A stretch of 64,000 nt of DNA from Phorcus lineatus (taxonomy: Eukaryota > Mollusca > Gastropoda > Trochida > Trochidae), in assembly GCA_921293015.1 (NCBI GenBank), contig OV121092.1, forward strand, positions 26,861,264 through 26,925,263, given 5' to 3'. Both the position numbers and the translations under genes were made by a program. Below, in pieces: positions 1 through 64,000 of the stretch. A model generated the notes under the pieces. The model ran no database searches. It was given only the letters and a program-made list of their open reading frames with translations, and had not been told where the DNA came from. Position 1 is the first letter of the stretch; each line of letters begins with the position of its first letter.

Positions 1-136
1 AAAATTACATACATTATCATAAAAGTCAAACTAACGTTCACTCGGTATTTACACACCAACACATCTATATATATTTAAATGAACTAGATATATCTAAAAA
101 AATAGTATTAAAAAATAAACGGATATGTTTAACATC

Positions 137-390
137 ATCCTGCTACATCAGCGTATTTGTCTCCGCCTAGCTCCATCATATACCCTGATATCCTTCGAAC
201 TAAAACGCTCGAATCACTTACGGCTGGATACTCATGGCTATTTATAGCCTACATTGACATTTGTTTGAATTCTCTTCCGGGTGGTGCCGATATTACCGCA
301 TGCGAGTCATTTCGTTGGCTTGCAATATTTAGCGATACGAGCGTTTTAGGCGAAGGGTATCAGGGTATATGGTGGAGTGTAGCAGGACGG
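137..390. mobile_element. Foldback (inverted-repeat) element, MITE-like
   Basis: The two ends are imperfect inverted repeats. The left arm contains ATCCTGCTACA, then ATATACCCTGATA and AAAACGCTCG. Read on the minus strand, the right arm gives TCCTGCTACA, ATATACCCTGATA and AAAACGCTCG in the same order, with an extra ~20 bases in the left arm. There is no transposase. It sits in the flank that other repeat units carry without it, so it is probably a non-autonomous insertion. The superfamily is not recognisable. Confidence 0.55.
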
Positions 391-2639
391 TATAACATAT
401 ACAAAGTATAGAAATATAAAATTTTATGGATATTCAACTTTTTAAAATTATTATTATGCGATCTGATAATAAAGAAAGTGAATATCCATTAAATCTTTTA
501 CATGTACTTTACTACGACTAAAACTTAAGAAATCAAGACCTAAGGCAGAAAATAAATAGGCACACATAGGCTATAAGCCTTCACGCATATTAGGCACAAT
601 ACATGCAGTCTCCCTTGAGAAATTTCATACATACACTGTCAAGCAGACAGACAGAAATAATCACATTTTCCTATTTTCTTTACACAACCATTCCTTAAGC
701 GATTAATGTGAGACTTTTAGCGCGACGTCGAGAATACACACAATGCATAACGAAAACCTAAATGCTTTTAAAGGTAAAACTAGGTATAAAAAAGCCATAA
801 GAGAAATATATAAACTAAACCGATTGTCGCTTTGGGAGTCAGCATTTACATACACACAAGTTCGATATTATATAAATTACTTTGATAAGCAAAACTCCTC
901 CCATTTAGTTTTATTCACTTACCGTGTATATATATCCTGATGTCTTTTCTCGCCGTCATATTCGGATAGCTGAATGATTGACCCATCTTATCTGAGGCCT
1001 AGGTCTTCTATGTTCAAATTAAAGACGCATATGTAGTTGTACGTAAAAAATCTCAGGTCTGCAGTGGATCTAATAATAGATAAACGTAATGAGTAGATAG
1101 ATATTCCTTTCCGAGCAAGAAGCACGGTAAAAACATCTAGAGCGCTTTAATCGTAGTTTATTTAAACACAATTATACGTTGTATCATTATTGTAAGATGT
1201 ACACTATTCCAAATAGCTATCAAAATGCGTGAAAAATAAATCAATAAGTTTGTTTGCTAATATCTAAATATAGTAGTTCGTTGTTGGCGTAAACATCGTG
1301 GCCGGATATCGTTAAAATACGGGGAAACGCAATCTGGTTAAAGCGGCCTTAAAATACGCTTCGTTTTGGGGGTTTTGCTTTGGCTACGATTGTTATGCCG
1401 AATGAAAATTCATGAAAATGTGAAGCACCTGTTGACGATCTAACCCGTGCGTTTCAGATTAAATCATTCCACGACTAGTTTCAGATAAAATACTAATGGG
1501 TAACTCACAAACAGAAATTTTAATGTTAGAAGTTACCGAATCCACCAGATGAGTTTTCAGTTCAATTCGATATATTCAAATTGATATAAAAAGAGATAAA
1601 AATAGAAGATTGATTCAAGTAGGTTTTTTTTTGATAAATAACATCTTTAAAAATAATTGATGTGGTTTGCAACATGTGATAACAATGTTTTAGTAAATCG
1701 AATAATTTTTTCTGCAAAGTCGTACTAGAGAAAATAAAACAGAATCAAACTTCAGAAATTAACGAAACATCTTAAGGCCAATTTACTTGCAAATAAATAT
1801 ATTATCAACGAAAAAAATCGAAATGAATAAATTTAAAAAAAAAAAAAATTATTTGTCTCATGATTCAAGGGAAATTATATCAGTGTTTAAACAGATCAAA
1901 TCATTCAGCACAAATAGATTGTTTATATTTGGAATATGTTTGTTATCATTATTACATATTTCTTTAATTAATCCCTGACTCTGTAACCCTTGGTAACGTT
2001 GCAACGTTGCATTTACTCCAAATGAACTACGATATCGAAAATGCTGAATCGGCAGTTGCTATTGTCTATCCATTAACAATATTTAATGCCAATAAATGTT
2101 TATAAAATCGATTAAGTTAGAAGATTGCTTTAATAAACATTATTTCATCCTTTGTGCTAAGTTCAGGATTCGGTAACTTTTTCATTTTTAATTGCGGGGT
2201 AATTGTCAATATAAGAATAATTTCATTTTATCGATAGCAAGCTAAAGAGAGAGTCTATGTCCTGATATGCCTTTAAATAACCAAATTTGGACCGAAAAAG
2301 CGTGCTATAGTGATTTTAATTATCGTACAAAGCTCTACAAACCACAAGTATAGCAGAAGAGTTTCCTTAGACATGCTGTCTTGAGAGTAATTTGAACTTA
2401 GGCCGATAAAAGATGAAAACTTTTTTTGTGGAAGATGAACAGCTTTTTAAATGTAGTTCTGCAAATGATCACTTGATGGATTATATTTAACACTTATATA
2501 TAGTAATAATAATATTTAATAATATAAATGGGTAAATATTATGCGCCATAGTCCATCCAAGGATGCTCAAAGCGCTGCACATTCATTACCCTGAAGGAAT
2601 TGTACTTTCGATGCAGCTACTAAGCGCTTCGCGCGACCT

Positions 2640-3090
2640 ATATGGTCCAAACCGTATTTCCTCGAATACAACCCGGGTTTCGAATACAACACGGGCCTAC
2701 AATATATCCCGGGGGGTGCTGAGTGAAATAGAACCCGGCCTCAAATATAACCCGGGTCTCGAATATAACCCGGGCTTTTCTCTATTGAAGTATCGGTATG
2801 ACTAGTACTTGGACTAACTGTCAGGTCAATGATATTAACGCCTCTATTGTACAAATGTATCCGAGTTGTTCTCAATGTTAAAATAATCTTCGTATGATTT
2901 TCAGATGGAAAGTTATGAGATATAGAATGCCACTTTCTGACTCTTGCAATAGATTTTTTAATGCCATTTCAGCTCTGAAAAAATGGAACCCGGCCTCGAT
3001 TAGAACCCAGCCTCGATTAGAACCCGGGGGGTAACTGGGTGCTGAGTTAAATAGAACCCCGGGGTTGTATTTGAGGAAATACGGTACATC
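2640..3090. mobile_element. Inverted-repeat element rich in CCCGGG motifs
   Basis: The left end reads ACCGTATTTCCTCGAATACA followed by several short 'AATAYAACCCGGG' direct repeats. The right end, on the other strand, reads CCGTATTTCCTCAAATACAA followed by CCCCGGGGT, giving terminal inverted repeats about 430 bp apart. The GC-rich repeats stand out from AT-rich surroundings. There is no coding capacity; the small open frames here are repeat translations. Likely a non-autonomous DNA transposon. Confidence 0.45.
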
Positions 3091-3250
3091 CCGTTTTCAG
3101 GTACAAAATTGTACAGGTGGGCACATTGGATAAAGTGCCTTGCTCAAGGACACAACACAGTGTAAAGCCCAGGTCACAAATTTTGGTGACCCCACCTGGA
3201 TTCGAACCCGGGGCTAGCACGCTGACCACTACACCACCGTGCTCCACAAC
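3091..3250 (-). mobile_element. tRNA-derived SINE fragment
   Basis: On the minus strand the sequence reads GGTGTAGTGGTCAGC (A-box-like) and then GGGTTCGAATCC (B-box of a Pol III promoter), followed by TGTCCTTGAGCAAGGCACTT, a motif seen in the core of many animal SINEs. It does not fold as a full tRNA cloverleaf, so it is a SINE head and core rather than a tRNA gene. It abuts the inverted-repeat element at 2640-3090. Confidence 0.6.
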
Positions 3251-4149
3251 TATACCGCCGTGCTTTATATATATACAAATATTCAACACTTTATCAGTAT
3301 CTACATCATGTGTGGGTTTGTAAGTTCATTTCACTCATTCACTTATACGTCACAAGTGGTCCAACTGGATCAAGGAACTGAAGTGGCGTCTTCTGGTCAT
3401 TGAACCTCACGAGTTTCCTCTCCTTCTCCCTGTACACAGACCGCAACTAATATTTGTGGTATGATTGTAAATGTTATCTCTTAGCACAGAGGCAAGATTA
3501 TATCATGTCCTCAAACACGTTTGAAAATTAAAAGTTGTTTTTCAAAACATTAAACATTATACACTATCGAAAACTTTTCAAAAGGTATGACTATACGAAC
3601 CACGTGTAAAAAATACCAAAAGATAATTTGTATAAATATGTTTTATTCGAAACCTGACAAGGTCAGTATAAAGGTTGAGTTTTACATATTAAAAAGACAT
3701 ATTTTAAATCAAAGTGCTATGCATCATGTTTCCTGGTTTTTGTCATCCTGCCAAAAACTTCAGTGGGTTTAAAAAAATAATAGTTACATCTATATCTATA
3801 TTGGTGTATCGCAAGATGTAGATATGAACTTGTGCGTTAAGTTATATGTAACATTTGTAACATTTGCAATAAATACTTCCATTAATGTATCTATCTAAAG
3901 AATACATAAACTGATAGAAAGAACCAAATAATTCGAGAGTCCAGCAACACGTGATATATACATGAACATATCATAATCTTCAAACAGTCCATTTCCGTCC
4001 TCGGGCATCTAAAGGTTAATGTTTCGATGCTTTTCACATTTTAAAGCATTGGAACATTGGTAACTATGGTAACCGAAGATGATTAATTTTAGTAAGTTCA
4101 TTACATAATTTAACTATCAAAACCAGGTGTTTTCTGTTGGATATCGGTG

Positions 4150-4163
4150 GAAAAAAATATTAT

Positions 4164-4210
<47 letters not shown>

Positions 4211-4727
4211 CAGTCGCAAGCGACGACAAACGGATTCAGCGCATTAAAAGAACATTCAATACGCACATAGTGATGTTAGCAATCAATCCTGAAAGTTTCA
4301 TGAAAATTGGCCGACGCTTTTAGCTACAACAGCATGTTTCATCTGACCTAATGTGTGATTATTGCAAAGAAGTTGATAATGTGAAAACACTATGCTACTC
4401 AATCAATTGCAATCATCTTATGTTACCAATCAAAAACCTGAGTGAAACTAAATTCATATCAGGTCACATATCACCAATAATGTATTATATATAAGATATA
4501 GTTGAATCAATCCAATTTCAGATCATAGGAAATGAAATTGAGAAACCGTAACAAATATGCTTATGTTGCAGGTAAAGTGCATTAGTTAAAACAATTACTT
4601 TAATTACTCCATTTTTTACACTTTACTACAATTCTGATCATAAGGGCTATTAGCTTGCCAAGTTTGGTCGAATTTGCAGCAGTCGTTTTGGCTGAATCCG
4701 ATTCACACAAAAAATAAAAATAATAAA

Positions 4728-4759
<32 letters not shown>

Positions 4760-4860
4760 GGATAAAAATAATAGGTCTTCCAGACTTTGTCTTGAAGACC
4801 TAATAATAATAAACACGCCAATAACAATAAGGATTCAGCAAAATTGCTGAATCCTTAATA
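4150..4860. repeat. Repeat block bounded by (TAA)n microsatellites
   Basis: Perfect (ATA)n tracts lie at about 4160-4206 and 4718-4758. Between and beside them are 'GGATTCAGC' motifs in both orientations (about 4230, 4690, 4832 and 4848), the last pair making a small hairpin. The arrangement suggests one or two (TAA)n-tailed or foldback elements. The tyrosine-rich open frame here is translated microsatellite. Confidence 0.4.
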
Positions 4861-4976
4861 ATAATTTTATATCGCGCATATATCCATGAGTATTAATATA
4901 AATCTACTCATGAGACCCAGCCAGCTAGCATAAAAATTCATTTGATAAATGATGAAATGTTTATCAAAGAGAATAT

Positions 4977-4982
4977 TTTATT
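4977..4982 (-). terminator. Candidate polyadenylation signal of copy A
   Basis: AATAAA on the minus strand, about 150 nt after the copy A stop codon. This is a plausible distance for a short 3' UTR. There is no independent evidence of cleavage. Confidence 0.4.
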
Positions 4983-5129
4983 GTCTAGTTGCAGTTTGGG
5001 ATGTATTCCAACGAAAGTTTACATTCACGTTTTTAGATGTTAAAATAGATGTATTAGCAGTCATAGTGTACATTAACACTTCGTTTTAACGAAAGTCTCT
5101 TTAGCTTGATGTCATTAGCATCTTGAATA

Positions 5130-7411
5130 TCAAGATCTTTTCACCATTGATTTCAAGGCATGGAAACCTCCCTTTACACATGATATCATTGATGGAGATT
5201 TAGCCTCTTCTTTTTGAACAGAAACTTGATCTGTCTTTGATTTCAAACTAGTTACAAGCCAGTCCATTGCTTCTTGGAGGCCTTCGCCAGTTTTTGCGCT
5301 ACATCCCATTATGTTGGCCACTGGAAGGACGAGCATACAACATTTAGAAGCTTTAAAGGCACGATATCACGATTTATAGGAAACGAGATGATTAGAAAAG
5401 GAAAACAAATATTAGTAATTGCAAGACGAACTCTTTCATAACAAATAAAGGTACCCTCAAACGATGATATAAAGTTTAGAAAAGCAGATTTTCTCAAATG
5501 ATTAAAAAGTGTTCACACTTAAATGGTCACATGCACTATTGGTAAGAGATGTAATAATTTCCTTTTTGGACAACTGATAATCAGGTTGCTGAATTAGATG
5601 ATTGACCTACCATTAATCACAACCTATCATGTGATCAGAAATCAAATACAACCTATCATGTAAAGCCCCATTAAGTACAACCTAGCATATTATCCAGCAT
5701 TAAATACATTCAACCATGTAACAGCAGCAATAATTACAACCTACCATGTGACCCAGTAAGCTCATAAAAGTCCAGTTCTTTTGCCACTTGTTCCACACTG
5801 CGAGCTCCTTCCACATCTTGCTTGTTCGCCAGGATTAGAAAGATGGCGTCTTTCAGCAGTTCCTCTTGTATACATTCTTTAAACAGGTCGGCTATTTGAG
5901 AAGTATCGTACTCATCGATACAGCTGACAACTATCACCATGGCATCAACATGTAGCCTGTAAACATTTCTAGCCCAGACTCTCTGCAATAAAAAAATCAT
6001 CTTGATATAAGCATATAGTAAGTCATTTAATGCCAAAATGAAATTTTGAATAAACGCCAAAAAAAAAAAGATGAAGATGAAGATGTTATCAATAAGCCAA
6101 CTTTCGTTTTCCCCAATTTAGGACTTTTAAAGTTTAATTTGATTGCATTTGAAGCATTTCAGTACACGTGTCATTTATCGAAAATATTGAAAGAGGATCA
6201 AATAGTCGATAATTGAGATATAGTCAACTTATATTCAATGCTGCAGGACAGGATTTCCAAAAGTTGGAAAGTTATAGAAATAACCATGATGATAATGATA
6301 ATGATGACGATGTCAACAATGGTGTTATATTATGATTGATGATGAAGAAGACGATGGTGATGACGAGGAAAATAAGACTTACACTGTAATTGCGCCCTCC
6401 AAGATCCCATGACAACAAGGATATGTTGTCAATGGCAGTATTTTTATATCTGGCAACTGCAAAATGAAATAAAGGCCAGAAATAGTAAAGATGTTATCAC
6501 CAAAATTTAGCATCGGTCACTTATACTAAATACCAATGGTATACATAAAACAACTCATTTGGACCTACAGTCATGGTATGAGGTAACAGCCATGACCATT
6601 TGGGTAATTTATATGAAGTAAACTCTTTTTCTTCAAATCCATTATTTTAAACAAATTACAAAGAAATCGTGGATGAATATAATCAAATTGGCACAACATA
6701 CATATAGTTGAATGCATATGTGAAAAAGGTGAGCTGAGGGTATTTTCGTGGGTCGCTATTTCAAAATTCAGATTCGGTTTTATCAATTTGAAACAATATT
6801 AGGAAATCTTAATTTTTAACTTTACATAATGACACCGTACCATCCTCAAATCAGAGCTACTAAACTCATTTTACATTTCATTCTCTATAATGAATACCTG
6901 CTCTGGGCGACTAGAAATTTACCAATATGTTACAATACCTCAAATACGTGAATAAAAGGAGATAAACTCTGAACAAATTATATGCATTTTGTTACTTACA
7001 ACTACTTCCTTCTTCTTTAAATGCCTCGAGAATAGACTGTTTACCAGATCCATGGTATCCTGCAATTAATAGATAAATAAATAAAAAATAAATGAATTAA
7101 TCAGGTATGTAATCAAAGATAACTCACATATCAAGCATTGATCGTATCAAACCAAGGATTTATATAGGCCGTCTATATACGTCCTTGATCAAACGAATGT
7201 AAAAGCTAGTTCTCGTTATTGATTTAAATAAAGGGACGCAACTCTGTTCTGAACTGCTTGTTCAGTTTCGCTTCCATTCAATGCTGTTACATCAGTCATC
7301 AGTGACTGTGATACATACAAAGTAGAGAATGGATACATAGTTTTACATACCGTGCATAAATATCTTGAGCTTCTGTTTAGAAAATGTCTGGCTGCTCGAC
7401 AACTGCCCCAT
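5130..7411 (-). CDS. Divergent ARF-like small GTPase, copy A (5 coding exons, 207 aa)
   Basis: Coding exons, in order: 7351-7411, 7000-7059, 6383-6456, 5745-5982 and 5130-5320. All junctions are GT-AG and the lengths sum to 624 nt, an unbroken frame with stop. The ATG is the first codon of the conserved MGQLSSS start shared by all copies; Gly2 with Ser5-7 fits an N-myristoylation signal. Boxes seen: G1 at residues 21-28 (GYHGSGKQ), WDLGGR at 57-62 where ARFs have WDxGGQ, NKQD at 118-121 and SAK at 152-154. A basic tail of ~35 residues extends past the usual ARF end (ARF1 is 181 aa). Switch I is several residues shorter than in ARF1. This is the only copy that keeps Asp in WDxGG. GKQ instead of GK[ST] and Arg in place of the catalytic Gln argue against normal GTP hydrolysis. 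Membrane-trafficking or signalling role is inferred from family only. Confidence 0.87.
5321..5744 (-). repeat. Last intron of copy A with about six degenerate 29-bp units
   Basis: This intron holds only a short, decayed version of the splice-site minisatellite (about 5600-5744). The authentic donor here reads CACATG|GTAGGTTGTAAT, which is exactly the core of the repeat unit found hundreds of times in the other copies. Copy A therefore looks closest to the ancestral state. Confidence 0.7.
6285..6372. repeat. GAT/GAC-rich tract in intron 3 of copy A
   Basis: Imperfect (GAT/GAC)n sequence on the plus strand, so pyrimidine-rich in the transcript, ending a few bases from the exon 3 donor. The same tract lies in intron 3 of every copy (about 12610-12757, 19140-19222, 26445-26580, 32700-32812). 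The acidic open frames across these stretches are microsatellite translations. Confidence 0.7.
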
Positions 7412-7495
7412 CTTTCCAAGTCTTGATCAGAGTTTCAGACGAGACAGGATGCTTACTGCTCTAAAAATAGTAACATTCGCTCTGAAGACTAATTT

Positions 7496-7504
7496 CTAAA
7501 TATA
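7496..7504 (-). promoter_or_regulatory. Conserved TATA-like box upstream of copy A
   Basis: TATATTTAG on the minus strand, ~85 nt before the ATG. The same nonamer lies at 14898-14906 (B), 21243-21251 (C), 28057-28065 (D) and 33961-33969 (E), within a ~200-bp upstream block conserved in all five copies. That block ends close to the array's right edge. This marks the likely core promoter and predicts a 5' UTR of about 60-85 nt; there is no transcript evidence. Confidence 0.5.
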
Positions 7505-7559
7505 GCCCAGGAAGCTGCATATATCCTAATTGATAAAACAACGTCTTATCTGATGAATA

Positions 7560-10340
7560 ACAGAAGTTCTGAGTTTTTAAAATTTTATTTCAAATTGTAT
7601 TAAAACATATAATAACAAATCAACATAAAATGCACAAGTTTCACAGACGTTGACAAATTATCTACACATTAACACATATCTGTAATGTATTCAAATAAAC
7701 TGAATATATTTACAAAAAATAGACATCATCACAACCATTCTTCAGCGATTTATGTGAGACACCTTTGCAAATAGTCGAAAATACACATAACGTAAAATCC
7801 AAACCTAAATGCTTGTGTCTAGGCAAAAAAAAAGTCATAAAATTCATTTAAACTAAATAAAACTGATTTCTGCGCCGGGAGTGACGTTCTCATACACGCA
7901 GGTGCGATATCATATACAACAATTCGATATAGCTTTATATACTTACCGTGTATATAAATCCTTATCTCTTTTCTCGCTGTCAAATTTGGATAGCTAAATG
8001 ACTAACCCATCTTATTTAAGTGCTTCAATAACGAGGGTCCTTTCAAATTATAGATGATGTTGTACGTAAAAAAGCTCATTTAGTGACAGATTATGATCTA
8101 AAGATTTATTGTTCTTATCTTATTGCGTGAAAAATATTTCAATAAGATGGTTTGATGATATCTAAACATCGTGGCCGGATATTGTTAAAATGCGGGAAAC
8201 GCAATATGATTAAAGCGGCCTTAAAATATATTTCGTTGTGAGGCATTTCAATAGCAACGATTGTTATTTACATGTTATATTATAAATGTGAACCACCTGT
8301 TATATGGTTGGCTAAAACTCGGGGAGGTACTTATCAAAAATTGTCACTTTAAAGGGTATTGAAAAAAATATTTTTCATCGGAGATTAACGGAAATGTGAC
8401 AAGACATAAATTTAATAGGCAGCCTCTGTAGGAAGACAATCGAAATTGACGAATTATTAAACTATTAAAATTTTCGGGGACATGTACAAGTATTTGAAAT
8501 GATATAAAGTTTATAAATATTTTAAAAGCAAACCTTTCTGTGACGTGAACGTATTGACTGATTGCCATGGTAAGGTATGCGTCAACAAATATGTTTGTAT
8601 TCAGTTATAAAGTTGATACTAAAAAACGGAAGTATTAAATGCAGCGTTGCATTAAATCTGCAAGAACTACGATATCGGAAATAATCAATTTTGCTTACAG
8701 CCAGAAAGGCATAAACGCCAGCCGCCATTGTTAATGGATCGCCATTGTTAAATCCATTAATAATGCTAATACAATGTTCATGAAATCAATTAGATTACAA
8801 ATTTCCTTATTAAACATTATTTCATCTTTTGTTAACAGTTCAGAGTTCGGCCTTAACTTTTTCATTGTTTGACTGAGGGTAAATATCAATTAATGTTTCA
8901 TTGCATCGATAGCAAGCTTAAGCGAGTGTCCATGTCTTCATATGCCTCAAAATAACCATATTTGATCCGAAAAGCCTGTTAAAGTCATAGGCTCATTTTT
9001 GCAAGGCAAATTGTAATATATATAAGACAAATAGATCACCACTCAGAATTCTTTCCCCTGACGTTTGAAATTTTTTCAGAACTCTGCGTGCATTCTAGCC
9101 CTCAATAATGAAATTCAAAACACCCTACCCTGTCTTTGTCGAGCGTCAGTCATTACAACGTCAAAAGCCATGACGTAGAACACATGAAATTACCTAGCTG
9201 ATTATGCAATGAAAATAACTAATGCTTACCCTTTTCAACTACTGAAAGAACACAAAAGGTCTGTCATAAGCATCGGCGCTGCAATTACTAGATTTCCGGT
9301 ATATCGCACTTACGATAGGCACAACGTCACCCCCAATTGTAAAACGGACATACAAGATGAAAGTATTTGCAGATGCCACAGGAAAGATTGGTGGTTGTGA
9401 TCAGATTTTATTTCGTGATGAATAATAAGTTCAGTTTAGTTGCCTCACAAAGGTGTTTCTATTACTTTAAAATGTCTTGATAATCATATGAACCTATACA
9501 AACCACAACAGAGCTCTGGATGATTTGCCTAAGACATGTCTGATGTGTAATTTGAACTTTGACGGATAAAGGATGAAAACATTAACGTGAAAGAAGAACA
9601 GCTTTTTAAGTGTAATTCTGTAAATGATGTGATAACCGCTAATTATAATTATGGTATGATTGAAAATGTTATTTTAGGGCAGAGGCAAAATAACATCATG
9701 TCCACAAATACATTTGAGAATATCCCGTTGATTTTTCAAAAACATTAAACATAATAAACTTAGCTATCCATACATTTTAAATAGGTATCATTGTACGGAA
9801 AAAATGCAAATATTGGATAGAACGATATCGTAAAATATTTTTTATTCGAAAACTGATGAGGAAAGTACAACGGTTAAGTTAAACATTTTTATGAAGACAT
9901 ATTTACATCAAATTGCTGTATCATCCTTTCTGGTTTTGGTCATCATGCCTTCAGAAGGTTCATACCAACCTCGTTCTGATCTGCATCTCTATTTGTGTAT
10001 CACAATTTAAAAATTTGTAGACATGAACATGTGCATACGTTATGTGTAACAATTTTCCTATTTTTGTACTGCATATGTATGGTATGTGAACATGTGGTAT
10101 GCAGCTGCAAAGAATACATAAAAGGATAGAAAGAAAAAAATTATTCGAGAGTGCCGCATCACGATATATATACATGTACATAATTTATCTTAAACAACAG
10201 TCCATTTCTGTCCTCAGGCATGTAAAGGTTAGTATTCAGAAATTCATAATTATTGACATTTCGACCAGTTTTTGCTGTTGAATATTGATGGAAGAAGAAA
10301 CTTCTTTAGAAACAGACAGTTTACATCAATGAAAAGGGTT
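7560..10340. repeat. Duplicated inter-gene flank between copies A and B
   Basis: No gene is seen. The segment is shared with 430-4100, 14990-17640, 21310-25090 and partly 28130-30310. It includes CATCGTGGCCGGATAT at about 8166, and near 8570-8960 a ~550-bp dispersed repeat that also occurs outside the array at about 52445-52970. A 'GGTATGCAGCTG' remnant near 10093 looks like the end of the TA-flanked element found intact in copy B. Confidence 0.6.
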
Positions 10341-10383
10341 TTAAAAATATAGGTGAGGCTTAGATTGTATTCCAGTGATGGTT

Positions 10384-10389
10384 TTTATT
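10384..10389 (-). terminator. Candidate polyadenylation signal of copy B
   Basis: AATAAA on the minus strand about 70 nt after the copy B stop codon. A second AATAAA overlaps the stop itself (10455-10460). Confidence 0.35.
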
Positions 10390-10458
10390 CACGTATTCAA
10401 ATACATAAACACTTTGTGCTGAACGAAAGTCACTTGAAGTTATCTGCAACTAAATTTA

Positions 10459-13400
10459 TTATCCAGATTTTTTAACTATTGACTTCAGAGAATGGAAACC
10501 TCCCTTTACACACGATATCACTGATCGAGATTTAACCTCTGGTTTCTCGACAGGAACTAGTTCTTTCCTCGATTCCAAACTGGCTACAAACCAGTCCATC
10601 GCTTCTTGGAGGCCATCGCCAGTTTTTGCGCTACATCCCATTATGTTGGCCACTGGAAAGAAGGGCATGCAACATTTAGAAGATTTAAAGGCACTTTTTC
10701 ACGATTTACAAGAAAATCACGTGATCTTTTGAAAAGGAAAAGAAAATCAATCAATAAAAGGAGTCGTTCAACGAGGGTATCAAGTTCAGTTAAGCAGGTA
10801 TTTTCCTAAAATGATTAAACCTGCTCACACTAAAATAGCCGCATGCAGAGTTGGGTTGATAGGTTATAATTTTTTTGACACGAGAAAATCAGGTTGCTAA
10901 ATGAGATGATTGACCTCACATTAATCACAACCTCTCATGTGATCAGAAATCAAATACAACCTATCAGGTGAAAACAATAAAACCATGTGACCTACCGTTA
11001 ATTACAACCTACCATGTGACCTAACATTACAAACAACCTACCATGTGACTTACATTGTAACATTACAACCTAATACAACCAACTATGTGATCTACCATGA
11101 ATTTCAACCTGTACCATGCGGCCTAACATAAATACAAACTATCATGTGGTCCAACATGATATTACAACATACCATGTGACCTAACATTAATTACAACTTA
11201 CCATTTGACCTTACATTAATTACAACCTACCATGTTACCTAACATGAATTACAACATGTACCACGTGGCCTAATATAAATACAAACTATCATGTGGTCCA
11301 ACATGATATTACAACATACCATGTGACTAACATTAATTACAACTTACCATGTGACCTTACATTAATTACAACCTACCAAGTGACCTTACATTAATTACAA
11401 CCTACCATGTGACCTAACATTACTGACAACCTACCATTTGGTCCACCATGAACTTACAAACTACCATGTGACCTAACCTTAACTACAAACTACCATGTGC
11501 CTTACATTAATTACACCCTACCATGTTACCTAACATGGATTACAACATGTACCACGTGGCCTAATATAAATACAAACTATCATATGGTCCAACATGATAT
11601 TACAACCTACCATGTGACCTAACATTATTTACAACATACCAAGTGACCTAACATTAATTACAACCTACCATGTGACCTAACATTAATTACAACCTACCAT
11701 GTGACCTGATATCAATTACAACCTTATGTGGTCCAACGTGAAGTTACAACCTACAATGTGACTTAACATTATTTATAAGCTACCATGTGACCTAAGATGA
11801 ATTTCAAATTTCCATGTGACCTAACATTAATTACAACATACCCTGTGATCTAACATTAAGCATAAACTACTTACCATTAATTATAAACTACCATGTGGTC
11901 CAACATGAAATTACAACACGTGATCTAACATTAATTACAACCTACCATGTAACCTAACATTAATTACAACATACCATGTGACCTACACAAAATATAACTT
12001 ACCATGTGACCCAGTAAGCTCATAAAAGTCCAGTTCTTTGGCCACTTGTTCCACACTGCGAGCTCCTTCCACATCTTGCTTGTTCGCCAGGACTAAAAAG
12101 ATGGCGTCTTTCAGCCATTTATTCTGGAGAAACCCTTTAAGCAGGTCGGCTAATTGAAAAGTGTAGTAGTCATCGATACAGTCGACAACTATCACCATGG
12201 CATCAACACGGTGCCTGTAGACAGATCTAGCCCAGACTCTCTACAATAAGAAATCATCTTGATATGAACATGCAGTAAGTCATTTACATTTACAATGCCT
12301 AAAAACTGCCAAAACGAAATTTTGAATAAACGCAAATTAAATTGCTTTAACGAAATCTCTATTATGAAAAAGAGGAGAATATATTTACTTTTTCATAAGA
12401 TGAATAAATTTCCCAAAGATGAAGACGTTATCAAGAAGCCTACTTTTCGTTGCATCAAACTTTAGGTCTTTTAAAGTTTTATTTTGATTGTGCTTGAAGC
12501 TTTTCAGAACATATATAATTTATCGAAAATATTGAAAGGGGACAACATAGTCGATAATTGAGTTATATTCAACGCTGTTGGACGTCAGTAAATGTTATCG
12601 CCCAATGTTATGTAACACAATGATGATAATAACGACGATGACGATAAGTAATTATCTTCATTATACACAATATCATTATGATGATAGTGATTACAATGTC
12701 AAACATAGTGTTTTATTCATGATGAGAACGACGACGATGATGATGAAGATGACGAGGTTAAAATGCTCAGAGTACAGCTGCATACCAAAAGTTTGTTCAC
12801 TTACCACTGAATCGTAGTGTGAATATCATGCAATTTTGGTTTCGTTTCAACGTCAATAGAATAACTTAAGCAAGACTGACAACGGACCACCCATTGTCCG
12901 TGTGTGAAATAGCCATTCTTGAACACATTTTGGCATTGTCTGGTAACTCGTGCAAAAATTCGAAATTTGGCATATTGATATAGACAGATGGGGTCACATT
13001 TTCGAAAATTCGATTTCGTTAAATGTCGAATAAAATGTTCCATATCATCTCTCTGCGATTTAAACCAACATAATCACATTGAATTTGTGCTAAGAAACAA
13101 ACGTGACTATTTTTAAAAGAAGTTGATAAGTTTAAAAAGATTTTATGGAGAAAAATAAAAATTAGTGTTTTCGGAATTTTGACCCCTGGTCACTTCAATG
13201 ACCTGCCAAAACTGTTACAGGTAATTGTGGGGTACTATAAACTTTTTTCTTAAAGAAGAATGGATCTGCATATGTATATTGGAAATTCCATATTTTCGCA
13301 GCGCTACGATACCTCAAAGACATCTCAAATTACATGATATTTGCACTAGTATATTCAAGTATGTTAACAAACTTTTGACATGCAGGTGTATGTTGTTGGG

Positions 13401-14426
13401 GGTCAAATATGTCAAATATGACAAGTAGTTGTTGTTTCTGAAAATTAACATCTTAATGTTTACCAGTTAGCATTGTGACAATAAACAGGGTAAATATCGA
13501 GATGTATGATCAAAAACCGGACAATTGCATTCATTCTTACATTCATATGGCCATTTTTAATTTAACATCGAAAAAAAAGCAAATGTCATAATGTTGGTAT
13601 TTAAGAGACAAATATGCAACTTTACATAAGCGATTTGAACTATATTCAAGCCATTAGATATTTTGGCTCTATTAAAGCCAAATACAAAATTAATGAAACA
13701 TACTCTGTGTTATTTTAATGAGACTCACACTCTTATCGCGCCCTCCAAGTCCCCACGGTATTGAGGTTATGTTGTTCATGGCAGTCTTTTTATATCTGGC
13801 AACTGCCAAATGAAAACAACCCAACAGAAATAATAAACATAATATTACAAAATTTAGCGTCGGTCACTAATAGCAAATACTAATGGTATATATAAAGCAA
13901 CTCATTTGGACCAAGAGTCATTGCTTACATTGCTTGAGCCATGACCAATTGGGTAATTTATGTTTGAAGTTACCTCTTTGGTTGTTTTAAGATGACGGTA
14001 TTTTTGTGAGTCGCTATTTCAAACTTCGGATTTGTTTGTTCAATTTGAAACAGTATTAGGGATATATATAGCGTTCTTTGAATAATATCAAAATCAATGC
14101 ACTTTATATAACTTTATATATTTACATCACCCTCAAACCCAGCGCTACTAAACGCAAGGGCGGTTTTACATTTCATTTTCTATAGTCATTTACCTGCTCT
14201 GAGAGAATATAATCAAACCCATATGTAACTCAAATACATTTATAAAATAAACTAAACCCTTTAAAAGTATGTGGATTTTGTTACTTACAACTACTTCCTT
14301 CTGTTTCAAATGCCTCGAGAATAGACTGTTTACCAGATCCAATGAAACCTGCAAGTCAGATTACGAAATCATAGAATTTTTGTAGTAATTCAGGTCTCCC
14401 ACTTAAATAAATAAATAAATAAATAA

Positions 14427-14496
<70 letters not shown>

Positions 14497-14790
14497 GAAT
14501 GAATGAATGAATGAGGTATGTAATGATAGATAACTCACATATATCAAGCTAAAGAAGCATTGATTGTATCAAACGAATGTAAAAGCAAGATTGCTCGTTT
14601 AACTGATTAAAATAAGGGGACGCCACTCTGTCCGAACTGCTTGTTTAGTTCCGTATCTATTCAATGCTGTTACATCAGTAACTGTGATATATTCAAAGTG
14701 AAGATAGGATACTTAGTATTACTTACCGTGTATATATATCATGGGCTCCCGTTTAGGCGATAACGTCTGGCTGCTCGATAACTGCCCCAT
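10459..14790 (-). CDS. Divergent ARF-like small GTPase, copy B (5 coding exons, 209 aa)
   Basis: Coding exons: 14727-14790, 14289-14348, 13729-13802, 12003-12240 and 10459-10652, all GT-AG, summing to 630 nt in frame. Exon 1 has one codon more than in copy A, and its end is the most divergent of the five. Boxes: GFIGSGKQ (residues 22-29), WGLGGR (58-63), NKQD (119-122), SAK (153-155). The Asp of WDxGG, which positions the Mg2+ shell in ARFs, is Gly here, and Arg replaces the catalytic Gln. All splice phases match copy A, and the frame is intact despite insertions of ~960 bp (intron 3) and ~1.1 kb of minisatellite (intron 4), which suggests purifying selection on the protein. Confidence 0.85.
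10910..12002 (-). repeat. Intronic 29-bp minisatellite of copy B built from the exon 4 donor site
   Basis: About 37 units of 29 bp. In transcript orientation each unit contains GTCACATGGTAGGTTGTAAT, i.e. the end of exon 4 (GTCACATG) joined to the intron start (GTAGGTTG). The array runs right up to the authentic donor at 12002-12001. Many units keep GTAGGT or GTAAGT intact. Confidence 0.85.
12610..12757. repeat. GAT/GAC-rich tract in intron 3 of copy B
   Basis: Longer version of the tract seen in every copy. Here it is separated from the exon 3 donor by the inserted TTAA-flanked element. Confidence 0.6.
12758..13718. mobile_element. TTAA-flanked inverted-repeat element in intron 3 of copy B (nested)
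   Basis: The left end is TTAA followed by AATGCTCAGAGTA; the right end read inward is TTAA followed by AATAACACAGAGTATG. Copy E holds the empty site at the same place, with a single TTAA between GACGAGG and TGAGACTCAC (about 32805-32822), which demonstrates a 4-bp TTAA target duplication. That is the piggyBac hallmark. The element ends about 5 nt past the 5' splice-site hexamer of exon 3. No transposase is encoded. It is itself interrupted at 12775-13388. Confidence 0.75.
12775..13388. mobile_element. TA-flanked TIR element nested inside the TTAA element
   Basis: A 614-bp insert with 26-bp imperfect TIRs (about 22 of 26 matching). The left end begins CAGCTGCATACCAAAAGTTT; the right end read inward begins CACCTGCATGTCAAAAGTTT. 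TA flanks both ends. The intron 3 element of copy D keeps the uninterrupted target (AGAGTATG at about 26576), so the TA duplication is supported by an empty site. A TA duplication fits a Tc1/mariner-type MITE. Related, more diverged copies lie at about 24235-24820 and 29355-29930. Confidence 0.7.
14401..14513. repeat. Compound microsatellite in intron 1 of copy B
   Basis: (AAAT)n, then (GATA)n, then (GAAT)n without a break. All five copies have a tetranucleotide tract at this place in intron 1 (about 7070-7095, 20830-20865, 27516-27560, 33500-33590), so it predates the duplications and has changed motif between copies. The repetitive Ile-Tyr-Leu-Ser frame here is not a gene. Confidence 0.9.
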
Positions 14791-14989
14791 CTTTACAAGT
14801 CTTGATCAGAGTTTCAGATGGGAAGGAGGCGTTCTACTCTGCGCTCCTTTACATTGCGAATTCTAGAAATAGTAACACTCGCTCGGAAGACGAATTTCTA
14901 AATATAGCACAGGAAGCTGCATACATTATAATTGATAGAACGTTTTATCTGTTGAATAACATAGAAGTACTGAGATTTTGTTTTCATTT

Positions 14990-17640
14990 AAGATCTTATT
15001 TAAACACAAAATAACAAATTAACATAAAAGAGAAATTATTCACACATTACCACATATAAAGAATTTAAATAAACTAAATATGTATTTACAAAAATATTAA
15101 CGTTGAAACATATATATACAAAGTAATGAAGTAAAGGACTTTTTTTAATGCTATGCAATCTAGTGATAGGGACTATTTACTCGTACTTCATTACTACTAC
15201 CATTTCTTCAATGCTACTAAAAGGATTAATAACATATAAAGGCCCAAAGCAGTTATAGATAGGCATACATGTAAATCCATACGCACGTTGAATCACTATA
15301 CAGTCAAGCAGGCAGACAGACATTATCATATTTTTACCTAGTTTTTATATAACCATTCGTTAAGCGATTTATGTGAGACACTTTTGCAAATAGTCGAAAA
15401 ATACACATAACGTAAAATCCAAACCAAAGTGCTTATAAGGGTAAGTCTAGGGGGAAAATAGTCGTAAAAGACACATATAAACTATACCAATTTCTGAGCC
15501 GGGAGTGACGTTCACATTCACGCAGGTATGATATTGTATACAACAATTTAATATAGCAAAATCCTCCTTTTAGCTTTATTATTTTACCGTGTACATAAAT
15601 CCTGATCATGATGTCCTTTCAAATTCAGATAGTTAAATGACCAATCTTATTTGAATTCTTTAATAAACACATCCGTTCAAATTAACGATGTAGTTTTACG
15701 TAAAAAGTATCAGATAAGTTGTACCAGATTGTGATCTAATTATAGATTAAACATATTGACTAGATATTTCTTTCTGAGCAAGAATTAAGCACGATAATAA
15801 AATATAGAGCGCTTCAGTTGTTCATTTAAAACACACTCATTATTTTTTCTATCACCATTTTAACTTATCATGGTAAAAGATTAATTGTTTATATCTAAAT
15901 GCGTGAACAATATTTCAATAAGCTTGTTTGCTAATATCTAAACATAGTAGTTTGTTATTGGAGTAAACATCGTGGCCGTATATCGCTAAAATGCGGGAAA
16001 CACAATCTGATTAAAAAATTAAAATATATTTTGTATTGAGGCAAGAGCTACGATTGTTATTTACCTGTTAAATTGTAACCACCTGTTATTTGATTGGCTA
16101 AAACTCAGGGATGTACACATCACAAATTGTCACTTTTATATGAAAGAATATGGTTCATCGGAGATTAACTGACAAAAAACAAGTTGGCTTTTGACGAATT
16201 ATTAAACTATCAAAATTTTTGGGGACATCTACATGTATCTGAAATTATTAAAATTTTAATTAATCTATAAAAGCAAAATTGACTGTGACTTGAATTTCCT
16301 GACTGACTTCCATGGTAATATATACAGTAACAACATATAACATTAAAGTAAGGTGTCAATGTTACTAACGACCTACACTCTACCATGTAAGTCACTCACC
16401 ATTTATGTTCGTATTCAGGTGCAGGTCCAAAGTTGATTCTAAAGAAACGAAAGTACTTAATGCAGAGTGGCCTTAAATCCGCAAGAACTACGTTAACGGA
16501 AATTTTCGAATTTTACTTATAGCCAAAACGGCATAAACGGCAGCTGCTATTGTTAATCAATTAACAATGCTAATAAAATGTTTATGAAATTAACTAGCTT
16601 ACAAGATTTATACATTATTTCATCTTTTATTCTTAAAGCGAGTGTCAATGTCTTCATATCCTTTAAAATAACTATTTGAACCGAAAAAGCGTGTAAAGTG
16701 CTTTAAATTATCATGTGAACTTTGAGCGATAACGGATGAAAACATTAATATGGATGAAGAGCATGTAATTCTGTAAATGATGTGATAACCGCAAACTATT
16801 ATTCATGGTATGATTGTAAATATTATCTTAGGACAAAGGCAAAATAACATCGTTTGAGAATATCCGATTGTTTTGTTTCAAAAACACTAAACATAATAAA
16901 CCAAGCTATCAATAAATTTTCAATAGGTATGAATGCAAAAACGCAACGGTATTTTAAAACATTTTTTATTCGAAAACTGACGTGGAAAGTACAAAGGTTA
17001 AGTAAAACATATTTATGAAGATATATTTACATCAAATTGCTGTATCATCCTTTCTGGTTTTGGTCATCATACCTTCAGAAGGTTCATACCACCCGGGCAC
17101 CCTCGTTTTGATCTGCATCTCTGTACCGTGATCTGTACTTTAACGGAATCGTATATCATACACAACAGTAAACCATAGCAGTTTTGGCAGGTCATTAAAG
17201 TGACCAGTGGTCAAAATTCCGAAAACATGCAATTTAAGTTTTCGCTACAAAATCCATCTGAAGTTATCAACAGCTTTTAAAACATAACATTTTTGTTCCT
17301 TTGCACTAAGTCAAAGTGATTGTACTCATTTTTTTTCTCAATGATTGGAACTGGATTATTCTAATGGAAATCTCAGGCAATCAGAATTTCGAAAATATGA
17401 CCCGGCCCTTCCGTCTATTTCATCATACCAAACTTCGAATTATTGCACGAGAGACAAGACGTTTACAAACAAGATATATATACATGTACATATCTTCAAA
17501 CAACAGTCCATTTCTGTCCTCGGGCATCTCTGGGTTAATGTTCCGAAACTCATAATTATTGACATTTCGGCCAGTTTTAGCTGTTGAATATTGATGAAAG
17601 AACAAACATCATAAGAAACAGAGAGTTTCATCAATGGAAA
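14990..17640. repeat. Duplicated inter-gene flank between copies B and C
   Basis: No gene is seen. It aligns with the other inter-gene flanks (shared CATCGTGGCCG at about 15967, and a shared GAACAACAGTCCATTTCTGT-type stretch near 17500). A diverged fragment of the TA-flanked TIR element family lies at about 17120-17460. Confidence 0.6.
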
Positions 17641-17739
17641 GGGTTTTCAAAACCCATTTGAGGCTTAGGTTGTATTCCAATGAGAGTTTGTATTGTATCT
17701 TAATTTTAAGTCACTTGAAGTTATCTGCATCTCAATTGA

Positions 17740-20700
17740 TTATCTGGAATTTTTAACTATTGACTTCAGAGCATGGAAACCTCCCTTTACACACGATATC
17801 ACGGATCGAGATTTAACCTCTGGTTTCTCGACAGAAAGTCGTTCTTTCTTTGATTCCAAACCGGCTACAAGCCAGTCAATCGCTTCTGGGAGGCCTTCGC
17901 CAGTTTTTGCGCTACATCCCATTATGTTGGCCACTGGAAAGAAGAGCATGCAACATTTAGAAGCCTTAAAGGCACTATTTCAGGATTTACAGGAAAATAT
18001 TTTGATCTTCCAAAAAGAAAATAAATGTTACCAGTCAAATCAATAAAATGAGTCGTTCAACGAAGGTATCAAGTTCAGGTAAGCAGTTCACTTTCCTAAA
18101 ATGATTAAATCTGCTCACACTAAAATGGCCACATGCAGATTTGGCTTGATAGTTAATAATTTCTTTTTTTTGACAAGGGATACTCAGGTTACTAAATGAA
18201 ATGATTGATCGAACATTAATCACAACCTTTCATGTGATCAGAAATCAAATACAGCCTATCATGTGATCAGAAATCAAATACAACCTATTATGTAAACCAG
18301 CATTTAATACAATAAAACCATGTGATCTACCATCTATTACAACCTACCATGTGACCTAACATTAACTACAAACTACCATGTGACCTAACATTAACTACAA
18401 CTGCCATGTGATCTGATATCAACTACAAAATAGCATGTGACCTACCATTTATAACAACTTACCATGTGACCTAACATTAATTACAGCCTACTATGTGACC
18501 TAACATTAATTACAGCCTATCATGTGACCTAACATAAATTACAACCTACCATGTGACGTAACATTAATTACAAACTACCATGTGACCGAACATTAATACA
18601 AACTACCATGTGATTTAACATTAATTAGAAACTACCATGTGACCCTTACCTTAATTACAACCTACCATGTGACCTAACAATAATTACAACCTACCATTTG
18701 ACCTACATGAAATATAACTGACCGTGTGACCCAGTAACCTCATAAAAGTCCAGTTCTTTGGCCACTTGTTCCACACTGCGAGCTCCTTCCACATCTTGCT
18801 TGTTCGCCAGGACTAGAAAGATGGCGTCTTTCAGCCATTTATCTTGGAGAAGATCTTTAAACAGGTCGGCTGATTGAAAAGTGTAATAGTCATCGATACA
18901 GTCGACAACTATCAGCATGGCATCGACACGTTGCTTGTACACATAACTGGCCCAGACTCTCTACAATAACAAGTTATCTTGAGTAAGTCATTTTCATTTG
19001 AATGCTTAAAAACTACCAAAACGAAATTTTGAATATAAAGCAAAATGAATTTCTATAACGACACCTCTGTTGTGAGAAAGAGGATAATACAGTCACTTCG
19101 TCCTAAGATAAATGACTTTAATCAAATTGGTAAATTAAACTGATGATAACCACTATGACGATTGGTGATGGAGATGATGATAATGAGGATGATGATGACG
19201 ACGATGATGATGACGATGGCATTAATACTTACACTGTAACCGCGCCCTCCAAGACCCCACGACATCAAGGTTATGTTGTTAATGACAGTCTTTTTATATT
19301 CGACAACTGTCAAATGAAAAAAAAACAGAAATAGAAAATATAATATCAAAATATTTTAGCGTCGTTTACTAAACACTTATTGCATATATAGAGCAACGCT
19401 TTGGGAACTGCAGTCATTGCTTATATTAAAGGTAAGAGCCATGACCAATTAGGTAATTTATAATGTAAGTAAACTATTTTGCTGTTTTTCTTTATTTTAA
19501 ACAAATCACAAAGAAATCGTTGATGAATATAATCAAACTGGCACAAAATATATATAGTTGATTGCATATGAGAAACAGGTGAGCTGAGGGTATTTTCGTG
19601 AGTCGTTATTTCAAAATTCAGATTTGTTTAATTAATATGAAACGATATTAGGAAATATTGCCTCGGTTACTTATACTAAATGCTAAGAAACTCATTGAGA
19701 ATTCACAATCATTACTTATATTACCAATTGGGTAATTTATATATCAAATTTAAAATCAATGCACTTTAACTTTACAAAGTGACTTCATCCTCATAAGCAG
19801 AGCTACTAAACGCAAGGGCGGTTTGATAGCGTTTTGATGAATCACATGCTCTAAGCATATACAATTTAACCAACATGTAATAATGCCTCGAATTCACCGA
19901 TAAAAGCATTTAAACCCCTAAAAAAATTATATGTATTTTTTTACTTACAACTACTTCCTTCTGCTTCAAATGCCTCGAGAATAGACTGTTTGCCAGATCC
20001 AGGGAACCCTGCAAGACAGATTACGAAACCAATTCCTAAAAAAACACTGTCGTGTACTCTGTAAGTAGGAACGTTCTAAGATGGCGACAAAAACAGTACG
20101 ACACAGATAGGTGTCTGATTCCATTGCTCGTTGCTCCTAATTGTCGAGGTCAAAATGGTTAAATTTAACTGTGAATAGTCAGGATATAAATAAGGAATAC
20201 ATTGGAGCATCTTTTGGTTGCACAACTCCAAGAAATGTGTTTGCCATTTAAAGTTGAAGTTTATCGCACTCATGTTTTTGAAGCGGGGATGACTACTCAA
20301 AAAGGTGTTTTTTTCTATCTTTAAGGAGCTTAATTGAGTGTTATAGACATCGTCACGCAAAATTGCTATCGGTCGTAAAATATTTCTGTTCAATTGAAAT
20401 GGATTTGACTTTGACACCTAGGTGGTCTAAACATTCAATTTCTAAGTTTAGGTTTGAAATGGGTGGTCAAGTTCAAAATTTTAATATCAGGAATTTTGTC
20501 TCTTCTACAGAATATTGATCTGAAATTGAGTTCCCTCCATACCCTATTATATCCTCATCCAAAAAGTTCCTCTCCCAACCTTTATTTCTGGGTCCCCTCC
20601 GCCGATTTAAATCCGGGTTCCCTCCGCTGCCTTGTTGATTTTTTAAATTTGGCAGTACCTAATCAATTACTTTTAATTGCACAGAAATCTTTATAACGAC

Positions 20701-21139
20701 CGGTCGCGATGGCAACTGTGTGTGACGATCGCGATATCTATAACATTCAAGCTGCTAAGGGTAGGAAATACACTTATAGAGTACTAAGAGTAGTCTAACC
20801 GAGTACACGACTGTAAATAGATATATTTATAAATGAATCTATGAATGAATGAATTAATGAATGAAAGAGGTATAAAGTCAAAGATTACTCATATAGCAAA
20901 CTAACAAAACATTGATTGTTTCGATCGAATGTAAAAGCTAGATTCTCGGTTAACTGATTACAATAAAGGGACGCAACTCTGTGGAACTGCTTGTTCAGTT
21001 TCGTACCTATTCAATGCTGTTACATCAGTGACTGTGATATATACAAAGTGAAGAATGGATACTTTAATTATTACTTACCGTGTATGTATATCTTGATCTC
21101 CTGTTTAGATAACGTCTGGCTGCTCGATAACTGCCCCAT
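17740..21139 (-). CDS. Divergent ARF-like small GTPase, copy C (5 coding exons, 208 aa)
   Basis: Coding exons: 21079-21139, 19949-20008, 19233-19306, 18723-18960 and 17740-17933; the sum of 627 nt is in frame with stop. Boxes: GFPGSGKQ, WGLGGR, NKQD, SAK. As in B, D and E the Asp of WDxGG is Gly. The exon 4 donor is CACACG|GTCAGT, weaker than the GTAAGT/GTAGGT donors of the other copies and weaker than several decoy donors in its own downstream minisatellite (e.g. GTAAGTTG at about 18462-18455). Intron 1 carries a ~770-bp insertion found in no other copy. The frame is intact, so the gene is probably functional, but its splicing may be leaky. Confidence 0.84.
18205..18722 (-). repeat. Intronic 29-bp splice-site minisatellite of copy C
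   Basis: About 17 units of the same 29-bp repeat as in copy B, again ending at the exon 4 donor. Units are imperfect, but most keep ATGGTAGGTTGTAAT or ATGGTAGTTTGTAAT in transcript orientation. Confidence 0.85.
20044..20814. mobile_element. TIR element in intron 1 of copy C only
   Basis: The left end CTGTCGTGTACTCTGTAAG matches the inverted right end CAGTCGTGTACTCGGTTAG, about 770 bp apart. The other four copies lack this sequence at the homologous position, so the insertion postdates the duplication that made copy C. Two open frames inside (113 and 80 codons) show no recognised domain. Superfamily uncertain. Confidence 0.55.
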
Positions 21140-21309
21140 CTTTCCGAGTCTTGATCAGGGTTTCAGATGAGACAGGATGCTTTCTGCGTTACTTTACATT
21201 GCATATTCTAAAAATAGTAACACTCGCTCTGAAGACTCATTTCTAAATATAGCACAGGAAGCTGCATATGTTATAATTGATGAAACAACGGGTATTTTTT
21301 AATGAATAA

Positions 21310-24300
21310 CATAGTAGTACTGAGATATTTAAAAAAAATTCAAATCTTATTAAAACACAAAATAACAAATTAAGTTAAGCACTAGTTTTACAGACGTTGA
21401 AAAAATTATCTACACATTAACACATATAATATATTCAAATAAACTAAATATATTTACAAAAAATAGAAACTTAACTTATATAACATACAAAGTAATGAAG
21501 TAAAGGACTTGTGTTTATAGCTATGCAATCTAGTGATAGGGAAGTTGAATATCCATTAAATATTGTACTTGTACTTTATTACGACTACCATTTGTACCTG
21601 ACTACCAGCAAGATTCATAACATACAGAGGTTCAAGGCAGTTTATAGATAGGCTTTCATGTAAGCCTATACACACATTGAATCACTATACAGTCAAGCAG
21701 ACATACAATATCATATTTTAACCTAGTTTTTATATAACCATTCTTTCAGCGATTTATGTGACACACTTTTGCAAATAGTCGAAAATACACATAACGTAAA
21801 ATACAAACCTAAATGCTTATATATAAAGGTAAGTCTAGGGAAAAAACAGTCATAAAAGACTATATAAAATTAACCGATTTCTGCGCCGGGAGTGATTATT
21901 AACATACACACAGGTACGATATATTATATACAACAAGTTGATATTGCAAGATCCTCCTTTTAGCTTATTCACTTACCGTGTATATAAATAAATATATAAT
22001 GTCTTTTCTCACCGTAAAATTCGGATAGCTAAATGACTGGCCCATCTTATTTGAGTTCTCCAATAAACAAAAAAAGATGAAGTTTTACATAAAAAACTCT
22101 TTTAGTTTTTGACAGATTGTTTTTATCTTGTTGCGTGAAAAATATTTCAAGAAGCTTGTTTGCTAACATTTAATCATCGTGGCCGGGTATCTTTAAATTG
22201 CGGGAAACGCTATATGATTAAAGCGGCCTTGAAATGTATTTCGTTGTCAGGCATTTCAATAGCAACGATTGTTATTTACATGTTATATTATAAATGTGAA
22301 CCCCCTGTTATATGGTTGGCTAAAACTCGGGGAGGTACTTATCACAAATTGTCACTTTAAAGGGTATTGAAAAATATTTTTCATCGGAGATTAACGGAAA
22401 TGTGACAAGACATACATTTAATAGGCAGCCTATGTAGGAAGACAATCGAAATTGACAAATTATTAAACTATTAAAATTTTCGGGGACATGTACATGTATC
22501 TGAAATAATATAAAGTTTATAAATATTTTAAAAGCAAACTTTACTGTGACGTGAACGTATTGACTGATTGCCATGGTAAGGTATACATTAACAACATATA
22601 ACATTCAAGTAACGTGTCAATGTTACTAACGAACTACACTCTACCATGTAAGTCTTTCAACAAATATTTTCGTATTCAGGTTATAAAGTTTATTCTAAAA
22701 CACTGTATTATTCAATTCAACGTTACATAGTTAAATCCGCAAGGACTACGATATCTGAGATTTTGCTTACAGCCAGAAAGGCGTAAACGGCATTAACAAT
22801 GTTGATACAATGTTTATGAAATCAATTAGAACACCAGATTTCTTTATTTAACATTATTTCATCTTTTGTTAACAGTTCAGAGTTCGGCCGTCTCAACATT
22901 TTCTTTGTTGATTGCGGGTCAATTGTAAATAATAATATCTAAATCATTGCATCGATAGCAAGCTAAAGCGAGTGTCTATACGTCCTGATAGGCCTTAAAC
23001 GCACTAGTGCACACCAATATTTCTTTAACACAACGAATGCACAGATACTGCATATCTCTCGATATTATTCAAGAACCTCACTCAAATAATCTACCTCGTA
23101 AGTTATTTAACGAACATTTACGTATTCAGGTAGTAAGGTTGATTTTTAAAGACCGGAAGTATTTAATGTTACGGTACAATAAATCCGCATGAACTACGAT
23201 ATCGGAAATATTAAGATTTTGCTTATAACCAAAAAAGCGGAAACGGCAGCCGCTTTGGTCAATCTAATAGCGATGCTAAAGCTGTGTTATTAAGTCGGTT
23301 TATTTACAACATTGCTTTCATAAAACATAATCCATTATTTGTTCTCAGTTCAGAGTTTAGGTAAATTAAACAGCTGCACATAATAAGTGTTCAGCCGCTT
23401 TCAAATGTCTTTAATTTATCCGTTTTGTGCACAACTAACCTTAGATTTGTTATATGTCCAAGCCGACAGCGGCTGTCTAAATTTTTTCATTGTTGATTGC
23501 AGGTCAATTGTGAAGAATTTTAAGTATTTCATTGCATCGATAGAAAGCTTAAGTGATTGTATAAGTCCTCTTAAACCTTAAAATAGCCAATTTAAACCGT
23601 AAAAGCGTGCACTAGTGCCTTTAAAATAACCAATTTTGAACCGAAAAAGCGTGGTATAGTGCGTTTAATTATTACATGAACATCTACAAACCACAACAGA
23701 ATACAGAGTTATTTGAACTTTGACCGATAAGGCATGAAAACATTAACGTGGAAGAAGAGCTGCTTTTTAAATGAAAATAATGTGATAACCGCAACTAATA
23801 TTCATGTACATAGGGAAAATAACATCTTGTCCGAAATGCATGTATATCTCATTGTTTTTTCAAAAACATTAAACATAATGAACAAAGCTATCAATAACTT
23901 TTCAATGGGCATGACTATACGAACAACATGCAAAAATAGAAAAAACGGGAGATGATATTTTAAAACAGTTTTTATTCGGAAACTGACGAGGAAAGTACAA
24001 AGGTTAAGTTAAACATATTTATGAAGATATATTTACATCAAATTGCTGTATAATCATTTCTGGTTTTGGTCATCATGCCTTCAGAAGGTTCCTACCACCC
24101 TCGTTGTGATCTGCATCTCTATTTGTGTATCACAATTAAAAAATATCTGGACATGAACATATGCATCAACTGCATACGTTAGATGCAACAATTTGCATAT
24201 GTTTGTACAAATGCAAAAAATACCTACAATAATGAAACTATCTACCGAAAGTTTGTTTACAAAAAAATGTCATGTTATTTGCGATGTCTTTGAGGCATCA

Positions 24301-25090
24301 TAGCACTACGAAAAGAAACGGATAATGTTGAACTTTCAGTACAGAAGTGAAGATCCTTTGTCATACACAACAGTAAACCATAGCAGTTTTGGCAGGTCAT
24401 TATAGTGACCAGTGGTAAAAATTCCGAAAGCAAGCATTTTTTGTGTGCTACTTAATCCATTGGAAGTGAACAACAGCTTTACAAACATTCATGTATCATG
24501 TATGTCCTTTGCAGTAAATCAATGTGATTGTGCTGACTTTTTTTCTCAGAGATGGGAACTGGATTATTTAATCAAAATTTCAGGAAATCGTATTTCGAAA
24601 AATCGATCCCCCTTCTGTCTATTTCATTATGCCAAAATTCGTATTATTGCACGAGAGACAAGACGTTTCAAAACTAAGTTAACTAACAAATGGACGATAG
24701 GTGATTCCACGTCAATTTTGCTGATGTTATTTTAATGGCGTCCAAACAATTTTATGAAATTTTCACTACGATACAGTAGAAGGTGAACAAAACTTTTGTA
24801 TACATCTGTAAATAATACATTAAAGAAAGGACAAAATTATTCGAGAGTCCCGCAACACGGGACATGTATGTATCTTCAAACAACAGTCCATTTTCGTCCT
24901 CGGGCACCTAAGGGTTAATGTTCCGATACTTCTCAATCTTCAGGGACATTCAGTCCTTGAAATACTATATATATATATTTGTGATTTATCCATAATGATT
25001 GAAATTTCGGCCAAATTTAGCTGTTTCATATTGATGAAAGAACATACATAATTAGAAACAGACAGTTTGCATCAATGAAGAGGGGTTTTA
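21310..25090. repeat. Duplicated inter-gene flank between copies C and D
   Basis: The longest flank in the array. The ~550-bp dispersed repeat occurs twice in a row here (about 22660-22990 and 23090-23640), giving an internal duplication. A diverged TA-flanked TIR element occupies about 24235-24820. No gene; open frames of 60-107 codons here fall in repeats and show no domain. Confidence 0.6.
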
Positions 25091-25197
25091 AAACCTGTTT
25101 GAGGCTTAGGTTGTATTCCAATTAGAGTTTGTATTTTAAATACATAAACACTTTGTGCTGAACGAAAGTCTCTTGAAGTTATCTGCATTTTAATTGA

Positions 25198-27949
25198 TTA
25201 TTTATAATTTTTAACTATTGACTTCAGAGCATGGAAACCTCCCTTTACACACGATATCACTGATCGAGATTTAACCTCTGGTTTTTCGACAGAAACTCGT
25301 TCTTTCTTTGATTCCAAACTGGTTACAAGCCAGTTTATCGCTTCTTGGAGGCCTTCGCCAGTTTTTGCGCTACATCCCATTATGTTGGCCACTGGAAAGA
25401 AGAGCATACAACATTAAGAAGCTTTAAAGGCACTATATCACGATTTACAGGACAATCACGTGATCTTCCGAAAAGGAAAACAAATGTTACCAACCAAATC
25501 AATAAAATGAGTCAAGTTCCGTTAAGCAGGTCACTTTCCTTAAAGGATTAAAGCTGCTCACGCAAAAATGGACGCATGCAGATTTGGCTTGATAGATAAT
25601 AATTTCTTTTAAAATGAGTCGTTCATCGTGTAAAATGAGTCGTTCAATTAAAGCTCCTCACATTAATTACAACCTACTATGTGACATACCATTCATTACA
25701 ACCTACCATGTGACATACCATTAATTGAAACCGACCATGTGACCTACCATTAATAACAAACTACCATGTGGTTCAACGTGAAATTACAACCTACCATGTG
25801 ACCTAATTAAATCAAAACTTACCATGTGACCCAGTTAGCTCATAAAAGTCCAGTTTTTTGGCCACTTGTTCCACACCGCGGGCTGCTTTCACATCCTGCG
25901 TGTTCGCTAGGATTAGAAAGATGACGTTTTTCAGTTGTTTCTCTTGGAGAAACTCTTTAAACAGATCGGCTATTAGAGAAGTGTAGTAGTCATCGATACA
26001 GTCGACAACTATCACGATGGCATCAACTCCTTGCTTGTAAATATACCTGGCCCAGACTCTCTACGATAAAAAAAACCATCTTGATATGAGCATACAATAA
26101 GTCATTTATATTTAACCTTTTGAATGCTTAAAAACTACCAAAAGAAATTTTGAATATAATTGCAAATTAAATTTCTGGAACGACACCTCTATTTTGATAA
26201 AGACGGGAATGTATTTACTTCTTCCAGAGATCAGTAAATTTCCCAAAAATGAAGACGATTTATCAAGAAGCCTACTTTTCACTGTTCCCTATTTAGGTCT
26301 TTTAAAGTTTTAATTTTGATTGAATTTGAATCATTTCAGTACATGTACCATTTATCGAAAATATTGAAAGAGGACCAAATAGTCGATAACTGAGTTATAT
26401 TCACTGCTGTTCGACATCAGTAAACGTTATAGTCCAAATGTTATGTGCATTGATACAACGATGATGACAACGACGATAACGATTAGTGATGCTTATAATA
26501 ATCATATTGAAGATCCACATCAATATAATGATAATGATAACAATGTCATGGATGATAACGATGACGATGACGATGAAGAGTATGTTTGTATGGGTCAGAT
26601 ATGTCAGACTTTTAAAATGGTGTCAATTCGTGGACAAGTAGTGGCTGTTCAGAATTAACATCTTAATGCTTATCAGTTAGCATAGTAACAATAAACTGGA
26701 AAATATAGATATAAGTTGGTAACGATAAGTAGGTAATTTAACTAAATTTCATGTAAATGGGGCGCAGAAATTCGAATCCCTAACATTTTTATGGCCATTT
26801 TTTATTTAAAATCGAAAATAAGAAAATGTCATATTTTGGTGTTTAAGAGACAAATATGCAACTTTAGATAAGCGATTTGAACTATACACAGGCCATATGT
26901 TATTTTGGCTCTATTTAAGCCACATACAAAAATTAATCTTACTCTGTGCCATTTTAATAAGACTTACACTGTAATCGCGCCCTCCAAGACCCCATGATAT
27001 CAAGGATGTTTTGTTCATGGCAGTCTTTTTATATCCGGCAACTGCAAAATAAAAAAAACCAAAAAATTGTAAACATAATTTTTTTTATTTCATTTAAACT
27101 AAGCACAAAGAAACCATTGTTGAATAAAATCAAAGTGGCACAAAATTGAACAGGTAAGCTGGGAATATTTTCTTGAGTCGCTAGTTCACATCATATAGCG
27201 TTCTTTGCATAATATCAAAATCAATGCACTTTAACTTTATATAATGACATCATCCTCAAAACCAGAACTAATAAAAGCCAGGGCATTTCTACATTTTATT
27301 CTCTTTAGTCATTTATCTCCTCTTGGAGAATATGATTTAACCCATATGTAACTCAAATACATTTATAGAATAAACCCTTAACACTTTATTTACTAACCAA
27401 TACTTCCTTCTGCTTCAAATGCCTCGAGAATAGACTGTTTACCAGATCCAATGCATCCTGAAAGTCAGATTACGAAATCAAAGCCTTTTTGTAGTATTTG
27501 AGGTCTTCTGTCTAATTAAATAAATAAATAAATAAATGAATAAATAAATAAAGAGAGAGAGAGAGACAGAGAGACAGAGAGACAGAGCGACAGAGACAGA
27601 GAGATAGAGAGAGAGAGAGAGAGACAGAGAGAGAGAAAGAATGGATGAATGAATTAGTTAATTAATTAATTGAGTAATTAGTCAGGTATGAAATCAAAGA
27701 TAGCTCACATATCAAGCTAAAGAAGCATTGATTGTATCAAACGACTGTAAAAGCAAGATTGCTCGTTAAACTGATTAAAATAAGGGGACGCCACTCTGTT
27801 CGAACTGCTTGTTCAGTTCCGTATCTATTCATCATAGACTGTGATATATATACAAAGTGAAGAATGGATACTTAGTATTACTTACCGTGCATAAATATCT
27901 TGATGTCCTGTTTAGACGATAATGCCTGGCTGCTCGATAACTGCCCCAT
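25198..27949 (-). CDS. Divergent ARF-like small GTPase, copy D, with altered NKxD box (209 aa)
   Basis: Coding exons: 27886-27949, 27398-27457, 26968-27041, 25823-26060 and 25198-25391; the sum of 630 nt is in frame. Boxes: GCIGSGKQ, WGLGGR, then NTQD where the other four copies have NKQD, and SAK. The Lys of NKxD stacks on the guanine base in small GTPases, so copy D has lost a nucleotide-contacting residue as well as the changes common to the family. The exon 2 donor is GTTAGT rather than GTAAGT. Still no stop or frameshift. It may be a pseudo-GTPase or the first step of decay. Confidence 0.82.
25660..25822 (-). repeat. Short 29-bp splice-site minisatellite in last intron of copy D
   Basis: Five to six units adjoining the exon 4 donor, much shorter than in B, C and E. 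Confidence 0.8.
26576..26962. mobile_element. TTAA-family element in intron 3 of copy D, left end lost
   Basis: The right end (ACTCTGTGCCATTTTAA) and interior match the TTAA element of copy B at the same position next to exon 3, and match the copy at 46072-46547. The left TTAA is gone, and the element starts within AGAGTATG. It lacks the nested 614-bp insert of copy B. Confidence 0.65.
27516..27650. repeat. (AAAT)n/(GA)n compound microsatellite, intron 1 of copy D
   Basis: AAAT repeats followed by a ~90-bp purine-only GAGA/GACA tract in copy D. Confidence 0.9.
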
Positions 27950-28129
27950 CTTTCCGAGTCTTGATCAGGGTTACAGAAAAGAAAGAATCGAGGCTTTCTG
28001 CGCTACTTTATACACCAAATTCTAAAAATAGTAACACTCGCTGTGAAGACTTATTTCTAAATATAGCACAGGAAGCTGCATTGATTATGATTGCTAAAAC
28101 AACGTCTTATCTGTTGAAGTACTGAGATC

Positions 28130-30310
28130 TTTTTTCAAATTTCAAATTCTATTAAAAAAACAAAATAACACATTATTAACATAGAAGTCACTAGTTTCAC
28201 AGACGTTGACAAATTATCCACACATTAACACACATATTATAATGTATTCATATAAACTAAATATATTTACAAAATATTTTGAAAATAGGAAATTAACGAA
28301 TATAACGTTCAAAGAATTGAAGTAAAATATTTTTTGATATTCAACTTTTTCCATAGCTATGCACATGTAGCCTACACGCACATTGAATCACAAGACAGTC
28401 AAGCAGAAAGGTAGACATTATCATATTTTTACCTGGTTTTTATACAACCATGCATTCTCTCAGCGATTTATGTGAGACACTTTTTCAAATAGTCGAATAA
28501 TATACACATAATTGTAAAATCCAAACCTACGTTCTTATAAAGGTTGGGGGGAGGGGGGGGTGGGGTAGTCGCAAAAGACATATATAAACTATACCGATTT
28601 CTGCGCCGGTAGTGACGTTCACACAGGTATGATATTATATACAACAATTTAATTTTAGCTTAATTCACTTACCGTGTATATTACTCCTAATCATGATGTA
28701 CTTTAAAATTCGGATAGCTAAATGACAGACCCATCTTATTTGAGTTCTTTAATAAACAGGTCCGTTCAAATTAACGATGTAGTTTTACGTAAAAAATATC
28801 AGATACGTTATGACAGATTGTGATCTAATTAAAGATTAAACATAAACTAGACATTCCTTTCTGAGCAAGAATAAATCACGATACGTACGGACAGACGCCG
28901 CTGAATTCATAGTCATAGACAATAACCAAATTTGAACCTAATAATATATATTCATGTCCGAAATACATGTACGAGAATATGCCGTTGATTTTTCAAAAAC
29001 ACTAAACATAATCAACTAAGCTCTCAATAACTTTTCAATGGGCAGGACTATACGGACAACGTAACATGCAAAAATGGAGAAAAAAAACGAGAGATGATAT
29101 TTAAAAACAGTTTTTATTCGAAAACTGACGAAGGAAAGTACAAAAGTTAAACATATTTGTGAAGACATATTTACACCAAATTGCTTTATCATCCTTTCTG
29201 GCTTTGGTCATCATGCCTTCAGAAGGTTCATACCACCCTCGTTGTGATCTGCATCTCTATTTGTGTATCACAATTCAAAAATATCTAGACATAAACATGT
29301 GCATGATCTGCATACGTTATATGCAACAATTTTCATATTTTTGTACAAATGCAAAAAATGCTTACATTAATGCAACTATCTACCGAAATACCTCCGTATC
29401 CTAGTGCAAATTTCATGTTTTGCGTAAAAGAACAGGATAATGTTGAATTTTCAAACAGAAGTGTAAATCCCTTATACTTTAACGGAATCGTAGATCATAC
29501 ACAACAGTTACCATAGCAGTTTTTGCAGATCATTTAAGTGACCAGTGGTCAAAATTCCGAAAAAAACGCATTATTATTTTTCGCTAAGAAAACCATTCGA
29601 AGTGATTATAGCAGCTTTGTATGCTCCTTAGCACAAAGCCAATGTCATTGTACTGATGTTCCCCCTCAGTGACTGGAACCTGATAATTCTAATCGAAATT
29701 TCAGGAAACAAGGATTTCGAAAATTTGACCCCTTCTGTCTATTTCGAATAAGTGCACAAGATCTTTTCAAAATAAGTTAAAGAATTGCTACTTTACATAT
29801 GAACAATAGGTGATTCTATGTCAATTTTACTCATGTTATTTCATCGGTGTCCAAACAAAACCCAAATTATAACAAAGTTGCACTACGATAAAGGTGTATG
29901 TGAACAAACCTTTAGTATGCAGATGCAAAGAATACATGAAAGGATAGAAAGAACAAAATTATTCGAGAGTCCAGCAAAACGTAATATATACATGTACATG
30001 TCTTCAAACAACAATCATTTCCGTCCTCAGGCACCTAAGGGTTAATGTTCCGATACTTCTCACATCTTCACTGATCGTCTTCGCTGATAGAGTTTAAGGC
30101 GTAAGGGGCATTCAGCCTTTGGTTACCGAAGTTGATTAGTTTTAAGTAGTACTACATGTATATATGATTTGTCCATAATTATTGGCACTACGGCCAGATT
30201 TAGCTGTTTCATATTGATGAAAGAACAAACATCATTAGAAACGGACAGTTTTCATCAATGAAGAGGGTTTTTAAAACCTATTTGAGGCTTAGGTTGTATT
30301 CCAATGAGAG
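28130..30310. repeat. Duplicated inter-gene flank between copies D and E (shortened)
   Basis: Shares the start and end of the other flanks but lacks the CATCGTGGCCGGATAT segment and the ~550-bp dispersed repeat, so it carries an internal deletion near 28900. A diverged TA-flanked TIR element lies at about 29355-29930. A G-run (about 28545-28565) could form a quadruplex. No gene seen. Confidence 0.55.
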
Positions 30311-30380
30311 TTTGTATTTTAAATACATAAACACTTTGCGCTGAACGAAAGTCTCTTGAAGTTATCTCCATTTTAATTGA

Positions 30381-33300
30381 TTATCTAGATTTTTTAACTA
30401 TTGACTTCAGAGCATGGAAACCTCCCTTTACACACGATATCACTGATCGAGATTTAGCATCTGGTTTTTCAACAAGGACACGTTCTTTCTTTGATTCCAA
30501 ACTAGTTACAAGCCAGTCCATTGCTTCTTGGAGGCCTTCGCTAGTTTTTGCGCTACATCCCATTATGTTCGCCACTGGAAAGAAGAACATACAACATTAA
30601 GAAGCTTTAAAGGCACTATATCACGATTTACAGGAAAATCATGTGATCTTCCGAAAGGAAAACAAATCTTACCAATCAAATCAATAATATGAGTCAAGTT
30701 CCGTTAAGCAGGTCACTTTCCTTAAAGGATTAAAGCTGCTCACGCAAAAATGGACGCATGCAGATTTGGCTTGATAGATAATAATTTCTTTTATTTGGCA
30801 AGGGATAATCAGAATGAGATGATTGACCGAACATGTGATCAGAAACCAAATACAACCTATTATAGTGAATACAATAAAACCATTAATTACAACCTACCAT
30901 GTGACCTACCATTCATTACAACCTACCATGTGGCCTACCATTAATAACAACCTTCCATGTTACCTACCCTTAATTACAACCTACCATGTGGCCTACCATT
31001 AATAACAACCTACCATGTGACCTCACATGATTACAACCTACCATGAGGCCTACCATTAATAACAACCTACCATGTGACCGTCCCTTAATTACAACCTACC
31101 ATGTGGCCTACCATTAATAACAACCTACCATGTGACCTAACATGATTACAACCTACCATGTGACCTTACATGATTACAACCTACCATGAGACCTAACATG
31201 AGTGAGTGAGTTATTGTTTAACGCCGCTTGGGCAATATTACAGCCATTAGCGGCGACCTAACATGATTACAACCTACTATGTGACCTACCATTAATAACA
31301 ACCTACTATGTGACCTACCATTAATAACAAGCTAAAATGTGACCTACCCTTGATTACAGCCTACTATGTGACCTACCATTGAGTAAAACCTACCATGAGA
31401 CCTAATACGATTACAACCCATTATGTGACCTACCTATAATTACAACCTACCATGTGACCTACCATTTATTAAAACCTACCATGAGACCTAACATGATTAC
31501 TCCCTACTATGTGACCTACCATTAATAACAACCTACCATATGACCTACCATTAATAACAACCTACCATATGACCTAACATGATTACAACCTACCATGTGA
31601 CCTACCATTAATAACAACCTACCATGTGAGCTACTATTAATAACAACCTACCATGTGACCTAACATGATTACAACCTACTATGTTACCTACCATTAATAA
31701 CAACCTACCAAATGACCTACCATTAGTAACAACCTACATTGTACCATGTGACCTACCATTAATTACAGCCTACCATGTGACCTACCGTTAATTATAACCT
31801 ACCATGTGACCTACAATTAATAACAACCTACCACGTGACCTACCATTAATTACAACCTACCATGTGACCTACCACTAATTACAGCCTACCATGTGACCTA
31901 CCGTTAATTAAAACCTACCATGTGACCTAACGTTAATAACAAACTACCATTTGCTCCAAAGTGAAATTACAACCTACCATGTGATCTAATTGAATTAAAA
32001 CTTACCATGTGACCCAGTAACCTCATAAAAGTCCAGTTCTTTGGCCAATTGTTCCACACCGCGAGCTCCTTCCACATCTTGCTTGTTCGCCAGGACTAGA
32101 AAGATGGCGTCTTTTAGCCATTTTTCTTGGAGAAGCTCTTTAAACAGATCGGCTATTAGAGAAGTGTAGTATTCATCGATACAGTCGACAACTATCACAA
32201 TGGCATCAACTCCTTGCTTGTAAATAAAACTGGCCCAGGCTCTCTACAATAAAAAATCATCTTGACATGAGCATGCAGTAAGTCATTTACATTTGAATCC
32301 TTAAAAACTGCCCAAACGAAATTTTGAACATAAAAAAAATTTCTGGAACGAAACCTCTAAGATGAATAATTTTTTCCAAGATGAAGATGTTATCAAGAAG
32401 TTTACTTTTCGTTGTCCCCCAATTTAGGTCTTTTAAGGTTTTATTGCGATGGAATTCGAAGCATTTCAGAACATATGCAATTTATCGAAAATATTAAAGG
32501 AGGCCAAATAGTAGTAACTGAGTTATATGCAACGATGTTGTATATAAGTAAATGTTATTGCCCAATGTTAAGGTCTTTGATACAATGATGATGATTAGTC
32601 AGATAGACAAAATGTAATGGTATGTATGGCCCGGAGACCAATTTTACAATGTTAAGTAGTTTTATCTAAACAGTTCGTTACGATAAGTAATGGTTATAAC
32701 AATGATCATGATGATCAACATCACAATGATATTATTACGATGTAAACAATGTTTTTTTAAAAATTTTGATTGATGATGACGACGACGATGACGATGGTGA
32801 TGACGAGGTTAATGAGACTCACACTGTAATTGCGCCCTCCAAGACCCCACGATACCAAGGATATGTTGTTTATGGCAGTCTTTTTATATCCGGCAACTGT
32901 CAAATGAAAAAGACAACAGAAATAGTAATATCAACAACTTTTAGCGTCGGTTACTCATACTAAACACTCATTGCATACATAAAGCAACGCATTGGAAACT
33001 AGAGTCTTATATTAAAGGTATGAGCCATGACCACTTGGGTAATTTTATTTGGTATTAAAATATTCTGTTGTTTTTCTTCAAATCCATTAAATATTTTAAA
33101 CAAATCAGGGAATATATAGCGTTCTTTGCAAAATTTATCAAAATCAATGCGGTTTAACATTATATAATGGCATCGTCCTAAAAAACAAGAGCTACTAAAA
33201 GCTAGGGCGGTTGTACATTTCATTCTCTACAGTCATTTACCTGCTCTGGGAATATATAATTTAACCCATATGTAACTGAAATACATTTATAAAATAAACT

Positions 33301-33857
33301 AAACCCAGAAAAAGTATGTGTATTGTTTTACTTACAAATGCTTCCTTCTGCTTCAAATGCCTCGAGAGTAGATTGTTTACCAGATCCGGGGAATCCTGCA
33401 AGTCAGATTAAAAAGTTAAAGTCTTCTTACAGTAATTCAGGTCGTCTGGAGGCCATTTATGTAAGCAAGGATTTATATACACGTCCTTTATGAAAGTAAA
33501 TATATGAATGAATGAATGAATGAATGAAAGAATGCAGGAACGAATGATAGATTGAGTGAATGAATGAATGAAAAAAAGAATGAATAAATGAGGTATGAAA
33601 TGAAAGATTACTCATATAGCAAAACATTGATTGTTTTCATTGATTCGATTGATTGTAAAAGCTAGATATCTCGGTTAACTGATTAAAATAAGGGGACGCA
33701 ACTCTGTTCTGAACTGCTTGTTCAGTTTCGCTTCTATTCAATGCTGTTACATCCGAGACTGTGATACATACAAAGTGAAGAATGGATACTTACCGTGCAT
33801 AAATATCTTGATCTCCTGTTTAGACGATAACGTCTGGCTGCTCGATAACTGCCCCAT
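30381..33857 (-). CDS. Divergent ARF-like small GTPase, copy E (5 coding exons, 209 aa)
   Basis: Coding exons: 33794-33857, 33336-33395, 32823-32896, 32006-32243 and 30381-30574; the sum of 630 nt is in frame. Boxes: GFPGSGKQ, WGLGGR, NKQD, SAK. It is the last copy of the array, and similarity to the other units stops about 130 bp upstream of its ATG, near 33990, just beyond the conserved TATA-like block. Intron 3 preserves the empty TTAA target of the element in copy B. Intron 4 carries the longest splice-site minisatellite. Confidence 0.86.
30840..32005 (-). repeat. Intronic 29-bp splice-site minisatellite of copy E (longest)
   Basis: Roughly 40 units, more homogeneous than in B or C, with a second unit variant of about 27-28 bp ('TAACATGATTACAACC'). 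It is interrupted at 31201-31258 by a short mobile element. Confidence 0.85.
31201..31258. mobile_element. Short 'GTTTAACGCCGC' element inside the copy E minisatellite
   Basis: Begins GAGTGAGTGAGTTATTGTTT, continues with an ACGCCGC motif and ends with AGCGGCGA. This matches the tail/terminal motif that is widespread in molluscan repeats. It is flanked on both sides by CCTAACATGA, but because the host is tandem repeat the duplication cannot be told from unit sequence. Confidence 0.6.
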
Positions 33858-33994
33858 CTTTCCAAGTCTCGATCAGAGTTTCAGATGAGACAGGACGCTT
33901 TCTGCGCTGGTATTTATAGCAAATTCTAAAAATAGTAACATTCGCTCTGAAAACTAATTTCTAAATATAGCACAGGAAGCTGCATATTATGATT

Positions 33995-35520
33995 TGTAAA
34001 TTTGACTTTTCAAAAGATTTAATGGTAATATTAGCTTACTTTTGATTTAAAAGCATGAACAATAATTGCGCACTCTTCGGAGCTAAATGATTGTGGAAAC
34101 CCTGGTTACGGCATGGCAAGTCCGTCTAAGGATTATTAATTTGTAAGTTTGTGGATATTTTCTCAAAACCATTCAAAATTAATTAATATCACTTTTAAAG
34201 ATTAACCGATTTACCTTACATAAAAACAATCCGACCTTAACCAGACTGATCTATTTAACGAAATTTCAGTTTTACGCCATGTCAGTGAATGCAACAGGAA
34301 TTAAATTCTTCTAAAAAATTATAAACAGTATGCAATACGCACGTGTTTTTAACAGGACATATATACGTAGGCTATAGTGACAAATTTATAATTGCATATA
34401 GATGTCTCTATTCTGTGATGCTACGCGTGTATAATATAATATAATACCATGCAGTAGAGGATTTTTGCCAGATCTGATAAATATGGCCCAAGTGTAACAT
34501 AGTTACGTGGAAAGAACTGACTGAAGGACCCCCTCTGGGTACAGAAGATGTAAATGTATTTAAATTGACTTTTATGCCGACTTACGAAAAAAAAATTCTT
34601 TTAAAAAAGTATCGGTTATGAAAATGTTAAAATATAAAACATCTTAATATAATTTGAAATATATACTCATAAAAGCCTATTTTTAGCTATATATAATTAA
34701 TAGCTTCGATTTATCACTGTCATACCATTATTTGGATTTTCAAAAGAATAATTCAGTCAAAGTTTTGTGTTGTGCATTTTGAACTTTTGTTTGACACCTA
34801 AAAGGTCAAAAACCTTGAACTGCAGTAAAAATATGTGTTTACTGTATAAAAATGACTGACTGAATCAAAAATATCTAAAGCTTGATTTCTTACGTTAATG
34901 CAAATCCCGTTGACATATTCATCAGGAAAGGTGTCATTTGCATATGAAAGAGGGTTTAAAAGATTGAGTGAATGATTAAAACTACAGAGATGCCTTAAGC
35001 TTGATATAGAGAACCAAATATATACGAAACTTTGTATGTTAGAGAAAGTCAGAAAATTGGACACAGCGGAATTTCCCCTTAGTTTGTTAATTAGGAAAAT
35101 ATAATTTATTCTTAAACATGTGCAAAAACAGATTGTAGTTGACATTTTTTAATTTCACATTTATATTGATATGATGTATACATTTTGCTACATTCATTGA
35201 TTCATACATTTTATAATTACATTCATTGATTCATTTACATTTATTGATTTGTTTATTTATCCACCAATCTCACATCCATTCATTTGTTCATCCGTCTGTC
35301 TGTCTGCATGTCTGTCTGTCCGTCTTTTTAAAGGTTAACGATATTAAACGAAAGTTTTGTTGCATCCCTGAAAAGTAAATGTTACTGACATAAGGCTAGC
35401 ATCGCCTATGATCAACGTGACATCACCTGCCGTGTCGTACCCCTTGAATGAATCCTAACTTCCCTTCTCACCATTTAGTTTTATTCATTTTTGGTAAGTT
35501 AAATGTTACAGTTTATTATC
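33995..35520. other. Non-coding stretch right of the ARF-like array
   Basis: No gene or named repeat recognised. Unit similarity stops near 33990. The 115-codon minus-strand open frame at 34798-35145 has no recognisable domain and compositional features of AT-rich non-coding DNA. A (CTGT)n-like patch lies at about 35290-35325. Confidence 0.5.
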
Positions 35521-35529
35521 TACAGACAG

Positions 35530-37085
35530 TTCAAATAATAAATCACTATCATTCAAAAGGTTTACATAATAAATAACTATCATTCAAACGGTTTACATGA
35601 TAAATAACTATCATTCGAAAGGTTTACAAAATAAATCAATATCATTCAAAAGGTTAACATAATAAATCACTATCATTCAAAATATCATTCAAAAGGTTTA
35701 CATAATAAATCACTATCATTCAAAAGGTTAACATATTAAATCACTATCAATCAAAAGGTTTACAGTATGAATCATTATGATTAAAAAGCTTTACATAATA
35801 AATCACTATCATTCAAAAGGTTAACATATTAAATCACTATCAATCAAAAGGTTTACAGTATGAATCATTATGATTTAAAAAAATTACATGATAAATAACT
35901 ATCATTCAAAAGGTTTGCATAATCAATAACTATAATTCAAAAGGTTTGCATAATAAATCAATATCATTCAAAAGGTTTACATAATAAATCACTATCATTC
36001 AAAAGGTTTACATAATCAATAACTATCATTCAAGAGGTTAACATAATAAATCACTATCAATCAAAAGGTTTACAGTATGAATCATTATGATTAAAAAAAA
36101 TTACATGATAAATCACTATCATTCAAAAGTTTTGCATAATAAATCAATATCATTCAAACGGTTTACATAATAGATAACTATCATTCAAAAGGTTTACATA
36201 ATAAATAACTATCATTCAAAAGGTTTACATAATCAATAACTATAATTCAAAAGGTTTACATAATAAATCAATATCATTCAAAAGGTATACATAATAAATC
36301 ACTATCATTCAAAAGCTTTACATAATCAATAACTATAATTCAAAAGGTTTGCATAATAAATCACTATCATTCAAACGGTTTACATAATAAATAACTATGA
36401 TTCAAAAGGTTTACATAATAAATAACTATCATTCAAAAGGTTTACATAATAAATCACTATAATTCAAAAGGTTTACATAATAAATCAATATCATTCAAAA
36501 GCTTTACATAATAAATCACTATCATTCAAAAGGTTAACATAATAAATCACTATCAATCAAAAGGTTTACAGTATGAATCATTATGATTAAAAAAATTTAC
36601 ATGATAAATCACTATCATTCAAAAGTTTTGCATAATAAATCAATATCATTCAAACGGTTAACATAATAAATAATTATCATTCAAAAGGTTTACATAATCA
36701 ATAACTATTTTTTACATGATAAATCACTATCATTCAAAAGTTTTGCATAATAAATCAATATCATTCAAACAGTTTACATAATAAATAACTATCATTCAAA
36801 AGGTTTACATAATAAATAACTATCATTCAAAAGGTTTACATAATCAATGTCTATAATTCAAAAGGTTTGCATAATAAATCAATATCATTCAAAAGGTTTA
36901 CATAATAAATAACTATCATTCAAAAGCTTTACATAATCAATAACTATAATTCAAAAGGTTTGCATAATAAATCACTATCATTCAAACGGTTTACATAATA
37001 AATAACTATGATTCAAAAGGTTTACATAATAAATAACTATCATCCAAAAGGTTTACATAATCAATAACTATCATTCAAGAGGTTG
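35530..37085. repeat. 31-bp minisatellite array, about 50 units
   Basis: The period of 31 bp was measured between successive CACTATCATTCAAAAGG cores. Units differ at a few positions (CACTATC / AACTATC / AATATC; AAAAGG / AAACGG; TTTACAT / TTTGCAT). Blocks of several variants recur in the same order (for example around 35690-35870, 36030-36150 and 36520-36640), indicating higher-order duplication. Not related to the ARF intron repeat. Confidence 0.92.
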
Positions 37086-37439
37086 AAAATCTACACAGGC
37101 ACTGTCTCCTTGGTGTCATTGATTTTTAAGTGACAATAAATTATTAATGGTAGACACGATTTGAAAATGAAATATTTATGTAATTAACATTGAAAATGAT
37201 TTCGAGGCGAAATGGGCGAGTTGATTAGCTGCTGGTACAGTCAGTGATGGCGTCGTTTCATGATTCTGACTCACGAGGGAATCGACCAGAAAAACGTAAA
37301 AGAACTTATACTGTTGCAGTTAGATTGATCCCAAATATAACAATGTTACTGAAAATGATGATAAAGAAAATCGATGATGCAACCACTTGGCTTGATAAAA
37401 GAGAATATTTAGATCCATTACGATGATGATACATATACA

Positions 37440-37703
37440 AAATCTTGACAAAAAGGTTAACTGGCATAGCCCGCAGAAGATGCTATAGTGTATTGATGTA
37501 TATTTAAAGAACATGAGGGAAACAAATTCGTAACAAAATGTACTGGACAATGAAGTTAATTTTACCATCAGCCGTGAAACAAGAGAAGACATCATGTAAT
37601 TGATGAGATTGTGAAGACAAAAACAAACATTTGATGAGTTCATCCAAAGGTTACTAGCACAAGGAGAAAAAATTTCTTCTCATCTACCGGCATTACTTGC
37701 TTA
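37440..37703 (+). pseudogene. Degraded coding relic of unknown origin
   Basis: One plus-strand frame reads protein-like text for ~85 codons with several in-frame stops; it ends with a stretch containing FDEFIQRLLAQGEK. The wording recalls retroelement gag-type regions, but that is a guess. It may be a dead transposon fragment. Confidence 0.25.
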
Positions 37704-37719
37704 GTAACAACGTTAATAT

Positions 37720-39480
37720 TTAGGTAACCGTTTGTACAGAATATAAAATTTGTAGAACGAAAATTAGAACTTGTCCATGAAAATCTATATTGACTTTATC
37801 ATTATTTCTTTTGTCTTGTATAGATATAAAAATGACTTATCAATTTTTTGTTGTTGTAAATTTTACATGTAAAATGTAAAGTAGTCTAGTCTTATTACTC
37901 GCTTACAGCCTATCACCTGCCTATAACGAGTAGTTTCCTCACCGCACGGTCTGACAACAGCCCTGAATATTACACTCGCATGCTCTGACCTGGCTCAGCT
38001 ATCCAATGTAGAGCCTTTGATAGCTAGGGGTAACTAATTTCTGTGAACCTTTTGTCCGACATGAACATAGTCGCCGCAATCGCATTAGTGTGTGTTAACT
38101 GATCTGGTAACAGAACATGCGTCTATACGTCTGTCATCAGACCGTTATGGCGAGATTCTCATGGATCGAGTTCGTTTCCTGGTAGAGTTAATATCTTGAA
38201 ACGTTTTTTATCGGGACACGTTCGATTTTAATCAGACTTTGAAGCAAGAATAATTTCTATTTAAAAGGAAACCAATCTTTGTTAAAAATCACCGATAATA
38301 TTGGAATGACCGTCCCGTCAAAAAATATGTATCAAACACGATTTTACAACGGCTTTTGGCCTGAATGACAGCAGGGTATTAGAAACAAATCGTTGATTTG
38401 AAAAAAAATAAATAAAAATATGAAATTTTGCGCTTATATATCGTTTTCATATGATGAGATTTAAAATTTGAGCGAAATCGGTAAAGAAATAAAGATTTTT
38501 AAAAAGTGTTCAGCTATTATTCTATATAATATGATATAATAAAAAAGGTGAAGAAATAAACATTTAAGAAAAATTATCGAGCTATTATTCTACTTAATAG
38601 CTCAAGAATTTTTCAAAGCAGTGCATGCGAACCGGTTATCGATAGAGACGGTGATATGACATAAAAAGCAATTGCAAATACTTATCTTCGATCATTTAGT
38701 CTCTTTGTCAACGTTACAAAGGATTGCTATCCACAAATAACGTTCTGTCTGTAAAAAGGAGAAGTATTTACAAACACGGATCCGACGTTTAACACACTCC
38801 GCACGTAACAATACAGACTTTATCAAGTCTACAAATAATACCGTAACAACCATCATAAAACCAAATTAACAAGTTCCTGCACAAAGAAGAAGAGGTATAG
38901 AAATTATTTGAAATCACTTAGATGACAATGTTTAGTTAAATATAAACTTTGATAACATCTCCGATTTGACCTGTTTTTGTTTTGAAATATGTTCATATAA
39001 ATATGTTGAACCACAAAAAGTACTAAATATGACAAATGATAAAATGGTTCCATAATGCTTGTACTTTCCGACTATACCGATATACTGCCCCTGAAACCAA
39101 TTAATACTTGTGTTTTATTGTCCATAGGTATTATTTTACAACAGCTATGAACAAAAACACATTAATTACAATATACAAATGCGCAATAAATTAATATTTC
39201 ACATGACAGAGCATTTAAACATTCCGATGCTTTATATATATGATGCTAAGTTTAATAAGCTAATAAGATTGATTAACCAATAGTTTACAGTAGTTACAAT
39301 TCCATTTATTATATTTTTCAAAAGTTATGGTTTTAGAATACAGCAATGACAGAAGCCTGTATATTACATCAGTAGCCACTAGAAATATATATCTCTATAG
39401 GTAATGCTTTTAAAGACTGCAAGACAGTCTCGATTTCTATGAAGGACAGTATAAGGTCATACGAGGCAACTTTCTCTAAT
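37720..39480. other. Non-coding stretch
   Basis: AT-rich; no open frame, repeat array or RNA gene could be supported. Confidence 0.5.
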
Positions 39481-39584
39481 ATTGATCCACCGATCTGGAT
39501 TATACCAGCAGATACAGTAAGACCAAATCGAAAAGGTCATAATGCATGAAAGGGGCCCAGCAGTAGTGATCTCCAGCCCTTATT

Positions 39585-39800
39585 GTGTTGGAGAGTCATG
39601 AAGTCTACGCCCGTCAGTGTTGGATGATATTTATGCGGCATAAGGGCCATGTTTGCAAACAGGTTTGCCCTGAACATGGAAATTTGAATATAATTAGCAA
39701 ACACGATGAGCATCACCCTTTACAGTTCTGTGTACTGAAACCATCTGTGAGTTTTATCCATATACCTCGGAGGAATGGTACGTTCCTAAAGACTAACTAA
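39585..39800 (+). pseudogene. FLYWCH zinc-finger-like fragment
   Basis: The 71-codon frame contains C-W-x-F-M-R-H, then CKQVCPEHGN, then HDEHHP. That resembles the spacing of the FLYWCH finger (Trp-Cys ... Cys-x-Ala ... His-x-His), a domain often carried by Mutator-like transposons and domesticated genes. There is no flanking exon structure and the neighbouring frames are broken, so a transposon relic is likelier than a gene. Confidence 0.3.
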
Positions 39801-40319
39801 ATTAACCTGGAATTCTTCGTTGATATGGACGCTTAAAGTGAGAGGCTATAGCGAATGTTTGCCATGACAGTGTAAGGAAAGGGAGGCGATGCTGTAGTAG
39901 TAAGTCTAACGGTTCACCTAAACGAAGAAAGGCAGAAGACATTTGAGGGATACATCAGGAGGATAGAAGATTGAAAATGGCAGGCGTTCGTTCTAAATTG
40001 CGCAGACTTAGGTGATAGACTAAATCTTCACATGGCGATACACTTGGCTTTGGTTTTCTTTTTAATCAAAATAGTAAGTATATGTGAATTTACAAAATAT
40101 AAGATAGTTGAAACATGCGATGTGGAATCAAATACTTCTTAATCATATCAACTTCTTTTTAGACATGGTGACAGTTTTTATATCTACACAGGTTATGACA
40201 ATTTCTACATAGGCTGGTTTTTAAATTAATGTACATGTTTGTTGACATAAGTATCATATTTGCACAGTTACTCAAAAATGTATGTAGACAATTTGTTATT
40301 ATTATCTTGATAAACTTAC

Positions 40320-40860
40320 AATACCATAACCATGTTGATAATTATACCCGTATCTGCATTATGTATCTTTTGTCGATAGATACTTCTGTCCCCTTGTTGA
40401 ATATCATTTATTATCATTTAATAGGTATTGATATATATGTACGTGCCTGAAGATAGGCATTTAAAGGTTATAACTATTACTCCGTGGGCACGTTATCATA
40501 CCAATATTTACATTAATAATTATACTGATATTTGAAAAGCTTTGTTGATAATCATACCGATATATGTATAGCTATATTGATATTTATACCGATATTTGTA
40601 TATCTATGTTGATAATTATACCGATATTTGTATAGCTATATTTATATAAGTACTCGGATATTTGACTTGTATGCAAGGCAAGTTGATAATTATAGCGATA
40701 TTTGCATGACATGTTGATGATAATAGCAATATCTGTACGGCAATGATACATAATTATATCCGCAAAGGCAAGTTGATATTTAATCCCATGTTAACATTTG
40801 GATATGGACAGTTATACCAGTTAATATTTTCAAAAGTATGTTGATAATTATACGAATATC
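40320..40860. repeat. Degenerate ~32-bp tandem repeat
   Basis: Repeats of TTGATAATTATACCGATATT with strong divergence, roughly a dozen units and some longer spacers. Confidence 0.6.
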
Positions 40861-41503
40861 AATGCAAAACAAATATTTTAAATATATCCTTTTACGCAAA
40901 TAAAATCTTATTTAAGCAACAATAGCTTCATACGTATGCAGAATATTAGTGAGGGCTCTTATAGTGTTTGCAGTTTATTCTAAGAAATGACAATCAATAT
41001 CTATATACACATATTGAATAATATTGATATGTGTACATAAAAGTGTCCATTGTTATACCAACAGTATTAAATGCTTGTTAAACCTCAATAAACTTTGATC
41101 ATTAAAACTTTAATCATCGTAGTATTGCGATATGACACACGGTAGGGAAAGTGTGAAACTGAAAGTGAAAGCTTACCTATCATTCAACGCATGTTGACGT
41201 TAATGATTCTTACATCAAGACATGCTGTCAGGTTATGTCATATTTTTAGAATTTTGAGTTAAAGTTGAAGAACGATAATTCCTTAAAGTCCCAACAACAA
41301 GGACTTTTAATTGTTGAACTCAGGGGTTGCTTGAGACTCGAATTTATTATTCTATATTGTAAATGTAGTTACTAAGTTGGATTAAATAGGTTGCTACAAT
41401 AAGTCGTACCGAAAAAACGCCTTATATTAATTCGTTATTTTTTGCATTTTTAATCTGTTGCACCTGCTTTAAGACCACTACGATACCACTGGTAAACCAA
41501 AAC

Positions 41504-41969
41504 TTAAAGAGCCACTCCGTAATTTTCATAACATATTATTTACTTTTGATACAAACCTAAATGTCATATGTGGTGATATAAAATCTTAACTTTCATGTCC
41601 AAAAGACAAATATATGACAAATACTGGTTTTCCAAGAAAATCTAAAAACAGACTTATAAATGCACAGAGGTGTACATATCCCGTCCAATCTACATGGATA
41701 CTTGTTAATTAATCTAACAAACGCTATCAACTCCTAACTGCCCTCCTGACTGTTTTAGATAAGTCTCCAAAATTAAGTTTGACAATTTGACGCGCTACAC
41801 TGTCCGGTTTTCGATCATTATTGCGACGACCTACCTTCATTTTGTCACTGTAAAAAATAAAAGCTTTAAAATGTGTCGTTTTGGTAACAGTCGATTCTTC
41901 GCGATCAAATGACACCATTGATTAAGTTTGGCATATCTGACTCCAACAACTCACGGAGTGGCTCTTTAA
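41504..41969. mobile_element. TTAA-flanked TIR element, copy 1 (466 bp)
   Basis: TTAA + AGAGCCACTCCGT at the left, and ACGGAGTGGCTCT + TTAA at the right. Internally similar over its length to 47972-48448 (same orientation) and 60557-61039 (opposite). No transposase. TTAA flanks fit a piggyBac-type MITE. The open frame across it (41727-41918) is element sequence. Confidence 0.8.
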
Positions 41970-41983
41970 GTACATAAATGATG

Positions 41984-42097
41984 GCTGTAATCCAATCTCA
42001 TGAAGATAAAATCTAATATTGCTGCACTACGTTACGCAGATAATAGCGTAATGGAGTGGAGCATGTAGATTTAATTTCAATGAGACTGGCTGTAATC
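41984..42097. mobile_element. 96-bp solo-TIR derivative with 9-bp target duplication
   Basis: Element 41993-42088, CAATCTCATG ... AATGAGACTG, flanked on both sides by GCTGTAATC. It consists of little more than the two arms of the 894-bp element at 44004-44897, i.e. an internal deletion, and would fold into a single hairpin. Confidence 0.75.
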
Positions 42098-42099
42098 AT

Positions 42100-42830
42100 A
42101 CACAAACACATAGGACAGGGATCAAATGTGAGTTTTATACAACATTGCTTAATCGATGAACATCACAAACAAGTCAGCTTACACTTGCAATAATGGCTGT
42201 TAATGTTGTCATACAATGTAGGTAGTGTCGGAGTAATTACTTGCGTGTAATTTTATCAAAACATGATGATACGTGGTTTTGTGGAAAATTCAGTTCAATG
42301 AAGTTCAACAGCAATGACTGTGGTTCTCACCAGATGGGTGGCCTTCTTCATTACTTGATATTTGAATAATGTGTTCATTTCCTGTCCAATAAAGAGGAAA
42401 TAATTCAGAAATATTTGGAGTCATTTTCAGTAAACATTATGCCTTAATCATCAAGCAGTATAGTTGGGTACCTGGTCTTTTGTCATTATTCAGCTAAATT
42501 CAACCACTGTTATAATATCGCCAGCGCCCTGTTATACATTCGACACGAATACTGCAATATGTAACATACGTTTTAATAATTGACAGTTTATAAAACATGT
42601 TCCATATGTTTTGTAAACAATATCATTTGGTGACATAACAACAAGCGCAAATCCTATTAATATATAATGATATCATAAGCTCTGGGGAAATTAGCAGGTT
42701 TAATAATGAAAGTGATACAAGTACTTTTAAGCAACATCTCTATTGAAGTGTGTTTCGGTTTAAGTAATATGAATAATGTTCTTCAAGGTTTGTTTACGAA
42801 AGAACCATCAACCGAAATTACCATCCTTTC
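42100..42830. other. Non-coding stretch
   Basis: No gene or repeat recognised. Confidence 0.45.
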
Positions 42831-42831
42831 T

Positions 42832-42990
42832 TTGAATGATGATGAAGGAAGTTTTATGTCTATACAACTTCTTTAAGCTTGGAAGGATACGGTTCAACAT
42901 GGATATCAATGTCGTTTTCCAAGAGAACCTTCCGAGAATAAAGAAGTTGTATATCAATAAAATTGCCTTCATAATTCTTTATCACCTCAA
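42832..42990. mobile_element. Foldback element (long imperfect hairpin)
   Basis: The left arm ATGAAGGAAGTTTTAT ... TACAACTTCTTTA ... GGAAGG pairs with the right arm CCTTCC ... TAAAGAAGTTGTA ... ATAAAATTGCCTTCAT, giving a stem of about 60 bp with a ~40-bp loop. Confidence 0.55.
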
Positions 42991-42994
42991 CTAC

Positions 42995-43990
42995 TAGAAT
43001 GCCAGTAAAAGAATTTAAGTGTCAAAATGAGTATTCTCTATCTGTTATTTAAAGGCACTGACGTTAGATTTTAATAGAACTTCGGGCTAGGTTTTCTTGA
43101 TTTGTAATCTGCAAAACCCTAGTTGGTACATATATTTTACTTATTGTAGGTACTTATACCGTTAAATTTATATAAGTTGAAATTCATATTATAACATTCC
43201 ACTTAAAGGGAAACTGTAACTTAGGCTATCGAGCATAATTGACCTCCATTGACGAGACCAATCAAAAACCCTACGTTATAGAGTCCCTTTTAGCCTAAGG
43301 GGTATGCAACACAAACATTGATATCCTTCGTCTTCTAGCCCTTCAATCCGTTATGATTTGCTCATGGAACTAAACATTACTAACTTCAACTTCGTCGCCA
43401 GATTATAAAACTTTTATTCAAACTTTCTCGTTGTTTCCAAGGGGAGAAAACTTAAACAGATGTCTGTGAGTTATCAAATGTAACGGAGTCTATAATAACT
43501 GACTGTATACATGCAAACTTTGCCATTCATATCACAAATGTCATTCCTCTTCCTGGATGTTTTGTGTGGGCATATTGTTTGTGTGTTTCCATGGAAACCA
43601 AACAAAAGGGATGACAAGCGTAAACATATCACAATTCGTTGTGTCGTCGTCGCGGAAAACGAATAAATGTTTTCATTCATAAGGATTTTTCATTCAATTT
43701 TGATTAATAGAATTATGATTGGGATAATTTTTTACATTAAATAAATGATGAGTGTACAAAGGTGTTTACACCATGCAATCCATTTTAATCATGTCATATT
43801 TTCATTTATTCTTCTTTAAATGTAAAATCATATTTAGATTCCAGCTGTTGCAGATAACAACATGAGCGAAACAATATTGTTGAAATATTTGAATATCATT
43901 TAATGTTTAAATATTTGAAATGTATATCGATGGTATGAAGTAGTCTAAATTATGCTGCAAATGTGTTAAACTTTTAATAATTAACTGAAA
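42995..43990. other. Non-coding stretch
   Basis: No supported gene; the 68-codon minus-strand frame at 43474-43680 has no recognisable domain. Confidence 0.45.
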
Positions 43991-43994
43991 TATG

Positions 43995-44906
43995 CTTTAA
44001 TTCCAGTCTCATTAAATAAAATCTAATATTGCTGCACTACGTTACGCAGATAAGAGACCTCACTAGGCTCCCTCAGTCAAGCCGTGAGGTTAACCTTTGC
44101 TTCTGTTTGACCTCCAAATCTCATTGGCTTGCCACAGATACCTTCTAGCAATCACAATGCGCGTCTCTTGGTGGCCTTCTAAAAGATAGCTTGAATTACC
44201 GAAAGTGGAAGTTGAAACTCTTATAAATTTTCCAATTTACAGAGAACATGTTGAAGTCATTTGCATATGTCTATTAATACCATTTAAGCAGCAGATTTAC
44301 TTATAACATTTCAGTCTTTGACGAAACAATGGTCAGTTCCATTAGCATATCAACGTCGCATACGACTAATATATAATTATTTAGAAACCTAGTGTTGGTA
44401 TTTGTACATGTTTTGGTTGTTTTTGTTTCTCAGCATGTTTATGATTAATTTGTCTCACGAAATTTAATATTATTCAATGATTACTACAAACTAAAAGATG
44501 AAACGTTTATTCAACGTATCTGTTTCCAGAATAAGCATTTGGATTGTTACGGTCTACCGAAAGATAACGTTGAGGAATGCAGAGTTTGCACTGCGAAAGA
44601 TAACTTCATAGCTTTCGATTTGACTTATTTGTCCAACAAACCGAGCTAGGGTAAATCGAATGTACATAAATTACATTAATTCGGGTTTTCAGGCAGTTCG
44701 ACATTCGGAAAACAGTCGGAAGGTTTTGGTTTCCGAGATCTGAAAAGCGTACAAGCGAAATGCAATTCACCAGGACCATAGATTACGGGGCGATTTGAAC
44801 TATGTCAGAGGCAAACCTGACGGCTCACATAACGGAGCCTGGTGAGACCTACATGCGTAATGGAGTGGAGCATGTAGATTTAATTTCAATGAGACTGCTT
44901 TAATTC
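43995..44906. mobile_element. Long-TIR element with 9-bp target duplication (894 bp), MULE-like
   Basis: Element 44004-44897, flanked by CTTTAATTC on both sides. Ends CAGTCTCATT ... AATGAGACTG; the inverted similarity extends inward for about 110 bp per arm (e.g. GAGACCTCACTAGGCTCC against GGAGCCTGGTGAGACC). Long TIRs with a 9-bp duplication fit Mutator-like/foldback elements. No transposase seen inside. Confidence 0.75.
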
Positions 44907-44909
44907 AAT

Positions 44910-46070
44910 TAAAACGGAATATGGACACTCGATTTTAACATCAGTAAAAATACATACAATTACTAAACATTAGGATTATAAAAACGTTGTCAGTTTAATT
45001 ACATGTGCACATTTGTACGATCACATTTTAAACGAGTTGTTGGGTTTCGTTCTCTATGACATTATTAGACAAATAATCTTGATGACAGTGTTGCAATTTT
45101 TTCCAAGAGAAGTAAACATGTTTCAGATTATTTCTGCGAAGAGTTATTTGAAAATGGTTACACTCAAAAGTCAGAAATATCAAATTTTAAAAAACAATTT
45201 TTTTAATAACCCTTACTTTCGCAAGTGATCTACAAATGATAATACTTGTTTCATGTCATATGACACACTTGCTAAGGTAGTCTCTATAGATATTTTCATT
45301 ATTCATATACATGACTTAATTTTGTTATGGTATGTTCATTTTATCTTTAACTTACAAGTTTACATATCATATATAACAATATTTTATCATGTTTTTATCT
45401 TTCAAATGGTAAAACTAAATATTGCTGAAAAATCTATTATCTGCTTTCCATCTGAATAATTTTTTCTGTGTCCATATTATTGTCAACAATGTGAACGGAA
45501 TTGTAGGCTTGGATCGAGGCCAACTTTAATTCTCATCACGTTGACGAGTTGAGTTATGGATGAATCATGAATATGTATTTATTCATGATCACAATCCTCT
45601 GAAATATCCCATTTATCTAATGTGAATCATTGAATCTACGTATTCTTACTTTTATACGAGTTTTTTTTTACTTTTTGCTCACGAACAAATAACCTCTCAC
45701 TGAGTCAGAAAGACAATCCAAGGGTTTATCTATCCAAAAATCAACCATTGTTATTCAAATGCATTTATACATATACATACATATACATAGACATATAAAT
45801 ATACATATAAATAACACATACAAATAGTTTACTATATATTGATATATACATATAGATTTGGGATTAAGATATAAAACGAGAATTAGATATAGTTAAAGAG
45901 ACGCAGGTAAATATACGTTTTGCTTACAGTATAGGTTTCCTCTCTTTCAATGATACGTTGGAAATTATCTTATACATATAGCTGTAGGAATTAGTCATTA
46001 TGCACATAATTTAAAACCAGTAGAACTTTAGACGGTACGAGTATAAACGATTTTTTCAGACCATGTTGCC
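44910..46070. other. Non-coding, AT-rich stretch
   Basis: Contains an (ACATAT)-like low-complexity patch at about 45760-45850. At 45256 there is a 'GTCATATGACACACTT' stretch that resembles the arm of the hairpin at 57847-57958. No supported gene. Confidence 0.45.
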
Positions 46071-46071
46071 T

Positions 46072-46547
46072 TTAAAGTGACACAGAGTATGTTTTAGGAT
46101 TTTTTTATGTTCCTAAAATAAGAGCCGAATTACCATTTCTCCTCAATTAAGTTCAAATCGCCTACCTAACTCGCACCTTTATCTCCCAAATTCCAAAATT
46201 GTGCTATTTTTATGTTTTCAATGATAATTGAAAACTGGCCATATAAATGTTAGGACGTCGAATTTCTGCGTACATTTTACATGTTTATTAGTTAAAAGTC
46301 CTAATTAATACTACCAATCCATATCTCCATTTGTGTCTGCTGTAAATAAGTTTCCAAAATTACGCGTCACTGTCCGGTTTTCGATCACAAATCGAGACTT
46401 TAAACTGTTTTATTGTCACTATACTGAACTCATAAGCACTAAGATGTTAATTTTTGGAAACAACCACCATTTCTAGTTAATATAACACTATTTATGTAGT
46501 TTGGCATATTTGTTTCCAACAACATACTCTGTGGCATGGCCCTTTAA
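46072..46547. mobile_element. TTAA-flanked TIR element, divergent subfamily (476 bp)
   Basis: TTAA + AGTGACACAGAGTATG at the left; CATACTCTGTGGCATGGCCC + TTAA at the right. Its interior matches the intron 3 elements of copies B and D (shared AATTAACATCTTA stretch), linking the dispersed family to those insertions. Confidence 0.75.
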
Positions 46548-46549
46548 AT

Positions 46550-47850
46550 TTCGAATCGTCCTTTTCACTATGATGAACAATGAATACTTGATATAGAATT
46601 TTGTCAACATTAAATAATTATTTTAGCTGTTACTTTAATCCAATGTTTATATGTTATGCATTATTCAACATTTGAATATTTGCTAAACATTTATAACAAC
46701 ATTTATCATTGTCATTATAAATGTTATAATTACACTAAGCGTATGAATCGTTTTACAAACAGCGTCACAAAACATCAATGACCTCTACAAAAGATATTCA
46801 AAAAATAGGAAAATGAAAGCGACAAATCACCATATGATCAGAATATATTTTTCCGTTCTACTTTAGAGTAAATTCGTAGTTTATGTCCAGAAGTTTAAAT
46901 TGCATGTATTATGAGGATTTCTTAGATGATATTCAGTGTATAAATTTTCAACCGAAGGAAGTAAATCGAGAACGACTGATGAGTTTCAGAGCCAAGGGCT
47001 CTATTTCTAAGCTCCGTTATTGCTAAGACGTAACGGCCATTAATTAACATTTGATAAAAACCATCTTATCACCAAGAGAAGTTTGAAAGTTTGGACCTTG
47101 GTCTGTAGAGAACTCGAAAAGATTCATTTTGAGTTGATATTAATTACGTTAACCCCAGCTAGATTACATCAAATTTGCTCCCTCAGTGATCAAGACAGTG
47201 CTTAACTGAAAGACGTAATGGCCAATTTCACGGTACAAAGAATTGATCACATTTTGGTTAAAGGACCCTTGTCACTTGTAAATTGAATATTGTTAATAGC
47301 CTTGTGAGGAAGATTGATCCTGCGCATCAATTATGTACCTTGTCATTGTTAATATAATATAATTGCACAGAAGGTTTTATTGCCAACGATGTAGTGCAAA
47401 ATTGAGGGTTAGCATTGATACTCGAATAATTCGGTCTAGAAACAAATTAGGCTCCCGTATAACTGACAGGTCTTGAGGTGTGATTCGACATATCCGTTAT
47501 ATTGCTTTTTCGCTATCTATTATTTCCACGATTAAATCATATATATCGTGTACACAAAAATTTCAACGTTATATTGTGAAACCATTTTTACGTCCATTAT
47601 TAGCTCTACGTAACGATCTTTCTTTTCCATATAGATGTATCCAGATATTCGACCGCTGTATTTCGGTTTATGTACACGGTTTATGCTTGATGGCTTAAAA
47701 GACACGGATGCAACTGCCAACCCTGTCTCAGCCACTAGATGAATAGGAAAATGCGCTATTTGCTACAATCTCTTACACATAACACATGTATCTAAGTGTT
47801 TCATTATGCAAATAAATTATTTTATATGATTCAACGTTCAATTTTGTTAC
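46550..47850. other. Stretch upstream of the VOPP1/WBP1-like exons
   Basis: No convincing signal-peptide exon was found here; the first coding exon of the downstream gene must lie in this stretch or further left. Confidence 0.4.
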
Positions 47851-47852
47851 AG

Positions 47853-50033
47853 GTTGACGCACGGCAGTGCTGGTCTCATGTGAATGGAAGATCTAAAATC
47901 TTCTTGTGAGTGAAGCACTCGTAAAATATAGAACACATGAAGCTATACAGAATCGGTCATGGCGTTCAGATTTAAAGAGCCACTCCGTGATTTTCATAAC
48001 ATGTTATTTACCTTTGATACGTACCTAAATGTCAAATGTGGTGACATAAAATCAAAACATCTTAACTTTATATGTCCAAAAGACATATATATGACAAATA
48101 CTGGTTTTCCATGAACATCTAAAACAGCCTTATAAATGCACAGAGATGTAGATATCACATCATACTGACATGGATACTAGTTATATCTAACAAACACTAT
48201 CAACTCCTAACTGCCCTCCTTGCTGTTTTATATAATTAAGTCTCCAAAATTACGTTTGACGATTTGACGCGCGCCACTGTCCGGTTTTCGATCATAATTT
48301 GCGACGTTCTACCTTCATATTGTCACTGTAAAAAAACCAATAAGCTTTAAAATGTGTCTTTTTGGTAACAGTCGATACTTCGCAATCAAATGACACCATT
48401 GATTTAGTTTGGCATATGACTCCAATAACTCATGGAGTGGCTCTTTAACAATGAATAAAATCAGTTTGTTGTCCGTTTGTTTAATGTTGGTCTTTAAAGC
48501 GTTTTACAAAAAACAGTAAGAAATAAAGTAAAGGATATCACATATTAAAATAATAATTATAATATTTGATTCAGATTATAGCGGGGTAATATGCGAATCA
48601 TATACCCAATCGAAATCGATAACGAAATAGTTTTTATGTTTAATGTTTATTTTATTACAAAGTATATTTCAGATAAGACCCATGCTATCATTGATACCTT
48701 GTTGATTGCAAATAATATGTATTTGATGTACGTTTACTTCATGATCAGTTGTGGAGTTGATGAGCAATGCTGCGGCACAACATGTTGTCGGATAGAAGAA
48801 GTCGTGTACACGCTATGGTACTTTTGGTGAGTACAGTTCTCCTCAATCTCATTAAAATAAGATCGAAACGAAACAGTATCCCGTGCGGCCTAATTGGTCA
48901 AAACAAAGACATTTTAAACCAATGAATTAGGACATAGAAATACTTTCTCCATTCGAATGGACAGAAAGTCGTTTCTAACCTTGCAAAAACTTGGTAAATG
49001 TATATTACATCCGCTGTGTATCGCTAAGCTTGATTCAAGACCCGGGTTGGATTTACTTTAGCACCTCAGTGACCCCCTTGTTGAACACAAGCCCCTCATT
49101 ATATTGGGGTCATGGGTTGTCTACTAGAAACTACAATTTTTTTAGTTTTTACTTTTTCGTCAGGTTAACCGTTGTCCTGCTCGTGTTCCTGTGCGCTGCC
49201 GGTATCTACTGGATGAGGAGAAGATACATCTATCATAAACTCCTCGCAGTGCCAGCCTGGAACTCTCAACAGCTCCTGCAACCAAGGTTGCTTCGAGATT
49301 GTACGTTTTTACTGGATCGCTATTAGAAAATTTTACAAATGAAATTTTTAAGTAAGGCAGATTATGTCATCAACAGTCAGTGATTCATTCATTTAAACAG
49401 TTGTCACTGCATGCTCGAACTCCATGCACTGTTCCCCAAATCACTATGTTACTCATCATTGGTCACCGATTCATGTTTTAGACTTTGAAGTTTGTTACTG
49501 CTTCCTGCTAGTATTGCTTTAAAAATGTGCACTGTAACAATGATTAAAAACTCTGATAAAGTTTTTGCAGTTTCCTTTAAATATCAGTTTAAAATTGAAC
49601 TTATATATAAATAAATATATAAATATGCCATGATAAATATTTATCGTATGACAAAAACAAAAAACTAAAACGTTAACACTTCGCCTCGTCTTACTAAGAC
49701 TGTGATATAAACAAATTTTAAAGCTATGGAACGGGATCGTATGAACAATTGCATAAGTTGCAAGAGACGGATGTTTTAAAGTAGAAGAAATACGAAAGAA
49801 AACTGCATGAGCATTTTCTCGTTGTTTTCATAACGATAACCCTTTTGCTTACAGGTCGAAATGAAATAAACATTCCCTCGAAACCAAACGAGATTCAAAC
49901 TCAACCGTTCCCGCTTCCACCGTACACTCCACCCATCAACCCACCACCTTATACCGAGGCTGTAATGGACAAGCCGCCGCTTTATAACGAGGAGATGGAG
50001 TCTGATGCAAATAAAACTTCACTTTTGAGATAA
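47853..50033 (+). CDS. VOPP1/WBP1-like single-pass membrane protein (four 3' coding exons)
   Basis: Exons 47853-47905, 48749-48826, 49164-49300 and 49855-50033, joined in phase by GT-AG introns, give 148 codons plus stop. The first seen exon encodes a mature N-terminus beginning VDARQCW. Next come a cysteine knot CGVDEQCCGTTCC, LWYFW, a transmembrane segment (LTVVLLVFLCAAGIYW), a basic stop-transfer (MRRRY), and a proline-rich cytosolic tail with PPPY and PPLY (WW-domain ligands) plus a variant LPPY. CCGxxCC + LWYFW + TM + PPxY is the layout of the VOPP1/WBP1 family. These proteins recruit WW-domain (NEDD4-type, WWOX) partners on endosomal/lysosomal membranes. The signal-peptide exon (phase 0 junction) was not found. 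The TTAA element at 47972-48448 sits in the first intron. VOPP1 versus WBP1 cannot be decided here. Confidence 0.8.
47972..48448. mobile_element. TTAA-flanked TIR element, copy 2 (477 bp), intronic
   Basis: TTAA + AGAGCCACTCCGTGA ... ending GGAGTGGCTCT + TTAA. Same orientation as copy 1. It lies in an intron of the VOPP1/WBP1-like gene. Confidence 0.8.
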
Positions 50034-50109
50034 TTTTTACGACTGTTTATCAACAAACTGTTATTATTCCGTTTTATAAACTTTACAATAACCTTTTTTC
50101 CAAAATAAG

Positions 50110-51215
50110 AGTTCTTGCTAAAAGCAGCAATATATTCGTATATAATCTGGATGTTGTGGAGATAATCATTTCATAACAGGGAAGGTGTGGATATTTTCTT
50201 GTCTTGTTCTGTTGCGATGTACAGATGATCGTGTCATACCAGCGATTGTATTGAGATGATCGTATGACACCAGTGACGGTGTGATGTTGATGATCGTATC
50301 TTACCAAGGGCGGCATGGAGTGTGTAGCAAAGCAAAGATGATGTTGAGATGATCGTGTCATACCAAGGGCGTTGTGGAGAATCGAATCATACCAGTTGCG
50401 GTGTACAGATGATCGTGTCATAACAGCGATTGTATGGAGATGATCGTATCATACCAGTGATGGTGTGAAGATCTTACCAAGGGCGGCGTGAAATGCGGAG
50501 CATACCAAAGATGATGTTGAGATGATCGTATTATACAAAGGGCGGTGTGGAGATGATCGTATCATACCAGGGTTGGTGAACAGATGATCATGTCATACCA
50601 GATTAGATACACTGATCACGCTATATCAGATTAGCTGTACAAATGATCATATCATATCAGATTAGGTGTACAATTGATCGTATCATAATCATGGCGATGT
50701 AGATATAACCGTTTCATACCATCAGGGGTTTATATATGATCGTATTACACAAGGGGAGGGTGGTAATAAGTGTTACATACTATGAATGATGTGGAAAATA
50801 ATGTATCTTACTGTGACCATGTGTAGATAACCGTATCGTGCCAGTGATGGTGTGGAAATAATCATTCGACACAAGGTTATTGGAAGACATTATCGTACCT
50901 TACAAGTTGCAGAGGTGAGACAATCATGGCGTGGAGCTGATCTAATCATACCAGAGGTGTCGTGGAGCTGATAGTAGCATACCAAGAAACATCAGACGGT
51001 CGTAACATACTAGGGATGGTGTGGAGCTGATCTCATCATACCAGAGATGGTGTGGAAATTGTCATATCATACCAAGAACGATGTGAAAACGCATGTCATA
51101 CCAGGGACGGACTTTTATAATCCAAAGTGATAATCAGCTTATCATACCGGAAGTGAAGTGCAGAGGAATACATACCAGAGGCTATGTTAAGTGGTTGATA
51201 TACCAGGGATGGTCG
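50110..51215. repeat. Degenerate minisatellite after the VOPP1/WBP1-like stop codon
   Basis: Roughly 30-36-bp units built on GATGATCGTATCATACCAG, strongly diverged, with spacer variants (GGTGTGGA, GGCGGTGTG). Begins ~80-150 bp after the stop codon, so it may be transcribed as 3' UTR. The 112-codon minus-strand frame here is repeat translation. Confidence 0.75.
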
Positions 51216-51375
51216 CTCGGCTCGGCAACTTTCTAGTTCCAGCCGTTGCTCACAGGTTTAACCGCAACGCAGAGCCACTATGGTGTTGCGGGCTTTTCCC
51301 ATGCAATAATACTATAGCAGCCGCGATATAAGTGAATAATCATGAAAGCGGCGTTAAACACCAACTCACTTCACA
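51190..51375 (+). mobile_element. Short interspersed element with GCGGCGTTAAAC tail
   Basis: Ends with AAAGCGGCGTTAAACACCAA followed by ACTCACTTCACATCACCTCACC. The tail type is common in molluscan repeats and is related to the fragment at 31201-31258. Confidence 0.5.
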
Positions 51376-51379
51376 TCAC

Positions 51380-52440
51380 CTCACCAGGGATGATGTAGTG
51401 ATAATAGTATCATCAAACCGGAACATGATTAGTGTGGAGTCTAGCCTTAAAACAGAAAACGTATCTTCCCACTCATGGCCTTTACTTACGCAAGTTCCAA
51501 AGAATTGCTATGATGGGCCTTGTTGCATTTCCCGTACTTTTCTGTGCTTGTCGCCAAGGCTGCTTCGACGGATAGCGATAGTCAAATGAGAAATCCTATG
51601 AAAACTGCAACCTATCGCCGAAGAGGGAGCTTAAGTTAAAACAGGAACCTGGACTGGTTGGCTCCAATGTTTGAATTAACCATTGAACTGACTTGTGCAA
51701 TTAAAGCCATGCGTGGGAAGATGAAGAAAAGGATGTAAACCAATCTTCTCTTCGTTGACGATCATTTGAAAGAGATGCTATTAATAAATACTAAGTACTG
51801 GCAATAAAGGATACGCAGTTATCAATGTGCTGAATCGATTTTCGTCAAAATGTATAAACATTTACATATATATTCATCGGTTTTGTTAAGATATGCATGC
51901 TTGATAGGTACTTGGTGTCAGTGATGTATTCTGGGAAAAATTTAACATGAATCATCATTGTTAAGTTTTTCGAGATTGATTTTAATCATTTTTATGATAC
52001 AAATAATAGATTTGTTTAGTTTTGTAATTTCGTTACGATATCAATCAAACAATTCATGAAACAAATGCCGTGAAATGTTAAAAAACATTGTTAATATTTT
52101 CTTCAGTGGTCTTAATCTCTAACTTAGATCTTATAAGTAACATTTAAGGTAAGGTTACATATATAAACTATTTATAGTAGAACTGTGTTTGTCCCCGAAG
52201 TCATAGGGCATGAATTTGTCTTAATTGGTCTTTAATCTGTTCAAAAGCAGAACCGGTATGGTTTGAAGAATGGTTGAATGGTTGAACGTTATATGTTGAA
52301 CGTTATATTGTTTTGAATAAAAACATCTTAAAGAAAAACAACCTTTTTGTCTGATCCTTAATTTTTAACTAAAGGCACCCAAGCTTTTAAATGCACAGAC
52401 AATGCATGTATTTTCTAACTGACGATCCGCACTCAGGATC
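51380..52440. other. Non-coding stretch
   Basis: AATAAA hexamers at about 51783 and 51802 could serve the upstream gene, but they lie ~1.75 kb past its stop codon. The 85-codon frame at 51332-51589 starts in the preceding SINE tail and has no domain. Confidence 0.4.
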
Positions 52441-52444
52441 AGTG

Positions 52445-52970
52445 TAATCTAGTGTTGGTACCTCGTAAGTTATTTAACAAATATGTACCTATTCAGGTTA
52501 TAAAGTTGATTCTAAGAGACAGAAAGTAATCAATGCAACAACGATATCGGAAATATTTTTGCTTAACTTTTGCTGCTTATAGCCAGATGAGCAAAAACGG
52601 CTGTCGCTATCTTAATCCAATAAAAAATACTTATAATTCATTTTTTAAATAGGTTAAGTTATAAGATTGCTTTGAGAAACATTATTTCATCCTTTATTTT
52701 CAGTTCAGAGTATAGGTAAATTTAAACGCTGCACACATTACTAGTTCAGCCATATTTTTTTTCATTTTGTGCTCAGCTGAACATATAAGTTTCATTTCTC
52801 TATGCCGACTTTGGCCGTCTGAACTTTTTCATTGTTGATTACAGATTTATTGTAAAGAAAAAGAAGTATTTCATTACATCGACAGAAAGCTAAAGTGAGT
52901 CTCTGTCTCCCAAATGCCTTAGAATAGCCAAATCGAACCGAAAAAGCGTGCTGTACTGCCGCCTTAATTT
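52445..52970. repeat. Dispersed ~550-bp repeat also present in the ARF-like array
   Basis: Shares ordered blocks with 8570-8960, 16400-16680, 22660-22990 and 23090-23640. Examples are CTCGTAAGTTATTTAAC, ACGATATCGGAAATATT, a TTGATT(A/G)CAG block and CCGAAAAAGCGTGC. Its presence ~18 kb outside the array shows that it is a mobile or dispersed repeat. Confidence 0.65.
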
Positions 52971-52974
52971 TTTT

Positions 52975-54050
52975 GATTATACTAAATACCCAATGATTTT
53001 CTTTAATCATTGAAGTGGTTATTCTGATTAACCTTTGGTTTCGTTAAAATTTCAAATAATATTTTCCAACATCTAATCAATCCATATATATAAAAGTCAC
53101 AAAACCACCATTTAATTTGAATTTATAGTTTTTGATTTATGCCCTAGAACCGATTTCGAACTTGACTACCCTTAACTCCGTCGTTACGTCGACATCAGCA
53201 CATGAAATAATACCACAATTGCATGGAGTTATTCAGATTTCAAATGAATTAAATATCAAAATGCCAGTTTTGATAACATTTCGCTGTTCTGAAATCCTCT
53301 GAAAATAATCTTTTAAAACACTATCTTTAATTCTTAGCGTTTCATATCGTACATTGGTCTGTGACTTTTCTATTTTCTTACCACTGTTCGTGACTACGAC
53401 TTTAATTTGACGCGTGTTGTTACTGCGCATGGTAGAACGCTTATTGCCTGTATACAACGTGAATATATGAATTATATATGTGAAGGGCCTCTCCTTTATC
53501 TATTCAAGTCTATGTATATAGGTATATGAGTCATGACATCCACTTACATACACAAAGGTATTCATGGAAGTAATGCACCGTATATCTCTAATCACAAGTG
53601 TTCATTTCAAATGTTTTGACAGGTCCCTGTCAGCGTTGGATGACGCACGGGCCATGTTGATTTCACTATGGTCACAACACCCCGCGTTGCTCTTTCGATA
53701 ACAACAGATCCTCTAGGGGACAAACTAAGGTTACAATCTTTAGTTTATAATATTCGTTTCGAAAAACGCTTTTCAAAAACCTGAAAAGAAAGGACGATGG
53801 GTTTTTTTATTTGATTTTTATATCATTTGATATTTTTGTTAAAAATTTCATTTTCATTTAAAAATATATTAGAACTTAAGATTTTTTAGAAATTATTATT
53901 CTCTAATGTATGTCAAAACATCCAACACATTTCTGTAAAAAATGCAAGACCATTGGTATTACTAATTTTCAATGCAGGTCATACAACATGTCATTTTCAT
54001 AAATAATATTTATAATGCCTGTCAAATGTAATCAACTCAAGTTTAATCTG
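52975..54050. other. Non-coding stretch
   Basis: No supported gene; the 74-codon minus frame at 53233-53457 shows no domain. Confidence 0.45.
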
Positions 54051-54051
54051 C

Positions 54052-54330
54052 CATTTTAAGATAAGTTTCCAAAATTAATCTTGACCGGTGTACGATCAAA
54101 ACCTTTATGTGTCATCTATTGAAACGTTTAGTAGAAGAAGAAGAAGAAGAATAATATTTTATTGATGTGTCACATGCTGAACATATATATCACAATATAA
54201 AAAGCTGTTAAAAGTCAGCACCCAGCCATAAGGCTTACGAGACACAAACATACTTTTAGTACAAAAATTTTTTGCAGCGGCCGGAAGATATTCTCGATAT
54301 AATGAGACCAATCATGAAGTTTGGCACACA
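54052..54330. mobile_element. Decayed TTAA-family fragment with an internal insertion
   Basis: GATAAGTTTCCAAAATTA and CGATCAAAAC match the interior of the TTAA elements. It is broken by a block starting (AGA)n AATAATATTTTATTG (54133-54265) that resembles 62055-62170 in layout (TTTAT..GTGTCA .. CATAAGG .. GACAC), a separate dispersed repeat. Confidence 0.4.
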
Positions 54331-54619
54331 CGATTCAGACAAAATCGTGTCTCCTGTGTTGAACACAAACGATGAAGGTAGTTAAGCAGAAGAAACATCT
54401 GCAGAGCATAGGGTGATCAAAGTTCGAACTTTAAGGGGTGGGGGATTGAGGGGGTTATGGGTAAACTCCATGCGAATCTTCCATTACAATATTCAGATCG
54501 TCACTCCTTATCAAGGACATTTGAAAAGAATATCTGACAAGGCGTAAGTCAGGGTTGTATTCAACACTCTGTGAATATCTACTGTACTTACATACAGATT
54601 AAATCTAAGCTTAATCTGG

Positions 54620-54780
54620 TTTAAAGGGGCACAGAGGCTGTAGTTGGAGTCAGATATGTTAAACTTTATCGATGGTGTAATTCTATCGAGAAATAGTATT
54701 TTTTTCTGAAAATCGGCATGAGCAAAATTAAAAGCAGACTTAAAGATAAATAGAGTAGTGTTTAGTATGTTATTCAACTA
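54620..54780. mobile_element. Diverged TTAA-family end
   Basis: TTTAAAGGGGCACAGAGGCTG followed by GTCAGATATGTTAAACTT matches the end of the 60557-61039 element in the same orientation. The other end is not clear. Confidence 0.4.
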
Positions 54781-54789
54781 ATGTACATG

Positions 54790-56420
54790 TAAATAGAAAT
54801 CACAATTTCGACTTCTTAAAATGTATACGGCAATTTTTCAAGTATCTTTGTAAACAGGAAAATAACAGTTTTGGGCATTTTAGAGATTCAGGTGTTACTT
54901 TTGAAAGGCGATTTGATACTAAATCTGAACACACGGTGTTTAAAGCTCTTATTTCAGCCATATACAACATTTATGAAATATCCTCTTTGTTACTCAAAGG
55001 ATATTGGAAAATATTACTTGTCGAGGCGTTAGTCAGGGATCTATTGGATACGCTGTGAATATTAATTGTTCTCATCTACAGATTAAATCTAAGAATAGTG
55101 TAATTGAGTATCAATACATTCACTGGAACATGTCTCGTCTGTGTATGGAAGACTAAATTCCAGTCACTTAGCACGTAGTTCAAATTGCTTATTTGTGAAT
55201 GCAGTAATGTTTTTTTCACTAAAAAAAATTCTCCTCCTAGTTCTAATATGATTTATAGACGTCAGTGCTTAAGATAGGTCAAGTAAAGGTCTAGAGAGAA
55301 TCACGAGAATACACTCAGAAACCTGTCTGCATTGGCTTAGAGAAAACGCGGGAAAAGGGACCGTGTCGATACATGATTCTCATATTATTAGCATACCTTG
55401 TCTAGATAGGAGTGACTGACTGCAAATATGTTACCAAATATAAAGATTACACTACGGTGGCCCAAAGGGGACACCGTTCATAAGATCTTTAACAAAGGTT
55501 CTATATGATTATAAAGTGTGAATGTAGGAATACTGCATAACTTTTTATGTGCATTTGTGGCCAGACCTTGATCACGTTTGTGTAGAATATTGATAAACTT
55601 TAAAACAATTTTTTTTGTCATTTTTTGTGGCATGTGAATTCTATCTTAAACGGTCATAAGCGTGAGTTTAAAATTTTGAATTAGTTTTTTTTAATTATTT
55701 ATTTATATAAACATAAAACAATACATGTTTATATTTTTTAAATTCTTTATGTACATGTTATTTATGTTCACATTTATAAAAACATAAAAAATCAAACCAT
55801 TATGTATAATTAAAGTTTTTGCTTAAGTATTTCTATTTTTTAAACAATTACACTACATATTTGACAAATTAAACAATCTTTACTGTAAATGCTATAACTA
55901 TGCTTATCTATTAAAATATTTTACAAATCAAGCAACCATTCATTACTGTGTATGAATGTGATATTAATCTTATTATGACAACATATTGAATTTGTAACTA
56001 TTTTTTAAATGAAAATGTTGTCATTAGTCTTTAAACAAAAGGAATATACAAGGAATCCGAGATAATGCTTCTTGGTATAAGGAAATGACTTCTAAAACTT
56101 ATCAGTTTAATTAAAGATTTAAGGAAAATTTTGTATTTAGTTCATTAATCACACACAAACAGGTACATGATTAAATCGATTATATAAGATTATCTGGATA
56201 AGATAATATATTCCTAATATCAGGTAAGTATAGTGGCAACTAAATAGCAAGGGACACCCCACTATGTAATTCTGATGTCATTGAAAAATCAACTTTTTAG
56301 TACAATTTTGAAAATTTTAAAGATAAACACACATAAATAAAGATTATTGTAAACGCGGTTCCATTCATTTATCTATGAATTTATTATTTATCATTGTTGT
56401 CGGTCGGTAATTATGTACCT
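54790..56420. other. Non-coding, very AT-rich stretch
   Basis: No gene or named repeat supported. About 55680-55960 is almost pure A/T. Confidence 0.45.
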
Positions 56421-56424
56421 AAAA

Positions 56425-56660
56425 CTTTATTCATATCTTACTAATGGCAAGAAACCTCTTATTCTGCTTGTGCAAATAGAGTCTATATGTCTTCAAATCA
56501 AAGCTGATATAGCTTACCTGATCGAAACCGGATTAATGATATAAATAACTCATTTCAGATCGATAAAGTTTTGGATAATTCCCTCAATCGATACTCATAA
56601 GTCTACCTGAAACGTTTGATTGCAATTGGGTATTGAAATCCAGTGATCATTGAGTATATA
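56425..56660. repeat. Left copy of a duplicated segment flanking the mariner
   Basis: ATGGCAAGAAACCT, a CTGATCG block and GTCTACCTGAAACGTTTGATT recur at 57790-58370 in the same order. The right copy carries an extra ~350 bp including a hairpin. Confidence 0.6.
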
Positions 56661-56800
56661 ATTATTTTAAGCTTCGTTCGTAAAGTATCGTTTGGTCGTT
56701 TTCACATGGCCAGAAGCCTGTGATCATTGATTATATAATTTGTAGAACTAAGATTTAATGAATTTATGTTGTCGGTCGTTAACCTCACTACTTAAACATA

Positions 56801-57788
56801 CGAGTTTTTTCAATTATCACAGACACATATAAAAGGTACAAACTTTATTTTGTGCTCATGTTTTTAAGACTTCTCTACATAGTCACTATCCAGAGATACA
56901 CATTTTTCCCATCGCTTCTTGACCTTGCACAGACCGTCTGAATAGAAGACTCCTGATTTCATGGAAAACTAAGCCTCCACCTCTCGAATGATGTCATTGG
57001 TGTCCTCAAAACGACGTCCACGAAGTGGATGTTTCATTTCGGGGAACAAGAAAAAGTCACTTGGTGCAAGATCGGGTGAATAGGGGGGATGCGGTAAGAT
57101 TTCAAAGCCACATCGCCGTGCTCATCTCTTTTATCTCTATTGTTAGACCCAGCATTCATAAATGGTAACAAGACGTTTGAAGAAATCCTCATCGTCTTGT
57201 TCTAGAAGCTCCAATGCCTGCCGTGACATGTCCATTTGATTCTATTTTTGCAATGGAGCCAGTAAGCGAGGAACCCAGCGTGTTGATACTGTGGGCATAT
57301 GCAACTGGTTATGGTGTTTGTGCCATGCACTGCCATAACTCAGACCTGTTTCATGCATAATCATTTGTAGAGTTACGCGGCGATCTTCTTTAACCAGCGT
57401 CTCAACCTTCCTGATGACATCCATATCATCAGTAAGTGAGGGGCGTCCACTTCTTAGCTCATCTGCAAGGGACATGTGGCCTGTTTGGAAATTCCCTTTT
57501 TTACATCTCACAGCAGTGCCATAGAATGGGTTGTCATTGTCATAAACTGATTTCATCTCATCATGAATTTGACATGCAGTATAGCCCTTCAAATGTAAAA
57601 ACTTAATTACACTGCGCGCCTCAAATTCTCCGTGATAGGGGGTACTGAGCTATTTGGTCAACAGACGCGAAAAAGACTATTGTTGACCCAGGAACTAGAC
57701 AAGGATCACTTATGCTATACAGTGACCATTTGGTCCGAATTCACCGGTACATTCTTTGTGATAATTGAAACTTTTTGATATCCCCTCG
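56801..57788 (-). mobile_element. Inactive mariner-family transposon
   Basis: Flanked by TA on both sides, with terminal CGAG ... CTCG and subterminal TTTCAATTATCACA inverted repeats (left arm slightly shortened). Contains the transposase relic 56866-57640 on the minus strand. At ~990 bp it is shorter than an intact mariner (about 1.3 kb), owing to an internal deletion. Confidence 0.75.
56866..57640 (-). pseudogene. Mariner transposase relic
   Basis: An open stretch (57242-57592, extending upstream to ~57640 in the same frame) holds the N-terminal helix-turn-helix region with LRSGRPS and a second HTH ending WVPRLLAPLQK. After frame breaks, text resumes with FFKRLVTIYECWV, then stops, then HPPYSPDLAPSDFFLFP near the third catalytic Asp of the D,D34D triad. 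The first catalytic Asp (TIDE-type) is Tyr, and roughly 75 residues between it and the YSPDL box are missing. Dead by several criteria. Confidence 0.8.
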
Positions 57789-57789
57789 T

Positions 57790-58375
57790 ATATTCATATC
57801 TTACTCATGGCAAGAAACCTACTATTCGGCTTGTGCAATAAGTAGAGATTATTACCCTCGGAAGTGTGTCGTATGACTTTTACGAAACGAGTGTGAATTT
57901 TGGTATTACCCGAGCGAGAGCGAGTCAGTCATATGACACACTTCCGAGGGTAATAATTTCTTTATTACAGATTCTATTCAATATAAAATGCACTGAAATA
58001 TTCAGAAAACAGCCCGCTTTCCTTGCGACGGTCCGCTACAGTGACGTCACGAACAATGGTTTTGTGACGTCACAGACGACAAAATGCGGTAACTCGCTCT
58101 GAAACAATCGTTGCTAGGCAAAAGTGATATGTGTACATGTGCTCATATTGCAAATATGTCATCAGTTATGATTAACCATATGGGTAATAAGTGTCAATAC
58201 GTCTCCAATTCAGAGCTTGTAGCTTACATGTACCTGATCGGAACCGTATTAATCATATAAATCAATAATCGACAGATCGACAACGTGTTGGATCATTCAC
58301 TGGCACTGAAAAGTCGATAATAACCAGTCTACCTTGAACGTTTGATTACAATGGGGTATTGATTTCTTGTCAAAA
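57790..58375. repeat. Right copy of the duplicated segment, with hairpin insertion
   Basis: Matches 56425-56660 at both ends (ATGGCAAGAAACCTACTATT; CTACCTTGAACGTTTGATTA). The ~350 bp after 57845, absent from the left copy, begins with the hairpin 57847-57958. Confidence 0.6.
57847..57958. mobile_element. 112-bp near-perfect foldback
   Basis: The left arm ATTATTACCCTCGGAAGTGT ... GTATGAC pairs with GTCATATGACACACTTCCGA ... GGGTAATAAT: ~30-bp stem, ~50-bp loop. Confidence 0.7.
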
Positions 58376-58379
58376 TCGT

Positions 58380-59310
58380 GCAGGCATATATTAGAAGAAC
58401 GGCGTCCCATTGATTACTATCTGTACTGTTTGCAAGACAATCTTAATTTTTTATTCTCTTATTAAAATTATATCAAAAGTTGCGTTAGAACAAATATGCT
58501 GATAATTCAGATCCTAATGTAATTTAGGATCGAATGAAGGTTTGGGTTTATTCTGGGTTAATTATTTTGGGTTAATTTTACTATTCACAGTTATTTGATT
58601 TACCATTCAATATGTTGTCACTTATTTGATTTAGCTTTTCTTACCTAAATAATATATTTCAAATGATTTGTAGAATGATAGAACATACATTTAAATGGAA
58701 GGCAACATTTATGACACAGAAATAGTAGAAAGAAATTTACCGCATAAGTAACACATGCAGCTGCAGCAGTCCTGTTAAGCGCTAACTGTTAGTTTGATAT
58801 ATACTGTTGCACTGATTTAAAAAATATAAGAGGTTCCCACTGCCACTCAGTACTAAATTTAGATCTTCATTCATTGTAACTTAATGTACATTTAATCAGA
58901 AAATGTTTAACATTGCCTTATTCGTTCTTTACATACAAGGCATGAAGTGAAAATAGATAACAACAATTTTATATTGAATCCGACTTATGCTAACCTTCTT
59001 CTTACCTTAATGACAAGTTAAACAAATATGATGGATATTTAGTATGCGTATACCTTAGAATTTCTTTTTGAATGGTGAAGAAATTTCAATTTTTCTTTGG
59101 TCAGCAGAAAACAGAAGAAGTTTATTCAGCTAATGCCGTGCACAAATTATCAAAGGATTAAGCAAATAACTGTAATGAAACATATATGTATAATCTACAT
59201 AACATGAATTTTCATGTTTGTGTGAAGGTTTGAATCATGTTGGTGTTAAGACTTTGGGACTAGCGGCCTGTCTGTTCTTGTCTCTCTCTGTCTCTTTGTC
59301 TCACTGTCTC
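58380..59310. other. Non-coding stretch
   Basis: No supported gene or repeat. Confidence 0.45.
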
Positions 59311-59311
59311 T

Positions 59312-59465
<154 letters not shown>

Positions 59466-59469
59466 TAGT

Positions 59470-60550
59470 AGTTTTTAATTGTAATCGATGAACATGTTCT
59501 GAAATCTTTCCCAATAACATGAATATAGTTATCACTAACACTATCAGCTCCATTCTTTCTTTCTTTGTGCTTAAGATAAGTTTTCAGATTTACGTTTATC
59601 ACAAGGACGCCCACCAATATTATCGATAAGAAAATCAATTTGTAGAACTCAAAACTGTCACATAACTGTGTTGGCAAACACTGAAATGGTTTTATTTCTA
59701 TTCAGATAAGCTTTGTGTGTTCAATATAAGTTCTTCTTTGATAACACTCCTAAAGAAGTTGGTTGTGAAAATTGGGCTCCATAAAACACAAATATTCACA
59801 ATCATCTTAATGAACGAATTCTATCCTGAACGAATAAATAAATAAGGCCTGGTTGAAATTTAGGAAGTGAATATTAATTACTAAAATGAAATAAGTGGCA
59901 TTGCTAAAACATCAAATACAATTTATAAATCTCGATAAAATTCGATCAGGTCATCTGATGATGTAGCATTCTTAAATACAAGTTCATTTTAAAACATTTA
60001 AAACCACTAAACTGTTTATTATATAAGTATTGACAATAAACATAAACATTATAAATACCCTCAGAGTCATAGGTACAAAAATCCATATAATGCGACGCTT
60101 TCCGGTGTATATACGTGTAGCTGCATGCTGCATTACATTTGAAACATGCCCACTAACTTGCTATAGCTGCTATAGCTGCGGGTTGAAAGACACTGTACTC
60201 TATAATAACAGTCACAAAAGGTGTGCCTATAAATTTTGATCAACATATACGACGTTTGAAATATATTCACGTATAGATAGAACTTTTACTGAATTTGTTT
60301 GGGAATTGTTAATGTTTTGGTTTGATGGACGATTTACTGCGTCTAGAATTATTGGTTTTGTCATATCAGTGTCAACATTATATATTTTGTAATATATTTT
60401 TCTGATTGTACAGAATACATTGAAAAATGTCAACTCTTCCTTTGAGTATTCTAATGGTACCTCTTAGCTTATTTTAATGTCACAAACAATGCAACAAAGA
60501 TTGAAAGTTCATTTCAACTATCAAGATATCAAAAAAACGAGTTAACGTTG
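59470..60550. other. Non-coding stretch
   Basis: No supported gene. The tandem CTATAGCTG pair at 60162-60178 and small open frames show no domain. Confidence 0.45.
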
Positions 60551-60556
60551 TATCAT

Positions 60557-61039
60557 TTAAAGAGCCACTCCGTGAGTTGTTTGAGTCATATATGTCAAAC
60601 TTAATCAATGGTGTCATTAGATCGTGAAGAATCGACTGTTACCAAAAACACACATTTTAAAGCTAATTTGTTCTGTACAGTGACAATATGAAGGTAGAAC
60701 GTCGCAATTGTGATCGAAAACTGGACAGTGGCGCGCGTCAAATAGTCAAACGCAATTTTGAAGACTTATCTTAAACAGCCAGGAGGGCAGTTAGGAGTTG
60801 ATAGTGTTTTTTTAGGTTATGTAACTAGTATCAATGTACATTGGACGTATATCTACACCTCTGTGCATTTATAAGGCTGTTTTTAGATTTTCTTGGAAAA
60901 CCAGTATTTGTCATATAAATGTCTTTTGGACATGAAACGTTAAGATGTTTTGATTTTATGTCACCACATATGACATTTAGCTATAGGTTCGTATCAAAGG
61001 TAAGAAATATGTTATGAAAATCACGGAGTGGCTCTTTAA
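60557..61039. mobile_element. TTAA-flanked TIR element, copy 3 (483 bp), inverted
   Basis: TTAA + AGAGCCACTCCGTGA at the left and TCACGGAGTGGCTCT + TTAA at the right. The interior is the reverse complement of copies 1 and 2 (its left side reads GTCAAACTTAATCAATGG, the complement of their right side). Confidence 0.8.
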
Positions 61040-61890
61040 GATTTTATTACCTCTGACCCTATCTATTTTCATCATCAGATCTTATAATATTTTATATAAA
61101 TAGTAAGATTTAACTACAATTCTATTTTTCAAGATTTTATGACAACTGACTCTATCAATTTTCATAAAAAGATTCGAAATATCATTTTATGGACACATTT
61201 TATATTTCAAGATGTTATGACGAATGACACTATCTATTTCTATTTTAATATATCACAACAACTTAAACATTAATCCATAATCAATATATCGAATATTCTG
61301 TCCCCCTTCAATTGAATAGAACATTTAATATATAAAATTCTAGACTAGTCACATTCTAAACACCTTCTTTCCATGTTTAAGGGACATGAAATTTACTAGT
61401 AATATATGAATATGACGACATTAGCTTATTTATGTTACAAAATGGATATTTAAAACTAGATCTTTAATTTCAACATATCAACATGAACGATCTAATGGTC
61501 ACATATACATTTTATATATTTCTATACCAGATTTATTCAGTTTCGCTGCATTGTCTCATAGACAACCGATTCTTATAAATCAAATCACAATGAATTAAGA
61601 CCAATATACGCTTCGCTTTAATCTATATAACGTAGTGCTGCAAAAATATGTCTTATTTCATGAAATTGCTTCAAATCTAAAGAAAAACATTTATCAAAGC
61701 CAATTGTATTTCATTCATTTCTTCCATTTATATGGTAATGTTTTGTTGACGCAGAACTAACGTGTTTATTCAATAAAGAACCGAGTTACCAACGTTGCTG
61801 ATTGTACGTAAGGTAACTGATCTATTTCTAATATCCCCGCTTGATTGATTGAGTGCTTGAAGTTGAACGAGTTTGAAAGGGTCATAGATA
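61040..61890. other. Non-coding stretch
   Basis: AT-rich; degenerate direct repeats of a 'CAAGATKTTATGACRA' motif at about 61130 and 61208. No gene. Confidence 0.4.
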
Positions 61891-61899
61891 AGATATGTG

Positions 61900-61923
61900 C
61901 GGGGTGGGGGAAGGGGAGGGGGA
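61900..61923 (+). other. G-quadruplex-type tract
   Basis: Four or more runs of 4-5 G separated by 1-2 bases (GGGGTGGGGGAAGGGGAGGG core), in otherwise AT-rich DNA. Confidence 0.6.
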
Positions 61924-62049
61924 GTCGTTGGGGAGAAACACCGGCTCAAATCAGTCACCAAGATAACAGTATGAGTACCCGACAACGCATTAAGGGCAAT
62001 ACAAAATTACATGAATGTTCACTATGATAAAAAAATAAGGATATATAAT

Positions 62050-62175
62050 ATAATAGTTTATTACCGTGTCATGTGTTACATATACATATGATAAAATCTT
62101 TGGTCACAACATTAAAAAGCACACCGGACCTCATAAGGTCGAAAAGACACCCGCTTAAAATACAATAAATATAAC
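62050..62175. repeat. Dispersed repeat resembling 54145-54265
   Basis: TTTATTACCGTGTCATGTG ... CCTCATAAGGTCGAAAAGAC, with the same layout as the block at 54145-54265 in the same orientation. Identity of the parent element unknown. Confidence 0.35.
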
Positions 62176-62279
62176 TGAAATACAAGTAAACGTAGGCGAA
62201 CATCAATCATTCATTACACATGTACACTTTATAGCATCCAAAAGGACATTTATATTTATAGATCCCAAATACATATATA

Positions 62280-62460
62280 CCTTAACCAACCCTACATACT
62301 CTCATACACCCATCCCGATATACTTACATCCAAACCTACATACATTAATACACCAATACCTACATACTTACATCCAAACCTACATACATTAATACACCAA
62401 TACCTACATACTTACATTCAAACCTACATACATTAATACATCCATAACTTCATACGCTCA
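62280..62460. repeat. 44-bp tandem repeat, about four units
   Basis: The period of 44 bp was measured between successive CATTAATACACC motifs. Units are C/A/T-only (strand-asymmetric, no G) apart from the first degenerate unit. Confidence 0.75.
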
Positions 62461-62464
62461 AAAA

Positions 62465-63890
62465 CCCATGAAACCCATGAGACGTAAAGACTGCTGTTCA
62501 AAATTGTATTTAATTTATGTGTTTTGGCAAAAGCTATGTCTTGTAACGTAGTTATTTATCACATCGCCAACGAAAGGTGAAAGACAATGAGTAATGCTCA
62601 TAGCATATTATGTTATTGAGATGATTCCTTCTTAAGAAACATGTAATTTATTCTATTTTCATTGAACATCTTTTCTATCAACAACTATATAATAAGTAAA
62701 ATGTGTAGTCAATTGTGAAACTTCAACATATTTTTGAGTACCGTTAATGATTAAATTAATTCCTTTAAGGGATTGCTAATCTATATCTGTTTAAAAATAT
62801 GCAGTGTGAAAATATATTGATATGGAAAAAAATGTCTGTCAATTTGACTTTCAAAGGGTCAAAGTTCACGATACTTGTAAAACCTGTATTCATGAATGTT
62901 AAACAGTCTCAAGAAACAATTAAATCAAATGCTTACCAATCTAAATGTTTTAATAGCGAATGTAATGCTTTTATATTAACTGGAATAGACGGTTTTGGCG
63001 TCTTTTTATAATGTTTCAGATTTCCAAAAAAACAGAATAGGAACAAGGTAAGTCTAGGTTCAGGTTTGAGCACGCAATACAACTAAATTCGACCTGAATT
63101 CAAATGTCTTGATAAAGACCACTTCTCGATACAATGGAAGGTTTACAGGTTACGTCGGCAGGTATCAATTGTACAATGGAGACACGCCGAACAAACGACT
63201 TAACATAAACTTAAATGTGATTTAGATTGAACTTGATTCAAAATGGTAAATGTTTTTTTTTACATTCCCTGATCTTTCTCTTCACCATTAAATGAAACGT
63301 AATATCAACTTTGCAATGTAGTTTTGACATGTACAAATATGAAAAAATGAATATACATTATGTTAAACATATGACTCAAAATGGAAAATACAACTGGAGT
63401 TATAGTATGATTTGGAGTGAAAGTGATTATAAATGGTAAATGTTTTCCTCTACATTTGACATTACCTCATTTTTCTGATCACTATCTAAATAGAACTTAT
63501 TTCTAAAGCAATCTTTGCCATGTTATATTATGACTAGGACCGTTTTTGAAATAACTGAATAGTTTGATAGTGTAGTGAATTGATATATTCAAGAAAAATA
63601 TAATTATCGAACATTATCCACACCAAAAAACGTTTTAAGGTTTCCTGTTCGAAAGATAACAGATTTTTTTTTTAAAATGTTAAAATATGTACTCTATAAT
63701 CCATTGTGTAACGTATTCGGTTACCGTTAAGTAATGTACATTTGAACACGCCTTTTACTAATTAAGATGTTATCTCAACATTTGCACGAAACAAATTAGC
63801 TATTTGAAAGCACACGCAAACTTTTAGGCATTTCTTATGGCCAATTGTTATAAATTCGCCGTAACCAACACAAGCCATATCAAACAAGCG
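62465..63890. other. Non-coding stretch before the right-edge promoter
   Basis: No supported gene. The 70-codon frame at 62799-63011 shows no domain. Confidence 0.45.
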
Positions 63891-63898
63891 ACTCATCA

Positions 63899-63970
63899 GT
63901 CACGTGACAGTCGTCTATTGAGACAGTCGTCACCCCGGTTACAGCAATAACATGGCGGGGTATATATACC
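63899..63970 (+). promoter_or_regulatory. Candidate promoter: CLEAR-type E-box and TATA box
   Basis: GTCACGTGAC (63899-63908) is a perfect palindrome identical to the CLEAR consensus bound by TFEB/MITF-type bHLH factors. About 50 bp further right, GGTATATATACC (63959-63970) contains a strong TATA box. GC content rises over this stretch. The gene would lie beyond base 64000, or on the other strand to the left, since both motifs are palindromic. Confidence 0.4.
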
Positions 63971-64000
63971 GTGCTTGGCTGAAATGGGTCAGCATATTTC

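Follow-up and report, generated by a model that had tools for sequence, protein, structure and literature searches.

Five tandem genes of a divergent Arf family, copies A to E, lie on the minus strand of the 64-kb window (the whole stretch of DNA that was analysed), and in all five the last intron carries a 29-bp minisatellite that opens exactly at the donor and in register with it. Each unit reproduces the end of exon 4 followed by the start of the intron, as a sequence-only reading of this DNA had claimed and as unit decomposition confirms in A to E. The origin of the array from a splice junction is well supported, and we think it probable that the ancestral exon 4/intron 4 junction was amplified into an intronic minisatellite which was then inherited, re-expanded and tolerated rather than used. 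If so, a single genome records how an exon/intron boundary turned into a minisatellite that persisted through several gene duplications and grew in each copy, and it holds two further cases, one in a divergent paralog (gene Z) and one in an Arl5/Arl8-like gene with ~38 nt of coding sequence per unit.

The family assignment comes from a PF00025 match on exons 4–5 of copy B (E 3.8e-19; 69.2 bits, cut-off 22.3), and the closest solved-structure matches of the family protein are Arl1 and Arl3. Exons 2–5 were found in 5/5 copies, all of which read open through exons 4–5. Pairwise comparison of exons 4–5 among A–E (10 pairs) gives dN/dS values of 0.46–0.68 and dS values of 0.12–0.26; in the dS ranking copy A is the outlier, B and C are the closest pair (0.12) and D–E stands at 0.16, in a tie with B–D. 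The canonical motifs of small GTPases are the P-loop GxxGxGK[ST] and the switch II WDxGGQ. Both are absent here, the exons reading GSGKQ and W[GD]LGGR in 5/5 copies (in exon 2, e.g. 19944-20015, and exon 3, e.g. 19236-19310, respectively), so nucleotide handling is perhaps unusual, and nucleotide binding or hydrolysis by these proteins is possibly altered, judging from the motifs. A protein search of the 957.8-Mb genome returned 19 matches, made up of ten for exons 4 and 5 of A–E, two for gene Z and seven for distant Arf sequences.

Table 1. Positions of the arrays, flanking exons and distal blocks of copies A to E in the window; a slash marks the exon/intron border.
Feature	Position	Strand	Remarks
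Copy A array	5603..5756	-	TRF, unit decomposition; 5 units + 1 partial; donor 5744 = unit
Copy A exon 4	5745..5982	-	
Copy A exon 5	5130..5320	-	
Copy A distal 46-bp block	5611..5656	-	
Copy B array	10911..12014	-	TRF, unit decomposition; includes last 12 exon 4 bases and authentic donor
Copy B exon 4	12003..12240	-	Ends CTGGGTCACATG/GTAAGT; donor GT at 12002
Copy B exon 5, last coding, with stop	10459..10652	-	
Copy B distal 46-bp block, dead-donor units	10919..10964	-	Common to A, C, partly E
Copy C array, 19 rows	18206..18734	-	Authentic donor ACG/GTCAGT at 18722
Copy C exon 4	18723..18960	-	
Copy C exon 5	17740..17933	-	
Copy C distal 46-bp block	18214..18259	-	
Copy D array, short, 7 rows	25656..25834	-	Donor ATG/GTAAGT at 25822; distal block unrecognisable
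Copy D exon 4	25823..26060	-	
Copy D exon 5	25198..25391	-	
Copy E array, long, 41 rows	30826..32017	-	Donor ATG/GTAAGT at 32005
Copy E exon 4	32006..32243	-	
Copy E exon 5	30381..30574	-	

The A–E unit reads TTAGGTCACATG/GTAGGTTGTAATTAATG, where the slash stands at the position of the exon/intron border, and is composed of ~12 nt of exon 4 and 17 nt of intron. From the donor of copy B the array runs along the minus strand to 10911 and fills 40 rows of 29 columns. Unit decomposition of A to E gives 6, 40, 19, 7 and 41 rows, a count that takes in the authentic first row and the partial last row, or 4, 38, 17, 5 and 39 downstream units when partial ones are left out. The authentic junction is GTCACATG/GTAGGTTGTAATTATTG in copy A (in longer form CTGGGTCACATG/GTAGGTTGTAATTATTG), ...CACATG/GTAAGTTATATTTTG in B, ...CACACG/GTCAGTTATATTTCA in C, ...CACATG/GTAAGTTTTGATTTA in D and ...CACATG/GTAAGTTTTAATTCA in E; outside copy A the real donor has departed from the unit, becoming the stronger GTAAGT in B, D and E and GTCAGT in C. 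Exact identity of authentic donor and unit had been asserted for copy A, and there it holds, GTCACATG/GTAGGTTGTAATTATTG being the same as the quoted GTCACATG/GTAGGTTGTAAT; it is confined to that copy, B, C, D and E having diverged, and the array for which the claim was made is that of copy B, whose authentic donor GTAAGTTATATT is unlike the unit.

On the exon side, the last 12 bases agree with the unit at 10/12 positions in A, B, D and E, nine of them unbroken, and at 9/12 in C (P 0 to 0.0006, 20,000 exon shuffles per copy); beyond nine bases the exon and the unit differ. Only one base separates this fit from that of the same exon ends to the unit of gene Z (10/12 against 9/12, and 9 against 8 in C), a narrow margin that counts against the junction reading. 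On the intron side, which was compared past the donor hexamer in A, B and E, agreement with the unit is significant in A (P 0.003) and not in B (P 0.46) or E (P 0.29), a pattern that would follow from separate evolution of the real junction and the array, or from a seed resembling copy A. The seed itself would have comprised roughly 12 bases from the end of the exon and 17 from the start of the intron, duplicated in tandem in an ancestral Arf-like gene, and the junction duplicate would then have become a minisatellite within the last intron.

The five arrays share ancestry. Those of A, B, C and partly E finish with dead-donor units of identical type, and the 46-bp distal block, which contains CTGATCAC, is identical at 45/46 positions between A and B and at 44/46 both between A and C and between B and C. 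The remaining intron is identical at 191/296, 197/298 and 221/281 positions in the same three pairs (gaps counted as differences), and the conservation of the block is unmatched by any of the overlapping 46-column windows farther downstream (260, 260 and 230 of them). It is partly deleted in E (27–28/46). A TTGGACC-type unit variant is present in B, D and E, and in their first units B resembles C and D resembles E (identity 0.93 and 0.90 over two units in the D–E pair), yet these units are unlike the array interior. The nearest neighbour of a unit comes from the same locus at a proportion of 0.57, against 0.30 when labels are shuffled (maximum of 500 shuffles 0.43), relationships being read from nearest neighbours and shared variants. 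As unit types are common between copies, an array with several types is older than the A–E duplications and was later expanded separately. The statement that the same structure occurs in C, D and E was thus right, though the likeness is largely inherited, distal and some proximal variant units being common between copies. Growth and homogenisation of the ancestral, already mixed array would have proceeded separately in each gene copy, with slippage or unequal crossing-over as the probable mechanism, and the outermost, real junction would mostly have escaped homogenisation. Drift is a poor explanation for the near-identity of the distal block among these three copies; this conservation, like the presence of arrays in all six family members found, counts against tolerance, although the block is partly deleted in E and gone in D.

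The sixth member, gene Z, is divergent and occupies a stretch ~5.4 to 9.0 kb beyond the left edge of the window (in L018 about 1034-4537, in window coordinates about -5463 to -8966). Its array has a unit of 38–39 bp that agrees with the Z exon end at 12/13 positions, where the A–E unit reaches 10/13, and that resembles the Z intron start in its tail (P 0.016). A genome search with the Z array gave four matches, 4/4 within its own Z intron among the best-scored candidates. One block of the array recurs farther along the same intron. The array occupies the same intron in 6/6 family genes found (A–E and Z), and no array-less member was found among these six, the empty ancestral state not being seen. 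It is quite conceivable, though we hold the view only tentatively, that the arrays of Z and of A–E are one ancient array whose unit changed in length and was updated by exchange with exon ends. This reading is compatible with junction amplification and concerns only the number of seedings. The shared intron position speaks for it, as do the similar exon parts of the units and the distal edge units of Z, AGGTCACATG/GTAGGT, which have the A–E form. Against it stand the different unit lengths, 29 against 38–39 bp, and the intron parts past the donor, the tails of the A–E and Z units not being significantly alike (P 0.31).

A separate and clearer splice-junction array is found at L046, an Arl5/Arl8-like exon located on the same contig at a distance of ~2.5 Mb (G000:C19:24396116-24399277, 1501-2460). 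Its array has 17 rows including the authentic one, at 48–51-bp spacing, with ~38 coding and ~12 intron bases per unit. A unit chosen by inspection from the 50-bp class matches the last 38 exon bases at 37/38 positions, and the 16 downstream units, compared without gaps, at 25–35 of 38, against a maximum of 20 in 20,000 exon shuffles. The exon end encodes WHIQGCCALTGEG, one residue off the solved Arl8 (WHIQSCCALTGEG) and Arl5 (WHIQACCALTGEG); since the exon part is conserved coding sequence, the direction from exon to array is clear there. L046 is one case among seven distant Arf matches and does not give a rate: the Arf proteins L041, L042 and L045 have no intron at the corresponding position and no array touching there, and no array was found at the match end in L043, L044 and L047.

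Dozens of decoy donors next to the real one had been proposed from the sequence, with the suggestion that every unit be scored with a donor model. An in-register G/GT is retained by at least 23 units in B and at least 27 in E (unplaceable rows skipped), which bears out the abundance of decoys in these two copies. Scored with a human weight matrix not trained on this species (threshold >4), the five arrays contain 12.5–37 donor-like sites per kb, real donors included, against 0.58 per kb outside the arrays on the same strand of the window and 0–0.8 per kb when the arrays are read on the other strand; beside the real donor there are 13 such sites in B and 43 in E. The matrix ranks the real donor top in D and E and tied in A (with one out-of-register site) and B (with three sites), and in copy C seven GT sites of the intron score at least as high as the real donor. 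By pairing energy with the 5' end of U1, the number of sites as good as or better than the real donor is 1, 3, 15, 0 and 4 in A to E. Strong decoys in register number 0/4 in copy A, which has one out-of-register GTAGGT at 5610.

When exon 4 is extended past the real donor, a stop appears as the 4th to 7th codon, its last base falling at intron +11 in A, D and E and at +20 in B and C, and in all five copies every in-register decoy with an intact G/GT lies past it. The early in-frame stop predicted to follow decoy use is therefore present, and mistakes onto these sites would be truncated or degraded. For decay, a stop usually needs to lie at least 50 nt before a junction; this distance ahead of the new junction is reached for 0/1 decoys in A, 21/23 in B, 7/9 in C, 2/4 in D and 25/27 in E. 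Conservation was measured over 101 decoy units, a set that excludes first units and any row with >6 gaps. It amounts to 0.867 at positions -1 to +6 of the donor, against 0.855 elsewhere in the unit (rank 16 of 29 circular shifts), and the full donor core is intact in 42/101 units, against 37.3 +- 2.7 in column shuffles, a slight excess that shared descent of the units could also yield. Because donor columns are kept about as well as other columns, these 101 units give no clear sign of selection keeping or purging decoys as donors, which makes tolerance likelier than regulation. Under tolerance, the first donor after the exon would win, the real one being top or tied in 4/5 copies by the weight matrix, and mis-splicing onto in-register decoys would run into the stop and yield a truncated product or degraded RNA.

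Two outcomes had been envisaged for the array, namely that it tunes expression through nonsense-mediated decay or that it is tolerated as the outermost donor wins. Tuning is possible on paper, given that all in-register decoys lie past the stop, and in a fuller form it becomes a splicing rheostat, in which decoys compete for U1 and their use, or the titration of U1, cuts output to a level set by array length. We consider this unlikely. The many donor-like sites beside the real donor in B and E would suit such a device, as would the early stops, the very unequal copy number between paralogs, the highly conserved distal block of A, B and C and the slight excess of intact cores, and the fact that each of the six family genes found has its array in this one intron could hint at use. 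On the other side, the donor core columns are not preferentially conserved, copy A has no strong in-register decoy and yet keeps exons 4–5 open, and the comparable repeats of lancelets, called mirages, are suggested, in the parts of the reports available to us, to be harmless to normal splicing (PMC3087553, PMC3902484). Tolerance with the outermost donor winning fits better than decay tuning, although the outermost donor of copy C is not the strongest by the matrix scores. Bolder still, and in our judgement quite improbable, is the idea that donor junctions have been arrayed repeatedly since decoys set splicing output, copy number being an evolving dial protected by the stop, the distal block a control element and the same device present outside lancelets, for example in the Arl5/Arl8-like gene.

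The direction of events might also be reversed, an unrelated satellite or mobile tandem repeat having landed at the junction so that one unit became the donor and the exon end is repeat-derived. Many units carry a usable donor and could in principle supply an exon end, and the divergence of exon and unit past nine bases in A–E would fit. This origin is nonetheless very unlikely, since a 121-bp array query against the 957.8-Mb genome (74 contigs) found 29 matches, 29/29 of them in the window, with no dispersed copies of the A–E unit outside it among the best-scored candidates; the repeats of Z and L046 differ, each fitting its own junction; and the exon part of L046 is conserved coding sequence. 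A satellite elsewhere in the genome, named in the sequence-only reading as what would overturn it, was accordingly looked for genome-wide and not found among the best-scored candidates, and splice-junction amplification as the origin is supported both by this and by Z and L046 being built likewise from their own junctions. That the repeats were collapsed or invented in assembly is scarcely credible, for although tandem repeats are prone to mis-assembly and the array lengths come from one assembly, five diverged copies (dS 0.12–0.26), whose units differ as well and include variants specific to one locus, cannot stem from a single artefact, and Z and L046 were constructed separately.

Three tandem copies of GGTAAGT gave 510+523 = 1,033 matches genome-wide and a mirror-image control 652+491 = 1,143, so that this crude pattern count, made per match and not per array, shows no excess and speaks against donor arrays dominating the genome. 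Among TRF rows of the window +-100 kb (period >=15, >=3.5 copies), every family array has a unit donor scoring >=4, and the sole other such row is a 188-bp consensus near -43 kb. The notion that minisatellites in this neighbourhood generally derive from donors was abandoned. Inspection by eye of two arrays with 31-bp units (35.5 kb and 50.2 kb) did not reveal a splice-junction array. The first (35535-37084) has ~45 copies of a unit without a strong donor and no recognised exon link, and the second (50223-51074) consists of degenerate repeats with the core ATCATACCAG. The window also contains a ~480-bp dispersed repeat in three copies that are ~86–87% identical (41499-41969, 47972-48448 and 60557-61044).

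These genes make an old question testable, namely how the spliceosome chooses one donor among dozens alike that lie tens of bases apart. The five paralogs form a natural series running from 4 to 39 downstream units, in which the real donor falls short of, matches or exceeds its decoys in score, depending on the copy, and they show a known but seldom described kind of repeat to be present in every family member found.

The closest known systems are the mirages of lancelets, minisatellite-like repeats across exon/intron boundaries described, in the parts of the report available, from Adh3 and the globins BflGb6 and BflGb9 (PMC3087553; the Adh details are second-hand), and likewise from troponin C and PGBD5 (PMC3902484). 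As far as those parts go, mirage units join an exon edge to adjoining intron, many with AG/GT signals, and the interior units of the BflGb6 mirage are homogenised with the cluster edges excluded (PMC3087553). The same features recur in the mollusc: in A–E, Z and L046 the unit joins an exon part to the adjoining intron of an authentic boundary, the units bear splice signals able to serve as cryptic sites, and concerted evolution acts inside the A–E arrays to the exclusion of their first and distal units. The A–E arrays are therefore mirages by definition, a class already known in lancelets. They differ from the lancelet cases in their mollusc host, in involving a 5' splice site in each case seen, in reaching up to ~40 units, and in occupying the same intron in all six family genes found, inherited via duplications and locally re-expanded. 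The mitochondrial contig of the genome (C74) has ND2, COX1 and COX2 next to one another, a gastropod-type gene order and not a lancelet one. The A–E case itself was not noticed among the best-ranked matches in the open-licence literature searched, and an intronic 27-bp minisatellite reported from abalone is not placed at a splice junction in the parts of that report seen. The Rogers model of 'introns from tandem arrays' reportedly derives intron gain from tandem duplication of AGGT-containing exon sequence; here too a sequence carrying splice signals was duplicated in tandem, but in A–E an existing intron was lengthened and none was newly made. Human internal tandem repeats in genes of segmental duplications are, in the available parts of the report, ~30-bp minisatellites, some at exon-intron boundaries, which similarly vary between recent paralogs; half of them, in contrast, lie in coding sequence, and they change exons or form introns and are not intronic donor arrays (PMC2812944). 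The proposal, as given in the parts available, that decay shelters weak splicing in new introns (PMC2809761) would by analogy fit the A–E arrays equally.
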